DNA of 64,000 nt from positions 124,001 through 188,000 of the forward strand of contig NZ_CP028158.1 of assembly GCF_003030345.1 (NCBI RefSeq), in the 5' to 3' direction. Position 1 is the first letter of the stretch; the number at the start of each line of letters is the position of its first letter. Below the pieces are notes generated by a model. It searched no databases. It was not told where the DNA came from and saw nothing but the letters and a program-made list of their open reading frames with translations. Origin of the DNA: Plantactinospora sp. BC1. GTDB lineage: Bacteria; Actinomycetota; Actinomycetes; Mycobacteriales; Micromonosporaceae. Position numbers and translations under genes: made by a program. This document shows, in pieces, positions 1 to 64,000 of this stretch.

Positions 1-224
1 ACCGCTGGTTCCACCGGCTCCGGCACGGTCAGCGCCACCGCCAGCAGGTACGCCGTCGACGCGCCGCCGGCCCGCTCGGTGAACCAGACGCCCTGCTGGG
101 CCAGGGTCATCGGCACCTCGACCGGCGAACCCGCCACCGCACCGGCTCCGTCGGGTCCGGCGCCGACGACCGGGGCGTGGGCACCGGACGGCTCGGCTGG
201 CAGGAGGTTCGGTGCCTGGGTCAT
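1..224 (-). CDS. Non-ribosomal peptide synthetase, condensation-domain start (partial, 3' end outside window)
   Basis: Only the first 74 codons are in the window. The ATG at 222-224 overlaps the stop of the upstream ligase gene as ATGA, so translation is probably coupled. After a Pro/Ala/Gly-rich leader of about 38 residues the protein reads MTLAQQGVWFTERAGG, which matches the first core motif of NRPS condensation domains (the S/T-x-AQ-x-x-x-W-x pattern), followed by the expected first beta strand (AYLLAVALTV). The protein therefore starts with a C domain and is probably another NRPS module or a free-standing condensation enzyme of the same cluster. What follows the C domain cannot be seen. 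Confidence in the C-domain start is good; the full architecture is unknown. Confidence 0.75.
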   Translation of the reverse strand, partial: MTQAPNLLPAEPSGAHAPVVGAGPDGAGAVAGSPVEVPMTLAQQGVWFTERAGGASTAYLLAVALTVPEPVEPA

Positions 225-1930
225 GGCCTCGCCGTTCTCTCTGGTGCTGCCTCCGGTGGGCAGCCGCTCGGATGCGCCGGAGTCGGGTCGGGCTGGTCGA
301 AGAGCGCCCGCAGGCGCTGTTTGACCACCTTGCCGCCGGCGTTGCGGGGCAGTTCGTCGACGTGGACGATCCGGCTGGGCTGCTCGTGCCCGGCCAGCCG
401 GCTGGCGAGGAACCCGCGTACCTCGGCGAGGCGCAGCGGGCGGGTGGTCACCAGCGCGGCCACCGGGGTGGTCCCGAGTACCGGATCGGGCAGGCCGAAG
501 ACGGCGGCCTCGACGATCTCGGGGTGCTCGTGCAGGGCCGCCTCGACCGCGACCGTGGAGACCTTGTCCGCACCGCTCTTGATGACGTCGCTCTCCCGGT
601 CGACGAGGTAGAGGTAGCCGTCGGCGTCGAGATAGCCGACGTCGCCCATCCGGGTCCAGCCGTCCCGGAACACCCGCCGGGTCGCCGCCGGATCGTCGTG
701 ATAGGACCGCGCGGTACCCGCGGCGCGCAGCCACACCTCGCCGGTCACCCCGGCGGGGCAGGGCCGGCCGGCCTCGTCGCGGACCTGGAGCGCGCCACCG
801 GCGACCACCCTGCCCAGCGCGGCCGGGCGATCGGGCTCGAAGACCACGCTGGTCTGGGTCGGCGCCGCCTCCGTCGAGGTGTAGTAGTTGACGATGGTGG
901 CGCCGGGCAGCGCGGCCGCCAGTCCGGTCGCCACGGCCGGTGGCAGGACGGCGGCGGTCGAGCCGAGCAGCACCACGCTGCTCAGGTCGTACCGCTCCAG
1001 TGCCCCCGAGCGGAGCAGTTCGATCGCCATCGCCGGCACCACGAAGACGCTCCCCACCCCGTGCCGCTCGATCAGCCGGGCGAAGTGGTCCGGGCCGAAC
1101 CGGGCCGTCACCAGCATCCCGGCGTGCGCGTCGAGGGCGTTGAACAGCATGGTCTGACCGGCGTTGGTGCCGATCGGAAAGGCGTGCAGGAACTGCCGGG
1201 AGTGGGCCAGCGCCCGCAGCGGCGGGTCGAGCCGGCAGCCGTGGGTCAGGTTGGCGTGCGTCGCGGTGACCCCCTTGGGTCGACCGGTCGTGCCGGAGGT
1301 GTAGAGGATCTGCGCCGGGTCACCCGGCCGGGGTCCGGCCGTCGGTGCCGCCCCGGGTAGCTCCGCGTCGGGTAGCGCCGCCCCGGGCAGCTCCGCTCCG
1401 GGCAGCTCCGCTCCGGGCAGCTCCGCGTCGGGCAGCCCCGCGACGTCGTCGGGGCCCCAGCGGAGCCGGATCGGCACGTCGGGCAGCTTCGCGGTCGGCC
1501 CGTGCAGCAGCGCCGTCGCTCCACTGTGGTCCAGCATGTACGCCAGTTCCGCCGGGGCGCTGCGGGTGGAGAGCGGCACCGCCACCGCGGCGGCGGCGAG
1601 TACCCCGGTGTAGGAGCAGGCGTACCCGATCCAGTCCTGGGCGCCGTAGAGCAGCCCGACCCGGTCGCCGGGGCGTACCCCCGCCGCCCGCAGCCCGGCG
1701 GCGATCGCCTGGGTCCGGGCCTGCCAGGTGCCCAGGTCGAGGCTGGCCGCGCCCTGGCTGACGGCGACGTGCGACGGTTCGGTGCCGGCCCGGGCGGCGA
1801 GCAGTTGCGGCACGGTCAGCGCGACCCGACCGACCCCGCCCGGCCGACGGCCGACGGTCCGCCGCGCCCCGCCGCCGGTGGCGACGCCGCGTCCCGCACC
1901 GGCGGCGCCCTCGGCCGAGGTGCCGCTCAT
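221..1930 (-). CDS. Class I adenylate-forming enzyme (acyl-CoA/acyl-AMP ligase)
   Basis: This 569-residue enzyme should activate a carboxylic acid with ATP and pass it to CoA or to a carrier protein. The ATP-binding motif is ILYTSGTTGRPKGV (around residue 205), the adenine motif is YYTSTEA, the hinge region contains GDVGYLDADGYLYLVDRESD, and the C-terminal catalytic lysine lies in PRNAGGKVVK. There is no fused carrier domain, so it must load a free or in-trans carrier, possibly as the starter acid of the NRPS line. The ATG at 1928-1930 overlaps the stop of the NRPS/MFS gene (ATGA), and its own stop overlaps the next ATG in the same way. A linker near residues 163-192 is built of LPGAE-like pentapeptide repeats, unusual for the family and probably an expanded surface loop. 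The acid substrate cannot be told from the sequence. Confidence 0.88.
   Translation of the reverse strand: MSGTSAEGAAGAGRGVATGGGARRTVGRRPGGVGRVALTVPQLLAARAGTEPSHVAVSQGAASLDLGTWQARTQAIAAGLRAAGVRPGDRVGLLYGAQDWIGYACSYTGVLAAAAVAVPLSTRSAPAELAYMLDHSGATALLHGPTAKLPDVPIRLRWGPDDVAGLPDAELPGAELPGAELPGAALPDAELPGAAPTAGPRPGDPAQILYTSGTTGRPKGVTATHANLTHGCRLDPPLRALAHSRQFLHAFPIGTNAGQTMLFNALDAHAGMLVTARFGPDHFARLIERHGVGSVFVVPAMAIELLRSGALERYDLSSVVLLGSTAAVLPPAVATGLAAALPGATIVNYYTSTEAAPTQTSVVFEPDRPAALGRVVAGGALQVRDEAGRPCPAGVTGEVWLRAAGTARSYHDDPAATRRVFRDGWTRMGDVGYLDADGYLYLVDRESDVIKSGADKVSTVAVEAALHEHPEIVEAAVFGLPDPVLGTTPVAALVTTRPLRLAEVRGFLASRLAGHEQPSRIVHVDELPRNAGGKVVKQRLRALFDQPDPTPAHPSGCPPEAAPERTARP
1355..1440 (-). repeat. 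15-bp tandem repeat inside the acyl ligase gene
   Basis: About five and a half imperfect 15-bp units, each reading LPGAE, LPDAE or LPGAA in the ligase frame. The period is a multiple of three, so copy-number change would not shift the frame. Confidence 0.8.
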
Positions 1931-4900
1931 CGAGCCGTCACCCGCTCGGTGGCCGCCCGCTGCGCCCCAGCGGGCTGCACCCCACCCGGCTGCGTTCCAA
2001 CCGGCTGCGCCCCAGCGGGCTGCGTTCCGGCCGGCTGCGTTCCACCGGGCTGCGCATCCGACTCCGCCTGGCACCGCGTTCCAGGCTGCGCCCCGGGCTG
2101 CGTTTCGGCGGGCTGGGCGGGCGCGGCCCGGTGGCGCAGCGCCTCCACCCCCACCTGGTCGTCCGGCTGGGCGTCCGGGACCTCGTCGTCGAAGCGGGCG
2201 ATCCGGGGCAGCCGCATCGCCACCAGCGCCACCGCCGCGATGGCGACCGCGAGCAGCAGGTAGAGCAGGCCGATGCCCCGGCCGTGCCCGACCCCGATGA
2301 CCCGGCCGACCGTGCCGGCGAGCCCCCCGTCCGGGGCCATCAGCGGTTCGAGGAGGCGGGAACCGACGGGGCCGACCAGGGTCCAGCCGATCGGCAGGGT
2401 GGACCAGGCGATGACGGTGTTGATCGCGAAGACCCGGCCGTGGAACCGCTGGGGGATCTTGACCTGCACGATCGTGGTGTAGACGCCGTTGAGCAGCACC
2501 AGCCACATCGAGATGCCGAACGCGCCGACCGCGATCACCCACAGCGTCGGCCGCAGGCCGATGACCAGGCAGAAGCCGGCCAGCACCAGCGTGCAGCAGA
2601 GCACGGTGAAGAGCCGGCGATGCCGGGGGCCGCCCCAGATGCTCATCGCCAGGCCGCCGAGGAACGCCCCGACGCCGCCCGCGACCGAGACCTGGGCCAC
2701 CTGGTCGATGCCGGCGAAGGCCAGCACCAGCGGCGTCAGCATCATGAACAGCGGCGACAGGAACACGTTGAGACTCATGAAGAAGAGCAGCAGCGACCGG
2801 AAGCCCCGGTGCCCCCAGGAGAGGCGCAGCCCCTCGCGGATCTCGGCGGTCAGGCTCTCCCGGCGCCGCCACGCCAGGGTCCGGGGGAAGCGCACCAGCA
2901 GCACGATGACGATGGCGGCGGCGTAGCTGAGCACGTCGATCACGAGGATGCCGCCGAGGTCGATCACGGCGAGCAACGCCACCGAGAGCAGCGGCATCAT
3001 GATGGTGGCGACGCCGGTCACCATCTGGACGACCCCGTTCGCGTGCCCGAGGTACTGCTTCGGCACCAACTGCGCGATCGCCGAGTTGTAGGCGAGCCGC
3101 TGGAAGGTGAGCGACACCGACAGCAACGCGATCAGCGGATAGATGTGCCACACCTGGAGCGACCCGGTCCAGAGCAGGACGCCGAGCAGGAGCTGCGTGC
3201 CGCCCGCGCCGACGTCGCCGCAGAGGATCACCGCACGTCTGCTGTACCTGTCGACGACGGCTCCGGCCACCGGCAGCACCAGCAGCCCGGGGACGAGCCC
3301 GGCGACGGCGAGCAGCGCGAAGTTCAGCAGCGACCCGGTCTCCTTGAGTACCCAGAGCGGCAGGGCCACGTCGGTGAGGGTCGAGCCGAGGATGGAGACG
3401 AGCTGGGCGAGCGCGATGACCAGGAAACGCCCCATGCTGGGTTGCGGCCCGGCCGGGGCGACCCGGTCGGCGGACCGGGAGGTGTCGTGCAGCCACCAGG
3501 TCGGCTCTGCACCGCGCGCAGGCCGGGTCAGCGGCTCGGTCCGCTCCGCCAGCACGGCGGAGTCGACGGTGGTGACGATCTCGGCCAGCTCGTCGGCCCG
3601 CCACCTGAGGAAGAAGTGCCCGGCCTCGTCGAGTACGACGACGGCGGCGCGGTCGGTCAGGAAGTGCCACTCGGTGAACCGTTCGGCGTAGAACTCGGTC
3701 GCCGGGTCCCGCTCGCCGGCCACCGTGATGACTGGTGCGCGGAGCCGCTCGGTGCCGGCGTGCATCAGCTGGGTGAAGTACGCCTCGGCGCTGTCGGAGT
3801 CCCGGCGCATGTTCCGGATGATCTGGCGGGCTTGGCCCGGCTCGATGTCGCTCATGTCGACGCCCATCGAGGTCAACCAGTTGGCGTAGACCCGGTCGGA
3901 ACGGAGCGACTCCATCCGGGTCAGCCGGGACAGTGCGGTCCAGACCCGGCTGCGCGGCCGGGCGAACGGGAAGATCGCTCCGATGTAGACGGCGTCGAGG
4001 TCCCGCCCGCGCTGCTCCAGCCGGCGGGCGATCTCGACGGTGAGCGCCGAGCCGACCCCGCAGTGGCCGTAGAGCGCCAGTGGCCCGTCGACCTTTGCCA
4101 GGATCTCCTCGGTGCAGCGCTCGGCCAGTTCGTCGAAGGGGAGTGCGGCCTCGTCCAGGCCGATGTCGTGGCCGGGGATGGCGACGGAGAAGAGCCGGTG
4201 CCCGGCCGGCAGCGCGTCGGCGAGCGGCTGGTAGACCACGGCGCTGCCGCCGCCGTAGGGCACGCAGACCAGGGTGCGTACCCGCTGCGCGGCGGGCACC
4301 GGGCGGGTCAGCTCGTGCACCAGGTCCCGGGGGCCGCGCTGCTCCGGCGGGGCGGCGACGAGCCGGGCCAGCTCGCGTACGGTGCGGTGGGTGAAGAGGT
4401 CCAGCACGGAGACGCCGGCACCGGCGGCCCGGCGCAGCCGCGCGACGACCTGCACGGCGAGCAGCGAGTGCCCGCCGAGGTCGAAGAAGTCGTCGTCGAG
4501 GCCGACCCTCGGCACGTCGAGCACCTCGGCCCAGACCTCCGCGACCAGCACCTCGGTGGCCGTCTCCGGTGCGACGTAGGGGGCGTCGAGGTCGCGCCCC
4601 CGGGGCGGGGCCGGCAACCGCCGCCGGTCCAGTTTGCCGTTCGGGCTCAGCGGCAGCTCGGGCAGCTCGACGAAGGCCGCCGGCACCATGTAGTCGGGCA
4701 GCCGCCGTTTGAGGGCGAGCCGGAGCGCGGCGACATCCACCGGGGCGGACCCGACCAGGTACGCCGCCAGCCGCCGGTCGCCCGGACTCTCCTCGCGGAC
4801 GACGACGGCGGCGTCGCGTATCCCGGGCTGGTCGCGCAGCGCCACCTCGATCTCGCCCAGCTCGATCCGCAGGCCGCGCAGCTTCACCTGCCCGTCGAGC

Positions 4901-7830
4901 CGGCCGAGGAAGTCGAGTGTCCCGTCCGGCCGCCACCGGGCCAGGTCGCCGGTGCGGTAGCGGCGCTCGCCGTCCGGGCCGGTGCCGAACTTCTCGGCGG
5001 TCAGCTCGGGTCGGTTGAGGTAGCCGTGCGCCAGCCCCACCCCGGCCAGGTGCAGTTCGCCCGGTACGCCCACCGGGAGCGGCTCGCCCCGCTCGTCGAG
5101 GACGTACACCCGGATGTTGTCGATCGGTGCGCCGATCGGCACCCGGGCGGCGCCGGTCAGCTTCTCGGCGGTGCAGTGGTACGCGGTGACGTCGATGGCG
5201 GCCTCGGTCGGCCCGTACAGGTTGTGCAGCTCGGTGTCGGGCAGCGCGGCGAGGGCGCGCAGCGCCAGGTCGACCGGGAGTTCCTCGCCGCTACAGACGA
5301 TCCGCCGCAGCGACCGGCACCGTCCGATCCCCTCCTCGGTCAGGAACACCGTCAGCATCGACGGCACGAAGTGCACCGTGCTGACCTGCTCGGCCACGAT
5401 CAGGTCGCGCAGGTAGCCGGCGTCCCGGTGCCCGTCCGGCCGGGCCAGCACCAGCCGGGCGCCGGCCAGCAGCGGCCAGAAGAACTCCCAGACGGAGACG
5501 TCGAAGCCGGCCGGTGTCTTCTGCAGCACGGTTTCCGTCGCGGTCAGGCCGTAGCGGCGCTGCATCCAGTGCAGCCGGTTGACCACGCCGCGGTGGCCGT
5601 TGAGCACCCCCTTGGGCTGCCCGGTCGAGCCGGAGGTGTAGATCACGTAGGCGGGGTCGTCCGGGCCGGCCAGCGGTTCGGGGGCGGTGCCGGGAGCGCC
5701 CGCCCAGTCGGCCGGGTCGTCGAGGGCCAGCACCGGCCGGTCGGTCGGCGGCAACGCGGTCGCAGCCGCCCCGGCGGTGAGTACGGCCACCGGGTCGGCG
5801 TCGGCGAGCATGAAGCCGAGCCGTTCGGCCGGGTGGTCCGGATCCAGCGGCAGGTACGCCGCACCCGAGACGAGTACGCCGAGCAGCGCGACGACCAGCT
5901 CCGGGCTCCGGTGTGCGCAGACCGCGACCAGCCGCCCCGGCCCGGCGCCGTGTTCGCGCAGCCGGTGGGCGACCCGGTTCGCCCGCTCGGCCAGCTCCCG
6001 GTAGCTCAGCGTCGTCCCCTCGAAGGTGACGGCCGGCGCCTCCGGGGTGGCGGCGGCGCTGGCCTGGACCAGCTCGTGCAGGGTCGCCTGCTCCGGGAAG
6101 TCGGCGGCGGTGTCGTTCCAGGTGACCAGTACCTCTTCCCGGGCCGCTCCGCCGAGGGCGAGCAGGCGGTGCAGCGGCCGGTCCGGGTCGCGGGCGACCT
6201 CGTGCACGAACTCGACGAAGGTGTCGGCGATCCGTTCGACCGTCTCGGCGTCGAAGAGGTCGCGGCGGTAGACGAAGGCGCCGGAGAGCGTCTCCCCGGC
6301 CAGCAGGTCCAGCTCCAGGTCGAACCGGGTCGCCACCGCCTCGACGACGAAGGGCGCCACCGAAAGCGCGGTGTTCGCGCCGCCCGGGGAGGGCGGGGAG
6401 ACCGGTGACGGCGCGGCGGGGGTCCGCATCGAGAGCGCGACCTGGAAGATCGGCGAACGGCCGACGTCGCGCGGCACGTCCAGCTCGGTGACCAGCTCCT
6501 CGAACGGCAGCTCCTGGTGGGCGTACCCGTCCAGCACGGTGTCCCGGACCCGGGCGACCAGCTCGGGAAAGCTCGGGTCGCCGCTGGTGTCGACCCGGGT
6601 GACCAGCATGTTGACGAACATGCCGATCATCGGCTCCAGCTCGGCATGGCTGCGCCCGGCCTGCGGTGACCCGACGGCGAAGTCGTGCTGCCGGGCGAAC
6701 CGGGCCAGCACCGCCGCGTAGGCGGCGAGCACCACCATGAAGAGGGTGGCGCCGTGGTCCAGCGCCAGCCGGCGCAGCGCCGCCGTCGACCCGGCGTCCA
6801 GGTGCACGCCGACCGGCGCGCCCCGGAAGGTCGGCTCCGCGGGGCGCGGCCGGTCGGTCGGCAGCTCCAGCGGGGGTACCCCGGACAGCCGGGTCCGCCA
6901 GTAGCCGACGTCGCGGTCCCGGGTACCGTCGGCGAGCCGCTGCCGCTGCCGTTCCCGCTGCCAGAGCGCGTAGTCGCCGTACTGCCGCCGCAGCGGCGGG
7001 AGGGGAGCGGCCGGGGTGCCCCGCCCGGCGTCACCGGCGGCGGCGAGCAGGGTGAGCACCTCGCCGACGAGCAGCTCGGCCGACCAGCCGTCGCAGACGA
7101 TGTGGTGCACGGTGAGCGCGAGTACGTGGTCGTCGGGATCGACGGCGTAGAGGGCGGCGCGCAGCAGCGGACCCCGGGCCAGGTCGAACGGTTCGGCCAG
7201 CCGGGCCTGGACGGCAGTACGCACCCACGCCTCCCGAGCCGCCAGGTCGGCACCGGCCGCCTCGACCACCTCCAGCCGGATCGACACGGTGTCGTCGATG
7301 CGCAGTACCGGCCGGCCGTCGGCGGTGGCGTCGAAGCGCATCCGCAGGCTCTCGTGCCGCGCCGCGACCGTCCGGAGGGCGGCCTCCAGCGCGGTCGCGT
7401 CGAGCGTCCCGCGCAGCCGGAGTACCACCGGGACGGTGTACGCGGCGGTGCCGGGCGCGTACTGCTCCATGAACCAGAGCCGCTCCTGGGCGAACGAGAG
7501 CGGCACCGTGGTCCCCGGCGGCCGGGCCGGGACGACCTCGGCCGGCGCGGCCGCCGGCCTGAGCCGGGCGGCGAGCAGCGACCGTTTGGTGGCGGAGAGC
7601 TGGCCGGGAACGCCGGCGGTGGCGGTGCCCGGCGGGGTAGTGCTCGACGGGGTAGTGCTCGGCGTGGCGCTGGCTGGCGTGGCGGTGGCTGGCGTGGCGG
7701 TGGCTGGCGTGGCGGTGGCTGGCGTGGCGGTGGCTGGCGTGGCGGTGGCTGGCGTGGCGGTCTCCGCCCGGCGCGGGCCCGCGATGCCGGGCTCCGGTGC
7801 GGCCGGGGGCGGCTGGATGCGGCCGGTCAC
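1927..7830 (-). CDS. NRPS module C-A-T-TE fused to an MFS transporter
   Basis: This 1967-residue protein joins a complete NRPS termination module to a transporter. In order: a Thr/Pro repeat linker (about 24-55); a condensation domain (about 108-540, HHIVCDGWS near 247); an adenylation domain (about 560-1070, YTSGSTGQPKGV near 730); a carrier domain with GGHSLLAV near 1118; a thioesterase with GHCGVGSA near 1257; and 12 or so membrane segments of MFS type (about 1465-1872), then a QPxGx repeat tail. My manual reading of the specificity code is D-V-W-H-V-S-L-I-D-K, the pattern known for serine. The thioesterase has Cys where Ser is usual, with Asp (GERDP) and His (EAGHF) candidates to complete a triad. 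The start is GTG at 7830, overlapping the stop of the preceding NRPS (GTGA). The peptide may be released next to its exporter at the membrane. Domain calls are firm; the serine call is an inference from motif alignment. Confidence 0.93.
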   Translation of the reverse strand: MTGRIQPPPAAPEPGIAGPRRAETATPATATPATATPATATPATATPATATPASATPSTTPSSTTPPGTATAGVPGQLSATKRSLLAARLRPAAAPAEVVPARPPGTTVPLSFAQERLWFMEQYAPGTAAYTVPVVLRLRGTLDATALEAALRTVAARHESLRMRFDATADGRPVLRIDDTVSIRLEVVEAAGADLAAREAWVRTAVQARLAEPFDLARGPLLRAALYAVDPDDHVLALTVHHIVCDGWSAELLVGEVLTLLAAAGDAGRGTPAAPLPPLRRQYGDYALWQRERQRQRLADGTRDRDVGYWRTRLSGVPPLELPTDRPRPAEPTFRGAPVGVHLDAGSTAALRRLALDHGATLFMVVLAAYAAVLARFARQHDFAVGSPQAGRSHAELEPMIGMFVNMLVTRVDTSGDPSFPELVARVRDTVLDGYAHQELPFEELVTELDVPRDVGRSPIFQVALSMRTPAAPSPVSPPSPGGANTALSVAPFVVEAVATRFDLELDLLAGETLSGAFVYRRDLFDAETVERIADTFVEFVHEVARDPDRPLHRLLALGGAAREEVLVTWNDTAADFPEQATLHELVQASAAATPEAPAVTFEGTTLSYRELAERANRVAHRLREHGAGPGRLVAVCAHRSPELVVALLGVLVSGAAYLPLDPDHPAERLGFMLADADPVAVLTAGAAATALPPTDRPVLALDDPADWAGAPGTAPEPLAGPDDPAYVIYTSGSTGQPKGVLNGHRGVVNRLHWMQRRYGLTATETVLQKTPAGFDVSVWEFFWPLLAGARLVLARPDGHRDAGYLRDLIVAEQVSTVHFVPSMLTVFLTEEGIGRCRSLRRIVCSGEELPVDLALRALAALPDTELHNLYGPTEAAIDVTAYHCTAEKLTGAARVPIGAPIDNIRVYVLDERGEPLPVGVPGELHLAGVGLAHGYLNRPELTAEKFGTGPDGERRYRTGDLARWRPDGTLDFLGRLDGQVKLRGLRIELGEIEVALRDQPGIRDAAVVVREESPGDRRLAAYLVGSAPVDVAALRLALKRRLPDYMVPAAFVELPELPLSPNGKLDRRRLPAPPRGRDLDAPYVAPETATEVLVAEVWAEVLDVPRVGLDDDFFDLGGHSLLAVQVVARLRRAAGAGVSVLDLFTHRTVRELARLVAAPPEQRGPRDLVHELTRPVPAAQRVRTLVCVPYGGGSAVVYQPLADALPAGHRLFSVAIPGHDIGLDEAALPFDELAERCTEEILAKVDGPLALYGHCGVGSALTVEIARRLEQRGRDLDAVYIGAIFPFARPRSRVWTALSRLTRMESLRSDRVYANWLTSMGVDMSDIEPGQARQIIRNMRRDSDSAEAYFTQLMHAGTERLRAPVITVAGERDPATEFYAERFTEWHFLTDRAAVVVLDEAGHFFLRWRADELAEIVTTVDSAVLAERTEPLTRPARGAEPTWWLHDTSRSADRVAPAGPQPSMGRFLVIALAQLVSILGSTLTDVALPLWVLKETGSLLNFALLAVAGLVPGLLVLPVAGAVVDRYSRRAVILCGDVGAGGTQLLLGVLLWTGSLQVWHIYPLIALLSVSLTFQRLAYNSAIAQLVPKQYLGHANGVVQMVTGVATIMMPLLSVALLAVIDLGGILVIDVLSYAAAIVIVLLVRFPRTLAWRRRESLTAEIREGLRLSWGHRGFRSLLLFFMSLNVFLSPLFMMLTPLVLAFAGIDQVAQVSVAGGVGAFLGGLAMSIWGGPRHRRLFTVLCCTLVLAGFCLVIGLRPTLWVIAVGAFGISMWLVLLNGVYTTIVQVKIPQRFHGRVFAINTVIAWSTLPIGWTLVGPVGSRLLEPLMAPDGGLAGTVGRVIGVGHGRGIGLLYLLLAVAIAAVALVAMRLPRIARFDDEVPDAQPDDQVGVEALRHRAAPAQPAETQPGAQPGTRCQAESDAQPGGTQPAGTQPAGAQPVGTQPGGVQPAGAQRAATERVTAR
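1958..2052 (-). repeat. 15-bp repeats encoding a QPxGx tail on the NRPS/MFS protein
   Basis: Degenerate 15-bp units read as TQPAG, AQPVG, TQPGG and VQPAG near the C-terminus of the NRPS/MFS fusion, after the last membrane segment. The tail is probably disordered and cytoplasmic. Confidence 0.75.
7672..7761 (-). repeat. Six perfect 15-bp tandem repeats encoding a Thr/Pro linker
   Basis: The unit GGCTGGCGTGGCGGT is present six times in a row without change, with degenerate copies beside it. On the minus strand it reads TATPA repeated. It forms the N-terminal linker of the NRPS/MFS protein, ahead of the C domain. Confidence 0.95.
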
Positions 7831-10800
7831 GGTGCCCCCGTCCGGGCGGCGGCGAGTTCTGCCGCCGCCTCGTCCTCGGTGAGCCGGTCGATCTCGGCGA
7901 CGAGTGCCGCCTCGACCGCGCGGGCGAAGCCGGCGACGGTGGGATGCTGGAACAGCAGCCGCACCGGCAGGTCCAGGCTGACGGCCGCCCGCAGCCGGGC
8001 GATCACCCGGACGGCGAGCAGCGAGTGCCCGCCGAGGGCGAAGAAGTCGTCGGCTGCGCCGACCCGGTCGACCGGGAGCAGCTCGGCGAAGATCCCGGCG
8101 ACCAGTTCCTCCGCGTCGGTCCGGGGTGCCTCGAACGCGACCCGGGCCTCGTCGACGATCGACGGCACCGGCAGCGCCGCCGTGTCGACCTTGCCGTGCG
8201 GGGTCAGCGGCAGCGCGGCCAGCGGCACCAGCACGCTCGGCACCAGCGGCGCGGGGAGCCGCTCGGCGGCGTGGGCCCGGACCTCGGCCACGGCGGAGGT
8301 GCCGGTCACGTACCCGACCAGCGTCTCGCCGAGCGCGGTGACCACGGCCTGGCCCACCTCCGGGTGCCCGGTCAGCACCGCCTCGACCTCGCCCGGCTCG
8401 ACCCGTACCCCGCGTATCTTGAGCTGCCGGTCGAGGCGGCCGAGGAACTCGAGTACGGGTTCGTCCCGGCGCCAGCGGGCCCGGTCGCCGGTGCGGTAGA
8501 GCCGCCCGCCGCCGTACGGGTCGGGGCGGAACCGCTCGGCGGTCAGGTCGGGCCGGCCGAGATAGCCGTCGGCGAGCCCGGCACCGGCCAGGCAGAGTTC
8601 ACCGACCGCCCCCCGGGGCACGAGCCGCCCCGCCTCGTCGAGCAGGTACGCCCGGGCCCCGCCGACCGGGCGCCCGATCGGTGGCCGGCGAGCGGTGTCG
8701 GCGGCCCCGAGGTCGATCGCGGTGGCGATGATCGTCGCCTCGGTCGGCCCGTACGTGTTGGTCAGCCGGATCCGGTCGCCGTGCCGGTCGCGCCAGCGGG
8801 CGACCGCCGTCGCGTCCACCTGTTCACCGCCGAGGATCACCAGCCGCAGCGCGGCCGGCCAGTCCGGTACGAGGCCCAGCAGCTCCTGCCAGTACGCGGT
8901 CGGCAGGTCGAGTACCGTGATCGCCGGGTCGGCGGCGAGCAGTTCCGGCAGCGACTGTGCACCGTCGGGGAGCAGCACCAGGGTGCCGCCGGTGGCCAGG
9001 GTGGGCCAGATCTCCTCGGCGTGGGTGTCGAAGCTCGGCTCGGCGAACTGCACGACCCGGTCGGTGCCGGTCAGCCGGTAGGCGTCGATCATCCAGCCGA
9101 CGCGTGCGGCCAGGGCGGCGCGGCCGACGAGCACCGGTTTCGGAGTTCCCGTCGAGCCGGAGGTGAAGAGGACGTAGCCGGGGTCGGGCACCCGGGTCGG
9201 CGCGGTCGAGCCGGGCCGGAGACCCTCGACGGTGAGTACGGCGGCGACGGCGGCCTGCTCGACCAGCGCCGCCCGGCGCCGGGGCGGCAGTCCCGGGTCG
9301 ACCGGCAGGTAGCCGGCGCCGACCCGCCAGGTCGCCAGCAGGGCGACGACCAGGTCGGGGCCGCGCGGCAGGTTCACCCCGACGAGCTGGCCGGGCCGGA
9401 CCCCGGCGGCCCGCAGCGCGTCGGCCAGCTCGCCGGCACGTGCCCAGAGTTCCCGGTAGCTGACCTGGTCGGCGCCGCTGACCAGGGCGATCGCCTCGGG
9501 TGTGGTGTCGACCGCCCCGGCGATGCGGGCGAGCAGCGGCGGGCCGTCGGCGAGGACCGGGCCGGTGCCGATCCGGGTCAACTCGGCCCGGGCCGCCTCG
9601 TCGACCAGCGGTAGCGCCCGGACCGGAGTGTCCGGGTCGGCCAGCACGGCGCGCAGCACGGCGCCGAACCGGTCGGCCAGCTCGTCGGCGGTGGCCGGGT
9701 CGAACAGGTCGGCGCTACAGGTGAGCAGGATGTCCATCCGGACGTCGTCGGACCGGCTGTTGATCGCCGTCGAGCTGACGAAGACGTCCATGGCGACGTC
9801 GGTGACGGTGCGCCGCGACCCCTCCCCGAACGCCTCGACGGTGAGCCCCTGGAAACCCTCGAAGCCGGTCGCCGAGACGTCCATCGTGGAGTGCAGGGTG
9901 AAGGCGGCCTGGAAGAGCGGGTTGCGGCCCGGGTCGCGCGGCAGGTCGAGGTCGGCGACGAGCTGCTCGAACGGGATCTCCTGGTGGGCGAAGGCGGCCA
10001 GGCAGGTCGCCCGGGTCCGCAGCACCAGGTCGCGCAGCGTGACGTCACCGGAGAGGTCGCCGCGGAGCACCAGCATCCGGGTGAAGTAGCCGAAGACCGA
10101 CTCCGCCGCCACGTCGTCGCGGCCGGCGACCGGGGTACCGACACAGATGTCGTGCTGACCGCTGGCCTGCGCCAGGGTCAGTTGGTAGACCGTCATCAGC
10201 AGCATGAACGGGGTGCAGCGCAGGTGCCGTGCCGCCTGTTGCACCGAGGTCCACAGCTCGGCGCCGCACCCGCGGACCACCGCAACGCCCGCCGAGGTGC
10301 GTACCGCCGGGCGTGGCCGGTCCAGCGGCAGTTCGAGTACCGGCGGCCGGGCCAGCGCCGTCCGCCAGTAGCCGAGCGCCGCCTCGTCAACGGCCTGCGC
10401 GGAGCGGGCGTGGTCGAGGTAGCGCAGGCCGGGGGCGGCGGGTTCGACTCCCCGGTACGCCTCGGCGACCTGCCGGTAGAGCAGGTTCATCGACCAGCCG
10501 TCCCCGACGATGTGGTGCACGGCGGTGCAGAGCACGTGTCTGCGCGCGTCGAGGCGCAGCAGGCCGACCCGGATCAGATGCCCCTCGGCGAGGTCGAACG
10601 GGCGGCCGATCAGCTCCTCGACGGCCCGCCGGGCCTCGTCCTCGCTCGACACCTCGACCAGCCGTACGGGTGTCGGCCGTGCCGCCAGCACCTCCTGGAC
10701 CGGTACGCCGCCGGACTCGACGAACCGGGTCCGCAGGCTCTCGTGCCGGGCGATCACGGTGTCGAGGGCGCCGACCAACCGCTCGACGTCGAGGTCGCCC

Positions 10801-10913
10801 CGGAGCAGCACCGTGGTGGAGACGGTGTACGCGGGGTCGCCCGGGTCGAGCCGGTCGAGGAACCAGAGGCGCCGCTGTGCCGGGGTCAGCGGTGCCCGAT
10901 CGTGTTCAGCCAT
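7827..10913 (-). CDS. NRPS module, condensation-adenylation-carrier (C-A-T)
   Basis: This 1028-residue single module should add one amino or hydroxy acid to the growing chain and hand it to the next synthetase. The condensation domain runs from about residue 8 to 430, with HHIVGDGWS near 133 holding the catalytic His. The adenylation domain covers about 455-900 and the carrier about 910-1000, with GGHSLLAV near 964. The adenylation domain is atypical: the phosphate loop reads TSGSTGTPKPVLV, with Pro in place of the usual Gly, and the A4 region is FDTHAEEIW, so Glu takes the position normally held by Trp. My manual specificity reading, D-T-E-L-I-G-T-I-I-K, matches no code I know. The A10 lysine (TPHGKVD) is present. 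The ATG at 10911-10913 overlaps the HAD gene end by 8 nt. Substrate unassigned. Confidence 0.93.
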   Translation of the reverse strand: MAEHDRAPLTPAQRRLWFLDRLDPGDPAYTVSTTVLLRGDLDVERLVGALDTVIARHESLRTRFVESGGVPVQEVLAARPTPVRLVEVSSEDEARRAVEELIGRPFDLAEGHLIRVGLLRLDARRHVLCTAVHHIVGDGWSMNLLYRQVAEAYRGVEPAAPGLRYLDHARSAQAVDEAALGYWRTALARPPVLELPLDRPRPAVRTSAGVAVVRGCGAELWTSVQQAARHLRCTPFMLLMTVYQLTLAQASGQHDICVGTPVAGRDDVAAESVFGYFTRMLVLRGDLSGDVTLRDLVLRTRATCLAAFAHQEIPFEQLVADLDLPRDPGRNPLFQAAFTLHSTMDVSATGFEGFQGLTVEAFGEGSRRTVTDVAMDVFVSSTAINSRSDDVRMDILLTCSADLFDPATADELADRFGAVLRAVLADPDTPVRALPLVDEAARAELTRIGTGPVLADGPPLLARIAGAVDTTPEAIALVSGADQVSYRELWARAGELADALRAAGVRPGQLVGVNLPRGPDLVVALLATWRVGAGYLPVDPGLPPRRRAALVEQAAVAAVLTVEGLRPGSTAPTRVPDPGYVLFTSGSTGTPKPVLVGRAALAARVGWMIDAYRLTGTDRVVQFAEPSFDTHAEEIWPTLATGGTLVLLPDGAQSLPELLAADPAITVLDLPTAYWQELLGLVPDWPAALRLVILGGEQVDATAVARWRDRHGDRIRLTNTYGPTEATIIATAIDLGAADTARRPPIGRPVGGARAYLLDEAGRLVPRGAVGELCLAGAGLADGYLGRPDLTAERFRPDPYGGGRLYRTGDRARWRRDEPVLEFLGRLDRQLKIRGVRVEPGEVEAVLTGHPEVGQAVVTALGETLVGYVTGTSAVAEVRAHAAERLPAPLVPSVLVPLAALPLTPHGKVDTAALPVPSIVDEARVAFEAPRTDAEELVAGIFAELLPVDRVGAADDFFALGGHSLLAVRVIARLRAAVSLDLPVRLLFQHPTVAGFARAVEAALVAEIDRLTEDEAAAELAAARTGAP

Positions 10914-11655
10914 GACGTGCCCGCCCCCCGTGGACCGGCTCCGGGACGGCGGGTCCCAGCAGGCGGTCCAGCAGTCGCGGCAGCTCCGGGTGCTGCCAGT
11001 CCGGGAAGACCGCCGCCGCTCCGGCCGCCCCGATCCTCTCCAGGTAACCCCGGTCCGGCACGGTGGGCATCGCCACCACCGGACTGCCGGCCGACCGGGC
11101 GGCGGTGATGCCGGTGACCGAGTCCTCGAAGACCAGTTGACTCGCCGGGGGGACACCGAGCCGTCGCGCCGTTTCCCGGTAGACGTGCGGCGCCGGCTTC
11201 AGCTCCGGTACGTCCCGCGCCGTCACCACCCGGTCGGCGCCGAAGAGCGGGAGCAGCCCCGCCCGGCGCAGGATCCGCAGCGCGGTCCCGCGTTCGGTGA
11301 CGGTGCCGACGGCCATCGGGACACCCCGACCAGCCAGCCGGTGCACGATTTCGGCCACACCGCTGCGCGGCACGATCTCGTCGACGGCACCGACCAGCGA
11401 AGAGAAGTACCGGCGCTTCGCCGCGAGCACCTCGGCCGGCGAGACCCCGGTGCCGGACAGCGCCGCGACCTCCGCCGCCAGCCGGGCGTCGGGGCCGCCG
11501 ACGAAGTGCGGGAGCCGGTGCAGCGCCTCGTCCCAGCTGAGCACGACGCCGACCTCCCGGGCGGCCCGCAGTAGGGCGTCGTGGTGGAACCGTTCCAGGT
11601 CGACCAGGGTTCCGTCGAGGTCGAAGGCGACCGCCGACGGCCGGCTGCCCGTCAC
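10906..11655 (-). CDS. HAD-superfamily phosphatase (subfamily IA)
   Basis: This 249-residue protein starts with FDLDGTLVD, the HAD nucleophile motif with both catalytic Asp residues, followed by a helical cap and then motif II (GTVTERGTAL), the Lys region (ELKPAPHVY) and motif IV (VFEDSVTGI). It belongs to the phosphoglycolate phosphatase / beta-phosphoglucomutase type. In this cluster, between a glycosyltransferase and NRPS genes and near a sugar-phosphate isomerase, it probably dephosphorylates or isomerises a sugar phosphate. I chose the GTG at 11655 because it overlaps the glycosyltransferase stop as GTGA and places DLDGTL near residue 11, as is normal. A role as a general housekeeping phosphatase cannot be excluded. 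Confidence 0.88.
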   Translation of the reverse strand: MTGSRPSAVAFDLDGTLVDLERFHHDALLRAAREVGVVLSWDEALHRLPHFVGGPDARLAAEVAALSGTGVSPAEVLAAKRRYFSSLVGAVDEIVPRSGVAEIVHRLAGRGVPMAVGTVTERGTALRILRRAGLLPLFGADRVVTARDVPELKPAPHVYRETARRLGVPPASQLVFEDSVTGITAARSAGSPVVAMPTVPDRGYLERIGAAGAAAVFPDWQHPELPRLLDRLLGPAVPEPVHGGRARHG

Positions 11656-13010
11656 CGCCGGCCACCAGGCGGCGCGGACCCGAGGTCGGGTGGTGCCGCC
11701 GTCGCCGACCCGGGGTGGGTGAGCCGGACGACGGCCATCTCGTCGTCCTGGTAGGAGATGACGGCGGAGTAGCGGGGCGTGAGCATGTCGAGGAGATAGT
11801 CCAGGTCGTCGAGCATGCCGATCCCGTCGGCCGGGTCCCGGCGGAGCCCCTTCGACAGCACCAGCAGCGCCACCCCGGCGATGCGGAGGCTGTCCAGGAT
11901 CAGCGCGGAGAGGTCGATCGGGGTGAGCATGCGCCACAGGTCGAGGTGCACGACGTAGTCGAAGGAGCCGTCCGGGTACGGCGTCCGGACGCCGAACAGG
12001 TGCGGGTTCTCCGGCCCGTACGCGACGGCGTGGTCGATGCCGGTGATCCGGCCGGCCGACGCCGCCGTGCCGACGTCGTACCCGATCCAGAGACTGCTCG
12101 CCGCGTCCGGCAGGCCGACGGCCTTGCGCACGGCGTCGCCGGTGACCCGGGCCGGATGGTCCCGGACGAACTCCCGGCACTCCTCGTAGAACGGCAGCGT
12201 CCGGGCGACCCGGCGGTGGTTGTCCGACGGGTGGGTGAAGAACTCGACGTCGTAGTGCCGGTATTTCTCGACGAGGTACGGCAGGACCGGCTTGGTCTTC
12301 TCCCACTCGGTCGCCCAGTCCCGGAAGTGCGGGGTGTGGTAGCAGAGGGCGTCCGGGTCGTAGCGGAAGCGGCTGCTGTCCCGACCGAAGTGCCGGTAGA
12401 TCCGGTAGGTGAAGTCGGTGTCCTCGTATCCCCACTGCACGAACGCCTCGTCGAAGCCACCGACCTGGAGGTAGAGCTCGCGGGGGAGCGAGAGGTTGTG
12501 CGTGAAGCCGAACATCCAGCCGGTACGCCGGTAGACGTCGAAGCCGCCGCCGGCCCGCCCCGGCAGGTCGCGGTGGTCGCCCTCCATCGGCAGCAGGTCG
12601 GCCTCGTCGGGTATCGCCTGCCGCAGCCGGGCGAACGTTCCCCAGCTCGGCTCGATCCGCCGGCCGTAGACGACCTCGACGCACGCCCCGCCGGACCGGC
12701 GCAGGTGCCGTTCCACCAGGTCCGGGGCGGCGTAGGAGTCCGCGTCCATCAGCAGCAGCAGATCGGCCCGGGACCGGGCCACCCCGGAGTTCCGGGCCGC
12801 CGACCGCCCCCGGTTGGTGTCGTGCCGGACGTACCGCAGTCGCAGGTCGGCCTCGTGCCGGCGGACCACCGCGCGGACGTCCTGGACCGAGGCGTCGTCG
12901 ACCACGATCACCTCGAACCGGTCCCGGTCGGCGGTCTGCCGGGCGAGCGACCCGAGGGTCAGGTCCAGGCAGCTGACCTGGTTGTAGGTCGGCATGATCA
13001 CGGAGAGCAC
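11652..13010 (-). CDS. Family 2 glycosyltransferase with methyltransferase-like C-terminal region
   Basis: The 452-residue protein begins with a GT-A fold: SVIMPTYNQ at the N-terminus, VVDDAS for nucleotide binding, LLLMDADSY as the DxD-type metal motif, and WGYEDTDFTYR as the ED motif of chondroitin-polymerase-like GT2 enzymes. It should transfer a sugar from a nucleotide donor. Residues about 300-430 look like a class I methyltransferase fold: a motif I-like stretch (LWIGYDVGT) followed by ITGID and PDGSFDYVVHLDLWRML. Motif I is degenerate (not the usual G-x-G-x-G), so this part may be non-catalytic. The start is GTG at 13010, one base after the preceding stop. The acceptor (peptide or sugar) is not known. 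Confidence 0.85.
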   Translation of the reverse strand: MLSVIMPTYNQVSCLDLTLGSLARQTADRDRFEVIVVDDASVQDVRAVVRRHEADLRLRYVRHDTNRGRSAARNSGVARSRADLLLLMDADSYAAPDLVERHLRRSGGACVEVVYGRRIEPSWGTFARLRQAIPDEADLLPMEGDHRDLPGRAGGGFDVYRRTGWMFGFTHNLSLPRELYLQVGGFDEAFVQWGYEDTDFTYRIYRHFGRDSSRFRYDPDALCYHTPHFRDWATEWEKTKPVLPYLVEKYRHYDVEFFTHPSDNHRRVARTLPFYEECREFVRDHPARVTGDAVRKAVGLPDAASSLWIGYDVGTAASAGRITGIDHAVAYGPENPHLFGVRTPYPDGSFDYVVHLDLWRMLTPIDLSALILDSLRIAGVALLVLSKGLRRDPADGIGMLDDLDYLLDMLTPRYSAVISYQDDEMAVVRLTHPGSATAAPPDLGSAPPGGRR

Positions 13011-13011
13011 G

Positions 13012-14448
13012 TCAGGCTCCCCGGTGTGCGTGCAGGGTCGGCGTGGCGATCCCGACGAGGTCGGCCACCCGGTCGACGTCGAGGTCACCGGCGTCGAGCA
13101 GCTCGATCAGCACGAGTTCCAGCCCGGCCAGCAGCCTGCCGGCGTCGGCGGCCGGCAGGCGGCGGCTGTCGGCGAAGAGTTCGAGGACGGCGCGGGAGCG
13201 CAGCGACCTGACGTGCAGGTACAGCGTCAGCCGCTCGCTCTCCCGGCCCTCCAGCTCGGAGACCACGGTGGCCGCGGTCAGCTCGCGCAGCTCGGCGACG
13301 CCGAGCGGCGCCGGAGGCGGCCCCGCGACGCCGGGTTCGGGTACCACGTTCACGGTGCTCGCCAGGTCGATGTCGACACCCCGCCGGGTCTGCACCTCCG
13401 CCAGCAACCGCGCGACGTCCCGGGGGTCGCTCTGCCCCCGCAGGTACGCCAGCGTCGAGGCCCGGTGCGCGGCGCGGAGGGTGCCGGCCAGCGAGCCGCC
13501 GTCCACCTTGATCAGTGCCGGGGCGCCCTGGTAGAAGGTCCCCACCGAGGCGGCGTCGCCCGGGGTGAACCGGTTGCCCCCGGCGAGGAAGAGCGGCACC
13601 TCCCGGGTACCGGTCCGGACGCCGATGATCGTGGCGAGCGCGCCGAGCAGGACGGCGGCCGGCCCGACCCGGTGGCGTACCGAGACCGCCCGTACGGCCG
13701 CCGCCAGCGCCACCGAGTGCAGGCCGACGCCGGGGAAGAGCGGGCTCCCGCCCGGCCCCGGCGGCCCGGGAAAGGCGGTCGGCGGCATGCTCTCCAGCAC
13801 CCGGCGCCAGTAGGCGAGGGCGAGCTCGTTGGTCCGGCGGCCCGACGCCGACGCCTCGTAGCCGGCCCGGGCCAGCGGCTGCCAACCTGCGGCCGGCGCG
13901 GCGCGGTCGTCGCGGAGCAGGTCGAGGAACTCCCGGCGGAGCACGAAGCAGCCCCAGGAGTCGGCGGCGAGGTGGGAGAGGACGAAGACGACCTGCCGGG
14001 GGCGGCCACCGGCGGCGACGAGGCTCACCCGCAGCGGCCACTCGTCGTCGTGCCGGAACGGCTGCCGCCAGAGCCGTTCCTCGGCCTGCTCGGCAACCCG
14101 GCGTACCCGGCCGGGCTCGGTCTCGCAGATCTCCACCGGCAGGTCGCCGGCCCGGTCGCAGTGCTGCCGGGGCTCGCCGTCCGGGTCGACGGTGAACCGG
14201 GTCCGCAGCGCCTCGTGGCGGCCGACGAGGGTGTGCAGCGCGGTCAGCACCCGCTCCCGGGTGACGTCGCCCGGCAGGTGCACCCGGAACCGGATGTTGA
14301 GGTAGTGGTTGGCCGGGGCCAGCGACTCCAGGATGTCCCAGACGAAGCGCTGTCCCCAGGTCAGCTCGGCGCTGCCCCCGTCCAGCCCGGTGAACTCCAG
14401 CGTCGACCGCTCGCGGCGCGGCGCGTCGGCTGTCCCGTCGCCGGTCAT
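13012..14448 (-). CDS. Free-standing condensation-domain protein
   Basis: This 478-residue protein is a single condensation domain without adenylation or carrier parts. The first core is LTWGQRFVWDILES, followed by the usual GRHEALRTRF. The active-site region reads SHLAADSWG, aligning with HHxxxDG: the second His and the Asp are kept, while the first His is Ser and the Gly is Ser. Stand-alone C domains can join a carrier-bound chain to a free amine or alcohol, here perhaps the sugar or amine made by neighbouring genes. The ATG overlaps the methyltransferase stop as ATGA and the stop lies one base before the glycosyltransferase GTG, so it is part of the same operon. An inactive or acyl-shuttling role is also possible. 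Confidence 0.85.
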   Translation of the reverse strand: MTGDGTADAPRRERSTLEFTGLDGGSAELTWGQRFVWDILESLAPANHYLNIRFRVHLPGDVTRERVLTALHTLVGRHEALRTRFTVDPDGEPRQHCDRAGDLPVEICETEPGRVRRVAEQAEERLWRQPFRHDDEWPLRVSLVAAGGRPRQVVFVLSHLAADSWGCFVLRREFLDLLRDDRAAPAAGWQPLARAGYEASASGRRTNELALAYWRRVLESMPPTAFPGPPGPGGSPLFPGVGLHSVALAAAVRAVSVRHRVGPAAVLLGALATIIGVRTGTREVPLFLAGGNRFTPGDAASVGTFYQGAPALIKVDGGSLAGTLRAAHRASTLAYLRGQSDPRDVARLLAEVQTRRGVDIDLASTVNVVPEPGVAGPPPAPLGVAELRELTAATVVSELEGRESERLTLYLHVRSLRSRAVLELFADSRRLPAADAGRLLAGLELVLIELLDAGDLDVDRVADLVGIATPTLHAHRGA

Positions 14449-15506
14449 GACGCCTCGGCGGTCGGGTCGGTGCCGACACGGCGGTAGAGCAGGAACCAGT
14501 CACCGGCCCCGACGAGTTCGCGTACGTCGGGGTCGGCGATGGTGGGTTCGCGGGCCGCCAGGACGTAGCCGTGGCGCGCGAGTACCGGGGCGAAGTCCCG
14601 CCGGAGGTAGTCGTCCTCCAGGCTGAGCAGCCGGTCGCCCTCGTTCGGCACGATCAGCAGCGTGGGTACGCCGCATCGGGCCAGCAGGTCGATCCAGGCC
14701 TCGATCGCCGCGATCGGCATCTCCGAGAAGCTGTGCACGTTGACGGCCAGGTCGGGCCGCTCGGCCGCCAGCCGCTCCGCCATCTCGTCGAGGCGCAGGA
14801 CCACCGCCTTCGGCTCGACCCTGCGGTGTCGCAGGTAGTGCTCGCTGAGGAAGGTCGACTCCGGGATCGCGTCGACACAGAGATAGCGCTTCAGGCCGGG
14901 AACGCTCTCCACCATCCGGTGGGCGAGGCGGCCGTACCCGGCGCCGATGTCGACGACGGTGAAGTCGGTCCTGGAGAGCAGCCCCCAGTGCCGGTCCAGG
15001 AAGTAGATCTCGTTGATCGAGTCGAGCAGGTCCCGGCTGGCCGTCGGCAGGCTCTCGAAGTCGAACGTCCAGCAGCCGAACGCGCCGTCCTCGGTGGTCC
15101 GGTCGAGCAACTTGTGCGTGTCGAGCGAGCTGACGTACCGGGCGAAGAGGAAGAACTTCAACCGGGCGTTGTCGCCGAGCTGGCGCAGCTGCCAGACGTA
15201 GGCGTTGTCGCCACGGAAGTACCGGAGGTCGAGGTCGCGCAGGCGCCGGCTCCGCCGCCAGAACCGGCCGGGCCGGAACGGCGACGCCAGCTCCCGGTAG
15301 CGCCTCCGGAGCTGCACCAGGTCCGGGTTCCGGTCGTGCAGCAGCGCGGCCAGCTCGGCGGGGAGCGGTCGGGAGTCGTCGTACCGCCCGTGGCCGGCGT
15401 GGATCCGATAGCTGGTGATCTCGGTGGAGGTCCGCGTCAGGGTCAGCCCGAAGAGGCCGACGAGGTAGCGAACGGTGAGGAAGAGCCTAGAACTGACGTG
15501 GTTCAC
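14445..15506 (-). CDS. Putative sugar O-methyltransferase (SAM-dependent)
   Basis: The protein has the SAM motif VVDIGAGYGRLAHRM with the acidic residue after the next strand (LCVDAIPE), and the overall pattern of the putative sugar O-methyltransferase family: a long N-terminal helical region containing NPDLVQLRRRY and an ERPDLAVNVHSFSEM block. It probably methylates a hydroxyl of the sugar or of the sugar-peptide product. I prefer the GTG at 15506 because GAGAAGG lies 11 nt upstream; an in-frame GTG at 15542 would add 12 residues. Either start lies within the end of the isomerase gene (15487), so the two are translationally linked. Substrate not determinable from sequence. Confidence 0.8.
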   Translation of the reverse strand: MNHVSSRLFLTVRYLVGLFGLTLTRTSTEITSYRIHAGHGRYDDSRPLPAELAALLHDRNPDLVQLRRRYRELASPFRPGRFWRRSRRLRDLDLRYFRGDNAYVWQLRQLGDNARLKFFLFARYVSSLDTHKLLDRTTEDGAFGCWTFDFESLPTASRDLLDSINEIYFLDRHWGLLSRTDFTVVDIGAGYGRLAHRMVESVPGLKRYLCVDAIPESTFLSEHYLRHRRVEPKAVVLRLDEMAERLAAERPDLAVNVHSFSEMPIAAIEAWIDLLARCGVPTLLIVPNEGDRLLSLEDDYLRRDFAPVLARHGYVLAAREPTIADPDVRELVGAGDWFLLYRRVGTDPTAEAS

Positions 15507-16197
15507 CGCGCTCGCCAACCTTCTCGCGTTCCGCCCCGGCACCGGCCGGCCCGTCGTCGGCGGCAGCGGCGCTGAATCGGCAGGCGTCGCCGCCGCGCAG
15601 CACGCGTACCGCCATGTGCCCGAGGGCGACGTGCAGGTCCTCGGTCAGGCCGTAGTCCGCCTGGCCGAAGACGACGAGCCGGTCCGCGAGCCGCGCCACC
15701 TCACCGGCGTTGCCGAGCGCGGCCAGCACGGTCATCCCGAGGTCACGGCCGACCCGGGCCGCCCGGACCAGGTTGGTCGAGTGACCGCTGACGCTCAGCA
15801 GCAGCAGTGCGTCGCGCGGCCTGCCCCAGCCGGTCAGCTGCCGGGAGAAGATCTCGTCGTAGCAGTGGTCGTTGGCGATCGCGGTGATCCGGGCGATGTT
15901 CTCGGTCAGCGCCACGACCTGGGGCGCACCGCCCAGGGTGCCCGCCGCCGCCATCAGGTCGCTGGCGATGTGGATCGCCGCCGTGCTGCTGCCGCCGTTG
16001 CCGGCCACGAAGACCCGGCGACCCGAGTGCAGGGTGAGGACCAGGGTCTCCAGCAGGTCGGTCACCGAGCCGGTCTCCAGCTGGGCCAGCGCCAGCGTCA
16101 GGTCGTCGACGTACTGCTTGACCACGGTTTCGGCGCCGGTGGGTGCGGGGACCGGCCCGGCTGCCGGATCGAGCCGCTCGCCCGGGTGGACGGTCAT
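15487..16197 (-). CDS. SIS-domain sugar-phosphate isomerase, GmhA-like
   Basis: This 236-residue protein resembles sedoheptulose-7-phosphate isomerase. The phosphate-binding SIS motif is VFVAGNGGSSTAAIHIASDL and the second SIS stretch is SVSGHSTNLVRAA. A C-terminal TEDLHVALGHM block matches the helix that carries the catalytic His in GmhA. The residue equivalent to the GmhA catalytic Glu appears as Asp (ASDLM), so activity may be altered. It is the first gene of the minus-strand biosynthetic operon and follows a 550-bp non-coding stretch. GmhA-type genes in natural-product clusters usually signal heptose or related sugar supply, which fits the glycosyltransferase, phosphatase and O-methyltransferase downstream. 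The true substrate could be another phosphosugar. Confidence 0.82.
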   Translation of the reverse strand: MTVHPGERLDPAAGPVPAPTGAETVVKQYVDDLTLALAQLETGSVTDLLETLVLTLHSGRRVFVAGNGGSSTAAIHIASDLMAAAGTLGGAPQVVALTENIARITAIANDHCYDEIFSRQLTGWGRPRDALLLLSVSGHSTNLVRAARVGRDLGMTVLAALGNAGEVARLADRLVVFGQADYGLTEDLHVALGHMAVRVLRGGDACRFSAAAADDGPAGAGAEREKVGERGEPRQF

Positions 16198-16747
16198 CGG
16201 TATTCGGCGGCGGGGGAGCGCCCGAATTGCACGGACGCACCGCATTCGGTGTTGCTTTCGGATAACCGCCGGAGACCCCGTTCCGGGGTGTGCGGCGCAA
16301 TTATGGCCGCCGATAGTCCGACCAACGCAGGCTCCTCCTCGACACGTTGTGCGAGGACGGTGACAGACCGCAGCGCTGCGCCAGGTCGCCGTTCCCCCGT
16401 GACCCGTGTGGAAGATAACAACCATCGATGGGTACGGCAACCCCGCGATTGTGCGTCCCGGGGCCGGCCTGGGCATCTTCCATCGTGCTACCAGCGACCC
16501 GTGACGGCGGTATATCGAGATTGGACGATTCGCGCCCGCTCGGTCCCGAAATAGACCGGTGCCCGCCGTGCGGTGCGGAATGCGCCCGGAATTTGGGTGT
16601 CCACCCCGCCCTCGGACCGATCCGGAATCGCTGTCCGGCACATTTTGTCGAATGCCGGGCAACGCTCCCGCTGGCCGACGGTCCGGTCGGTTACGGCTTG
16701 GTGGGATTTACGATAGGGAGGACTGGCCCGGCGGCCGGGTGCGGCGC
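16198..16747. promoter_or_regulatory. Intergenic region with the presumed promoter of the NRPS operon
   Basis: A 550-bp stretch between the isomerase start and the stop of the phosphodiester glycosidase gene. I see no protein family in any frame. It is less GC-rich than its surroundings and should hold the leftward operon promoter. A short inverted repeat (ACCCCG, TTC, CGGGGT) lies at 16275-16289, about 80 bp upstream of the isomerase ATG. No -10/-35 pair can be named with confidence. Confidence 0.4.
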
Positions 16748-18298
16748 TCAGACCCGGGTGATCCGGACCGCGTCGGCGACGACGTAGCCGGTGCCCGACG
16801 TCCACCGGCTCACCCCCACCCTGTTCGCGTCTCCCGAGGGCAACGTGAACACCCCGAGCGACACCCACCGTCCGCCGTTGGCCCGCTGGTTCACCCGTAC
16901 GGTCTGGTTGCCGCTGGTGGTGGCGACGATGAACGGCGTCGAGTCGTTGTATCCGGGGTCGGCCGGATACCAGACCGCCACCGCGTAGCTGGCGGTCTCC
17001 GGGACGTTCACCCGGTACCAGGCGACGTCGCTGGACAGGACCGGGTCGGCGAACCGGTAGTCGGTGCCGAACCTGGAGCTGGAGTAGCTGGAGGTACCCC
17101 AGTTCGCGCTGGCGGTGAACCGGCCGGCCGTGCTGTTGTCGACCGTGCTGCTCCACGCCTGCGCGGTGGAGACGAAGCCGATCCCGTTCGGCACCGGTCG
17201 TTGCGCGCCGTCCGACGGGGTGTTGCGGACCGACACCGAGGTCGCTCCCGGCATCCGGGCGACCATGGTGCTGGAGCCGCCGCCGTCGAGGTTGATCGCG
17301 TCGTCGGCGCCGAGCGACTTCATGTAGTTGGCGAGTTCGACATAGGTCATCCCGACGCTGGTACCGGAGCGTCCGTCGACGACGACCATCCACATGGTGA
17401 GCCCGTCCGCCGAGAAACCGACCGCGGTACGCGGATTGCGCGGATGCGCCACCGTGGTGGCCACCCCGTCCCGGACCAGTACGAGGTTGCCGCCGATCGC
17501 GACCTGGGTCGCGCCGGCCGCGCCGCGTGGCGAGTAGTCGACGGTGACCGTGTCGCCGACGGCGATCCCGGCCAGGGCGTCGGCACCGGCGTTCACCCCG
17601 AGCAGTACGACGGATCCGGCCGACACCTTGCCACCGGCGGTGGTGCTGACCCGGCTGACCCGGCCACCGGTTATCTCGACCTCCCGGCTCCGGGTAGCAC
17701 CGTCGAGTGCCTGACTGCGTGGCTCGTCGCCCCAGAGCGCGTTGTAGACGCCGATGCCGTCGGCGGCGATGTTCGGCGAGTTGAGGTTGGTGGCGGTGAG
17801 CTGGGCGCCGCCGGGGAGGGTGATCCGCGCGTCGAGGAAGATCTGGGCCAGGCCGCCCCGGGTGCCGGTGCCGTTGGCGTACAGCGCGGCCACGTTGTTC
17901 CAGCCGGACGCGGGGCCGTGCAGCATCGTGCCGTCGTCCAGCCCCACCCCCCGGGGTGCCCCGGTGGCGCCGATGTCGAAGAAGTCTCCGTTCACGGCGG
18001 CGACCGCGCCGACCCGGTTCGCCTGGGTGGTCAGGGTGGCGGTGGCGCCGACGGTCCCGGGACTGAGGTATTTCGGCTTCAGGGTGGGCTCGGAGAGGTT
18101 CGCGGTGAGGACGTTGACCTGGTTCGGACCGCTGGTCGAGGCGGTGCTCAGGGAGAGGCCGGGGGCCAGTGAGGTGCTGGCGAGCGTACCGATGTCGGGG
18201 TCGGCGGCGACCGCGACCGCCGGGACGGGGTTCGCCGCACCGATGCCGACGAAGGCGACCAGTGCGGCGAGCGGGACGGCGAGGGCTGATCGTCGCAT
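16748..18298 (-). CDS. Secreted phosphodiester glycosidase (NAGPA) domain protein with golvesin-like C-terminus
   Basis: The 516-residue protein opens with an arginine-led signal peptide (MRRSALAVPLAALVAFVGIG). The central part has the hallmarks of the NAGPA / phosphodiester glycosidase fold: AVNGDFFD, RTAVGFSADGLTMWMVVVDGR and AINLDGGGSSTM. The last 130 residues (DNSTAGRFTASANWG to the end, ending YVVADAVRITRV) match a small beta-sandwich found at the end of many secreted actinobacterial hydrolases (golvesin/XLY type). It probably cleaves sugar phosphodiesters outside the cell, for example in teichoic or exopolysaccharide material. I chose the ATG at 18298 because the signal peptide starts there. 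It is divergent from the GNAT gene and probably independent of the NRPS operon. Confidence 0.85.
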   Translation of the reverse strand: MRRSALAVPLAALVAFVGIGAANPVPAVAVAADPDIGTLASTSLAPGLSLSTASTSGPNQVNVLTANLSEPTLKPKYLSPGTVGATATLTTQANRVGAVAAVNGDFFDIGATGAPRGVGLDDGTMLHGPASGWNNVAALYANGTGTRGGLAQIFLDARITLPGGAQLTATNLNSPNIAADGIGVYNALWGDEPRSQALDGATRSREVEITGGRVSRVSTTAGGKVSAGSVVLLGVNAGADALAGIAVGDTVTVDYSPRGAAGATQVAIGGNLVLVRDGVATTVAHPRNPRTAVGFSADGLTMWMVVVDGRSGTSVGMTYVELANYMKSLGADDAINLDGGGSSTMVARMPGATSVSVRNTPSDGAQRPVPNGIGFVSTAQAWSSTVDNSTAGRFTASANWGTSSYSSSRFGTDYRFADPVLSSDVAWYRVNVPETASYAVAVWYPADPGYNDSTPFIVATTSGNQTVRVNQRANGGRWVSLGVFTLPSGDANRVGVSRWTSGTGYVVADAVRITRV

Positions 18299-18448
18299 GG
18301 CGTCTCCCGTGCGGGCAGGGGTGGGGACCGGAGACCGGTGAGGACCGGACCGGGACGGCGCGAAACTTATTGTCATATCTTGATGCTTCGATGGCAAGAA
18401 GCGCCGCCGCCTCGGCCGGGCGGGCGAGGCATTGCTAGGCTGCCCCGG
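18299..18448. promoter_or_regulatory. Divergent promoter region
   Basis: A 150-bp spacer between the divergent phosphodiester glycosidase and GNAT genes. It includes an AT-richer patch (around 18365-18400), as expected of promoter DNA. No clear operator was found. Confidence 0.35.
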
Positions 18449-19186
18449 ATGATCGGACCGGACGCCTACGTCGAGAACGCCGCCGCGATGTGGAGCGCGG
18501 TCGCGCTCCACACGCGTCGAGACCAGAGCTGCTTCCGCGCGGAGCTGCCCCGGGCGACCCGCCTGATCCTGCGCGCGCCGCTCTCCACCGAGGGCGTGTC
18601 GGGACTGCTCGACTCCGTGCCGCCGGCCAAGAGTGCGGTAGTGGAGGACGTCTTCGGTGGCGGTGCCGCCGAGCCGGCCGACCCGGCGGTGCGGGTCCTG
18701 CGCATGCCGGTGATGGTGCGCCCGGCGGGGACGGTCGGGACCACTTCGGACGGTGACGTCCGGATCGTGTGCGTCTCCGATCCGGCGGAGCTGGCCGTGG
18801 CGGAGCGGACCATGGTGGAGGGCTTTCCGCTGCCGGCGTTCCTGCCGTGGCGCAGCGGAGAGGCGCTTCCCGCCGCTGTGCTGACGGTGCCCGGCTGGAG
18901 TGTCCGACTGGCGTACCGGCGGGGCGAGCCGGCCGCCGCCACCTACACCTACGACGACGGCCGGGTGGTGGGCCTGTACTGGCTCGTCACGTCGCCCTCG
19001 CACCGCTCGGCGGGGCTGGGGCGGGCGCTGCTGACCCAGGCGATCGCGGCGCACCCGGACCGGCCGTTCACCCTGGTGGCCACCGACGCCGGGCGGCCGC
19101 TGTACGAGTCGCTCGGGTTCCGTACCGTGGCGACGACCGGTTGGTACCTGCGGGCACCCGTCCCGGCACCCGACCCGCACCGGTAG
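18449..19186 (+). CDS. GNAT-family N-acetyltransferase
   Basis: This 245-residue protein carries the GNAT acetyl-CoA site in its C-terminal half: VVGLYWLVTSPSHRSAGLGRALLTQAI is the beta4 strand plus the R-x-x-G-x-G/A loop (here RSAGLGRA), and RPLYESLGFRTV is the usual final motif B. The N-terminal half is less conserved and probably forms the acceptor-binding part. It acetylates an amine of unknown identity in the cytoplasm. I chose the ATG at 18449 because codons upstream of it overlap the divergent promoter and show no conserved sequence. It stands alone, without a linked partner. Confidence 0.85.
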   Translation: MIGPDAYVENAAAMWSAVALHTRRDQSCFRAELPRATRLILRAPLSTEGVSGLLDSVPPAKSAVVEDVFGGGAAEPADPAVRVLRMPVMVRPAGTVGTTSDGDVRIVCVSDPAELAVAERTMVEGFPLPAFLPWRSGEALPAAVLTVPGWSVRLAYRRGEPAAATYTYDDGRVVGLYWLVTSPSHRSAGLGRALLTQAIAAHPDRPFTLVATDAGRPLYESLGFRTVATTGWYLRAPVPAPDPHR

Positions 19187-19249
19187 CCGCTGGTCCGGTC
19201 AGCCCCGGGATCCCCGGTCGAACCTGCCCGGCACGGCGTGCGCGGTGTC

Positions 19250-19405
19250 GGTGACGACCCCGCCTCCAGAAGCTGTTCGAGCCGGCGGAGGTTCGCGGCC
19301 ATCTCCTCGCCGGGTGGCTTCCCGGCGAGCTTCAGCACCGCGTGACCCAGGTCGCCCAGCGGCGTGCTCAGCACCTCGCGGAGCCGAGCGGGTGCGGGTA
19401 ACCGA
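19250..19405 (-). pseudogene. Remnant of an SRPBCC-family protein (C-terminal fragment)
   Basis: On the minus strand the frame reads PLGDLGHAVLKLAGKP, then EEMAANLRRLEQLLEAG. This is the typical end of actinobacterial SRPBCC/polyketide-cyclase-like proteins. The rest of the domain is missing: an in-frame TAA lies upstream inside the copC promoter region, and past LEAG the family similarity ends. It looks like the surviving tail of a deleted gene. Confidence 0.5.
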
Positions 19406-19505
19406 TGAATGAGCCGAAGTTTTGTCCGGGCGTCCGAAAGTCTGTTCAGATTGAACGAAAGCGGTTAGCCTCGCGGAAGGTTTCTACCGAGAGCCGAGGT
19501 ACGCG

Positions 19506-20303
19506 ATGGGTCGTGCGGCACCGCGTCTGCTCGCTGCCGTCCTGCTCGGCCTGCTCACCGTCCCGCTGGGAGCCGTGGCGTCCCGCCCGGCGTACGCGCA
19601 CGGGCAGCTCGCCGTCTCCACCCCGGCCGACGGCGCCACCCTGAGCGCGCCCGTCGAGTCGGTGTCGCTGGCCTTCACCGAGCAACCCGCGCCGTTCGCG
19701 TACTTCACCGTGACGGCGCCGAACGGCAGCCGGGTCGACCGGCGCTGGTCGACCGGCGCCCCGATCCGGCTGGACGAGCCGGTACGCGAGTACCAGTTGG
19801 TCAACGGTGCCTGGGAGCCCCGGCTCTTCCACGTCGGGTTCACGGTGCGGGTGCCGGTCGCGTACTGGCCGGAGCAGGGCCGGTACGTGGTGCGGTACCA
19901 GACGGTCGCCTCCGACGGCGAGGAGGTCGAGGGCGAGGTCCGGTTCACCTACACCGGCGCCAATACGTCCGCTCCGGCGGGTTGGCAGGCCCCGACCGAC
20001 CAGCCCAGCCCGGAACTGGTCGCGGCGGCCGGACACGGCCGCCCCACCGCCCCGGCCCCGGTACCCCCGTCGGCACCGCCGTCGGCGTCGGCCGCACCCG
20101 CGGCGGCGCCGGAGCGCGGGCCGGGTGTGTCGGTCTGGCTGGTCCCGGCCGTGCTGGTGGTCGGCGCCGTCGTGCTGATCGCCGGGGTCGCCCGCCGCCC
20201 GGCCGGTCCGGGCAGCGCGTCCCGCTCACGTGCCCCGACCGGCGGGCCGACCCGCCGCCGGGCCGGTCCCGCCCCGACCCCGAACCGCCGCAAGCGTCGC
20301 TAG
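19506..20303 (+). CDS. copC: CopC-domain copper-binding protein, secreted and membrane-anchored
   Basis: This 265-residue protein has a signal peptide ending in AYAHGQ, so the mature protein starts with the His typical of CopC copper ligands. The CopC beta-barrel follows (STPADGATLSAPVESVSLAF near the start; YVVRYQTVASDGEEVEGEVRF near the end). After a Pro/Ala-rich stretch there is one membrane helix (VWLVPAVLVVGAVVLIAGVA) and an Arg-rich tail, so the domain is held on the outer face of the membrane. It probably binds periplasm-side copper. The two downstream genes are closely spaced on the same strand and likely work with it in copper handling or cuproenzyme assembly. The start is the ATG at 19506. 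Confidence 0.88.
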   Translation: MGRAAPRLLAAVLLGLLTVPLGAVASRPAYAHGQLAVSTPADGATLSAPVESVSLAFTEQPAPFAYFTVTAPNGSRVDRRWSTGAPIRLDEPVREYQLVNGAWEPRLFHVGFTVRVPVAYWPEQGRYVVRYQTVASDGEEVEGEVRFTYTGANTSAPAGWQAPTDQPSPELVAAAGHGRPTAPAPVPPSAPPSASAAPAAAPERGPGVSVWLVPAVLVVGAVVLIAGVARRPAGPGSASRSRAPTGGPTRRRAGPAPTPNRRKRR

Positions 20304-20346
20304 GCGTGCGTCCCCCGAACCGCCACCGACCGTCCTGGAGACCCCC

Positions 20347-20721
20347 ATGCCGCCCCACCCCCGGCGACACCGGTCGACGCATGCCGCCGTCGCGCTGCTC
20401 GCCCTGCTCCTGATCGGACCGACCGCCTGCGGTGACGGCGAGCCGGCCGCCACCGGCACCGTCGAGACCGTCACGGTGACCATCGCCGGAGGTAGCGTCT
20501 CACCCGCACCGGGCCGGATCGAGGTGACCCGGGGCCAGACCGTCCGGATCACCACGACCAGCGACGTCGCGGACATGGTGCACGTGCACGGGTACGACAG
20601 GTCGGTGACCCTGCGACCCGGGGTCGCCGGCACCGTCGAGTTCGTGGCCGACCAGGACGGGCTCTTCGAGGTGGAGACCCACGGCCAGGACCTGCAACTG
20701 TTCCAGCTCGTCGTCAGGTAG
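20347..20721 (+). CDS. Cupredoxin-like exported lipoprotein
   Basis: This 124-residue protein has a signal sequence ending in LLLIGPTACGD, whose Cys could be lipidated although the lipobox is weak (Pro at -3). The rest is a small beta-sandwich: VTVTIAGGSVSPAPGRIEVTR, then VRITTTSDVADMVHVHGYD, then FEVETHGQDLQLFQLVV. This pattern resembles cupredoxin / quinol oxidase subunit II-like domains. The His residues in VHVHG and ETHG are candidate metal ligands. It lies between copC and a polytopic membrane protein, with 43 bp and 6 bp spacing, so a role in copper relay is likely. I chose the ATG at 20347 because the signal peptide begins there. Confidence 0.75.
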   Translation: MPPHPRRHRSTHAAVALLALLLIGPTACGDGEPAATGTVETVTVTIAGGSVSPAPGRIEVTRGQTVRITTTSDVADMVHVHGYDRSVTLRPGVAGTVEFVADQDGLFEVETHGQDLQLFQLVVR

Positions 20722-20727
20722 CCGGCC

Positions 20728-22041
20728 GTGTGGCTCGCACACGGCGTCGGCGGGCGCCAGGACCTGCCCATCCCGTTCGGCCTCGCCCTGACCGGCGCGC
20801 TGGTCGCCCTGCTGGTCTCGTTCGTGGCGCTGGGCGCGCTCTGGCGGGAGCCCCGGCTGGGCGACGACGCCGGGTCGGCACTACCGCTGCCCGCACCGGT
20901 CCAGCGGGTGCTGGCCAGCCCCGCCTGGCCGTGGCTGTGCCGACTGCTCGGGCTGGTCGTCGCGGCGTACCTCGGGCTGGGTTTCGCCGGCCCGGACACG
21001 GCCGACAACCCGACCGCCGGGGTGGTGTACGTCCTGTTCTGGGTCGGCCTGCTGCCGCTCTCGCTGCTGTTCGGCCCGGTCTGGCGGAGCCTGAACCCGC
21101 TGCGGACCCTGCACCTGCTGGCCTGCCTGGCGCTGCGCCGGGACCCGGTACGCGGGCTGCGTGACCTCCCGTCCGGACTCGGCTACTGGCCGGCGGCGGC
21201 CGGGCTGTTCGCCTTCGTCTGGCTGGAACTGGTGGCCCCGCACCGGGTGAGCCTGCCGGTCATCGGCGGCTGGCTCGCCGGGTACGCCGTCGCGATGTTC
21301 GCCGGGGCGGTGGTCTACGGTTCCCGGTGGTTCGACCGGGGCGACGCGTTCGAGGTCTACAGTGCGCTCGTCGGCCGGCTGGCGGTGCTGGCCCGGCGCC
21401 CCGACGGGACGCTGGTCCGGCGGCACCCGTTCGACGGGATCGCCGGGCTGCGACCGGCTCCCGGCCTGGTGGCCTTCGTGGTGGTACTCCTCGGTTCCAC
21501 CATGTACGACAGCCTCTCCAACGCGCCGTTCTGGGTCCGGCTCCTCCAGGCGGGCGTGGCGCCGCCACCGCTGGTCGGTACGGCCGGGCTCGCCGTGGTG
21601 GTGGCGCTGGTCCTCGCCGCCTATCTGGCGGCGACCGGGCTGGCCGCCCGGCTCGGCGGCCGGTCGGTGCGGGACTGCGCCGGGGAGCTGGCCCACTCGA
21701 TCGTGCCGATCGCCGTCGGCTATCTGGTCGCCCACTACTTCACGCTCTTCGTGCTGGAGGGGCAGCGCACCCTCGCCCTGCTCAGCGATCCGCTCGGAAT
21801 CGGAGCGGACTGGCTGGGCACCGGGTCGTGGGCGGTACGAGGCTTCGGCACCTCGCCGGCCAGTACGGCGGTACTCCAGGTGACTGTGATCGTTCTCGGT
21901 CACGTCTTTGGCACGGTACTCGCGCACGACCGGGCGCTACGGCTCTTCGACCGGCGTACGGCGCTCGTCGGTCAACTGCCGCTGCTGGTGCTGATGGTGC
22001 TCTACACGACGGCCGGGCTGCTGCTCCTCTTCGCCGCCTGA
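20728..22041 (+). CDS. Polytopic membrane protein of unknown function, copC-linked
   Basis: This 437-residue integral membrane protein has about ten hydrophobic segments (for example LALTGALVALLVSFVALGAL and the final LLVLMVLYTTAGLLLLF). It starts with GTG 6 bp after the cupredoxin-like gene. Conserved-looking polar sites within membrane regions include WRSLNPLRT, YHSM-like MYDSLSN, AHSIVPIAVGYLVAHYF and the late GHVFGTVLAHDRAL. The several His residues near membrane ends would suit metal or proton handling. Homologues in actinobacteria are sometimes labelled fenitrothion hydrolase, which I do not think is supported by this sequence. Its position in a CopC operon suggests a copper-related permease or assembly factor. 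Function is an inference from context only. Confidence 0.75.
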   Translation: MWLAHGVGGRQDLPIPFGLALTGALVALLVSFVALGALWREPRLGDDAGSALPLPAPVQRVLASPAWPWLCRLLGLVVAAYLGLGFAGPDTADNPTAGVVYVLFWVGLLPLSLLFGPVWRSLNPLRTLHLLACLALRRDPVRGLRDLPSGLGYWPAAAGLFAFVWLELVAPHRVSLPVIGGWLAGYAVAMFAGAVVYGSRWFDRGDAFEVYSALVGRLAVLARRPDGTLVRRHPFDGIAGLRPAPGLVAFVVVLLGSTMYDSLSNAPFWVRLLQAGVAPPPLVGTAGLAVVVALVLAAYLAATGLAARLGGRSVRDCAGELAHSIVPIAVGYLVAHYFTLFVLEGQRTLALLSDPLGIGADWLGTGSWAVRGFGTSPASTAVLQVTVIVLGHVFGTVLAHDRALRLFDRRTALVGQLPLLVLMVLYTTAGLLLLFAA

Positions 22042-22104
22042 GCAACGGCGTCCCGGCCCGGGCACCCGCCCCGGCACCGGAGGGGGAGCGAGGACGCCGG
22101 ATCG

Positions 22105-23034
22105 TCAGCGGTCGGGGGCGTCGGCGGGGGCCATCACCCGCAGCGCGTTGGCGGCGAGCCCGATCCGGACCGGGGTGCGGCCGCGTACCTCGCCGTCGAC
22201 CTCGACCGGGACCGGGCGGTCGGTGCGGAGCAGGATCTCACCGGCGGTCAGGAAGGGCTCGTCGTCGAGGGTGCGGCGATGACCGGTCGCCGCGTTGCGC
22301 GCCGTCGCGCCCAACAGGTCGCGGCGGGTCGGTCCCCCCACCGGGTACGCGACCAGCAGCCGGTCGTCGGCGTTCGCGTCCGCGGTGATCGGCCGGCCGG
22401 CGTGGAAGCCGCCGTTGGCCACGAAGAGCTGGTGGGTCAGGTACTCCCGGGACCGCCCGTCGGCCTGCACGGTGATCCGCATCGGACGGTGTCCGGTGAG
22501 CAGCGCCAGGGCCGTCGCCGGGTACGCCAGCCGGCCGACCACCCGCTTGAGCCGGGCCGGTACCCGGGCCATCACGTCGGCGGAGAGTCCGACGCCGACG
22601 TGGTTGGCGAACGGCATCCCGTCGGCGGTCCCGAGGTCGACGTCGATCACCTTGCCGTCGGCCAGCGTCGCGACGGCCGCGTCCAGGTCGAGCGGGATGC
22701 CGACGGTCCGGGCGAAGTTGTTGGTGGTGCCGAGCGGCAGCAGCCCGAGCGCGATGTCGCGGTGCGCGAGCAGCCGGGCGGCGGCCCCGATCGTGCCGTC
22801 CCCGCCGCCAACGGCCAGCAGGTCCGGACCCAGCCCGGCGGCGGTGGCCAGGCTGGTTTCGAGCTCACCCGGCCGGTCCGCCGGATAGGTGCCGAGCAGG
22901 GTGAAGCCGGCCGCGACCAGCCGGGTCCGGGCCTCCTCGTAGAGCCGGCGGCCCCGGCGGGAGCGGGCGTTGACCACCAGCGCCGCCCGGCGCTCCCGCC
23001 GGATGGCGGCGTCCAGCTCCTGCTTCGACCGCAT
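22105..23034 (-). CDS. Diacylglycerol kinase-family lipid kinase
   Basis: This 309-residue protein has the catalytic domain of the DAGK/YegS family: ALVVNARSRRGRR at the start, LLAVGGGDGTIGAAA as the GGGDGT nucleotide motif, LLPLGTTNNFARTVG and FANHVGVGLSADVM. The C-terminal beta domain ends with PVPVEVDGEVRGRTPVRIG. It phosphorylates a lipid (diacylglycerol or similar) at the membrane inner face. The start is the ATG at 23034. It is convergent with the copC operon, with 63 bp between stops. No partner gene is evident. Confidence 0.9.
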   Translation of the reverse strand: MRSKQELDAAIRRERRAALVVNARSRRGRRLYEEARTRLVAAGFTLLGTYPADRPGELETSLATAAGLGPDLLAVGGGDGTIGAAARLLAHRDIALGLLPLGTTNNFARTVGIPLDLDAAVATLADGKVIDVDLGTADGMPFANHVGVGLSADVMARVPARLKRVVGRLAYPATALALLTGHRPMRITVQADGRSREYLTHQLFVANGGFHAGRPITADANADDRLLVAYPVGGPTRRDLLGATARNAATGHRRTLDDEPFLTAGEILLRTDRPVPVEVDGEVRGRTPVRIGLAANALRVMAPADAPDR

Positions 23035-23107
23035 GCGCCAAGACCCTATCGCCCGCCGCCGCGCCGGTCCCCGGCGGTGCGGGACCGGCGGGTCGCAGGC
23101 CGCGGGG

Positions 23108-24202
23108 TCACCCGGGGCGGGCGGTCAGCAGGTAGTCGTCGGTCTCCGGGCTCCACCGCAGCTCGACCGCGCCGCTGGTGGCGGCCGCCTTGCAGAACTG
23201 GAGGAAGCTGCGGTAGCCGAGCTTCTTCTCGCTGAAGTCGGGCCGGGCGCGGCGGAGCTGGTTCTTCAGCCCGGAGAGCGCCACCGAGCCGTCCGCGCCG
23301 GCGAGGTCGAGGAGCACGGTACGCAGCAGCCCGAACGCCACCTCCCGGTCGCCGTGCTCGGGCAGGGACACCCCCGGGTCGCCCTTGGCCGGGCCCTCGG
23401 TCAGCTCGACCACGTTGTGCTCGGCGAGGTGCCGGAGCAGCTCCCCGAAGGCCCGGAACCCGTAGTCGGACTCGCTGAAGGTCGGGTCCTTGCGCAGCAG
23501 GGTGCGCTTGAGCGTGGAGGCGGTCACCTCCCCGCTGGAGCTGCCCTGCAACCCCGCCACGGTCTGCGCGACCACCTCGGCGAGGGTGTCGACGTCGCGT
23601 ACCGGCTCCTCGGTGCCCTGTGCGGGCTCGGGTACCGGCTCCGCCTGCTGGTCCGGACCGGCCTGCGGCGCCTCCGGGCCGGTCGGCCGGGTCGGTCGGC
23701 CCCGCCGGGGACGGGTCGAGGGGATGTCCACCCCCTCCAGCCGGTCGTAGTAGAGGAACTCGTCACAGGCGGGCGGCAGCAGTGCCGAGGTGGACTTCTC
23801 CACGCCGACGCCGATCACCCGCTTGTTGAGTTCGCGCAGCTTGTGCACCAGCGGGGTGAAGTCGCTGTCGCCGGTGCAGATCACGAAGGTGGAGATGTAT
23901 CCGCGTTCGAAGGCGAGTTCGACGGCGTCGACCGCCATCTTGATGTCGGCGGCGTTCTTGCGGCTCGCCCCCATCCGCTGCGGGATCTCGATCAGCTCCA
24001 CGTGTGACCGGGTGAGCATCCGGCGGTCCTCGTCGAAGTACGACCAGTCCGCGTACGCCCGGCGGACCACCACCCGGCCGCGCTCGGCCAGCGCGTCGGC
24101 GATCGGGCGGAAGTCGAAGGCCTGGCCCCCGAGATGGTCCCGCGCGCCGAGCGCGAGGTTCTCGTAGTCGAGGAAGAGGGCGATCCGGTCTTCTTGATCC
24201 AC
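23108..24202 (-). CDS. NYN-domain RNase-like protein with two OST-HTH/LOTUS domains
   Basis: This 364-residue protein starts with a NYN (PIN-like) domain of LabA type: IALFLDYENLALG holds the first Asp, KNAADIKMAVDAVELAF the second acidic set and FVICTGDSDFTPLV the third, as needed for a metal-dependent RNase. A charged Pro-rich linker (about 170-215) leads to two LOTUS-like helix-turn-helix domains (about 225-285 and 295-355: TLKRTLLRKDPTFSESDYGFR and LKNQLRRARPDFSEKKLGYR), which bind RNA in other proteins. It may degrade or regulate RNA. The start is the GTG at 24202, which puts the first NYN strand at the N-terminus. Biological target unknown. Confidence 0.87.
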   Translation of the reverse strand: MDQEDRIALFLDYENLALGARDHLGGQAFDFRPIADALAERGRVVVRRAYADWSYFDEDRRMLTRSHVELIEIPQRMGASRKNAADIKMAVDAVELAFERGYISTFVICTGDSDFTPLVHKLRELNKRVIGVGVEKSTSALLPPACDEFLYYDRLEGVDIPSTRPRRGRPTRPTGPEAPQAGPDQQAEPVPEPAQGTEEPVRDVDTLAEVVAQTVAGLQGSSSGEVTASTLKRTLLRKDPTFSESDYGFRAFGELLRHLAEHNVVELTEGPAKGDPGVSLPEHGDREVAFGLLRTVLLDLAGADGSVALSGLKNQLRRARPDFSEKKLGYRSFLQFCKAAATSGAVELRWSPETDDYLLTARPG

Positions 24203-24307
24203 GTCGTTCAGCCTACGCCGGGTGGGGCGCCGCAGGCGGTGGCCCGGCCCGGCGGGTCCGACCTGCTCCGGGTTGTTGCCCGATATCGCCGGTCGGTACG
24301 CTCGCCG

Positions 24308-24319
24308 CGACAATTGTCG
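24308..24319. promoter_or_regulatory. 12-bp perfect palindrome before the serine hydrolase gene
   Basis: CGACAATTGTCG lies about 20 bp upstream of the hydrolase GTG and 105 bp from the divergent NYN gene. An AT-rich palindrome at this place in high-GC DNA could be a repressor site. The regulator is unknown. Confidence 0.4.
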
Positions 24320-24339
24320 ATGACCACGGGGGAGGAACA

Positions 24340-25404
24340 GTGCCGGAGCATGTCAGTCGCCGGGCGGCGATCGGGATGGGAGCGGCGGCGGCCGCGCTGG
24401 TGGCGACCGGACGGCCCGCTGCCGCCGCGCCGGCCACCACGGTGGCGGTCGGGCGGGCACCCGTCTCCGGGCCGGGCGTACCGGGCGGCCCGCTGGGCGT
24501 GACCGGCACCGCGCAGGCGTCGATCCGGCAGGCGTACGACACGCAGAAGGCCCGGGCCGGTGGGGTGTGGCACTCGCACATCGCGATGGTGAACGCCGCC
24601 GGCACCCTGGAGACCGTGGTGGCGGACGACGCCGACCGGGTGACCCACGGCTACAGCGTGCAGAAGCTCGCGGTCGCGGTGGCGGTGATGGACAAGATCG
24701 ACCGTGGTCAGCTCCGGCTCGACCAGAAGCTCGACCTGACCGCCGACATCATCCTCGGCGGCACCGGCATCTACTTCCTGCACACCGTCTGGGGCGACGA
24801 CATCACGGTCGCCAACTTCCTCACCGCGATGCTGCTGGTCTCGGACAACACGGCCGTCCGGATGTGCGGCCGGGTGGTGCCGGCGTTGGAGATCAACGAG
24901 ATCCTCGCCAGCAAGGGCTTCACGCACACCCGGGTCGAGCCGGTCGCCAACCCGAACCGGTTCTTCCTCGGCGTCACCACGCCCCGGGAGACCCACGACC
25001 TGCTGTGGCGACTGGCCAACAAGACCATCGTGACGCCGAGGTCCGCCGACTTCCTGCTCGGCATCCTGCGCTGGATCAACGGCTACCACGACGGGGTCCG
25101 CCGGAACATGTCCTCGGCCGAGCGCAGCCGGGTGGCCACCAAGTACGGCGCGGACTACGACGAGTTGGGTGCGGCCCGACACGAGGCCGGCATCATGTTC
25201 GACGCGGCGGGCGCGCCGACGCTGACGTACGCGATGTTCGCCGACTCCCTCGGCGACCTGGACAACTACGGCGCGACGCACCCGGCGGTGCAGGCGCACG
25301 CGGTGCTCGGCCGGACCATGTTCGACGCGATCGCGACGGTCACCAACCGGACGGCGAAGGCCCGGCACACGGTCGACCCGTTCCGTCCGGTCAGCGGCGG
25401 CTGA
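24340..25404 (+). CDS. Exported beta-lactamase-like serine hydrolase
   Basis: The 354-residue protein has a Tat-like signal (SRRAAIGMGAAAAALVATG). Its domain is of class A beta-lactamase/transpeptidase type: the nucleophile motif is S106-V-Q-K109, the second motif is S168-D-N, and the third box reads K268-Y-G where K-T/S-G is usual. The Tyr change in the third motif makes true beta-lactamase activity doubtful; hydrolysis of another peptide-like or ester substrate is possible. The GTG at 24340 is well placed behind GGAGG at 24331-24335. It ends before a strong hairpin shared with the convergent oxidoreductase gene. Confidence 0.83.
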   Translation: MPEHVSRRAAIGMGAAAAALVATGRPAAAAPATTVAVGRAPVSGPGVPGGPLGVTGTAQASIRQAYDTQKARAGGVWHSHIAMVNAAGTLETVVADDADRVTHGYSVQKLAVAVAVMDKIDRGQLRLDQKLDLTADIILGGTGIYFLHTVWGDDITVANFLTAMLLVSDNTAVRMCGRVVPALEINEILASKGFTHTRVEPVANPNRFFLGVTTPRETHDLLWRLANKTIVTPRSADFLLGILRWINGYHDGVRRNMSSAERSRVATKYGADYDELGAARHEAGIMFDAAGAPTLTYAMFADSLGDLDNYGATHPAVQAHAVLGRTMFDAIATVTNRTAKARHTVDPFRPVSGG

Positions 25405-25423
25405 CCGGCGCCGATTCCCGGAC

Positions 25424-25465
25424 CGTCGGCCGGGGCGAGCGGATTCCGGCTCGCTCCGGCCGACG
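25424..25465. terminator. Bidirectional terminator-like hairpin
   Basis: CGTCGGCCGG with GGCGAGC pairs with GCTCGCT and CCGGCCGACG across an 8-base loop, giving a stem of about 17 bp with one G-T pair. It lies between convergent stops at 25404 and 25483. There is no T-run, as is common in actinobacteria. Confidence 0.7.
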
Positions 25466-25482
25466 GGTCGCCGGGTGGGCGC

Positions 25483-26469
25483 TCAGAACGTCACCACCAC
25501 CTTTCCCTGGCTGTGTCCCTCCTCCTGATAGCGGACCGCCTCGCGGATCTCGGCGAACGGATAGCGCCGGTCGACGACCGGGGTGACCCTGCCCTCCTCG
25601 ATGAGCCCGGTCAGCAGCCGCAGGCACCGCTTCTTGTCGGGGCAGCGGACGGTGTCGGCGAGCGTGATCCGCTGGGACACCAGCGGGCTCGCCGCGAGCG
25701 CCGCGAAGACCCGGCCGACGGGCTGTAGCCAGCGACCGGCCGGGCCGCCGACGACGACGAGGGTGCCGTCGCGGGTCAGCGCCCGCCGGTACGCCGCGAC
25801 GGAGCGGCTCCCCACGTTGTCCAGCAGCAGGTCGTAGCGGCGTCCGCGCCGGGTGAAGTCCTCGGTGGTGTAGTCGACGACCTCGTCCGCGCCGAGGGAC
25901 CGGACCAGTTCGACGTTCCGGCCGCTGCACACGCCGGTGACGGTGGCGCCGAACGCGCGGGCGAGTTGCACGGCGAAGGTGCCTACCCCGCCCGAGGCGC
26001 CGTTGACGAGTACCTGCTGGCCGGGCTGGATCCGGCCCGCGTCGCGGAGTGCCACCAGGGCGGTGACGGCGGCCATCGGCACCGCTGCCGCCTGCTCGTA
26101 CGTCAGGTTCGCCGGCTTCGGGGCCAGCAGGTCCTCGCGGACGCAGACGTACTCGCCGAAGCCGCCCTCCGGCAGCAGGGCGTAGACGTCGTCGCCGGGG
26201 CGGAACTCGGTGACGTTGCCGCCGACCGCCTCGACCTGGCCGGCCATGTCGCAGCCGGGGATGCCGATCGCCGGGGTGCGCAGTCGGGGGCCGTCCGGCA
26301 TCAGGCGGGCGACCAGCGGCTCGCCGCGGATGTGGTGCCAGTCGTACGGGTTGACGGAGGTGGCCCGGACCCGGACCAGCACCTCGTCGTCGCCGGGGGT
26401 GGGGCGCTGGACCTCGGTGAGTTCCAGTGCATCGGGTGGGCCGTACGAACGCAGGACTGCCGCCTTCAT
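25483..26469 (-). CDS. NADP-dependent zinc-free alcohol dehydrogenase / quinone oxidoreductase (MDR family)
   Basis: This 328-residue protein shows the medium-chain reductase layout: MKAAVLRSYGPPDALEL at the N-terminus, the GroES-like part with GCDMAGQVEAVGGNV, and the Rossmann motif VLVNGASGGVGTFAVQLA. The structural zinc cysteines of classical alcohol dehydrogenases are absent, which fits the quinone/enone reductase branch. It should reduce quinones or unsaturated carbonyls with NADPH in the cytoplasm. The gene lies downstream of a tetR gene on the same strand, with an operator array of three related sites at 26556-26600 between them, so the regulator very probably controls it in answer to a toxic ligand. 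Confidence 0.92.
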   Translation of the reverse strand: MKAAVLRSYGPPDALELTEVQRPTPGDDEVLVRVRATSVNPYDWHHIRGEPLVARLMPDGPRLRTPAIGIPGCDMAGQVEAVGGNVTEFRPGDDVYALLPEGGFGEYVCVREDLLAPKPANLTYEQAAAVPMAAVTALVALRDAGRIQPGQQVLVNGASGGVGTFAVQLARAFGATVTGVCSGRNVELVRSLGADEVVDYTTEDFTRRGRRYDLLLDNVGSRSVAAYRRALTRDGTLVVVGGPAGRWLQPVGRVFAALAASPLVSQRITLADTVRCPDKKRCLRLLTGLIEEGRVTPVVDRRYPFAEIREAVRYQEEGHSQGKVVVTF

Positions 26470-26555
26470 CGTCGTCTCCTCGGCTCGGCTCGGCTCGGTT
26501 CGGGCTCGGCTGGATCGCGTGGGCGAGCGGTGTCCCGCGTGGAACCACCGACACC

Positions 26556-26600
26556 CTTACGTTGTAAGTCTTACGTCGTAAGGTACTCGTACGACGTAAG
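26556..26600. promoter_or_regulatory. TetR operator array
   Basis: Two adjacent palindromes, CTTACGTTGTAAG (26556-26568) and CTTACGTCGTAAG (26570-26582), are followed by a half site ACGACGTAAG (26591-26600). The array lies between the tetR gene (26674-27369) and the oxidoreductase start (26469), the usual place for a local repressor to act. Confidence 0.82.
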
Positions 26601-26673
26601 GTTGTCGAGGGTCGAGCGTCGATGGAATCTCGCGTTGCTGGTCGGCACCGTCCAGCCGGGACGGCGGGTGGGC

Positions 26674-27369
26674 TCAGGCGCGCTCGCGGAGCCGGTCCAG
26701 GCCGTCCAGGATCAGGTCGAGTCCGAACTCGAACTCGGCCTGGTCGTCGCACCAGCCCAGCGTCGAGTCGGGATCGTCGTGCGCGATCTCGGAGAGCATC
26801 CCGACCAGGTGCGGAAGCTGCTCGGCCAGCTCGGCCAGCCCGGCCGCCGGGTCACCGTCGCCGCCGCCGTTCGGGTCGAAGAGTTCCTGGCTGAACCCCA
26901 ACGCCCGGCTGCCCAGCGCGTGCATCGCGTGGTGCGCCAGATCGTAGGAGAAGCCGCCCTCGCGCAGCAGACCGAGCAGGGCGTCGTAGTAGTGCAGCAC
27001 CGCCATGCTGGTGGTGGTACGCGTCTCGAAGACCCCGGGCGCCCACCAGTGCCGGAGCAGGACCTCGCGGGCGGCGAGGATGCGCTGGCGTACCGCCTTC
27101 TTCCAGCCCGCGCCCCCGGCCGGTACGTCGATCCGGTCGACGACCTCGTTGATCTCCGTCGCGATCACGTCCACGACGCCGTCGAGCACGTCTTCCTTGT
27201 TGGTCACGTGGTAGTAGAGCGACATCGCCTCGGCCCCGAGATGCTCCGCGAGGCGACGCATCGTCAGCGACTCGATGCCGCCCGAGTCGGCGATGCTGAC
27301 CGCGGCCCGCAGCACCCGCTCGCGACTCAACGGGATCCGGGGCTCGACGCGCTCGGCTTGGCTGGCCAC
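26674..27369 (-). CDS. TetR/AcrR-family transcriptional regulator
   Basis: This 231-residue regulator has an N-terminal DNA-binding domain (SRERVLRAAVSIADSGGIESLTMRRLAEHLGAEAMSLYYHVTNKEDVLDGV, split here by the recognition helix AMSLYYHV). The C-terminal ligand domain has several His and Trp residues and resembles the TetR_C type found beside oxidoreductase genes. The GTG at 27369 follows a purine-rich stretch (GGAGGAGAG, then TGAGG). The 45-bp site array downstream, before the oxidoreductase gene, is its most likely operator. It probably senses a small aromatic or quinone-like compound, but the ligand cannot be read from sequence. Confidence 0.9.
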   Translation of the reverse strand: MASQAERVEPRIPLSRERVLRAAVSIADSGGIESLTMRRLAEHLGAEAMSLYYHVTNKEDVLDGVVDVIATEINEVVDRIDVPAGGAGWKKAVRQRILAAREVLLRHWWAPGVFETRTTTSMAVLHYYDALLGLLREGGFSYDLAHHAMHALGSRALGFSQELFDPNGGGDGDPAAGLAELAEQLPHLVGMLSEIAHDDPDSTLGWCDDQAEFEFGLDLILDGLDRLRERA

Positions 27370-27463
27370 CTACCTCAACTCTCCTCCGGGACGACATCGT
27401 ACAAGGCAGGTCGGGGCCCGGACGGCAGGTGGCTCGGCGGAGGCGGTCGCCCGGCCGGCGGCG

Positions 27464-29593
27464 TCAGTAGATCCGTCGGCCGTGCGCGTCCGGTACCCCC
27501 GACTTGCGGAGGAAGTAGGTGTTGACCTTGTCGCGCCACTCCTCGGCCGAGCGCAGCTGCTCGGCGAGCCGTTCCGTCACCCGGGCGTGCAACGCCGGGT
27601 CCACCAGCCCCGCCGTGCCGATCCGCTGCCACCGGCGCACCATCTCCACCACCTGCTCGACCCCGGCGAACCGGGTGTCGTAGACGTGCTGGATCACCGT
27701 CGACCCGGAGTGCAGCACATGCTGGTAGGGCACGTGGTGGAAGAAGAGCAGCAACTCGTCCGGGCAGGTCTCCAGGAACTCGTACCGGTCCGCCCAGGGC
27801 TGCGGGTACTGGCCGGTGAAGCCGGTCCCGGTGGCCCGGGTGCGGTCCACCCCGACGCCGTACCGGTCGGCGAAGTGGTAGGTGCCCCAGCGCGAGTACT
27901 CGTAACCGTCCACGTCGGGGCCGTAGTGGTCGCCCGGCGCGACCATGAAGCCCACCCCGAGCGGTGCCGTGTACCGCTCGTAGGTGCGCCACGAGTCGTC
28001 CAGCAGCGCGTGCAGCGTCCCGCGCAGCAGCTCGGGATCGCCGGTCGCCGACGGTGTGAAGGTCAGCTCGATCCACTCGTCGAGTACGGCCAGCGGGTCG
28101 AGGTCGGGGGCCCAGGCGAGCCGGCCGGCGACGTAGAGGTTGGCCTGGGCGAACGGGTGGCCGGTCCAGTACCGGTCGTCGCCCACGTTGGAGACGACCA
28201 CCAGGCCGCCACCCGCCGACGCCCCGCCCTCACCGGCACCGTCACCCGCCGAGCCGGCGACCACCGAGGCGACCGTCGGCCCGCCCGGACCCCAGGGCGC
28301 GAACCGCAGCACCTCGCTCCAGCAGGGGCCGAGATAGCAGACGTGCCGCTGCTGCCCGGTGTACTCCTGGGTCGCCTGGAACTCCACCGCGAGCCGGGTG
28401 TTCGGCATCGCCGCCAGTACCGGGGAGACGGGCTCGCGCACCTGGAAGTCCATCGGACCGTGCTTCACCTGGAGGACCACGTTCTCCCGGAACCGGCCGT
28501 CCAGGGGCGTGAAGTGGTCGTACGCCGCCCGGGCCCGGTCGGTCGACCGGTCCCGCCAGTCCTGCCGGTGGTTGTAGACGAAGGCACGCCAGTGCACGGT
28601 CCCGCCGAACGGCGCCAGCGCGTCGGCGAGCATGTTCGCGCCGTCCGCGTGACTGCGCCCGTACCTGGCCGGGCCCGGCTGCCCCTCGGAGTCCGCCTTC
28701 ACCATGAAGCCGCCGAAGTCGGGAATCCGCTCGTAGACCTGCGCGGCGGCCTTGCACCACCAGGCCCGCACGTCGTCGTCGAGCGGGTCGGCCGAGGGCA
28801 GCTCGCCGAGGACGAACGGCGCGGCGAAGTTGACCGACAGATGCACCCGGATCCCGTACGGGCGGACCAGGTCGGCGATCGCGGCGACGTCGTCGAGCCG
28901 GTCGGTCAGCAGCCGGGTCGCCGTACCGTGCACGTTGACGTTGTTGACCGTCAGCGCGTTCATGCCGCAGGCGGCGAGCAGCCGCGCGTAGTCGCGTACC
29001 CGATCCGGGTCCCGGCGCGGCGCACCGTCGCGCCAGAAGATCGACCCGCCCGCGTAGCCGCGCTCGACCTGCCCCATCACCGGATGCACGTCGACGTTGT
29101 CCCAGTGGCTGACCAGGCGCAGCCGCATCGCCGGCCGGTGCCGCCGGACCGCGATGTCGGCGCCGAACGCCGCCGCACCGAGCCGGACCACGTGGAACAG
29201 GCCGTGGAGCAGCCCGGCCGGCTCGTCGGCGAGCACCACCGAGACGCCGTCCCGGCGGGCCACCGCGAAACCCTCCGGTCCGAGCCCGTCCGGCTCCGAT
29301 CCGGGGCCGATCTCGGCGGCGAGCGCCGCCGCGCCGGCCGGCAGCGGCCCGGCCGTGCCGAGCGCGAACACCAGGTCGTACGGCCCGTCGTGCTCGCCGG
29401 TGCGCTGCCTCTGCTCGGCCGGCAGGTGGGTGACCGTGCCGCCGAAGCGGGCGCAGGCCCCGGCCACCTCGTCGCGCACCGTGTCCACGAGCGCGCCGGC
29501 GCCAGAGACCAGCGTCCGCCGCGATCCGATCGCCCGGAACGCCTCCGCCGGCAACCAGGCCGGATGGGTGGCCGTGGGCTGACCGGTGCTCAT
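27464..29593 (-). CDS. aguA: GH67 alpha-glucuronidase
   Basis: This 709-residue intracellular enzyme removes 4-O-methyl-glucuronic acid from the end of xylo-oligosaccharides. Family features are clear: VSHWDNVDVHPVMGQVERGYAGGSIF (split by VDVHPV) in the barrel entry, MNALTVNNVNVHGT, and FGGFMVKADSEGQPGP, which is diagnostic of GH67, plus FRENVVLQVKHGPMDFQVRE. There is no signal peptide, so the substrate is taken up first by the ABC transporter encoded upstream. I chose the ATG at 29593 because GGGAGGG lies 5-6 nt before it; an ATG at 29611 is the alternative. A Gly/Ala-rich insert (about 450-470) is local. It is the last gene of the operon. Confidence 0.95.
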   Translation of the reverse strand: MSTGQPTATHPAWLPAEAFRAIGSRRTLVSGAGALVDTVRDEVAGACARFGGTVTHLPAEQRQRTGEHDGPYDLVFALGTAGPLPAGAAALAAEIGPGSEPDGLGPEGFAVARRDGVSVVLADEPAGLLHGLFHVVRLGAAAFGADIAVRRHRPAMRLRLVSHWDNVDVHPVMGQVERGYAGGSIFWRDGAPRRDPDRVRDYARLLAACGMNALTVNNVNVHGTATRLLTDRLDDVAAIADLVRPYGIRVHLSVNFAAPFVLGELPSADPLDDDVRAWWCKAAAQVYERIPDFGGFMVKADSEGQPGPARYGRSHADGANMLADALAPFGGTVHWRAFVYNHRQDWRDRSTDRARAAYDHFTPLDGRFRENVVLQVKHGPMDFQVREPVSPVLAAMPNTRLAVEFQATQEYTGQQRHVCYLGPCWSEVLRFAPWGPGGPTVASVVAGSAGDGAGEGGASAGGGLVVVSNVGDDRYWTGHPFAQANLYVAGRLAWAPDLDPLAVLDEWIELTFTPSATGDPELLRGTLHALLDDSWRTYERYTAPLGVGFMVAPGDHYGPDVDGYEYSRWGTYHFADRYGVGVDRTRATGTGFTGQYPQPWADRYEFLETCPDELLLFFHHVPYQHVLHSGSTVIQHVYDTRFAGVEQVVEMVRRWQRIGTAGLVDPALHARVTERLAEQLRSAEEWRDKVNTYFLRKSGVPDAHGRRIY

Positions 29594-29624
29594 CGGGTCC
29601 CTCCCGGGCATGCTGCCGGAACCG

Positions 29625-31679
29625 TCATCGGTCCGTCTCCGGGGGGTCCTCGCGCAGCACCAGTACCCCCTTCGGGTCCAGCCGGATCGGCTGGCCCGCC
29701 GCCACCCGGCCCCCGCCGAGCAGATCCGTACCGGCGGCGTGCGCCGTCGTCTCGACCGGCTCCGCGCCGTGGTTGAGCAGGAACCGCAGCCGCGTCCCGT
29801 CCGGGGCGACCCGCACCGTCGACTCCAGTTCCGGCAGGTCCGCGTACGGGCCGACGAGATCGTGCCGCTCCAGCACCCGACGGACCACCCAGTGCACACC
29901 GGGCTGGTCGAGGCCGGCGGCGACGTACCAGCCGTGGCCGGCACCGTAGCTGTTCCGGGTGACCGCCGGAGTACCGGCGTAGAAGTCCGCCAGGTAGCTG
30001 CCGACCACCTCCGCACCCTGCGGGATCACCAGCTCGAAGAGGAGCCGCGCCTCGACCTCCAGCTCGTCGTCCGGGCCGGCGCCGTGCAGCCGTACCGGAT
30101 TGACCACCTCGGGCGGGCGGGCGTCCCACTCGTCGATGCGGATGCCCATCAGCGGCCCGAGCGGACCGGGCACGTCCATCAGGAACGCCCGGTCGTCCTC
30201 GTCGACCCGGCCGGAGAGGAAGGTGGTCAGCACCGAACCGCCGCGTTCGGCCACCGCCGCCAGCCGCTGCGCCAGGTCGCCCTTGAGCATGTGCAGCGCC
30301 GGCGCGACCACCACCGCATAGCCGGTCAGGTCCGCGGTCACCGGCACGACGTCGACGTCGACGCCGGCCTCCCAGAGCGCCCGATAGTACGCGTGCACGA
30401 TCTGCTGGTAGCGCAGCAGCCGGGACGGGCCGTCGGAGATCTCCAGCGCCCACCAGCTGTCCCAGTCGAAGAGCAGGGCGACCCGGGCCGGGGTCCGGGC
30501 GCCCAGCGTCGCCGGGCCGAGCCGGTCCAGCTCGGCGCCGAGGCCGGCCACCTCCTGGAAGACCCGGGTGTCCTCTCGTCCGGCGTGCCCGATGACCGCG
30601 CCGTGGTATTTCTCGCAGGCACCCCGGGAGGCGCGCATCTGGAAGAAGAGCACCGCGTCCGCGCCGTGCGCCACCGCCTGCCAGCTCCACAGCCGCATCA
30701 CCCCGGGCCGCTTGAGCGGGTTGACGTCCCGGGACGCGGTGTAGCTCGGAGTCTGCTCCATCAACCAGAACGGCTGACCGTCCTTGAGCCCGCGCATCAG
30801 GTCGTGGGCCAGCGCCATCCAGGCCGGCGAGTCGTCGTCGGGCGGGTAGTTGTCCCAGGAGGCGAAGTCGAGGTGCGGCGCCCAGCGGTGGTAGTCGATC
30901 GGCCGGTACATCCCCATGAAGTTCGTGGTGACCGGCACGTCCGGGCTCGACTCCCGGATCGCCGCCAACTCGTCCCGGAAGTTGGTCAGCATCGCGTCCG
31001 ACATGAAGCGCAGGTAGTCGAGGGTGATGCCCTGGAAGGCGGTGTGGTTCGGCCCGCGCCAGTGCTCGGTCAGTGCCGACGGCGGCTCGATCTCGGCCCA
31101 GTCGGTGAAGGTGTGCGACCAGAACGTGGTGTACCAGGCGGTGTTGAGCGCGTCGAGGCTGCCGTACCGGTCGCGCAGCCAGTCCCGGAAGCCGGCCGCG
31201 CAGAGGTCGCAGTAGCAGGCGCCGCCGTACTCGTTGCCGACGTGCCAGGCGACCACGGACGGGTTGCCGGCGTACCGCCGGGCGATCCGCCGGGCCAGTT
31301 CGGTGGAGAGTCGACGGAAGACGGGGGAGCTGGGGCAGGAGTTGTGCCGCTGCCCGTACCGGTGCTTGCGCCCCTCGAAGTCCGTCCGGGTCACCTCCGG
31401 ATGGGCCCGGGCCAGCCAGGCCGGGTGCGCGCCGGTGCCGGTGGCCAGGCAGATCCGCCGGCCCTCGGCGGTGGCCCGCTCGACGATCCGGTCCAGCAGG
31501 CTGAAGTCGTAGACGTCCGGCGCCGGCTGGGTCAGCGCCCAGTCGAAGACGCCGAGGGTGACGGTGTCGATCCGGGCGGCGTCGAAGAGCCGGTAGTCCT
31601 CCTTCCAGACCTCCTCCGGCCACTGCTCGGGGTTGTAGTCCCCACCGAATGCAATCTTGGGGGTGACCGGCAGGCTCAC
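29625..31679 (-). CDS. GH42 beta-galactosidase
   Basis: This 684-residue enzyme has the GH42 pattern: FGGDYNPEQWPEEVWKED at the N-terminus, the acid/base Glu in WHVGNEYG (near residue 151), the nucleophile Glu in FWLMEQTP (near 307), and a zinc-binding cysteine set (CPSSPVF and CYCDLC). Domain B and a C-terminal beta domain follow. It hydrolyses beta-galactosides or, in some members, alpha-L-arabinopyranosides; the latter would suit a xylan operon. No signal peptide is seen. The GTG at 31679 overlaps the DUF624 stop as GTGA. It is 31 bp upstream of the alpha-glucuronidase gene. Confidence 0.93.
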   Translation of the reverse strand: MSLPVTPKIAFGGDYNPEQWPEEVWKEDYRLFDAARIDTVTLGVFDWALTQPAPDVYDFSLLDRIVERATAEGRRICLATGTGAHPAWLARAHPEVTRTDFEGRKHRYGQRHNSCPSSPVFRRLSTELARRIARRYAGNPSVVAWHVGNEYGGACYCDLCAAGFRDWLRDRYGSLDALNTAWYTTFWSHTFTDWAEIEPPSALTEHWRGPNHTAFQGITLDYLRFMSDAMLTNFRDELAAIRESSPDVPVTTNFMGMYRPIDYHRWAPHLDFASWDNYPPDDDSPAWMALAHDLMRGLKDGQPFWLMEQTPSYTASRDVNPLKRPGVMRLWSWQAVAHGADAVLFFQMRASRGACEKYHGAVIGHAGREDTRVFQEVAGLGAELDRLGPATLGARTPARVALLFDWDSWWALEISDGPSRLLRYQQIVHAYYRALWEAGVDVDVVPVTADLTGYAVVVAPALHMLKGDLAQRLAAVAERGGSVLTTFLSGRVDEDDRAFLMDVPGPLGPLMGIRIDEWDARPPEVVNPVRLHGAGPDDELEVEARLLFELVIPQGAEVVGSYLADFYAGTPAVTRNSYGAGHGWYVAAGLDQPGVHWVVRRVLERHDLVGPYADLPELESTVRVAPDGTRLRFLLNHGAEPVETTAHAAGTDLLGGGRVAAGQPIRLDPKGVLVLREDPPETDR

Positions 31680-32365
31680 GCGGTGAACTCCTTCTCGACC
31701 TTCGCGATCAGCGGGCGGCAGTTGCGGAGCAGGGCCAGCGTCAGCACCGAACCGAGCAGCCCGAGGACCGCCTCGGAGGTGACCCAGACGACCCCGGCCA
31801 TCACCACCAGCAGGCAGAGGTTGCCGAGGGTCACCCCGGGGGTGTGCCCGAGGAAGTGCATCGCCAGCCGGGCGACGTCCCGGACCCGGAAGCTGAAGAG
31901 CGACGTGATCACCAGGGCGTGCACGCCCCACAGGGTGACGCCGAGCGCGACCAGGAGCAGCGGCACCCGCCACCAGCCGGGCACCCCGGCGGCGCCGAAG
32001 TAGCTGAGGTTGAGCGCGACGATGGTGAGCCAGGCCAGCCAGGGCACCCAGATCGCGAGTACGCCCCGGACGTTGGCCCGGTAGCCGCGCCAGAACAGGG
32101 TCGCCGGCGTCAGTTCGGTCAGGTCCGGGCGGTGGTGGCGCAGCGCGTACAGCGCGGCGGAGACGGCCGGGCCGAGCGGCAGCGCGCAGAGCGCGACCAG
32201 TGGAAGGTTGCTGACGTGCCGGTCCAGCAGGAAGAGCGGGACCAGGCCGGGCAGGGTGGTCAGCACCAGCAGCAGTTCCACCACCAGCAGGCTGTAGACC
32301 AGCGCCATGGCCCGGGAGAGCGGCCCGGTGCCGAACCGTCCGCCGGCCTCCGTGGTCTCGTTCAT
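31676..32365 (-). CDS. DUF624 (YesL-type) membrane protein
   Basis: This 229-residue protein has five or six hydrophobic segments and the YesL/DUF624 pattern, including a first helix ending in LTTLPGLVPLF and a PALFWRGYR-like loop (PATLFWRGYRAN). Genes of this family almost always sit in oligosaccharide uptake operons beside LplB/YtcP permeases. The job is unknown, perhaps supporting the transporter. The ATG overlaps the GH39 stop (ATGA) and its stop overlaps the GH42 start (GTGA), so the three are made together. Confidence 0.85.
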   Translation of the reverse strand: MNETTEAGGRFGTGPLSRAMALVYSLLVVELLLVLTTLPGLVPLFLLDRHVSNLPLVALCALPLGPAVSAALYALRHHRPDLTELTPATLFWRGYRANVRGVLAIWVPWLAWLTIVALNLSYFGAAGVPGWWRVPLLLVALGVTLWGVHALVITSLFSFRVRDVARLAMHFLGHTPGVTLGNLCLLVVMAGVVWVTSEAVLGLLGSVLTLALLRNCRPLIAKVEKEFTA

Positions 32366-33906
32366 CCCTGCTCCCTCCCGGGCGTACCCTCCGGCGTGGT
32401 CAGGCCGAGGAGCCGCCCCTCGCCCCACCACGGCGGGGTCTCGTCGACCACCGCCGTGATCTCCGCCAGGGTCACCTCGTGCCGGGCCAGGGTCAGGTCG
32501 AGTTCGACCCGGCCGGCCACCACCGGCAGGCTCCGGTGGGTACGGGCCGGTTCGGCCGCCTCGCGCAGCGCGTCCAGTTGACCGGAGCGCGGCGAGCGGG
32601 GCCGACCCATCTCCGACCAGGCCGTCCAGGCGTTGCCCGACTCCTCGTTGACCGTCGAGCGGAGCAGGAAGGCGGAACCGGTGCCCGGCGGTCCGACCGG
32701 GATGGAGAGCGCCACCCGATGCCGGTCGACCGGCGCCGCCCCGGTGACGTCCACCGGTGCCCAGGCGAGCACCGCGACCCGGCCGGCGGCATCCCGGGTC
32801 ACCAGGTGGTCGTCCCCGCGCGCCAGCACCTGGTCACCGAGCCGGGCCAGGAAGGCGTACAGGTGGTAGGTGGGCTTCTTGACCTGGCGGTGGGTGAGCA
32901 GGCCGAAACCGCCGTGGAAGAACGAGGTCGGGATGCCGACCTCCTCGAACATGTCGCTGAAGGTCCAGTACGAGAAGGAGTCGACCAGGTCGCCGCCGGC
33001 CGCCAGCACCGGGGCCAGATAGGCCGCGTGGAACGCCGTGTCGTGGATCGGGTTGTCCGGCCGGTAGGAGGAGTTGAACTCGGTGATGTGCACCGGCAGC
33101 CCGGCCAGGGCGGTGTCCCGGAGCAGCTCCCTCGGCGTGCCGAACTGCTCCAGCAACCGGGACGCCGGAGCCAGCGTCTGGTGTACGCCGAACGGCACGT
33201 GCTGGGCCGGCCCGGAGGTGTAGGCGTGCTTGCTGACGAAGTCGATCGGCACGTCACGGGCGGCGACGAAGTCGGCGAAACGCGGCAGCCACTCGTCGGC
33301 GCCGGGGGAGATGGCCGGTCCACCGACCTGGAGGCCGGCGTCGACCTCCTTGACGGCGTGCGCGGTCACCTCGTAGAGGCGGTGGTAGGCGGACTCGTCG
33401 GCGCCCTGCCAGAACTGTTCGAGGTTCGGCTCGTTCCACACCTCGATCGGCCAACGGCGCACCTCGGCGAGGCCGTACCGGTCGACCAGGTGCCCGACCG
33501 TGGCCCTGACCAGGTCGGCCCACTCCGACTCGGAGCGGGGCGGGGTGACGTTGCCCTGCCACCAGAAGACCGTCTGGTCGCCGGAGGCGAGTGCGGCGGG
33601 CATGAAGCCCAGCTCGACGAAGGGCCGGATGCCGAGTTCCAGATAGGCGTCGACCACCTGGTCGACGTAGCCGAAGTTGTGCCGGATCCGGCGCGAACCC
33701 TGGTGCTCGTAGGGCCGGTAGACGCCGACACCGTCGCTGAGCAGCCCGTGCCCGCGGATGTGCCGGAAGCCGATCTCCCGTTGGACCAGCGCGAGGGAGT
33801 CCTGGTAGTCACGGCGCAGCGCCAGTTCGAAGCGGCCCGTGCCGACGCAGGTCCGCCAGGCGTCGCTCAGCCGTCCGGTCGGCTGCTCCGGTACGGGGAT
33901 GTGCAT
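32362..33906 (-). CDS. GH39 beta-xylosidase
   Basis: This 514-residue enzyme shows the GH39 clan A signature: the acid/base Glu in IEVWNEPNLEQFW (near residue 159) and the nucleophile in VHITEFNSSYRP (near 276), plus FRHIRGHGLLSDGV at the first barrel strand. The C-terminal part is a beta-sandwich. It should release xylose from xylo-oligosaccharides in the cytoplasm, next to the alpha-glucuronidase. There is no signal peptide. It is the first enzyme gene after the binding-protein gene and is separated from it by a strong hairpin. Confidence 0.93.
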   Translation of the reverse strand: MHIPVPEQPTGRLSDAWRTCVGTGRFELALRRDYQDSLALVQREIGFRHIRGHGLLSDGVGVYRPYEHQGSRRIRHNFGYVDQVVDAYLELGIRPFVELGFMPAALASGDQTVFWWQGNVTPPRSESEWADLVRATVGHLVDRYGLAEVRRWPIEVWNEPNLEQFWQGADESAYHRLYEVTAHAVKEVDAGLQVGGPAISPGADEWLPRFADFVAARDVPIDFVSKHAYTSGPAQHVPFGVHQTLAPASRLLEQFGTPRELLRDTALAGLPVHITEFNSSYRPDNPIHDTAFHAAYLAPVLAAGGDLVDSFSYWTFSDMFEEVGIPTSFFHGGFGLLTHRQVKKPTYHLYAFLARLGDQVLARGDDHLVTRDAAGRVAVLAWAPVDVTGAAPVDRHRVALSIPVGPPGTGSAFLLRSTVNEESGNAWTAWSEMGRPRSPRSGQLDALREAAEPARTHRSLPVVAGRVELDLTLARHEVTLAEITAVVDETPPWWGEGRLLGLTTPEGTPGREQG

Positions 33907-33980
33907 GGTGTTCCTCTGTTCCGTTTCGCGCGGGTCCCGCCCGCTCCGGTGGTGGTGCGGGCGGGGCCGCTGCGCCGACG

Positions 33981-34022
33981 TCCGGTCCGGTCGTGCCCGT
34001 CGCGGGGCACGACCGGACCGGA
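33981..34022 (-). terminator. Perfect 18-bp hairpin after the binding-protein gene
   Basis: The arm TCCGGTCCGGTCGTGCCC (33981-33998) pairs fully with 34005-34022 across the loop GTCGCG. It begins 4 nt after the solute-binding protein stop and lies 75 bp before the GH39 ATG. It may work as an attenuator or 3' stabiliser, giving more binding protein than enzyme. Confidence 0.8.
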
Positions 34023-34026
34023 GTGG

Positions 34027-35667
34027 TCAGCCGTGTTCCTTCTGGTACCGGTCGTACGCCTGCTGCACCTTCTCCATGTAGGAGTCCATGTTCTTGCCCT
34101 TGAGTTCGGTCAGGTAGGCGTCCCACTGGGCGAGGTCCCGCTGCCCGAGGATGAACTGAAGGGTCGCCTGGTAGACGAAGTCCCGCAGCGGCGTCGCCCA
34201 GAGCGATATCTGCTCGCGCTCCTCGTCGGTGAACGGGAAGGGCGGCATCACCGCCCGCGGCTGCCGGGCGTTCATCACCTTCTGGAACTCCTGCTCCTCG
34301 GGGGAGAAGAAGGCCTGCACCAGTTCCGGCTTTCCGCCGTAGGCGAAGATGCCGTTGTAGAAGCCGAAGTCCTTCTGCAGGTGCTTCGGCGCCTTGGGGT
34401 TGAGCGCGATGACCCGGACGTCCGGCGACAGGGTGTACTTGCCGGAGGCGTCCTTGGTGAAGGTGGTGCCCTCCACGCCGAGCCGGGCGAACTCCTGCCC
34501 AGCGTCGGAGTAGAACAGCCAGTCGATGAACTGCATCATGGCGACGAAGTTCTTGCTGTCCCGGGCCTTCTTCGAGATCATGACGCCGTTCTCCAGCCTG
34601 CCGGCCGGGTTGATCTCGCCGGCCGGGCCGATCGGCAGCGGGATCTTCGTCAGCGTCGCGTTCGGCAGGGTCTTCGCCAGGTCCGGACGGTAGTCGTTGT
34701 CCAGGGTCTGCGCGTTGCTGCTGATCACGAACGACTTGCCGTTGGCGAGCTTCTGCCGGGCGTTGTCGTCGGTCTGGGTGAAGGTCTCCGGGTCGAGCAG
34801 CCCCTCCTTCACCAGCTTGTTGAGGTAGGTCAGCATGTCCCGGTACTTCTCGCTGGCGCCGGTGTAGAAGAGCTTCTTGGCGCTCGCGTCCCAGCTCACG
34901 TGCTGGAAGTTCCAGCCGGCACCCTCCAGGCCGTACGAGGCGGCGAGGATGTTCAGCAGGTTGCCGGCCGGGTTGGGCTGGCTGAACCGGTCGGAGAAGG
35001 GGAAGGTGTTGGGGTACTTCGCCTTCATCGCCTTGAGCACGGTGTAGAGCTCGTCCCAGGTCTTCGGGATCTCCAGGTTGAGTTCCTTGAGAATGTCCGT
35101 CCGGATCGCCAGCGAGTAGTCGTGCCAGGGCTTCTCGTGCAACCCGGGGAGCAGATAGAATTTGCCGTCCGCCTGCCGCCGCTGGTTGATCTCAGGAGCC
35201 AGGTTCCACTTCTCGATCTTGTCCTTGAAGTTCGGCATCAGGTCGAGATAGTCGCTGACCGGCAGGATCGCGCCGGAGGAGACGAAGGTGTCCTCCTGGC
35301 TCGGGTAGGTCTTCGGGATGATCATCGGTGCGTCGCCGGCACCGATCAGCAGACTGCGCTTCTGCTCGTAGTCGCTCAGCGGTACGGAGACCGGTTCGAG
35401 CGTGACGTTGGTCCGCTTGTTCAGCTCGGTCCAGAACAGCCAGTCGGCCTTGTAGGGGTAGTTCGGGTGGTTGTTGTAGAGCATGGAGAACGACACCGGT
35501 TCGGTCGCCTTGAACTGCTGGTTGACACCGTATTCGGCCATCGCCCCGGCGCGGTTCTCCGAGAGGTCCTCAGCCTCGCCCTCGTCGCCACTGCCGCAGG
35601 CGACGAGCGAGAGAGTGAGCGCGCCGGCAGCGACCACCGCTGCTCGGCGCCGGGCTCGTTGGAACAT
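34027..35667 (-). CDS. Solute-binding lipoprotein of an aldouronate-type ABC importer
   Basis: This 546-residue lipoprotein has a signal peptide with the lipobox LSLVACGSG. It is of the long LplA/YtcQ type (about 540 residues), with family stretches such as ADWLFWTELNKRTNV, GDAPMIIPKTYPSQEDTF and VAMMQFIDWLFYSDAGQEF. It catches oligosaccharides outside the membrane and delivers them to the two permeases encoded upstream. By context with GH67 and GH39 the ligand is probably aldouronic acid (methylglucurono-xylo-oligosaccharide). The ATG at 35667 has GAAAGGAAG 5 nt upstream. No ATPase gene is nearby, so a shared MsiK-type ATPase is likely. Confidence 0.92.
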   Translation of the reverse strand: MFQRARRRAAVVAAGALTLSLVACGSGDEGEAEDLSENRAGAMAEYGVNQQFKATEPVSFSMLYNNHPNYPYKADWLFWTELNKRTNVTLEPVSVPLSDYEQKRSLLIGAGDAPMIIPKTYPSQEDTFVSSGAILPVSDYLDLMPNFKDKIEKWNLAPEINQRRQADGKFYLLPGLHEKPWHDYSLAIRTDILKELNLEIPKTWDELYTVLKAMKAKYPNTFPFSDRFSQPNPAGNLLNILAASYGLEGAGWNFQHVSWDASAKKLFYTGASEKYRDMLTYLNKLVKEGLLDPETFTQTDDNARQKLANGKSFVISSNAQTLDNDYRPDLAKTLPNATLTKIPLPIGPAGEINPAGRLENGVMISKKARDSKNFVAMMQFIDWLFYSDAGQEFARLGVEGTTFTKDASGKYTLSPDVRVIALNPKAPKHLQKDFGFYNGIFAYGGKPELVQAFFSPEEQEFQKVMNARQPRAVMPPFPFTDEEREQISLWATPLRDFVYQATLQFILGQRDLAQWDAYLTELKGKNMDSYMEKVQQAYDRYQKEHG

Positions 35668-35723
35668 CAGGCTTCCTTTCGCTGGTGGTTCGTGGGTTCG
35701 ACGGCTCACTCCCGCCTGCCGGA

Positions 35724-36686
35724 CTATCCCTTCACCGCGCCGAGCATCACGCCCGACACGAAGTACCGCTGGACGAAGGGGTAGACCAACAGGATGGGCA
35801 GGGTGGTGAGCACGATGGTCACGGCCTTGAGCGTCGCCTCGGCCTGTACCTCGTTCGCCTCGGTGACGGCGCCGACGTTCTCCGCGCCGACGGCTCCGGC
35901 GATCAGGTTGCGCAGATAGACGGTGACCGGCAGCAGGTCCTGCCGATCCATGTAGAGGAACGCGGAGAACCACGAGTTCCAGAAGGAGACGGCGTAGAAG
36001 AGGATCATCGTGGCGATCACCGCCTTCGACAGCGGCAGCACGATCCGCAGCAGGATGCCGTACGTGTTCAGCCCGTCGACGGCCGCGGCCTCCTCCAGGT
36101 CCACCGGCAGGCTCTCGAAGAACGCCTTCATGACCAGCAGGTTGAAGACACTGATCGCGTTCGGCAGCACGATCGCCCAGATGGTGTTCGTCATGCCCAG
36201 GCTGCTGATCAGGACGTAGTTCGGGATCAGCCCGCCGTTGAAGAACATGGTGAAGACCGCGATGCCGATCAGCACGGTGCGGCCCTTGAGGTGGTGCTTG
36301 GAAAGCACGTACGCGAAACAGGTGGTCAGCACCATCGCGATGATGGTGGCGACGACGGTGTAGACCACGGTGTTCCGGTAGTTGGTCCAGAACAGCGAGT
36401 CCTTCATCACCAGCGCGTACGTGTCGGTGTTGAAGCCGCGCGGCACCACGGTGACCTGGCCGGCGATGATGTACGCCTCGTCGCTGAGCGACCGGGCCAC
36501 GATGTTCAGGAACGGGTAGAGCGTCACCACCACCACGCCGGTCAGCACGATGGCGTTGAACACCTGGAAGACCCGGTAGCCCCGGGTGTCCTGGATGCCG
36601 CGCCGCCGACGGGGCCGGCCGAGCCGCTCGGCGGCCCGCTCCGGGTCGGCGGCCTCGGGCGCGACGGTGCTGGAATCCACGGTCAC
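35724..36686 (-). CDS. ABC sugar permease, YtcP type
   Basis: This 320-residue CUT1 permease has six membrane helices and the EAA loop LEEAAAVDGLNTYGILLRIVLPLSKAV (split by DGLNTY). The segment TMFFNGGLIPNYVLI is typical of YtcP proteins. It forms the channel with the LplB-type partner. The GTG at 36686 overlaps the stop of the partner gene (GTGA). The binding-protein gene follows after 56 bp. Confidence 0.92.
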   Translation of the reverse strand: MTVDSSTVAPEAADPERAAERLGRPRRRRGIQDTRGYRVFQVFNAIVLTGVVVVTLYPFLNIVARSLSDEAYIIAGQVTVVPRGFNTDTYALVMKDSLFWTNYRNTVVYTVVATIIAMVLTTCFAYVLSKHHLKGRTVLIGIAVFTMFFNGGLIPNYVLISSLGMTNTIWAIVLPNAISVFNLLVMKAFFESLPVDLEEAAAVDGLNTYGILLRIVLPLSKAVIATMILFYAVSFWNSWFSAFLYMDRQDLLPVTVYLRNLIAGAVGAENVGAVTEANEVQAEATLKAVTIVLTTLPILLVYPFVQRYFVSGVMLGAVKG

Positions 36687-37678
36687 CACAGGCTCGTCCC
36701 CACTGTGCGGCGAGAGATCGCGTTCGCGGACAGGATCAGGGCCAGCCCGATCACGGCCTCGAAGAGTCCGATCGCGGCGGCATAGCTGAAGTTGCTCGAC
36801 TGGAACGCCATCCGGAACAGGTAGGTCGAGATCACGTCCGCTGTCGGGTACGTCAACGGGTTGTAGAGCAGCAGGATCTTCTCGAAGCCGACCGCCATGA
36901 AGGTGCCGATGTTGAGGATCAGCAGCGTGACCATCGTCGGCCGGATGCCGGGCAGCGTGACGTGCCAGGTCTGCTTCCACCGGTTGGCGCCGTCGATCCG
37001 GGCCGCCTCGTAGAGGTTGTCGTCGATCGTGGTCAGGGCGGCGAGGTAGAGGATCGTGCCCCAGCCGACCGTCTGCCACACCTCCGAGGTGACGTAGATG
37101 GTCCGGAACCACTCCGGCCGTTGCAGGAACGGCACGGCGTCGCCGCCGGTGAGCTTGACCAGCTGGTTCACCGTGCCGTCGGTGGAGAGCAGCTGCATCA
37201 CCATCGCGGCGACGATCACGATCGACAGGAAGTGCGGCAGGTAGGAGACGGACTGGACGAAGCGCTTGAGCTTGCGGGTCCGGACCTCGTTGAGCAGCAG
37301 CGCCAGGATGACCGGCAGCGGGAAGCAGACCACCAGGGTCAACGTGCCCAGGATCAGGGTGTTGGTGAAGACCTCCCAGAACGTCGGGTCCGAGAGGAAC
37401 ATCTTCACGTAGCGCAGGCCGACCCAGTACTCGCCGAAGATGTTGCCGCCGGGCTGGAAGCGCCGGAACGCGATGATGTTGCCCAGCATCGGCAGGTATC
37501 GGAAGACCAGGAAGAAGAGCAGCGGCAGCAGCGCCAGCGAGTAGAGCTGCCAGTCCCGGCGTATCGCCTGCCGCCACGTCCGGCGGTGCTTGCGGGACCG
37601 GCGCCCGGTCGCCCCGGCGGCCGGTCGGTCGGACTCGACGGTCACGGGCGGTGGGCCCGCGGTCATGGGCGCACTCAT
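36683..37678 (-). CDS. ABC sugar permease, LplB type
   Basis: This 331-residue permease has a charged N-terminal leader (GRRSRKHRRTWRQAIRRDW) and six membrane helices. Family motifs include RYLPMLGNIIAFRRF, SVSYLPHFLSIVIVAAMVMQ and the EAA loop NLYEAARIDGANRWKQTW. It pairs with the YtcP-type subunit. It is the first gene of the xylan-oligosaccharide operon; the ATG at 37678 is about 205 bp downstream of a CGAAACTTTCG operator. Confidence 0.92.
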   Translation of the reverse strand: MSAPMTAGPPPVTVESDRPAAGATGRRSRKHRRTWRQAIRRDWQLYSLALLPLLFFLVFRYLPMLGNIIAFRRFQPGGNIFGEYWVGLRYVKMFLSDPTFWEVFTNTLILGTLTLVVCFPLPVILALLLNEVRTRKLKRFVQSVSYLPHFLSIVIVAAMVMQLLSTDGTVNQLVKLTGGDAVPFLQRPEWFRTIYVTSEVWQTVGWGTILYLAALTTIDDNLYEAARIDGANRWKQTWHVTLPGIRPTMVTLLILNIGTFMAVGFEKILLLYNPLTYPTADVISTYLFRMAFQSSNFSYAAAIGLFEAVIGLALILSANAISRRTVGTSLW

Positions 37679-37882
37679 CGGCGTACCTCCGCAACTGTGG
37701 GCGGGAGCGGGCCGGTTTCCTCGCCGGAGGCGTCGGTGCCGCGCAGTCGCGGATCGCGCCGCGGCACGGCGGTCCCCGTCGTGGCGCGGTCGGCCACGGG
37801 CAACTGGCTCTTCATGCCACCCCTTCGGGCCGACGCGCCACCGTCCGGTCGGGACGGTGAAGCTGTCAGGCCGGCGAGTCTT

Positions 37883-37893
37883 CGAAACTTTCG
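37883..37893. promoter_or_regulatory. LacI-type operator CGAAACTTTCG
   Basis: A palindrome of two CGAAA arms around one base, upstream of the permease operon. Sites of this form are known for xylosidase regulators (BxlR type) in streptomycetes. Confidence 0.78.
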
Positions 37894-38074
37894 GCAATAT
37901 CCGCGTTACCTGTGCGGGGCAACCTATGCGGCGTAGCGAAGATGTGTCAAGGGTGTCTGAACTGCTGGATCCGTGACCACACCGCATATCGTGCGTAGAG
38001 CGGTCCGGACGGTCAACCGGATCCCACTGCATTGTCGAACCCGGGTCCGCCCGGCCGGTGTTAGGGTTTCGCAC

Positions 38075-38085
38075 CGAAAGTTTCG
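38075..38085. promoter_or_regulatory. LacI-type operator CGAAAGTTTCG
   Basis: The second copy of the CGAAA-N-TTTCG palindrome, about 20 bp before the lacI ATG at 38107, where binding would allow autoregulation. Confidence 0.78.
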
Positions 38086-38106
38086 GATAGTTGCGGGAGG
38101 GTGTCG

Positions 38107-39144
38107 ATGACGAGGTCCCGACGGATCGTCAGTACCGGTGCCGCGACGATCGCGACCATCGCCGACGAGGTCGGGGTCTCCCTGACGACCGTCTCCAAGG
38201 TCCTCAACGGCCGCTCGGACGTGGCGCCCGAAACCCGGGCCCGGGTCGAGGCCAGCCTCGAACGGCACCGGTACCGCCGCCGCGCGAAGCGCCAACCGAG
38301 CGCGGTGGAGCAGATCGACCTGGTCTTCCACGAACTCGACTCCGGCTGGGCGACGCAGATCATCCACGGTGTGCAGGCGGTGACCAACACCGCGAACGTC
38401 GGCGTGGTGCTCTCCCAGCTGGGTGGCCGGCACCGCCCCTCGGCGCAGTGGTTGGAGGGTGTGCTGCTGCGGCGGCCGCTCGGGGTGCTGCTGGTGCTCT
38501 GCCACCTCACCGAGCCGCAGCGGCAGCAGCTCGCGCGCCGGTCGATTCCGCTGGTGGTGATCGACACCGACAGTGCGACCTCGGCCTCGGTGCCGACGGT
38601 GGGCTCCAACAACTGGAACGGTGGCCTGCTCGCCACCCGGCACCTGCTGGAGCTGGGCCACCGCCGGGTCGCCTGCGTCTCCGGTCCGGAGGACGTACTG
38701 TGCAGCCGGGCCCGGGCCGCCGGATTCCGCTCGGCACACGACGAGGCCGGCATCCCGGTCGACCCCGATCTGGTCCGGTACGGCATGTTCTCCGCGCAGG
38801 CCGGCTACCAGTACGGGATGGAGCTGTTGACCCGGCCCGACCGGCCCACGGCGATCTTCGCCGGCTCCGACATGCAGGCCCTGGGCGTGCTCCGCGCCGC
38901 CCGGCAGCTCAACCTCGACGTGCCGGCGGACCTCTCGGTGATCGGTTACGACGACCTGCCGGTGGCCTCCTGGATCGGCCCGGCCCTCACCACGGTCAAC
39001 CAGCCGCTGCGGGACATGGCCGGCACCGCGACGCAGATGCTGCTCGACCTGGCCCGGGGGGCGGAACTCTCGACCAGCCGGATCGACCTCGTCACCGAGC
39101 TGGTGGTCCGGGAGAGCACCGCGCCGCCCCGGCAGCGCGGCTGA
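38107..39144 (+). CDS. LacI-family regulator of xylo-oligosaccharide use
   Basis: This 345-residue repressor has a LacI helix-turn-helix (TIATIADEVGVSLTTVSKVLNG) followed by a periplasmic-binding-like ligand domain with SVIGYDDLPVASWIGPALTTV near the end. The N-terminus and ligand domain resemble BxlR-type regulators. The ATG at 38107 is preferred over a GTG at 38101 because GGGAGG lies 6 nt before it. Two operators with the CGAAA-N-TTTCG form lie between it and the divergent transport operon. It probably represses both until a xylo-oligosaccharide or aldouronate binds. Confidence 0.93.
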   Translation: MTRSRRIVSTGAATIATIADEVGVSLTTVSKVLNGRSDVAPETRARVEASLERHRYRRRAKRQPSAVEQIDLVFHELDSGWATQIIHGVQAVTNTANVGVVLSQLGGRHRPSAQWLEGVLLRRPLGVLLVLCHLTEPQRQQLARRSIPLVVIDTDSATSASVPTVGSNNWNGGLLATRHLLELGHRRVACVSGPEDVLCSRARAAGFRSAHDEAGIPVDPDLVRYGMFSAQAGYQYGMELLTRPDRPTAIFAGSDMQALGVLRAARQLNLDVPADLSVIGYDDLPVASWIGPALTTVNQPLRDMAGTATQMLLDLARGAELSTSRIDLVTELVVRESTAPPRQRG

Positions 39145-39230
39145 GCCCGGCTGCTCTGGTCGACCGGCCGGACCCCGAACGCCGCCGTCGCGCCGCCGGC
39201 CGCCCGGTCACACCGGCGCCGGGCCGGCGG

Positions 39231-40145
39231 TCACCAGTCGGCGTCCTGGCACACCTTGTGCGTGGTGGGCGGCTCGATCTGCAGGGTGCAGTGGTCGATG
39301 CCGAAGCCGTCGTGCAGCCGGGCACGCGCGGCGGCGAGCACCGGGGCGAGGTCGGCGCCCGGGGCCAGGGCGAGGTGCGCGGAGGCGACGTCCATCCCGG
39401 AGGTGAGGGTCCAGACGTGCAGGTCGTGCACGCCGGTGACCCCGGGTACCCCGGTCAGGCTGGTCGCCACGGCGGCGACGTCGATGTGCGGCGGTGCCGC
39501 CTGCACCAGTACCCGGACCGCGACCCGGGCCAGTTGCCAGGTGCGGGGCAGGATGAAGAGGCCGACGGCGACCGCGACGACCAGGTCGGCGTAGCGCCAG
39601 CCGGTGGTGGCGATGACCACGGCGGCGACGATCACCCCGACCGAGCCGAGCAGGTCGCCGAGCACCTCCAGATAGGCGCCCCGGACGTTGAGGCTCTCCT
39701 TGGCACCGGCGCGCAGCAGCAGGAACGCCACGACGTTGGCGGCGAGACCGACGACCGCGACTGCCAGCATCGGCCCGGCCCGCACCTCGGGAGGGTCGTC
39801 GAACCGGCGTACCGCCTCGACGATCACGAAGATCGCCACCCCGGAGAGGAGTACGGCGTTGGCCAGCGCGGCGAGCACCTCCAGCCGGTAGAGGCCGAAG
39901 GTGCGGTGGGCGTGCCGGGCGGCCCGGCTGGCGGCGGTGATCGCGGCCAGCGCCAGGCCGATGCCGAGCACGTCGGTGAACATGTGGCCGGCGTCGGAGA
40001 GCAGCGCCAGCGAACCGGTCCACCAGGCCGCCCCCGCCTCCAGCAGCAGTACGGTGCCGAGGACGGCCACCGCGGCCCAGAGTGGCCTGCGATGACGCTC
40101 GCCGGCCCGCATCGCCTGGCCGCCGTGGTCGTGACCCGCGCCCAT
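39231..40145 (-). CDS. Cation diffusion facilitator metal exporter (CzcD/ZitB type)
   Basis: This 304-residue antiporter has six membrane helices and a C-terminal cytoplasmic domain (GVHDLHVWTLTSGMDVASAHL). Helix 2 has SDAGHMFTD, with the Asp/His/Asp ligands. Helix 5 reads YLEVLGDLLGSVG, so the H-x-x-x-D pair of ZitB-type exporters is E-x-x-x-D here, which may change metal choice. His residues are found at the N-terminus (GAGHDHGGQ). It should export zinc or a similar divalent ion in exchange for protons. A palindrome typical of metal sensors lies 47 bp upstream of the ATG at 40145. Confidence 0.92.
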   Translation of the reverse strand: MGAGHDHGGQAMRAGERHRRPLWAAVAVLGTVLLLEAGAAWWTGSLALLSDAGHMFTDVLGIGLALAAITAASRAARHAHRTFGLYRLEVLAALANAVLLSGVAIFVIVEAVRRFDDPPEVRAGPMLAVAVVGLAANVVAFLLLRAGAKESLNVRGAYLEVLGDLLGSVGVIVAAVVIATTGWRYADLVVAVAVGLFILPRTWQLARVAVRVLVQAAPPHIDVAAVATSLTGVPGVTGVHDLHVWTLTSGMDVASAHLALAPGADLAPVLAAARARLHDGFGIDHCTLQIEPPTTHKVCQDADW

Positions 40146-40191
40146 CTGCCCAGCCTCCCGCCGCCGACGCCGTCGCAGCCAACATATGCGG

Positions 40192-40203
40192 ACATTGCAA
40201 TGT
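40192..40203. promoter_or_regulatory. Candidate metal-sensor operator (ACATTGCAATGT)
   Basis: A perfect 12-bp palindrome upstream of the CDF exporter gene in an AT-rich patch. Its position and AT-rich form suit an ArsR/SmtB-family repressor site, but no sensor gene is close by. Confidence 0.5.
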
Positions 40204-40219
40204 GTGCAAGTTGAAACTG

Positions 40220-40267
40220 GATGCCGATGCCGATGCCGATGCCGATGCCGATGCCGATGCCGATGCC
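40220..40267. repeat. Hexanucleotide microsatellite (GATGCC)8
   Basis: Eight perfect copies of GATGCC followed by a degenerate stretch (GGTGCC, GCTGTC, GGTGCC and similar) up to about 40315. It lies between the stop of the siderophore-binding protein gene and the exporter promoter. Confidence 0.95.
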
Positions 40268-40317
40268 GGTGCCGCTGTCGATGCGGTGCCGGTGCCGATC
40301 CCGCTGCCGGTTCCGGT

Positions 40318-41334
40318 TCAGCTCAGCGGCTTCGCCCTGTTCAGCCAGGCCGCCACGTCGCGGTAGATCGGCGCGTTGGCCAGGTAGCTGAACGGGGCGG
40401 CCGGCTTCCAGGGGTAGACCTGACCGGCCCTGACCGCCGGCAGGTTCGTCCAGGTCGGGATCTTCTCGGCCTTGCCCGCCACGCTGGTCACCTCCCGGCT
40501 GTCGAAGATGATGGCGTCGGCGGGGAAGCCGCCGATCTGCTCCCAACTGATCTCCTGGAAGTACTCGCCGTGCCCGAGTCGCCGGGACGGCAGCACGAAC
40601 CGCATCCCGAGGGCGGCCAGGTGCTTCAGGTCGGGGTGGGCGTTCGGGTCGGCGACGTAGAACTTCTCCGGGTCGCGGGAGATGGCGAGTACCCGCAGTC
40701 CGGGCTTTGCCGCGATCGCCGCCTTCACCTCGGCGACCGCCGCGTCGAAGTCGGCCCGGGCCGCCTTCACCGGCCCGGCCTCGGGGTCGGCGCCGAGTTG
40801 CGTGGCGAGCGCCATGAAGCCGTCGATGATCTGCGGCAGGTCGAGACCGGGCATCTTCATCCCGATCGACGGGGCGAGCGCGTCGACCTCGTCGACACTG
40901 GCCTGCGGGATGTACCAGAGGGTCTTGTCGTCGAAGGAGAGGTCGACCAGGAGTTCCGGGCGCAGTGCGGCGTACCGCTCCAGGTTGAACTCGCCCCAGG
41001 TCGATCCGACCACCTCCAGGCGGTCCAGTTCGATGTTCCCGGCCTGGTAGTTGAGCTTGCCGTCGGTGGTGCCCAGCTCCCCGTACACCCCGGTCACCCG
41101 GAAGCCGGCGTCCCAGAGCGCGGCGGCGGCGCTGCTCTGCGCGACCACCCTGGTCGGCCGGCCGGCCAGCTCGACGGTCCGGCCCCGCCCGTCGGTGTAG
41201 CGGAACGGCTGGCTGCCGGCGGACGGGCCGGCGCCGGGGGAGCCGGCGTCGCCGCAGGCGGCCAGCCCGAGCAGTAGGCCGGTGGCGCCGGCGTAGCGCA
41301 GGAAGCCGCGCCGGTTCACGAGGTGCGCAGACAT
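40318..41334 (-). CDS. Iron-siderophore ABC transporter substrate-binding lipoprotein
   Basis: This 338-residue protein has a Tat-like signal with a lipobox (NRRGFLRYAG, then LGLAACGD). The mature part is of the FecB/FepB type: RTVELAGRPTRVV at the start, the long backbone helix region and GHGEYFQEISWEQIGGFPADAIIF near the end. It should bind a ferric siderophore or haem-like compound on the outside. An iron box at 41381-41399 lies 47 bp upstream of the ATG at 41334, pointing to IdeR/DmdR control. No permease genes are adjacent, so it must share a transporter encoded elsewhere. Confidence 0.9.
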   Translation of the reverse strand: MSAHLVNRRGFLRYAGATGLLLGLAACGDAGSPGAGPSAGSQPFRYTDGRGRTVELAGRPTRVVAQSSAAAALWDAGFRVTGVYGELGTTDGKLNYQAGNIELDRLEVVGSTWGEFNLERYAALRPELLVDLSFDDKTLWYIPQASVDEVDALAPSIGMKMPGLDLPQIIDGFMALATQLGADPEAGPVKAARADFDAAVAEVKAAIAAKPGLRVLAISRDPEKFYVADPNAHPDLKHLAALGMRFVLPSRRLGHGEYFQEISWEQIGGFPADAIIFDSREVTSVAGKAEKIPTWTNLPAVRAGQVYPWKPAAPFSYLANAPIYRDVAAWLNRAKPLS

Positions 41335-41380
41335 GTTTCTCCAGTCGTCTCGGGTGCGATGCGGTCCGGGGAGGGCGCCG

Positions 41381-41399
41381 TTAGGTTAGCCTGCCCTAA
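41381..41399. promoter_or_regulatory. IdeR/DtxR-type iron box
   Basis: TTAGGTTAGCCTGCCCTAA is close to the consensus TTAGGTTAGGCTAACCTAA (16 of 19 by eye). It is placed just upstream of the siderophore-binding lipoprotein gene. Confidence 0.88.
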
Positions 41400-41584
41400 G
41401 ACTCGCTGCGCAACCCCCTCGGCCTGGTCTTTTCGCTCGGTGACTCCGGCGACAACCGGAGTGGCGAACCCCGATGCTCGCGCGCCGACGGCCCGCGCGA
41501 CCGGGGGCCGGCGGGTCGGCGGGCTGGCGAACGAAGATCAAATATGCCGGGACGACGGGACGGGACGGGCGCGGCCGGCGCTGC

Positions 41585-42574
41585 TCAGGCGCTCTCCCGG
41601 AGGATCAGCTCGGACGGGTACGCGGTGGCCGGCGGCACCCAGGCCCGGTCGAGCACCGCCGTCGCGGCCGCCGTGGCGATCTGCTCGACCGGATGGCTCG
41701 CGGTGGTCAGGGCCGGCGCGCTCAGCGCGGCGAACGGCACGTCGTCGAAGCCGGCCACCGCGATGTCGCCCGGCACGTCGATCCCGCGCCGCCGCAGCAC
41801 GGCCAGCGCCCCGAGCGCCATCGCGTCGCTGTTCGCGAAGACCGCGTCGGTGTCCGGCCAGCGCTCCAGGATCGTCAGCATCGCGGCCTGGCCGGCGGGA
41901 GCGGTGAAGTCGCCCGGCACCAGCCGGATCGGCCGCCCCGCCGCCCGCATCGCCTCCCGGTAGGCGATGACGGGACGCCGGGAGCAGGGCATCCACTCCG
42001 GGCCGGTGATCATCGCGATCCGGCGGCGTCCCGAGGCGAGCAGGTGCCCGACGATGGTGCGGGCGGCCCCGCCGTTGTCGACGTCGAACGACGGTACGCT
42101 CCGGGAGCCGATCCCGATCGACACCGTACGGCCCTGAAGCCCGGTCGGTACCGCCGCCAGAATCGGTTCGGTGGTGTTGATCATCAGTACCCCACGGACG
42201 CCACGGTCCTCCGCCAACTGTCGCAGCCGGGCGGGTGCGTGCAGCGGCAGCCACTCCAGGGAGACCCCGACCTCCCGGGGTGCACAGACCTCGGCCGCGG
42301 CCCGGACCACCCGGTCGACGTACGGGTCGTGCAGCACCGTCGGCACCGTGCCGGCGACCGCCACCACCAGTCGTACCCCGGCACCGGTGGCCAGGGCCCG
42401 GGCGGCCGGGTCGGGTGCGTAGCCGAGTTGCGCGGCGGCCGCGACGACCCGGTCCCGGGCGGTCGCCGAGGCGGCACCGTATCCGGCGATGACGCGGGAG
42501 GCCGTCGACCGGGAGACTCCGGCGACCCGGGCCACGTCCTCCAGGGTGGCCCGGCGCGGCGCCCGGCTAGGCAC
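41585..42574 (-). CDS. LacI-family transcriptional regulator
   Basis: This 329-residue regulator has a LacI helix-turn-helix (TLEDVARVAGVSRSTASRVIAG) and a sugar-binding-like domain with FDVDNGGAARTIVGHLL and AVAGFDDVPFAALSAPALTT. The GTG at 42574 is preferred because GGGGAG lies 6 nt before it and the HTH then starts near residue 9. It is divergent from an MFS gene and may control it. A split inverted repeat with GAGAGCG arms in the spacer is a possible operator. Confidence 0.9.
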   Translation of the reverse strand: MPSRAPRRATLEDVARVAGVSRSTASRVIAGYGAASATARDRVVAAAAQLGYAPDPAARALATGAGVRLVVAVAGTVPTVLHDPYVDRVVRAAAEVCAPREVGVSLEWLPLHAPARLRQLAEDRGVRGVLMINTTEPILAAVPTGLQGRTVSIGIGSRSVPSFDVDNGGAARTIVGHLLASGRRRIAMITGPEWMPCSRRPVIAYREAMRAAGRPIRLVPGDFTAPAGQAAMLTILERWPDTDAVFANSDAMALGALAVLRRRGIDVPGDIAVAGFDDVPFAALSAPALTTASHPVEQIATAAATAVLDRAWVPPATAYPSELILRESA

Positions 42575-42892
42575 CCGGGCTCCCCGTGTCGCGCGAGCAG
42601 GGAGACGACGGGGTGGCGACGGAACGGCCTGGCTGACGCATGAGGGAATGATGCACCCGAGACGCACCCGTCCGCGAACGGGTTGCGCCGAGGCGGACGA
42701 GCGGCGGACCTGCGCTCTCGGGTTGCGTCGAGAGCGTTCCCAGGGGTGCGATCAATGGACCCTTCCGACCCGGACGGCGTGGCGGGCGCCACGGCTTCCA
42801 CCCGGCGGCCACGACTGACCGCCGGGAAGGGTGCGCAAGGGTGCACTCGGCGGCTCGCCGACGGGGGAGCCGAGGAAGCGGAGGGGTACCAG
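42575..42892. promoter_or_regulatory. Divergent spacer with candidate LacI operator
   Basis: A 318-bp stretch between the divergent lacI and MFS genes. CGCTCTC (42713-42719) and GAGAGCG (42730-42736) form an inverted repeat with a 10-bp spacer. I see no gene in it. Confidence 0.45.
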
Positions 42893-44239
42893 GTGAACAT
42901 GTCCGCCGGCACTGTCCGGCCACCCGTCGTACCGCGGCAGGTCCTTACCGCCCGGACCGCCGTCGCCGTGGTCTTCGGGCTCAACGGGCTGGCCGTCGCC
43001 TCGTGGTTCGCCCGGGTGCCGGCGGCCCGGGACGCGCTCGGGCTCACCCCCGGACGGTTGGGCCTGCTGCTGCTGGCTCTCTCCGCGGGCGCCCTGCTCG
43101 CACTGCCGTCCGCCGGGATCCTGGCGCAGCGGCTGGGCACCGCCCGCACGGTCGGCACCGCGACCGGAGTGGCCGCGCTCGGACTGGCACTCGCCGGGGT
43201 CGCCACCGGAAGCTGGCAGGCGATACCGGCCGTCGCGGTCGGGCTCTTCGCCCTCGGCTACGGCTCCGGCACCTGCGAGGTCGCGATGAACGTCGAGGCG
43301 GCGGCGGTCGAACGGCGACTCGGCCGTACCGTGATGCCCCGGTTCCACGCCGCCTGGAGCCTCGGCACCGTGGCCGGGGCGATCGTCGGGGCCGGCAGCG
43401 CCCGGTTCGGCGTACCGATCGGGCTGCACCTCGGGCTCGCCGCCGTGGCGATGCTCGCCGGTACGCTGCCCGCGGTCCGGCTCTTCCTGCCCGATCGCGC
43501 GACCCCGCCGTCGCGGTCGAGGAGCGGACCGACCCGGGGTACGGGCACGCTGGCCGCCTGGCGCGAGCCACGTACCCTGCTGATCGGCCTGCTGCTGCTG
43601 GTGATGGCCTTCACCGAGGGGACCGCCAACGACTGGCTGGCACTGGCCTTCGTGGACGGCCACCGGGTGAGCGACGCGGTCGGCGCGCTCGCCTTCGGGG
43701 TCTTCGTCGCCGCGATGACGGTCGGCCGGACCGCCGGCACGATCGCGCTGGACCGCTGGGGCCGGGTACCCGTGCTGCTCGGCACCCTAGTGCTGGCCGC
43801 GTTCGGCGCCACGGTGGCGGTACTGGCCGGCCCCTGGCAGTTGGCGATGGCCGGGGTACTGCTCTGGGGCCTCGGTACCTCGCTCGGCTTCCCGCTCGGG
43901 ATGAGCGCGGCGGCCGACCAGGAGGACCGGGCCGCCGCCCGGGTCAGCGTGGTTGCGGCGATCGGCTACACCGCCTTCCTGGCCGGGCCGCCGCTGGTCG
44001 GACTGCTCGGCGACCGGGTCGGCAGCCTCCGCGCCCTGCTGGTCGTGCCGCTGCTCCTGCTGCCCGCCCTCCTCCTGGTGCCGGCCACCCGCCCGCCCGC
44101 CGACGCCCGACCCGAACCCGTTGGCGGCCGGTCGGAACCCGTTGGCGGCCGGTCGGAACCGGGCGGCCGGTCGGAACCGGGCGGCCGGTCGGTGCCGGTC
44201 AGCTCTCCCGGAGACCCCACCGCCGGTGGAGCCGGCTGA
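42893..44239 (+). CDS. MFS transporter (YbjJ-like)
   Basis: This 448-residue protein has about 12 membrane helices. The segment GYGSGTCEVAMNVEAAAVERRLGR, here read in two parts around MNVEAA, and PRFHAAWSLGTVAGA are typical of the YbjJ branch of MFS transporters. I prefer the GTG at 42893 because GGAGGGG lies 6-7 nt upstream; an ATG at 42899 is the alternative. The C-terminal tail carries tandem EPVGGRS and EPGGRS repeats (about 44108-44195). The transported compound is unknown; the LacI regulator next door hints at a sugar or glycoside. Confidence 0.87.
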   Translation: MNMSAGTVRPPVVPRQVLTARTAVAVVFGLNGLAVASWFARVPAARDALGLTPGRLGLLLLALSAGALLALPSAGILAQRLGTARTVGTATGVAALGLALAGVATGSWQAIPAVAVGLFALGYGSGTCEVAMNVEAAAVERRLGRTVMPRFHAAWSLGTVAGAIVGAGSARFGVPIGLHLGLAAVAMLAGTLPAVRLFLPDRATPPSRSRSGPTRGTGTLAAWREPRTLLIGLLLLVMAFTEGTANDWLALAFVDGHRVSDAVGALAFGVFVAAMTVGRTAGTIALDRWGRVPVLLGTLVLAAFGATVAVLAGPWQLAMAGVLLWGLGTSLGFPLGMSAAADQEDRAAARVSVVAAIGYTAFLAGPPLVGLLGDRVGSLRALLVVPLLLLPALLLVPATRPPADARPEPVGGRSEPVGGRSEPGGRSEPGGRSVPVSSPGDPTAGGAG

Positions 44240-44327
44240 GCGGGGCCGGCGCCACCAGTTGGCCGGGCCGGCGAGCTCCAGGGCCGGCACCAGCGGCCGT
44301 GATCAGCCGGCCCGTCCGGGCCAGCCG

Positions 44328-44408
44328 GGTGGCGACCGACCGGACGGCCAGCCCGGTGGCGACCGGCCGGACGGCCAGCCCGGTGGCGACCGGCCGGACG
44401 GCCAGCCC
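44328..44408. repeat. Three 27-bp tandem repeats
   Basis: Units at 44328-44354, 44355-44381 and 44382-44408 differ by one base; a partial unit follows. They lie in the 310-bp spacer between two convergent MFS genes. Confidence 0.9.
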
Positions 44409-44525
44409 GGTGGGGCTGGCCGTCCGGATCAGAGGGTGCCGACCGCCGGCCGGGTCACGGCCGGCGGCGGCACCGGGCGGGGCCGGCGCCGAGACCGTTC
44501 CCGCCAAGTGCCGGGCGGGTCCGGT

Positions 44526-44545
44526 CGGGCGGCGCCGGCCGCCCG
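44526..44545 (-). terminator. Hairpin after the DHA2-type MFS gene
   Basis: CGGGCGGC and GCCGCCCG pair around a GCCG loop, 3 nt past the stop at 44549. It is a likely terminator without a T-run. Confidence 0.6.
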
Positions 44546-44548
44546 CGT

Positions 44549-46192
44549 TCACCGGCGCGACGGCGCCGTCCCGCCCCGGACCGGCTCGGTGGCCGGCGGG
44601 GCGCCGTCGACGGCACCCGCCGCGGTGGCGGCGCTGGTGGCCGGGTCCGGCAGGTCGAGGCTGGTCCGCAGGGTGACCGGCTTGAGCAGGGCGGCGGCGA
44701 TCACCCCGACCACCGCGATCGCGGCGGAGATCAGGAAGATGTGCCCGGTGGCGTCGCCGTAGGCGTCGCGCACGATGTGCACGACGACGTCCGGCAGGCC
44801 GGAGAGGTTCAGGCTGTTGCCGGCGCTGCCCGCTCCCGAGGCCGGGATCCCGGCCGCGGTCAAATCCTCGGTGATCTGCTCGGTGACCCGGCGGGCGAGC
44901 ACCGCACCCAGTACGGAGACTCCGATGGTGCCGCCGAGCGAGCGGAAGAACGCCACCGAGGAACTCGCCGCGCCGATGTCCTTCAGCGGTACGGCGTTCT
45001 GCACCGCGAGGACCAGGTTCTGCATGGTCATGCCGACCCCGACCCCGACCAGCAGCATCGCCCCGCCGATGAAGACCAGGGAGGTCTGGTGGTCGATGGT
45101 GCCGAGCATCAGGAAGCCGGCGACCAGGACGACCGCCCCGATCAGGATGTACGGCTTGATCCGCCCGCTGCGGGTGATCAGCCGCCCCACCACGATCGAC
45201 GAGACGAGTACCCCGACCATCATCGGGATGGTGAGCAGGCCGGCCTCGGTCGGGCTGTAGCCACGGCCGATCTGGAAGTACTGGCCGAGGAAGACGGCGC
45301 CACCGAACATCGCCATCCCGACCGCCAGGCTGGCGAGGATCGAGAGTGCGGTGGTGCCCTGCCGGACGATGTCGAGCGGCACGACCGGCTCGGCGGCGCG
45401 GGTCTCGACCAGGACGGCGAGGGCGAGCAGGACCAGGGCGGCGCCGACCATGGCACCGGTCTGCCAGGAGATCCAGCCGAACGAGCCGTCGACGAACGAG
45501 ATCCAGATGAGCAGCACGCTGACCCCGGCCGCGATCAGGGTGGCGCCGAGATAGTCGATCTTCACGTTCTCCCGGCGGACCGTGACCAGGTGCAGGGTGG
45601 CCTGGAGGACGAGCAGCGCGATGATCGCGATCGGTACCCCGACGAAGAAGCACCAGCGCCAGCCGAGCCAGGAGGTGTCGACGATGAGTCCGCCGAGCAG
45701 CGGTCCGCCGACGGTGGCGAGCGCCATCACGCCGCCGAGGTAGCCGTTGTAGCGGCCGCGCTCCCGGGGCGGGATCATCGCGGCGATCACCACCTGGACG
45801 AGGGCCTGCAACCCGCCGACCCCGATGCCCTGGAAGGCGCGGGCGGCGATGAGCTGGCCGGCGTTCTGGCTCAGCCCGGCGACCACGGAGCCGAGAATGA
45901 AGATCACGATAGCGGTCTGGACCAGGGCCTTCTTGTTGAACAGGTCCGCCAGCTTGCCCCAGACCGGAGTGGTCGCGGTCGCGGTGAGCAGGGTCGCGGT
46001 CACCACCCAGGTGTACTGGTTCTGCGAGCCGTTCAGGGCGCCGATGATCTTCGGCAGCGCGGTCGAGACGACCGTGCTGCTGAGCATCGCCACGAAGAGC
46101 ACCAACAGCAGGCCGCTGAGCGCCTCCAGGGTGCGCCGATGACTCATCGGCTCCGCTTCCGGCGCGGGTGCGAGGGTGGTGGGTGCGCTCAT
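44549..46192 (-). CDS. DHA2-family MFS drug exporter (EmrB/QacA type)
   Basis: This 547-residue protein has 14 predicted membrane helices. Motif C-like and motif A-like sites are present (TTPVWGKLADLFNKK; YLGGVMALATVGGPLLGG), and LSSTVVSTALPKIIG matches the start of DHA2 drug/proton antiporters. It should pump out a toxic compound or a natural product. The ATG overlaps the stop of the marR gene (ATGA), so the regulator and pump are made from one transcript. Confidence 0.93.
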   Translation of the reverse strand: MSAPTTLAPAPEAEPMSHRRTLEALSGLLLVLFVAMLSSTVVSTALPKIIGALNGSQNQYTWVVTATLLTATATTPVWGKLADLFNKKALVQTAIVIFILGSVVAGLSQNAGQLIAARAFQGIGVGGLQALVQVVIAAMIPPRERGRYNGYLGGVMALATVGGPLLGGLIVDTSWLGWRWCFFVGVPIAIIALLVLQATLHLVTVRRENVKIDYLGATLIAAGVSVLLIWISFVDGSFGWISWQTGAMVGAALVLLALAVLVETRAAEPVVPLDIVRQGTTALSILASLAVGMAMFGGAVFLGQYFQIGRGYSPTEAGLLTIPMMVGVLVSSIVVGRLITRSGRIKPYILIGAVVLVAGFLMLGTIDHQTSLVFIGGAMLLVGVGVGMTMQNLVLAVQNAVPLKDIGAASSSVAFFRSLGGTIGVSVLGAVLARRVTEQITEDLTAAGIPASGAGSAGNSLNLSGLPDVVVHIVRDAYGDATGHIFLISAAIAVVGVIAAALLKPVTLRTSLDLPDPATSAATAAGAVDGAPPATEPVRGGTAPSRR

Positions 46193-46692
46193 CGCGCGGC
46201 CTCCAGCTTTTCTTGAGAGTTGATCGTTCCAGGGGCCCGGTCGAGGCTGCCCTGGATGTCGGTGACGAACCGGTCGAGCGCGCCGGTCAGCGCGTCGATC
46301 TCCGCCGCGCTCCAGTCGGCGAGCGCGGCGCGGAGCAGGTCGCCGTACCAGTCACGGGCTTCGGTCAGTGCCGTACGCCCCTCGTCGGTGAGTACGACGA
46401 AACTGGCCCGCCGGTCGGCCGGGTCGGCGCGCCGGGTCACCAGGCCCCGCGCCACCAGCGCGGCGACGGCCCGGCTGACCGTGGACGGGTCGAGCCCGGA
46501 CCGGTCGGCCAGTTCCTTGGCGTGGCAGCCGGCTGTCTGGTCGGCCAGCTCGTCGATCTGCAACAGCATTCCGACCAGCCCGGACGGCACGGCCGGCCGT
46601 TCGATCGCGCGACGGTGCCGGATCAGCCGCATGGCCGACATCAGGTCCCGGAGCCGGTCACCGAGCGCGATGTGCCGAGCCATGGTGTCCAC
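46189..46692 (-). CDS. MarR-family transcriptional regulator
   Basis: This 167-residue regulator has a MarR winged helix: CHAKELADRSGLDPSTVSRAVAALVARGLVTRR and the wing DPADRRASFVVLTDEG. It probably represses its own operon with the DHA2 pump and is released by a substrate of the pump. I chose the GTG at 46692 (GAGGAG 5 nt upstream); an ATG at 46683 is the alternative. A TTGT-N5-ACAA site lies 22 bp upstream. It is divergent from a pair of tetR genes. Confidence 0.9.
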   Translation of the reverse strand: MDTMARHIALGDRLRDLMSAMRLIRHRRAIERPAVPSGLVGMLLQIDELADQTAGCHAKELADRSGLDPSTVSRAVAALVARGLVTRRADPADRRASFVVLTDEGRTALTEARDWYGDLLRAALADWSAAEIDALTGALDRFVTDIQGSLDRAPGTINSQEKLEAAR

Positions 46693-46713
46693 CTCGTCTC
46701 CTCGGGCGGTTGG

Positions 46714-46726
46714 TTGTCACATACAA
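46714..46726. promoter_or_regulatory. Candidate MarR operator (TTGTCACATACAA)
   Basis: A TTGT/ACAA inverted repeat in the 107-bp spacer between the divergent marR and tetR genes. Its size and AT content suit a MarR-family site. Confidence 0.5.
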
Positions 46727-46799
46727 GGATCGGCAGTCGCTGCGCAACGCGCAAGTTTGCTCTTTGAGAAATGAGTCACCACCCCGTAAGCTCTTCCCG

Positions 46800-47381
46800 A
46801 TGGATGAGACGGTGGGGCGGCGGGAGCGCAAGAAGATCGCCACGCGTGAAGCACTGCACCGGGCGGCACTCCGGCTCGCCGCGGAACTGGGACCCGACCG
46901 GGTGACCGTTGAGGCGATCGCGGACGCCGCCGACGTGTCCCGCCGGACATTCTCGAATTACTTCGCAAACAAGGAAGAAGCCCTCTTCCACGCCGATCTG
47001 CTCCGAATCCGCCGGCTGTTGGAGCTGGTGCACGCCCAGCCCGCCGACGAGGCGCCCTGGACCGCCCTCACCCGGGCCGCCGAGCAACTGGCCCGGGAGA
47101 GCGACGGCCTCGACCCGCTGTGGCTGGCCCAGCGGCGGCTGATCCGCCACCACCCCAGCCTCGCCGCGCACCAGATCGCCGCGTACGGCACCGTCGAGCA
47201 GGAGTTCATCGCCGAGATCAGCCGGCGCCTGCCCGAGGCACCCGAGACCCCGCTGCACGCCCGGGTACTCGCCGGAACGTTCCTGCACACGCTGCGCGCG
47301 GCCACCCAGTACTGGACCGACCATCCCGAGCGCCCCCTGGTCGACGTGGTGCGTACCGCCCTCGGCTACGTACTCCGATGA
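46800..47381 (+). CDS. TetR/AcrR-family regulator
   Basis: This 193-residue regulator has the DNA-binding domain with VTVEAIADAADVSRRTFSNYFANKEEALF. The NYFANKEE recognition end is common in the AcrR group that senses acyl-CoA-like or hydrophobic ligands. The ATG at 46800 places the domain at the usual distance. It is divergent from the marR-pump operon and translationally coupled (ATGA) to a second tetR gene. Confidence 0.88.
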   Translation: MDETVGRRERKKIATREALHRAALRLAAELGPDRVTVEAIADAADVSRRTFSNYFANKEEALFHADLLRIRRLLELVHAQPADEAPWTALTRAAEQLARESDGLDPLWLAQRRLIRHHPSLAAHQIAAYGTVEQEFIAEISRRLPEAPETPLHARVLAGTFLHTLRAATQYWTDHPERPLVDVVRTALGYVLR

Positions 47382-48067
47382 CCGGCGGGCCGGCCCCCAC
47401 CGGTCGCCGGGGCGGGCCCCGGGCCGGTGACACCCGGTCCCGGATCCAGGACGTCGCGCTCGGCCTCTTCGTCGCCGACGGCTACGACCGCACCTCCCTG
47501 CGCGAGGTGGCCGACCGGCTCGGCCTGACCAAGGCGGCGCTCTACTACCACTTCCGGGCCAAGGAAGACATCGTCGACAGCCTGATCGAGGAGCGGATCG
47601 CCGCTCTGGACGAGTTGATCGAGTGGGCGGAGCGGGAGCCGGACCCGGTACGGATGCGTCGCGAGTTCGTCCGCCGCTACGCCAGCGACCTGTACGAAAC
47701 CGAACGGCAGGCGGACATCAGCCGGTTCGTCGCCCGCAACCCGACGGTCGTCAACGCGCTGCCCGGCGGCCGGCGGTTGGCCGCCCGGATGCGGCGGGCC
47801 CTGGAACTGCTCGTCGCGCCGGACGAGCCGCTGGGCGCCCAACTGCGGCGGATCCTGGCGGTCTTCTGCCTGCACGCCGGTGAGCTGTTCGACGAGGGGC
47901 TCGGCGACGAGCGGGAACGGCGGACGGCGCTGCTGGAGATCGCGCTGGAGACGATGGAGAGCGCGGACGGGGCGACGGCCCGCCGCGACCGGCAGCGGAG
48001 CCCTGCTCCGGCGGCAGCGCCCGCGCGACCGGGCACCCGGCAGACCACGACCCGGTCGGGCCACTGA
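47378..48067 (+). CDS. TetR/AcrR-family regulator (second of a coupled pair)
   Basis: This 229-residue regulator has RIQDVALGLFVADGYDRTS and LREVADRLGLTKAALYYHFRAKEDIV, a standard TetR domain. The ligand domain is unlike that of its neighbour, so the pair is not a recent duplication. It starts with an ATG that overlaps the previous stop. The last 30 residues are Arg/Pro/Ala-rich and probably disordered. Targets may include the divergent pump. Confidence 0.87.
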   Translation: MTGGPAPTGRRGGPRAGDTRSRIQDVALGLFVADGYDRTSLREVADRLGLTKAALYYHFRAKEDIVDSLIEERIAALDELIEWAEREPDPVRMRREFVRRYASDLYETERQADISRFVARNPTVVNALPGGRRLAARMRRALELLVAPDEPLGAQLRRILAVFCLHAGELFDEGLGDERERRTALLEIALETMESADGATARRDRQRSPAPAAAPARPGTRQTTTRSGH

Positions 48068-48300
48068 CCGCTGCCGGCTGACCGCTGCCGGCGGACGGCT
48101 GACCGCTGACCGCTGCCGGCTTTCCGGAGCCCGGGACCGGCCGCGTGGTGAACCCGACTCCCTTGCCGGCTGTCCGGTCTCCGAGGTCGACCTCGACGTG
48201 AACCCGACTCCCTTGAACATCGGTGGTGCTTGATGTTAGGAAGAGTTGATAATTTTCGGTCCCTGTGCGGATCTGTCGAGATCCGGGTGAGAGGGTGTCG
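48068..48300. promoter_or_regulatory. Repeat-rich control region of the GH2 gene
   Basis: The 233-bp spacer holds: three CTGACCGCTG-type repeats (48063-48119); an 18-bp direct repeat GTGAACCCGACTCCCTTG at 48148-48165 and 48198-48215; a perfect palindrome CGAGGTCGACCTCG (48182-48195) between the two copies; and an inverted repeat AACATC-N10-GATGTT (48216-48237). This is followed by an AT-rich stretch likely to contain the promoter. Confidence 0.6.
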
Positions 48301-51300
48301 ATGTCATCCCGAGGACTGCTCGCCGCGTTCACCCTGCTAGCCCTGCTGGCGCCCGGCGCGGCGCCGCCGGCCGCCGCGTCGGCCGCCGGGCGCCCGAGTA
48401 CCGCCGCCGCTGCCGAGGGCCCGGTCACCGCCGAGGACGTCTACCGCTATCTGGACGACCCGGAGATGACCGGCGAGGGGCAGCAGCCGCCACACGCGAT
48501 GCTCCGCCCGTACCCGGACGCCCGGACCGCCGCCGCCGACATCACCGAGCACAGTGCCCGGTCGCCCTGGATGCTGCCGCTGAACGGCGACTGGCGGCTG
48601 ACCGTCGCCGAGCGCCCCGGCGAGGTACCGGCCGGCTTCCACGCCGAGGACTACGACGTCTCCGGCTGGCCGACCGTCACGGTGCCGCACACCTGGCAGT
48701 CCGACTTCGTCGACCACCCGATGTTCCGCAACATCCCCGAGGAGATCTGGCCCGACGACCCGCCCCGGGTTCCCCGGGACGTCAACCCCACCGGCGCCTA
48801 CGTCCGCGCGTTCGAGGTCTCCCCGTCCTGGTCCGGGCGGCGGTCCTTCCTCCGCTTCGAGGGCGTCACCAGCGGCTACTTCGTCTGGGTCAACGGCCGC
48901 TACGTCGGCTACGACCAGGGCGGCTACACCCCGGCCGAGTTCGACGTGACCGACGCGCTGCGCCCGGGCACCAACCGGGTCGCGGTGCAGGTGCACCGGT
49001 GGGGCTCGGGGGCGTACCTGGAGGACGTCGACCAGTGGCGCTACAGCGGCATCTTCCGGGACGTCTGGCTGTACGCGACCCCGCGGACGCACCTGCGCGA
49101 CGCGTACGTCAGCACCGACCTGGACGACCGGTACCGGGACGCCACCCTCACCGCCCGGATCGGGCTGGCCGGCCCGGCCGACGGGTACACCGTGCGGGGC
49201 ACCCTGCGCGACGCCGCCGGCCGGACGGTCAGCACGATGACCGGGCGGGACACGCTGAGCACCACCGTGCGGAACCCGGCGAAGTGGAGCGCCGACGCGC
49301 CGCACCTCTACGCGCTGGTGCTGGAGCTGCTCGACCCGGAGGGCCGGGTGGTGCAGACCACCGCGCAGGCGGTCGGCTTCCGCGAGGTCGAGGTGCGCGA
49401 CGCGCAACTGCTGGTCAACGGGGAACGCATCCTGATCAAGGGCACCAACCGGGCGGAGACCGACCCGGAGACCGGCCGGCACGTCAGCCGGGCGGCGCAG
49501 CGCCGCGACGTCGCGTTGATGAAGAGGCTGCACATCAACGCGGTCCGCACCTCGCACTATCCGTCGGACCCCTACCTCTACGACCTGGCGAACCGGCACG
49601 GGCTCTGGATCGCCGACGAGGTGGACATCGAGACGCACTCCCACGAGAACTGCCCGAACAACTGCCTCGCCTCCCGCCCGGAGTGGCAGGCGGCGTTCGC
49701 GGACCGGTTCCAGGCGATGGTGCACCGCGACAAGAACCACCCGAGCGTGATCATCTGGGACACCGGCAACGAGGCGGGCCTCGGGACCGCGCACTTCGCG
49801 ATGGCCGAATGGGCGGACGCGAACGAGCCCACCCGGCTGCTCTACCACCAGTCGAACAGCCCGAACGGCGACGCGCCGTACGCCGACGTGTGGGGGCCGC
49901 GCTATCCGACCCCCAGGTACGTCGAGTCGATCGCCCGCACCACCACCCGGCCGGTGGTCTTCGGCGAGTACGCGCACGCCATGGGGAACAGCGTCGGCAA
50001 CTTCGACCGGTTCTGGGCGCTCGCCCGGGAACATCCGTCGCTACAGGGCGGCTTCATCTGGGACTGGGCCGAGGCGAACCTGCGCCAGCCCCTGGTGTTC
50101 ACCCCCGACTCGTCGCGCAACCGGATCCAGGCGTTCTTCGTCGGCAAGCCGTCCCTGGTCGACGGCAGGCGCGGCAAGGCCGTCGCACTGTCCAGCCTGG
50201 ACGACTTCGTCGACGTGTTCCGCGACCCCCGGCTCGACTTCACCGGCACCGAGGTGACCCTGGACGCCTGGGTACGCCCCGGCGAGTGGGCCGGCAGTTT
50301 CCCGGTCGTCACCAAGGGCCGGGCGTACGCGCTCCAGATGCGGGACCGCGGCACCCTGGAGTTCGGGGTGACCACCGCCGCCGGCTGGGCCTCGGTCGCC
50401 GCGCCGGTGCCGGCGAACTGGTACGACGACTGGCACCGGGTCAGCGGCGTCTACGACGGCACCGCGCTGCGGCTCTACGTCGACGGCACCGAGGTCGGCA
50501 GCGCCGCCCGCTCCGGCGCCCTCGACCCGGGGCTCTACGAGGTGAACGTCGGCCGCAACGCCGCCACCCAGCAGGACGACCTGCGTACCCGGTTGGCCCG
50601 GGGGCTGGTCGACGACGTCCGGGTCTACGGCGCGGCGCTGACCGCGGACGAGTTGGCGGCCGACCCGGTGCGCCGGGCCGCGCTGGCCCTGGACTTCGAC
50701 CGGGCGCAGCCGCGCGGCGAGTTCGACAGTCTCGGGATCAGCCTCTCCGGCACCGACGGGCTGGTCGGCACCGACCGCTACCTCCAGCCGGAGACCGTCG
50801 AGGTGGCCTGGGCGCACGCGCCGGTCCGGTTCGACACCGACGACGCGGCGACGGGCCGGGTCCGGGTGCACAACGAGCAGCCAGCCGCCGCGCTCGACCT
50901 CCGGCTGCGCTGGTCGCTGGTCGAGGTGGACCGAACGCTGCGGTCCGGCACCCGCCCGCTGCGGCTCGGGCCGGGCCAGACCGTCACCCTCGACCTCGGC
51001 GCCGCGCCGCCGAACCCGCAGGACCGGCAGCGTCGGTTGCGGCTGGAGGCGGTCGGCGCCGACGGTCTCCGGTACGGCTGGGACGAGTTCGCCGCCGGTG
51101 GCCGGGTGGTGCCCGGCGTACTGCCGTCGGTGCCGGGCGCCGACGCCCCCCGGTTGACCCGGGACGGTCGGACGGTGCTGGTCTCCGGCCCCGGCTGGCG
51201 GTACCGGTTCGACACCGGCAGCGGAGTCCTGCGCTCGATGACGTCGGACGGCCGGGAGCTGCTGCGTACCGGTCCGGAACTCGACGTCTACCGGCCGCCG

Positions 51301-52842
51301 ACCAGCAACGAGACGTACGGCTGGGGCACCGCCGACCGGGAGGTCTGGCACGCGCTCGGCCTGGACCGGCTGCGGACCGAGGTGACCGGCGTGTCGTCCA
51401 CGCTGGAGGGCGGGACGGCCGTCGTCGAGGTACGCAGCGTCGCCCGGGGTTCGGCGGCCTTCGAGATCGACCAGACCATGCGCTACCGGATCGACGGGCG
51501 CGGCACGATCACCCTGGAACACCGGGTCACGCCGCGCGGCTCGGGCGTCGGGCAACTGCCCTACCTGCCCCGGGTCGGCGTGCAACTGCGGGTGCCGGAC
51601 TCGATGCGGAAGTTCGCCTACTACGGCCGGGGACCGCAGGAGACCTACAACGACCGGCAGCGGGGGGCCTTCACCGACGTGTGGCGCAGCACGGTCGACG
51701 AGGAGTACGTGCGCTACTCCCGGCCGCAGGCGTACGGCAACCACACCGGGGCCCGGTGGGCGTCGCTCAACGACGGCCGGCGGGGACTACTGGTCGGCAG
51801 CGCCACCGGTGCCGATCTCGACGTCAGCGTCACCCCCTACGACGAGCTGGCCCGGGCCGAGTACGACTTCCAGCTTCCACTGGTCCGCAACGACGGCTGG
51901 GTCACCCTGCACGCCGCCGCCGGGGAGACCGGGATGGGCGAGACGCCGAACTCGGTGCTGGACGAGTACCGGGTGCCGGCGAACCGGTCGCACGAGTACA
52001 CCCTGACGCTCCGGCCGCTGACCGGGCCGGAGGTCCGGGCCGGTGGCGTACCCGATTCCCGGGCGGCCGCGCCCTGCCCGCCGGACGTCGCGGTGGCGGC
52101 CGGTGCGGAGGTCCGCCCCGGCGAACCGCAGCGGGTCGCGGTCACGGTCACGGCCCGGTGCGCCGACGGCCTGCGGGACGCGGTGGTCAGGCTGGCCGCG
52201 CCGGCCGGCTGGACGGTCACCCCGGCGGCCGTGCCGCTGCCGCAGGTGCGGTTCGGCTCGCCCGAGGAGGCGGTCTTCACGGTCACCGCGCCGCCGGAGA
52301 CCGACTACGGCGGATACGAGCTGACCGCGACGGTGCAGGCGGTGGGCAACGGCTTCCCGTCGGCCGTGCAGGCCCGCACGACGGTACGCGCCCCGCTGCC
52401 GCCCGGGGACCGCTGGGTGAGCGACCTGCCGTTCCTGGTCGCCGAGAACGGTTGGGGGCCGGTGGAGCGGGACATGAGCAACGGCGAGCAGCCGGCCGGG
52501 GACGGGCAGCCGCTGCGGATCGGCGGGACGACCTACGACAAGGGGATCGGGGCGCACGCACCGTCCCGGATCGTGGTCGACCTGGCCGGCGAATGCACCG
52601 CGTTCCGGGCCGACGTCGGGGTCGACGAGGAGATGGGCGGGAGTGGCTCGGTCGCCTTCGAGGTCTGGGTCGACGGCGAGCGGCGGGCCGCGACCGGGGT
52701 CCTGACCGGTGCCGCCGGGCCCGAGCGGATCTCCGCCGACGTCACCGGCGGCCAGCGGCTGGAGTTGCGGATCACCGACGGCGGCAACGGCAACGGCGCC
52801 GACCACGGCGACTGGGCCGCCGCCCGGCTCACCTGCGCCTGA
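48301..52842 (+). CDS. Secreted GH2 beta-galactosidase with LamG and NPCBM domains
   Basis: This 1513-residue exported enzyme has a signal peptide, then the GH2 sugar-binding and Ig-like domains (about 50-345) and a TIM barrel. The acid/base Glu is in DTGNEAG (near 491) and the nucleophile in FGEYAHAMGNS (near 555). A LamG/concanavalin-like domain (about 607-785) is set in after the barrel (after GGFIWDWAEANL). The LacZ-type domains 4 and 5 follow (FAYYGRGPQETYNDR), then a NEW3-like beta-sandwich (about 1250-1365) and an NPCBM domain (about 1367-1513, TYDKGIGAHAPS). It probably removes beta-galactose from plant or microbial polymers outside the cell. The ATG at 48301 follows GAGAGGG. Confidence 0.93.
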   Translation: MSSRGLLAAFTLLALLAPGAAPPAAASAAGRPSTAAAAEGPVTAEDVYRYLDDPEMTGEGQQPPHAMLRPYPDARTAAADITEHSARSPWMLPLNGDWRLTVAERPGEVPAGFHAEDYDVSGWPTVTVPHTWQSDFVDHPMFRNIPEEIWPDDPPRVPRDVNPTGAYVRAFEVSPSWSGRRSFLRFEGVTSGYFVWVNGRYVGYDQGGYTPAEFDVTDALRPGTNRVAVQVHRWGSGAYLEDVDQWRYSGIFRDVWLYATPRTHLRDAYVSTDLDDRYRDATLTARIGLAGPADGYTVRGTLRDAAGRTVSTMTGRDTLSTTVRNPAKWSADAPHLYALVLELLDPEGRVVQTTAQAVGFREVEVRDAQLLVNGERILIKGTNRAETDPETGRHVSRAAQRRDVALMKRLHINAVRTSHYPSDPYLYDLANRHGLWIADEVDIETHSHENCPNNCLASRPEWQAAFADRFQAMVHRDKNHPSVIIWDTGNEAGLGTAHFAMAEWADANEPTRLLYHQSNSPNGDAPYADVWGPRYPTPRYVESIARTTTRPVVFGEYAHAMGNSVGNFDRFWALAREHPSLQGGFIWDWAEANLRQPLVFTPDSSRNRIQAFFVGKPSLVDGRRGKAVALSSLDDFVDVFRDPRLDFTGTEVTLDAWVRPGEWAGSFPVVTKGRAYALQMRDRGTLEFGVTTAAGWASVAAPVPANWYDDWHRVSGVYDGTALRLYVDGTEVGSAARSGALDPGLYEVNVGRNAATQQDDLRTRLARGLVDDVRVYGAALTADELAADPVRRAALALDFDRAQPRGEFDSLGISLSGTDGLVGTDRYLQPETVEVAWAHAPVRFDTDDAATGRVRVHNEQPAAALDLRLRWSLVEVDRTLRSGTRPLRLGPGQTVTLDLGAAPPNPQDRQRRLRLEAVGADGLRYGWDEFAAGGRVVPGVLPSVPGADAPRLTRDGRTVLVSGPGWRYRFDTGSGVLRSMTSDGRELLRTGPELDVYRPPTSNETYGWGTADREVWHALGLDRLRTEVTGVSSTLEGGTAVVEVRSVARGSAAFEIDQTMRYRIDGRGTITLEHRVTPRGSGVGQLPYLPRVGVQLRVPDSMRKFAYYGRGPQETYNDRQRGAFTDVWRSTVDEEYVRYSRPQAYGNHTGARWASLNDGRRGLLVGSATGADLDVSVTPYDELARAEYDFQLPLVRNDGWVTLHAAAGETGMGETPNSVLDEYRVPANRSHEYTLTLRPLTGPEVRAGGVPDSRAAAPCPPDVAVAAGAEVRPGEPQRVAVTVTARCADGLRDAVVRLAAPAGWTVTPAAVPLPQVRFGSPEEAVFTVTAPPETDYGGYELTATVQAVGNGFPSAVQARTTVRAPLPPGDRWVSDLPFLVAENGWGPVERDMSNGEQPAGDGQPLRIGGTTYDKGIGAHAPSRIVVDLAGECTAFRADVGVDEEMGGSGSVAFEVWVDGERRAATGVLTGAAGPERISADVTGGQRLELRITDGGNGNGADHGDWAAARLTCA

Positions 52843-52860
52843 CGCCGGTCAAGCTGCACT

Positions 52861-52909
52861 CCCCGACGCCGGTCGAGCTGCTTCTGAGGCGTGCCGACCG
52901 GCGTCGGGG
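52861..52909. terminator. Bidirectional terminator-like hairpin
   Basis: CCCCGACGCCGGTC (52861-52874) pairs fully with 52896-52909 across a 21-base loop, 18 nt after the GH2 stop and 49 nt after the stop of the convergent beta-helix gene. Confidence 0.7.
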
Positions 52910-52958
52910 CGGGCGGGCACGGCGGCCGGTCGGAGACGCCGACCGGCCGCCGGCCCGG

Positions 52959-54854
52959 TTACGGTGCCACCGGGTACTCCGTGAGATAGACCGGTGCGCC
53001 GACCCGGGTGGTGTCGGCCGGCCCGCCGACGCCGTTGACCACGTGGTCGATGGTGCCGGCGCTGAGGTTGACGGTCATGATGTGGTGCAGCCGCACGCCC
53101 GGGGTCTCCGGCACCTCGAAGCCGTTCTCGGTGTGGATCGACGGGTTGTTCTGGTTGAAGACGTACACCCCGCCGCCGTGCAGGGTGTGCCGCCGCACCC
53201 GGTCGCCGACCTTGTAGCCGGCCCAGCCCTCGACGTCGCCGTTCATCCAGTCGGCCTGGGTCGGCGGGTCGTACGGCAGCTCGTTCTGGTAGAGGATCGT
53301 CGTGCCGTCCTCGCCGTTCCAGACGGTGTTGTAGCGCTGGAAGTGCTCGACGAAGAGGCCGGTCGCGGTGACGTGGTCGCCGTTGATGACGGCGCCGTAC
53401 CGGCCGGTGTTGGTCCGCCAGCGGTCGGTGTCGCCGTTGACGCCCTCGGTGAAGCCCTCGACGCCGTGGTCACCGCGCCACACCCAGGTGTGGTCGATCA
53501 GGACGTGGTCGCTGTTCACCTCCAGGGCGATGTGCGTCCTGCCGATGTGCGGCCCGCCGACCCGGAAGTAGACGTCGGACAACGTGATCGGGTTGCCCGG
53601 GGTGCTGTGGTTGCGGCCGTGCCGGCTGCCGACCCGGAGCAGCACCGGCGACTCCCGCAGGCCGGCGTCGACGGTGACCCCGGCGACCACCACGCCGGGC
53701 ACCCCGGCGACCTCCAGCGGAACGGCGCCGTTCACGGCGGTCAGGGTGGCGTGCCCGATGCCCAGCACCACCGTGTCGGGGCGGCGGACCTCGATGCTGC
53801 GGGCCACGTCGTAGACGCCGGGGGTGAGCAGCAGATGCCGGCCGCGCGCCAACTCGCGGTTGATCACGTGTACCGGGTCGGACGGCCGGGCGACGAAGAA
53901 GTCCCGCAGCGGGATGGTCCGGCCCGGGGTCAGCCCGGCACCCCAGGTGACGCCCCGGCTCTCCCGTCGTACGGCGGGCACCCGGACCTGGTACTTCCCC
54001 TTCCCGTCGACGAAGAGGTACGGCTTCTCCCGGCTCAGCGGCGTCCGCTCCAGCGTGGTGTACGGCGGGTCGGGGAACCCGGCGTCGTCGGGTGCGCCGA
54101 CCACCCCGGCGAAGACCTGGTTCCAGACCGCGTTGGACCAGCTCGCGACCTCGGTGTTGCGGGTCAGCCACTGCTGCTGGGAGCCGTTGGTGGTGGCGGG
54201 CAGCCGCGAGTCGGCGATGAAGCCGCCGCTGGCGTACTGCGGTCCGGCGGTGCAGTAGTCCATCAGCGACAGTCCGCCGCCGCCGATGTTCATCCGGCGC
54301 AGCGAGACGGCCTGGGAGACGGCCCAGAAGTTCGCCGACGCCCGGCAGTCGTCCTGCCCCGTCGTGACGATGTTGATCGACAGGTTGGAGAGGGTACGCC
54401 AGAAGTTGACCAGGGCGATGCAGTTGCCGGTGCCACCGCCTTCGAGGCAGCGGTTGTAGACCTCGACCTTGCCGTTGATCACGACGTCGGTGGGGGAGGC
54501 GCCGAGCCCGGAGATCTCGGTGTAGTAGCCGACCTTTATCTGTAGCGGCTGTTCCGGGCTGCCGTAGGTGCCGGGCTTGAAGAGGTAGGCGTACCGGTCG
54601 GTGCCCATCTCGTTGCCGACCTGCCGGGCGTGTGTCGCGTCGAGCGTCGCCTGGATCTGGCTGACCGGCATGCTCGGGTCGAAGACGGTGACGTTGCGCC
54701 CGAGGTCCTGGGTACCGGGCCGGGCCGGGCCGGTGGCGCCGGCGGGTGCGCTCGTCGCGGTGGTGGCGGTGGCCAGTACGAGGCCGAGCACGAGCGCCCG
54801 ACGGAGCCGGTGCCGCGCGGGGCGCCGCCGGAGGCCGGGGGAGGGTGTCGTCAT
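52959..54854 (-). CDS. Secreted right-handed beta-helix protein (GH55/pectate-lyase-like)
   Basis: This 631-residue exported protein has an Arg-rich signal sequence (RRPARHRLRRALVLGLVLA). The rest looks like a beta-helix of the pectate lyase/GH55 type, with many short repeats such as GVPGVVVAGVTVDAG, SDHVLIDHTWVWRGDHG and GDHVTATGLFVEHF. Similar actinobacterial proteins carry the wrong label adenylyl cyclase in databases. It may act on beta-glucan or pectin-like polymers; no catalytic pair can be named. The ATG at 54854 has AAAGGACGG upstream. A LacI-type palindrome lies 107 bp before the start. Confidence 0.8.
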   Translation of the reverse strand: MTTPSPGLRRRPARHRLRRALVLGLVLATATTATSAPAGATGPARPGTQDLGRNVTVFDPSMPVSQIQATLDATHARQVGNEMGTDRYAYLFKPGTYGSPEQPLQIKVGYYTEISGLGASPTDVVINGKVEVYNRCLEGGGTGNCIALVNFWRTLSNLSINIVTTGQDDCRASANFWAVSQAVSLRRMNIGGGGLSLMDYCTAGPQYASGGFIADSRLPATTNGSQQQWLTRNTEVASWSNAVWNQVFAGVVGAPDDAGFPDPPYTTLERTPLSREKPYLFVDGKGKYQVRVPAVRRESRGVTWGAGLTPGRTIPLRDFFVARPSDPVHVINRELARGRHLLLTPGVYDVARSIEVRRPDTVVLGIGHATLTAVNGAVPLEVAGVPGVVVAGVTVDAGLRESPVLLRVGSRHGRNHSTPGNPITLSDVYFRVGGPHIGRTHIALEVNSDHVLIDHTWVWRGDHGVEGFTEGVNGDTDRWRTNTGRYGAVINGDHVTATGLFVEHFQRYNTVWNGEDGTTILYQNELPYDPPTQADWMNGDVEGWAGYKVGDRVRRHTLHGGGVYVFNQNNPSIHTENGFEVPETPGVRLHHIMTVNLSAGTIDHVVNGVGGPADTTRVGAPVYLTEYPVAP

Positions 54855-54961
54855 GCGGTTCGTCCGTCCTTTCCACTGGCCGGAGCAGCGGCTCCGGACG
54901 CAGCGACGGGGTGGGTCGACGGGGCACCTTCGCCGGGCGGCGGCGGAGTCCCGGACGGCTA

Positions 54962-54975
54962 AGAGAGCGCTCTCT
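54962..54975. promoter_or_regulatory. LacI-type operator (AGAGAGCGCTCTCT)
   Basis: A perfect 14-bp palindrome similar to CebR-type sites (TGGGAGCGCTCCCA), upstream of the beta-helix gene. Control by a cellulose/oligosaccharide repressor is likely. Confidence 0.75.
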
Positions 54976-55084
54976 CGACCGTCCGGGGACATCCGCTCGC
55001 CGCACGAGGAAGGTTGACATGTTTCTACCCGTTGCCCGCCCCGTACGCCATCGGACGAGCGGCGTCGTCGAGAGTCGACGGACG

Positions 55085-55375
55085 TCAGGAGATCCGGGTG
55101 GCGGTCCTCGGCGCGCTCGCGGGACAGACGACGAGCAGGCAGCTCTCGACGCGTACGGCGTCGATGACCGGGCCGTAGGCGCTGGGCGTGGTACTGGTGA
55201 ACCGGAGGGTGGTCGAGCCGGAGAGCACGTTGGTGAAGTACACCGTCCGGTACACGTAGCCCATGTCGGACGGGTTCCGGCCGGTGGTGTCGAAGGTCAG
55301 GTTGCCGATCGGTGACGCTATGGTGACGCGACCAGGCGGGACAAGGTCGTCCCTGCTCGGGAGTGCCGCCGCCAT
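55085..55375 (-). pseudogene. Fragment of a secreted DUF642/choice-of-anchor-like domain
   Basis: The frame reads VYRTVYFTNVLSGSTTLRFTSTTPSAYGPVIDAVRVES, the typical end of beta-sandwich domains of the DUF642/choice-of-anchor type. There is no signal peptide and the first half of the domain is missing, though the frame stays open with similar reading (KVGGYSFRCR) for a few codons upstream. It is probably a remnant of a cell-surface protein. Confidence 0.45.
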
Positions 55376-55528
55376 CCGACAGCGGAAGGAGTATCCGCCG
55401 ACCTTGACACGCCGGCCCCGATCGTCGGCGGAGCCGGTGGGCGTCGGTGCCGGGCGAGGTCGGGTCGGCCGGGATGGCAGCAGCGGCGGACCTCTGCCGG
55501 CGTGGCATCCCTCCGGCTGATACTCAGC
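55376..55528. other. Spacer without recognised features
   Basis: A short stretch between the anchor-like fragment and the CPBP protease gene. Nothing clear is seen in it. Confidence 0.3.
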
Positions 55529-56347
55529 TCAGCGCAGGATCAGCACCGCCACCGTGCCGATGACCGCGTTGGCGGTCACGTGCACCAGGTACGGCACCAG
55601 GATCCCGCCGCTGCGCAGCCGGAGCACGCCCAGGGCCAGCCCCCAGGTGCCGGCCATGACCATGCCGACCGTGCCGGACGGAAAGCCGGCGTGGTGTGCG
55701 GCGCCGAACAGCACCGCCTGGAGCAGCACCGCTGCCCGGGCACCCCAGACGGTGGCGAGTTCGCTCAGCAGTACCCCTCGGAAGAGCATCTCCTCCCACA
55801 CCGGGTTGACCAGCGCGAACCCCACGATCCCGAGGATGGCGAGCCAGAGTGGGAGGCGTTGCAGGTCCCGCAGGTATTCGGCCGGCTCGGGGCGTACCGC
55901 GAGCGCCCAGGCGACGAGTGCGACCCCGCCGAAGAGTACGGTGGCCAGGCCCAGCCACGGCGCCTCCGGGGTCAGCCTGCCCCGGGCCAGCCACGGCGCC
56001 GCCGGGGCCACCCCGGCCCATCGCCCGACGAGTAGCAGGCAGGCCAGCGGCAGCACGCAGACCAGCACGGTGGTGAGCGCGGGCGGCCAGTCGGCGAGGA
56101 TCCCCACCGCGAAGCAGCCGAAGAGCGGGCCGACGAAGGCGGCGGTCCGCAGCGCCGCCGGTGAACGCAGCACGGCGGCGGCCACGATCAGCGCGGCCAC
56201 CAGCACCGCGACGACCGCCGTCCGGGCCGGTGCCGCGGGATCGATCGGCAGCACGGCGCAGACACCGAGCGCGACGACGATGCCGCCGGCCAGCCCGGCC
56301 CGGTTGACCGACGACGTCGATCTCGACTGCTTCGTGCCTGAGGACAT
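55529..56347 (-). CDS. CPBP-family intramembrane metalloprotease
   Basis: This 272-residue membrane protein has seven or eight hydrophobic segments. The family motifs are all present: PVWEEMLFRGVLL (E-E-x-x-x-R), AVLFGAAHHAGF (F-x-x-x-H) and LVHVTANAVIG (H-x-x-x-N/B). These proteases (CAAX/Rce1-related, ABI) cut prenylated or membrane peptides, or give immunity to bacteriocin-like peptides. The ATG at 56347 was chosen because the first membrane helix follows after a short polar leader. No bacteriocin gene is evident near it. Confidence 0.88.
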   Translation of the reverse strand: MSSGTKQSRSTSSVNRAGLAGGIVVALGVCAVLPIDPAAPARTAVVAVLVAALIVAAAVLRSPAALRTAAFVGPLFGCFAVGILADWPPALTTVLVCVLPLACLLLVGRWAGVAPAAPWLARGRLTPEAPWLGLATVLFGGVALVAWALAVRPEPAEYLRDLQRLPLWLAILGIVGFALVNPVWEEMLFRGVLLSELATVWGARAAVLLQAVLFGAAHHAGFPSGTVGMVMAGTWGLALGVLRLRSGGILVPYLVHVTANAVIGTVAVLILR

Positions 56348-56514
56348 CGGCGGCTCCCGAGCGGTGCGCTGCGACGGCGGACAAATCACATTGTGCTGAC
56401 CGCTCGGCATCGAGGTGGTCCCGGACCGGCGCCGACCGCCGGAATCCCACCTCCGCGCGGCGCTGGCGCGCGCGTCGGAACGGCTCCACGATGCCCGGTC
56501 GTGACCCGAGCCGG

Positions 56515-56577
56515 TGTCGGTCGGGGTTGGTGCCGCTGGGGCACGAACGGCCCCGCAGGCACCCTCCCCGACCGACA
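56515..56577 (-). terminator. Long nested hairpin after the GH99 gene
   Basis: TGTCGGTCGGGG (56515-56526) pairs fully with 56566-56577. Inside it GGTGCC pairs with GGCACC and GGGGC with GCCCC around a 7-base loop. It starts 16 nt after the GH99 stop and is a likely operon terminator. Confidence 0.7.
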
Positions 56578-56593
56578 GCATCGGGTGGTCGAT

Positions 56594-58126
56594 TCAGCCG
56601 ACCAGGTCGAATCGTTCCCAGGGGCCGATTCCGGTCCGGTTGGCGACCAGCGGGGCGGCTCCGGCGTTCTCGGCGACCACGTACCGGTTGTTCACCGTGG
56701 CGCGCAGGCTGACGCTGCCGTCGCCGTTGCGGACCAGGTGGAAGGTCTCCCAGCCGCCGACCGCCGTCCGGTTGGCGACCAGCGGGTTCGCCCCGGCGTT
56801 CTCGGCGGCGACGTACCGGCCGTTGGCCCGGGCGCGCAGCGCCACGGTGCCGGCGCCGAGTTCGACGAGGTCGAACTGTTCCGCCGTACCGACGGCGGTG
56901 CGGCTGGCGATCAGCGGGGCGGTGCCGGCCGGGTCGGCGGTGACGTACCGGCCGTTGGCGTGGGCGCGCAGGCTCACCGGCCGGGCCGGATCGGGCCCCG
57001 GTCCGGGGTCGACGGCCGGGTTGAACTGGCGTACCCAGTGCCGGGTCCGGTCCAGGTAGGCCGTCTCGGCGGCGGCACCGGTCTGCCCGTACGCCCCGGA
57101 GTAGGTCAGGTAGCCGTGCCCGTCCGGCGGGTTCGCGCTGGCCGGTTCGATCGTCGAGCCCTCGTGCCACTCGTTGAACGAGGTGATCGAGACCCAGGTC
57201 GGCGGGCCGCCGTGCGCCGCGCTCAGCGCGTTGCCCCACTGCCGGTCGTACGCGGCGCCGTTCGCCCGGTCCACCGTCGGGGTGGTGTTGCCGGGCACCG
57301 CCCGGTCGTCGAGGTACCCGGGTGCCACCGAGGGAGCCCAGACCAGGCCGTTCGCCTTGCAGAAGGCGCTGGCGTCGGCCCAGCCGGGCGCGGTCGCCCC
57401 GGCGATCCCGTCGTAGGTGTACATCCCGCCGAAGTGCGCCACCTTCGTGGTGTCGGTGGTCTGGGCCAGCACGATGCTGTTCGGCTTGACCTGCTCCAGC
57501 GGGGACCAGTCGGTGATCCGCAGGCTCTCGAAGACGTAGAACGCCGACCGGTTGCCGTGCGCGGTGTCCCGGTGGAAGGCCGGGTGGCCGCCGTACCGGC
57601 TGTGGATGTAGTTGATGTCGGCGACGGTCGAGTCGGCGCTCCGCCCGGCGTACGGCTCAAGGTGCCAGGCGACCCGGAGGCCGTGCTCGGCGGCGGCGTC
57701 CAGCACCACCGGGGTCAGGTTGTCCTCGTAGGAGCCCTGCCCCCACCAGCTGTGCACCACCACCCCGACCCCGGCCCGGCTGATCCAGGCCATGTGCTGC
57801 CGCACCGCCGCCGGGTCACCGGAGTCGTACGCCCCGAGCGTCGGATAGAAGTTGGCGCCGATCTCCTGCGGCGGGGTGTGGCCGCCCTGTTGCCAGTGCC
57901 GGTAGCTGCCGGAGTGCGCCGGGTTGCCGTACCAGGAGTAGTAGAAGATGTGCACGTTGTCGGCGGTTCGCGGCGGCGCCGCTGCCGCGACCGGCTCGGC
58001 GGGGCCGGCCGGTGCGGCGGGGTCGGGCGGGGCGGCGGCGTTCGCCGGTACGGCCGGCGCGGCGAGCCCGGCCGCCAGCAGCAGGGTGGCGGCGGTGCGC
58101 CGCAGCCAGCGCGTTCTCGGGTGCAT
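56594..58126 (-). CDS. Secreted GH99 endo-alpha-mannosidase-like enzyme with beta-trefoil tail
   Basis: This 510-residue exported protein has a signal peptide ending near NAAAPP. Residues about 55-375 are of the GH99 type: IFYYSWYGNPAHSG, ANFYPTLGAYDSGD, VAWHLEPYAGR and WVSITSFNEWHEGSTIEPA. Family members cut internal alpha-1,2-mannosyl bonds. The last 130 residues hold three repeats of a fascin-like beta-trefoil (VSLRAHANGRYVTAD; VALRARANGRYVAAE; VSLRATVNNRYVVAE), probably for sugar binding. The ATG at 58126 has GGAGGTAA 6 nt upstream. It is the last gene of a minus-strand set of secreted proteins. Confidence 0.9.
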   Translation of the reverse strand: MHPRTRWLRRTAATLLLAAGLAAPAVPANAAAPPDPAAPAGPAEPVAAAAPPRTADNVHIFYYSWYGNPAHSGSYRHWQQGGHTPPQEIGANFYPTLGAYDSGDPAAVRQHMAWISRAGVGVVVHSWWGQGSYEDNLTPVVLDAAAEHGLRVAWHLEPYAGRSADSTVADINYIHSRYGGHPAFHRDTAHGNRSAFYVFESLRITDWSPLEQVKPNSIVLAQTTDTTKVAHFGGMYTYDGIAGATAPGWADASAFCKANGLVWAPSVAPGYLDDRAVPGNTTPTVDRANGAAYDRQWGNALSAAHGGPPTWVSITSFNEWHEGSTIEPASANPPDGHGYLTYSGAYGQTGAAAETAYLDRTRHWVRQFNPAVDPGPGPDPARPVSLRAHANGRYVTADPAGTAPLIASRTAVGTAEQFDLVELGAGTVALRARANGRYVAAENAGANPLVANRTAVGGWETFHLVRNGDGSVSLRATVNNRYVVAENAGAAPLVANRTGIGPWERFDLVG

Positions 58127-58149
58127 CAGGGGTTACCTCCGTTGTCGAG

Positions 58150-58200
58150 CCGGGCCGGCGCGGTGCGGTCGGGGGACGCCGACCGCACCGCCCGGCCCGG
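58150..58200 (-). terminator. 22-bp hairpin between the dehydrogenase and GH99 genes
   Basis: CCGGGCCGG plus GCGGTGCGGTCGG (58150-58172, one bulged C at 58159) pairs with 58179-58200 around a 6-base loop. It begins 6 nt after the dehydrogenase stop at 58207 and ends 24 nt before the GH99 ATG. It may be an attenuator or mRNA stabiliser. Confidence 0.78.
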
Positions 58201-58206
58201 GGGTGC

Positions 58207-61041
58207 TCAGCCGTTGACGAGGGTGAACTTCTCCCAGGGGCCGATCGCGGTCCGGTTGGCGATCAGCGGTTCGGTGCCGGCGTTCTCGGCGGCGACGTAC
58301 ATGTTGTTCACCGTGGCCCGCAGGCTGACCGTGCCGTCCGGGTTGCGGACCAGCGCGAACGTCTCCCACGCCCCGGCGGCGGCCCGGTTGGCGACCAGCG
58401 GGTTCGCCCCGGAGTTCTCGGCGCAGACGTACATTCCGGTGTTCCGGGACCGCAGCGCGACGTTGCCGCCGCCGAGGTCGACCAGGTCGAACTGTTCGGT
58501 GGCCCCGATGCTCGCCTTGTCGGCGACCAGCGGGCTGCTGCCGACGGCGCTGACGTACCGGTTGTTGGCGCTCGCCCGCAGCCCGGTCGCCGGCCCGCCG
58601 CCGGTGCCGCCGGTGGCGAAGGTGAACGAGTCGACGTCGAAGAGGTTGCCGGCGCCGCCCTTGAAGACCAGGAAGAGCGTGGTCGTCCCGGCCGGCTGGT
58701 TGGCGAGGGTGGTCGAGACGTTGCCGAAGGTGTCCCAGCTACCGGTGTTCGGCACCGCGACGCTGCCGAGCAGGGTGCCGGTGGCCGAGCCGGCCCGGAC
58801 CTCGATGGTGCCGCCGGCCCCGCCGGAGGAGACCCGCGCGGTGAACCGGGTGGCGTTGCCGAGCTGGTACGGCTGGTACGAAATCCAGTCGTTGTTGTCG
58901 ATGAATCCGGCGGTCCGGCCGCCCTCGGCGGTGGCGTGCTCGGCGGTCTGCACTCCGCCGGACTGTGCGCCGAAGTGCTCACCCTGCCGGTGTCTCGGTT
59001 GCAGGGTCCGGATGCTGTGCGAGGTGAGGCCGCCGTTGTCGGTGTAGCTGGCGTCGAAGACGCCGTAGATGTTCGCGGCGGCGTCGTGCTCACCGTCGAC
59101 CGGGACGTCGATGGTGCCGGAGCAGCCGGTCCTGGAGGTGATCTCGTGGGCGTGGCTGTCGTGCCCGAGGGCGTACGTGACCCGGACCCGGGCACAGTCG
59201 ATCGTCCCGTCCTCCGGGTCGCTGACCGTCACCTGGTACGGCACCGTGTCGCCGAAGCTGAACAGCGCGCCGTTGCCGGGGACGGTCAGGTTCACCGTCG
59301 GCGCCGAGTTGCCGACCGTGACCACCAGGCTGGCGGTGCCGGTCAGCCCGGCCGGGTCGGTGACCCGCAGCGTCGGGGTGTACGTCCCGTTCGCCGTGTA
59401 CGTCTTCGTCGGGTTCGCCGCCGTCGACGTCGTACCGTCGCCGAACGTCCAGAGGTAGCTCAGCGTCCCGCCCTCCGGATCGGAGCTGCCGGCCGAGGAG
59501 AAGTTCACGGTCAGCGGGCTCGGTCCGGAGCTGCGGTTGGCGGTGGCGACCGCGATCGGGTTGCGGTTGCCGCCGCCGATGTACTCGATCCGGTACAGCG
59601 CCTGGTTGTTGGCGCCGGTGCCGTAGTCGAGGACGTAGAGCGCGCCGTCCGGGCCGAACGCCTGGTCCATCACCTGGGTACCCCGCCACGGGAAGTCGGA
59701 GATCTCCCCGGGCGAGCCGTCGGCGTTCACCGCGATCGCCTTGATCCAGCGCCGGCCGTACTCACCGGCGAAGAAGCGGCCGTTCAGCGAGGCCGGGAAC
59801 TTGACGCTGGAGTCGAGGTTCGGGTCGTACCGGTAGACCGGGCCGCCCATCGGGGACTCGGAGCCACCGCCGAACTCCGGTGGCGAGCCGGCGTCGCCGT
59901 ACCGGATCCAGCTCGGCTTGGCGGGCGGCAGGGTGCTCAGCCCGGTGTTCCGGAACGAGTTGTTGGTCGGCCCGCCGGCACAGTTGTACTTCGCCTGGGA
60001 CGGCCCTGACGGGAAGGTGTACTCGTTGTACGTCTCCGCCGTGGTGTTCGTGCCGGTGCAGTACGGCCAGCCGTAGTTGCCCGGTCCGGTGATCCGGTTG
60101 AACTCGACCTGCCCGCCCGGTCCCCGGTTCGGGTCGCCGACGCCCGCGTCCGGCCCGTAGTCGCCGAGGTAGACGATTCCGGTCGCCCTGTCGACGCTCA
60201 TCCGGAACGGGTTCCGGAACCCCATCGCGTAGATCTCCGGCCGGGTTCCGGCGGTCCCCGGCGCGAACATGTTCCCGGCCGGGACGGTGTAGGTGCCGTC
60301 GGCCTGCGGCTTGATCCGCAGCACCTTGCCGCGCAGGTCGTTGGTGTTGCCGGAGGAGCGCTGCGCGTCGAACTGCGGGTTCCGGTTGGTCCGCTCGTCG
60401 ATCGGGGTGTACGAGTTCGACTCGAACGGGTTGGTGTCGTCCCCGGTGGACAGATAGAGGTTGCCGGCGGCGTCGAAGTCGATGTCCCCGCCGACGTGGC
60501 AGCACTGCCCCCGGTCGTTCGGCACCTGGAGCACCACCCGCTCGCTGCCCAGGTTGAGGGTGTCGTCGGCGTTCATGGTGAACCGGGAGAGCCGCAGGTG
60601 CCCCTTCCACCGCTCGAAGTCGGCGGCGGTCCCGGTGGTCGGGGCGTCCCCGGCCGGGGTGTTCAGCGGCGGCGAGTAGTAGAGGTAGACGAAGCGGTTG
60701 CTGGCGAAGTTGGGGTCGACGGCGACACCCTGCAACCCCTCCTCGTCGTGGGTGTAGACCGGGATGGTGCCGGCGACCCTGGTGTTGCCGGCCGCGTCGG
60801 TGACCCGGACGGTGCCGTTGCGGGCGGTGTGCACCACCGACCGGTTCGGCAGTACGGCCAGGGACATCGCCTCGCCGATCTCGGCGGAGCCGGTGGCGAG
60901 GGTGACCTGCTGGTAGTCGGCGGCGGGGACCGGGTCGGCCTGGGCCGCCGTCGTCGGCGACGCGGCGAGGATCGCGGCGGCGGTGGCGAGCGTCGCGGTC
61001 GCGTACGACCACGGTCGTCCTCTGCGGGGGTGCGCGGACAC
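58207..61041 (-). CDS. Secreted PQQ-dependent sugar dehydrogenase with PKD, CBM6 and beta-trefoil domains
   Basis: This 944-residue exported protein has a signal peptide followed by a soluble glucose dehydrogenase-type beta-propeller (about 40-490): HDEEGLQGVAVDPNF, QCCHVGGDIDFDAAGNLYLSTGDD, EIYAMGFRNPFRMSVD and GRRWIKAIAVNADG. Then come a PKD domain (about 494-580, PEGGTLSYLWTFGDGTTS), a region with ALGHDSHAHE, a CBM6 (about 677-807, EGGRTAGFIDNNDWISY) and a fascin-like beta-trefoil (about 815-944). It oxidises a sugar outside the cell with PQQ or a similar cofactor. The GTG at 61041 has AAGGAAGG upstream. It is set between ThuA/DUF1080 and GH99 genes. Confidence 0.92.
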   Translation of the reverse strand: MSAHPRRGRPWSYATATLATAAAILAASPTTAAQADPVPAADYQQVTLATGSAEIGEAMSLAVLPNRSVVHTARNGTVRVTDAAGNTRVAGTIPVYTHDEEGLQGVAVDPNFASNRFVYLYYSPPLNTPAGDAPTTGTAADFERWKGHLRLSRFTMNADDTLNLGSERVVLQVPNDRGQCCHVGGDIDFDAAGNLYLSTGDDTNPFESNSYTPIDERTNRNPQFDAQRSSGNTNDLRGKVLRIKPQADGTYTVPAGNMFAPGTAGTRPEIYAMGFRNPFRMSVDRATGIVYLGDYGPDAGVGDPNRGPGGQVEFNRITGPGNYGWPYCTGTNTTAETYNEYTFPSGPSQAKYNCAGGPTNNSFRNTGLSTLPPAKPSWIRYGDAGSPPEFGGGSESPMGGPVYRYDPNLDSSVKFPASLNGRFFAGEYGRRWIKAIAVNADGSPGEISDFPWRGTQVMDQAFGPDGALYVLDYGTGANNQALYRIEYIGGGNRNPIAVATANRSSGPSPLTVNFSSAGSSDPEGGTLSYLWTFGDGTTSTAANPTKTYTANGTYTPTLRVTDPAGLTGTASLVVTVGNSAPTVNLTVPGNGALFSFGDTVPYQVTVSDPEDGTIDCARVRVTYALGHDSHAHEITSRTGCSGTIDVPVDGEHDAAANIYGVFDASYTDNGGLTSHSIRTLQPRHRQGEHFGAQSGGVQTAEHATAEGGRTAGFIDNNDWISYQPYQLGNATRFTARVSSGGAGGTIEVRAGSATGTLLGSVAVPNTGSWDTFGNVSTTLANQPAGTTTLFLVFKGGAGNLFDVDSFTFATGGTGGGPATGLRASANNRYVSAVGSSPLVADKASIGATEQFDLVDLGGGNVALRSRNTGMYVCAENSGANPLVANRAAAGAWETFALVRNPDGTVSLRATVNNMYVAAENAGTEPLIANRTAIGPWEKFTLVNG

Positions 61042-61134
61042 GGGAACCTTCCTTCTGGGCCGGGGTGTGCGCGACCGCCGCCCCGGGTCGCGGGGCGCGG
61101 CACGCGCGTGCTGGGGGAGGGAGCGGAGCGGCGG

Positions 61135-62865
61135 TCAGCCGCCGTAGACGTTGAGGTCCCAGAGCGAGTAGCCCCACTGGGTGGCCCGCTGGGTACCGGT
61201 GATCCGGACGTACCGGCCGTTCGCCGAGATCGGCACGTCGTCGACGCCGCCGTCGCCGCTGCTGGTGGCGTAGACCTGGGTCCAGGTCGCGTTGTCCGGC
61301 GAGACCTGGATCTGGTACGCCCGCCCGTACGCCGTCTCCCAGTTCAGCCGCACCCGGTTCAGCGGGTACGCCGCGCCGAGGTCGACGGTGATCGTCTGCG
61401 GGTCGCCGTACGCGCTGCCCCACCGGGTACCGGAGTTGCCGTCGACCGCGTTCGCCGCCACGTGCGGGCTGTTCGGCTCGACGCTGCTGGCGGTGGCCGA
61501 CCTGCCCCGGGCCAGGTCGGTGCCGGGCGGCTGGGTCGGCCCGTCGGTCCTGATCCGGACGTTGCGGTAGTTGATGTCCAGCCCGGCGCCGTCGTTCTGG
61601 AGTCCGAGGTAGCCGTCGGCGATGTTCCGGCCGCTGGTGTAGTCGTTCACCTTGACCCCGTTGAGCCAGACCTCGACCCGCTGGCCGTGCACGCCGATCT
61701 CGTAGCTGTTCCACGAGCCGGGCGGGTTCAGCGCGGCGTCCCGGATCGCGGGGTTCGGTGCGGAGAAGCTGTAGACGCTGCCGGTGGTCCGGGACGGGTC
61801 GGCGTCGGTGGCGTCGATCTGGATCTCGTGGCCGGCGTCGACCGGCCGCCACGGGTCACCCTGCGGGTCCGGGAACCCGACGAAGACGCCGCCGTTGTCG
61901 TCGCCCGGCATCATCCAGTCGACCTTGAGGGAGTAGTTGGCGTAGCTGCGGACCGGGAACCAGAGCAGCCCCATCCCGCCGAACGAGGTCAGCGTGCCGT
62001 CGGCCAGGGTGAAGCCGCCCGGCCCGGCCTGCCGCCACTGCGCCAGGCTGGCCTGGGTGCCGTCGAAGAGCGCGGTGTAGCCGGTCTCCGGCCGGCAGTC
62101 CGCCGGGGCGGCCCCGGCGGCGATCCGCAGCCCGCCGAGGAGCATCCGGGTGAAGTTCGGATCCGAGTACGACTCGTCGGTGTGCCCGAGCCCGGTGTAC
62201 CAGGATCGTCCGCCGCCGTAGTTCTGGCACCAGGTGATCGGGTGGTCGCCACCCATCGACCCGCCGCTGTACGACGACTCGTCGAGGCTGGCCAGCACCT
62301 TCACCCGGGACCGGGGATTGGTCCGGTAGTTGTACCACTCGTCGGTGCGGGTCCAGCTCGCCGGCAGGTGCGAGGTGGCGGCGTTGCCCCGGTCCTCGAC
62401 CCGGATCGTCGCCTGCTGGGTCGCCGGGTGCGAGGCGAAGTACGCCCCGACCAGCCCGCCGTACCACGCCCAGTCGTACTCGGTGTCGGCGGCGGCGTGC
62501 ACCCCGACGTACCCGCCACCGCCCGCGACGTACGCCTCGAACGCGCTCTGCTGCCCGGCGTCGAGTACGTCGCCGGTGGTGTTCAGGAAGACCACCGCCT
62601 GGTACCGGCCGAGGTTGCCGGTGTTGAAGGCCGCCGCGTCCTCGGTGGCGGTCACGGTGAAGCCGTTGGCGGTGCCGAGCTGCCGGATCGCGGCGATCCC
62701 GGGCGCGATCGCGGAGTGCCGGAAGCCGGCGGTCTTGGTGAAGACCAGCACCCGGCTCAGCGGGGCGGCCTCGGCCGGTGCCGGGCTCAGCACCGTGACC
62801 GCGCCGGCCAGGGCGAGTCCGGCGGCCACGGCGGCGGCCGTCACGGCGAGAAGACGTCTGCGCAT
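61135..62865 (-). CDS. Secreted ThuA-DUF1080-F5/8C protein
   Basis: This 576-residue exported protein has a signal peptide (RRRLLAVTAAAVAAGLALAG). A ThuA domain (about 38-225) follows: VLVFTKTAGFRHSAIAPG, GGYVGVHAAADTEYDW and HPITWCQNYGGGRSWYTGLGH. Next is a DUF1080 / 3-keto-disaccharide hydrolase domain (about 240-425): TALFDGTQASLAQW, DNGGVFVGFPDP and WNSYEIGVHGQRVEVWLNG. Last is an F5/8 type C domain (about 440-576). DUF1080 proteins can hydrolyse or process 3-keto-glycosides, which fits the neighbouring sugar dehydrogenase. The ATG at 62865 has AAGGAG 6 nt upstream. Confidence 0.92.
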   Translation of the reverse strand: MRRRLLAVTAAAVAAGLALAGAVTVLSPAPAEAAPLSRVLVFTKTAGFRHSAIAPGIAAIRQLGTANGFTVTATEDAAAFNTGNLGRYQAVVFLNTTGDVLDAGQQSAFEAYVAGGGGYVGVHAAADTEYDWAWYGGLVGAYFASHPATQQATIRVEDRGNAATSHLPASWTRTDEWYNYRTNPRSRVKVLASLDESSYSGGSMGGDHPITWCQNYGGGRSWYTGLGHTDESYSDPNFTRMLLGGLRIAAGAAPADCRPETGYTALFDGTQASLAQWRQAGPGGFTLADGTLTSFGGMGLLWFPVRSYANYSLKVDWMMPGDDNGGVFVGFPDPQGDPWRPVDAGHEIQIDATDADPSRTTGSVYSFSAPNPAIRDAALNPPGSWNSYEIGVHGQRVEVWLNGVKVNDYTSGRNIADGYLGLQNDGAGLDINYRNVRIRTDGPTQPPGTDLARGRSATASSVEPNSPHVAANAVDGNSGTRWGSAYGDPQTITVDLGAAYPLNRVRLNWETAYGRAYQIQVSPDNATWTQVYATSSGDGGVDDVPISANGRYVRITGTQRATQWGYSLWDLNVYGG

Positions 62866-62918
62866 GCGAACTCCTTGCGAGGGGGTGTGTTCCGGGCGGA
62901 GGGGCGGACGGGGCGTGG

Positions 62919-64000
62919 TCAGGGCAGGGTCCAGTTCTGCGCGGCGGTGCCGTTGCAGTCGTAGATCTGCAACTGCCGGCCGTTGCCGGGATTCGAGCCG
63001 GGGATGTCCAGGCACCGGTTGGCCTGCGGGTTGCGCAGGCTGCCGTTGGCGCCGGCCGCCCACTGCTGCGCCCCGCTGCCGTTGCAGGTCCAGAGCTGCA
63101 CCGGGGTGCCGTTGGTGGTGCCGCTGGCCGCCACGTCCAGGCATTTGCCGCGGGCCCGGATCGTGCCGTCGCCGGGCAGCGTCCACGTCTGGTTGGCCGA
63201 GCCGGCGATGCAGTCCCACATCTGCACCCGGGTCCCGTCGGCGGTGCCGCCCGCGTTGACGTCGACGCACCTGTCCATGCCCCGGATCGGCCCGGTACGC
63301 GGCCCGCCGCCGCCGGCCGGGGTGCTGACCCCGGCGCCGGTGAAGGTGTAGCTGTCCAGGTCGAGCAGGGCGCCGCCGCTGCCGCCGGTGAAGACGACGT
63401 AGAGGTCGTGGGTGCCGTCGTCGGGTTTGCTGACCGGGGCGCTGACCTCGGTGTAGTTGTCCCAGCCGCCGGTGTTCGGCACGGTGACCCTGGCCACCTC
63501 CGGGCCGGTCGGCGAGTCGTACCGGAAGGAGACGACGTTGCCGGCCTTGTCCGACGAGACCCGGGCCCGTACCCCGGTGATGCCCTTCAGGCTCACCGCG
63601 TGGTGCCGGACGTACTCGCCGGTCTGGATGTCGCCGAGCCGCCGGCCGCCCTCGGCGCCGGAGGCGTTGATCACCTGCGGGCCGTGCACCGAGACGTAGT
63701 GCTCGGCCTGCCACTGCTTCGGCCAGAGGGTGATCTCCTTCTCCCCGGTCAGCGGCACCGCGCCGGTGGCGCCCCGGTCGGTGTAGCTGGAGCGGAGCAC
63801 GAAGAAGAGCACCGAGTCCGGGCCGGCGTGCACCGGTCCGGTGTTGACGGTGAAGCCGCAGCCGGTGCCCTGGCCCTCCTCGTGGGCGTGCTCCTGGTGG
63901 CCGAGCGCGGCCCGGATCACCACGTTGGCGCAGGGCACGGCGCCGTCCTGCGGGTCGGTGGCGGTCGCCGTGGCGGTGACGTTCTCGTCCCACGAGATCA
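62919..64000 (-). CDS. Secreted protein C-terminus: CBM6 and ricin-type lectin (partial, 5' end outside window)
   Basis: The last 359 or so residues are present; the frame is still open at 64000 (ISWDENVTATATATDPQDG). The region GAVPCANVVIRAALGHQEHAHEE is similar to a stretch of the neighbouring sugar dehydrogenase. A CBM6 domain (WQAEHYVSVHG; DLDSYTFTGAG) and a ricin-type beta-trefoil (three QxW-like repeats: GSANQTWTLPG, SGAQQWAAG, TAAQNWTLP) follow. The missing N-terminal part is probably a second PQQ-type dehydrogenase or ThuA protein, by the shared layout. It is the first gene seen of the minus-strand set. Confidence 0.82.
   Translation of the reverse strand, partial: ISWDENVTATATATDPQDGAVPCANVVIRAALGHQEHAHEEGQGTGCGFTVNTGPVHAGPDSVLFFVLRSSYTDRGATGAVPLTGEKEITLWPKQWQAEHYVSVHGPQVINASGAEGGRRLGDIQTGEYVRHHAVSLKGITGVRARVSSDKAGNVVSFRYDSPTGPEVARVTVPNTGGWDNYTEVSAPVSKPDDGTHDLYVVFTGGSGGALLDLDSYTFTGAGVSTPAGGGGPRTGPIRGMDRCVDVNAGGTADGTRVQMWDCIAGSANQTWTLPGDGTIRARGKCLDVAASGTTNGTPVQLWTCNGSGAQQWAAGANGSLRNPQANRCLDIPGSNPGNGRQLQIYDCNGTAAQNWTLP

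What the first reader, a model, noticed from the sequence alone, without database searches (positions are those of the whole stretch)
1927..7830. NRPS termination module fused to an MFS exporter in one polypeptide
One open frame encodes C-A-T-TE and then about 12 membrane helices of an MFS transporter. It couples peptide release to export and places the assembly line at the membrane. I know of database entries named NRPS/MFS transporter, but I recall no mechanistic work on them.
Basis: partly seen in the sequence, partly recalled or inferred. Interest (0 to 1): 0.7.

Follow-up and report, generated by a model that had tools for sequence, protein, structure and literature searches.

The report
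Peptide synthetase fused to its exporter
One bacterial protein both finishes a small peptide made without ribosomes and carries what looks like its own membrane exporter; the same joined protein occurs in many related soil bacteria, and its release enzyme most resembles two known enzymes that close very tight rings.

Summary
It is no sequencing accident: 68 of 69 related loci keep TE and MFS in one frame (the 69th ends at its contig end), and so do at least 80 of 200 genomes of the family (hand count). In MFS trees the fused forms make one clade. Eleven of 15 unfused relatives read lie beside NRPS/PKS genes.

It has a Cys nucleophile (89 of 91 TEs), no Asp at triad position I and one at position II. 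ObiF1 (beta-lactone) is its best PDB match by sequence, and ObiF1 and SulM (beta-lactam) are the best two by fold. The terminal A code is Ser-type (meaning recalled).

Most likely: Cys-acyl-enzyme release, probably ring closure, by a membrane-tethered terminal module whose MFS half exports the product. Coupling of release to export and ring size are inferred, not shown.

The parts
1927..7830 (-). NRPS/MFS fusion protein, C-A-T-TE-MFS, 1967 aa
   Evidence: one open frame; Pfam
6145..7509 (-). Condensation domain (res 108-562)
   Evidence: HHIVCDG motif visible
4633..6066 (-). Adenylation domain (res 589-1066), code DVWHVSLID, Ser-type (assignment of code to Ser is recalled)
4357..4545 (-). Carrier (T) domain (res 1096-1158), GGHSL site
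3574..4278 (-). Thioesterase domain (res 1185-1419); Cys1257 nucleophile, Asp1375 (position II), His1405
   Evidence: residue places checked
3436..3573 (-). TE-MFS linker (res 1420-1465) with a TWWL stretch modelled as a short strand
2191..3435 (-). MFS transporter part (res 1466-1880)
7827..10913 (-). NRPS module C-A-T, code DTEDIGTII (substrate not settled); stop overlaps the start of the NRPS/MFS gene
221..1930 (-). Stand-alone AMP-forming acyl ligase; start overlaps the stop of the NRPS/MFS gene
1..224 (-). Start of a C-A-T module with Gly-type code DILQLGVIW (meaning recalled); continues beyond the window in L001
11067..11640 (-). HAD-family hydrolase, approximate ends
11652..13088 (-). 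Glycosyltransferase family 2
13012..14448 (-). Stand-alone condensation-like protein
14445..15542 (-). Putative sugar O-methyltransferase (NanM-like)
15487..16662 (-). SIS-domain protein, GmhA-like by weak scores below cut-off (open frame; true start probably inside)

Best explanation
This is the last module of a short NRPS assembly line, covalently joined to the exporter of its product. The A domain (Ser-type code) loads its amino acid on the T domain and the C domain adds the upstream acyl-peptide. The chain then moves to Cys1257 of an ObiF1/SulM-like TE, and the peptide leaves, most likely by attack of an internal nucleophile (ring closure). Because the TE is tied to the N-terminus of a 12-helix MFS transporter, the release step happens at the inner face of the membrane, and the product is freed next to the inward-facing opening of an exporter, presumably proton-coupled. 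The fusion fixes a 1:1 ratio and raises local product concentration; it is not a sealed tunnel. Shown: domain order, fusion and its conservation, Cys-Asp(II)-His layout by alignment, MFS fold of the model. Inferred: ring closure, export of this product, benefit from proximity.
Against: No experiment. Unfused relatives sit beside NRPS genes as separate genes, so fusion is not essential. The linker is variable in length. By sequence, a type II TE (BorB, 6vap, E 1e-16) matches better than SulM (E 1e-11), and the TE tree does not place the fused TEs with ObiF1 or SulM. Terminal codes vary across the family: of 85, 26 Ser-type, 47 DFTKxGHVG Asp-like, 12 others (meanings recalled), so no single ring type fits all. 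Two TEs have Ser for Cys (L026, L065). Two family members, read later and not among the 91, are two-domain TE-MFS proteins without NRPS genes nearby and with GHS and GHG in place of GHC (L116, L117), so the MFS half may have a use without a working Cys-TE. Four of 15 unfused relatives (L099-L102) have no clear NRPS neighbour in the DNA held. The nearest NCBIfam exporter models stay below their cut-offs. A Gly-type module gene lies downstream of the TE gene, so gene order is not colinear.
Confidence: 0.6

Rival explanations
1. The MFS half is mainly a membrane anchor or scaffold for the assembly line, as the ABC transporter CesCD is for the cereulide synthetase, and product export is secondary or done by another transporter.
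For: Cereulide paper abstract: tethering of the synthetase to the membrane by its transporter is essential for production (PMC7527721, outline and abstract). The linker is long and variable.
Against: The MFS part is full length, keeps invariant loop residues and its model matches MFS transporters well. Unfused relatives still sit beside NRPS genes in 11 of 15 loci read, where they cannot be covalent anchors.
Confidence: 0.17
2. The TE is a plain hydrolase or an editing enzyme of type II character, and the product is a linear acid; the Cys is a drifted Ser. (This concerns the chemistry only and can hold together with export by the MFS half, so the odds given here do not add to one.)
For: BorB, a type II TE, is the second-best sequence match, ahead of SulM. 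RifR and other type II TEs are the next structural neighbours. SulM and ObiF1 themselves group with type II TEs in a published tree (PMC11298585 section 10).
Against: Cys is kept in 89 of 91 TEs. In ObiF1 the Cys-to-Ser mutant gives only the hydrolysed acid (PMC6668435, passages), so a conserved Cys suggests a reaction other than hydrolysis. The domain sits in cis after the last T domain.
Confidence: 0.3
3. The MFS half exports or excludes a different compound (self-resistance pump) and is fused only for co-expression.
For: The nearest named NCBIfam models are drug pumps (Mef) as well as EntS, all far below cut-off.
Against: The single-clade fusion persists through families with different terminal codes, as expected if it is tied to the release step.
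Confidence: 0.15
4. Sequencing or assembly error joining two genes.
For: In L086 the TE and MFS lie in different frames at the linker, and L123 has a frame break inside the TE.
Against: Genomes of at least four named families show the same join. L086 nests beside a fused copy, L084.
Confidence: 0.01

Closest known systems
ObiF1 (obafluorin synthetase, Burkholderia diffusa; PDB 6n8e)
   Different: ObiF1 ends in an MbtH-like domain, not a transporter (PMC6668435 passages); its amino acid is a beta-hydroxy-homophenylalanine; the window TE has one extra residue in the nucleophile elbow (GHCGVG against GHCAG)
SulM thioesterase (sulfazecin; PDB 8w2c, 8w2d)
   Different: SulM has a Gln-Cys-Asn motif, a diaminopropionate module and a sulfotransferase in the cluster (PMC11298585 section 10); the first two are not met here, and no sulfotransferase was named among the cluster genes scanned
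Cereulide synthetase with CesCD
   Same: NRPS held at the membrane by a transporter (PMC7527721, abstract and outline)
   Different: ABC transporter, separate proteins, contact through a condensation domain by its section headings; here one MFS polypeptide
EntS and related TIGR00900/MFS_3 exporters
   Same: Same broad MFS group by HMM: TIGR00900 192.9 bits, EntS model 51.5 bits
   Different: Below both curated cut-offs; stand-alone proteins
LplT-Aas type fusion (NCBIfam NF006386, acyl-ACP--phospholipid O-acyltransferase)
   Same: An MFS carrier fused to an adenylate-forming enzyme; hits far below cut-off by the MFS part here (24.9 bits) and by the A domain of L034 (140.9 bits); domain order recalled
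   Different: Lipid remodelling, not NRPS; MFS at the N-terminus

Membership tests
NRPS termination module (C-A-T-TE) | C, A, T and TE domains in this order in one chain | tested here: met
MFS transporter | MFS_1 above gathering score and MFS fold of the model | tested here: met
TIGR00900 (2A0121) H+ antiporter, NCBIfam | score above curated cut-off 319.6 | tested here: not met
   192.9 bits
EntS equivalog NF007792 | score above curated cut-off 324 | tested here: not met
   51.5 bits
ObiF1/SulM-type Cys-TE | Cys nucleophile | tested here: met
   window TE; 89 of 91 family TEs
ObiF1/SulM-type Cys-TE | catalytic Asp at position II, none at position I | tested here: met
   alignment with ObiF1, SulM and two own NRPS TEs; triad geometry in the model not measured
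ObiF1/SulM-type Cys-TE | shared clade with ObiF1 and SulM to the exclusion of type II TEs | tested here: inconclusive
   unresolved fork
ObiF1/SulM-type Cys-TE | forms a four-membered ring | not testable with these tools
   needs enzyme assay
SulM-type monobactam TE | Gln-Cys-Asn motif and diaminopropionate module | tested here: not met
   GHCGVG and Ser-type code (meaning recalled)
Type II thioesterase | free-standing protein | tested here: not met
   fused within the NRPS
Transporter-tethered NRPS (cereulide type) | membrane location of the synthetase through the transporter | not testable with these tools
   only inferred from the covalent join

The most novel reading that the evidence does not exclude
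A widespread actinobacterial class of NRPS terminators couples strained-ring release to export: the Cys-TE closes a reactive ring (for the Ser-type members, an N-acyl-serine beta-lactone) at the membrane, and the fused MFS removes this reactive product before it can acylate cell proteins. That would explain why this particular TE type is the one found fused to an exporter.
Probability: 0.15. Interest if true: 0.88.

Novelty: new variant of a known kind. Interest (0 to 1): 0.6.

Why it matters
NRPS release and export are usually studied apart. Here evolution has joined them, by the trees once, and the join is present in at least 80 of 200 sampled genomes of one family, with a TE of the type known from beta-lactone and beta-lactam makers. 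It offers a simple test of release-export coupling in cis, a marker for finding possibly strained-ring peptides, and a natural way to place an NRPS at the membrane.

Tried and rejected
Sequencing error or chance join: rejected. Long plus-strand ORFs opposite the gene, such as 2131-6408: not pursued; taken to be a by-product of GC-rich coding on the minus strand. Sequence search of the MFS part against PDB: no hit at E 0.01, answered by fold comparison. Plasmid search: Streptomyces clavuligerus and Embleya replicons carry the fusion, but no features are listed there. The first AMP-ligase translation was in a wrong frame and was replaced; the AMPlig column is not used. The tree of TEs could not place the fused TEs firmly with ObiF1 and SulM. 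The fold list of the full TE-MFS model was filled by MFS chains, so the TE was folded alone. A first Pfam call used a wrong frame for 13085-14503 (protein 6); 13012-14448 is the condensation-like gene. Survey limits: only two candidates per genome, and five, were scored, so counts are lower bounds; the 80 were picked by hand from a listing cut at its weak end, and the ids were checked for repeats. Of the other 19 matching genomes, G454 and G466 proved fused when read; the rest show MFS-only or partial matches or fall in the cut part. In one search only 2 of the 7 matching genomes (of 396) had the full TE-MFS span. The TEs of L104, L116-L119 and L123-L125 are not in the count of 91; a pattern look found GHC in L118, L119, L123, L124 and L125, not in L116 and L117, and did not settle L104.

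Full report
WHAT IS THERE. The minus-strand frame 1927-7830 encodes 1967 aa with the Pfam order Condensation, AMP-binding, PP-binding, Thioesterase, MFS_1. It overlaps the upstream NRPS gene and the downstream AMP-ligase gene by 4 bases each. The genome is 8.33 Mb in one contig. Its nearest named relatives by this gene are Catellatospora (87-88% over about 700 aa), so it is an actinomycete, most likely of the Micromonosporaceae. A second TE-MFS copy was not seen in this genome: its next listed matches to the TE-MFS query are MFS-only at E 1e-18 or weaker.

IS THE FUSION REAL. In genome contigs the TE-MFS query found 69 loci. 68 have TE and MFS in one frame; L074 ends inside the gene at its contig end. 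The scan used patterns from TE, linker and MFS, so it leans towards fused forms. In the family, 99 of 200 genomes match a TE-MFS profile at E 1e-60; by hand count at least 80, the window's own included, show a TE-MFS span in one stop-free frame (ids checked). In two of these 80 (G602, G442) the frame holds TE and MFS only. At E 1e-120, 23 of 393 class genomes gave 37 matches, the window's included, all 37 spanning TE and MFS in one stop-free frame of 1268-4022 aa; this threshold itself favours full-length matches. Across the phylum the full span is rare: 2 of 396 genomes. Only two to five candidates per genome were scored, so these are lower bounds. The linker of close homologues differs most at third codon positions in 8 of 8 and keeps its length in 7 of 8, though it also changes amino acids often.

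ORIGIN. A tree of 95 MFS domains puts all 88 fused ones, plus L086, in one clade with support 100/99. This was repeated with 54 rows and more outgroups, where the fused label needs two changes: one gain, and the loss in L086. Roots are at the midpoint and the outgroup branches are long. In L086 TE and MFS lie in different frames at the linker, and it sits beside the fused L084; it is a secondary break or a sequence error. L123 also has a frame break, inside its TE. Of 15 other unfused relatives read, 11 lie beside NRPS or PKS genes (L092-L097, L103, L105, L120-L122); L099-L102 do not in the DNA held, L099 on a short contig and L101 with only one A-like hit nearby. Five of the 11 (L092, L093, L120, L121, L122) directly follow genes ending in carrier plus NAD_binding_4, that is reductase-terminated NRPS or PKS. 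So this MFS group was probably tied to assembly lines before the fusion, and the TE-MFS join probably arose once. L116 and L117 are two-domain TE-MFS proteins with no other NRPS domain in the roughly 6 kb held on each side and a GHS or GHG in place of GHC; they nest in the fused clade.

THE SUBSTRATE. The terminal A code is DVWHVSLID, a Ser code from memory. Over 85 terminal A domains: 26 Ser-type; 47 DFTKxGHVG, Asp-like; 5 other LTK/FTK types; 4 DM[GA]EIGAVD; 2 DTEDIGTVI; 1 DLYNMSLIW, Cys-like (all meanings recalled; some rows are copies of one another). A beta-lactone is therefore possible for the Ser members but cannot be the rule for the family.

THE CLUSTER. On the minus strand, in order: SIS protein, NanM-like methyltransferase, condensation-like protein, GT2, HAD, NRPS (DTEDIGTII), NRPS-MFS (Ser-type), AMP ligase, NRPS (Gly-type). 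GT2, HAD and the condensation-like gene have close relatives (63-80%) in 6 of 6 loci L012-L017; GT2 and HAD were not found in the held flanks of the four Catellatospora loci L008-L011. So the tailoring genes differ around a shared NRPS core.

LITERATURE. Ten searches of the open-access library listed no paper that I could recognise as treating an NRPS-TE fused to an MFS transporter. The nearest in function is cereulide, whose synthetase is tethered by an ABC transporter in trans (PMC7527721, outline and abstract).

VERDICT. A real and conserved fusion in actinomycetes, by the trees of single origin; a new variant of a known kind (NRPS terminator plus exporter), made more interesting by its ObiF/SulM-like Cys thioesterase. 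Function is inferred.

Noticed in passing
L116:6542-8815, L117:6319-8625: Two-domain TE-MFS proteins in two genomes, in a similar gene neighbourhood without NRPS genes; the TE nucleophile reads GHS or GHG. They may be reused or decaying offshoots of the fused family.
   Followed up: partly
L086:9440-9760: TE and MFS lie in different reading frames at the linker in a relative nested inside the fused clade; sequence error or true secondary split not decided.
   Followed up: partly
window 7661-7761, 1955-2055, 1347-1442: 15-base tandem repeats in the N-terminal tail and C-terminal tail of the NRPS/MFS protein and in the AMP ligase.
   Followed up: no
TE nucleophile elbow, codon of Cys1257 at 4060-4062: One extra residue in the elbow (GHC-G-V-G against the usual G-x-C-x-G) in most relatives; 13 of 91 lack it.
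   Followed up: partly
L026, L065: Cys to Ser change of the nucleophile inside the fused clade, in a pair of sister sequences; a natural comparison for release chemistry.
   Followed up: partly
L092, L093, L120, L121, L122: Unfused MFS relatives that follow NRPS or PKS genes ending in a reductase domain.
   Followed up: partly
window 11067-16662: Sugar-type tailoring genes (SIS protein, HAD, GT2, NanM-like methyltransferase) next to the NRPS; GT2 and HAD are shared with Actinacidiphila, Catenulispora and one Micromonospora locus but were not found in the held flanks of the Catellatospora loci.
   Followed up: partly
L034:3033-6234: Genes for 2-oxoacid dehydrogenase-type subunits beside the fused NRPS in Microbispora (E2 by Pfam; the others by eye); possible acyl supply.
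   Followed up: no
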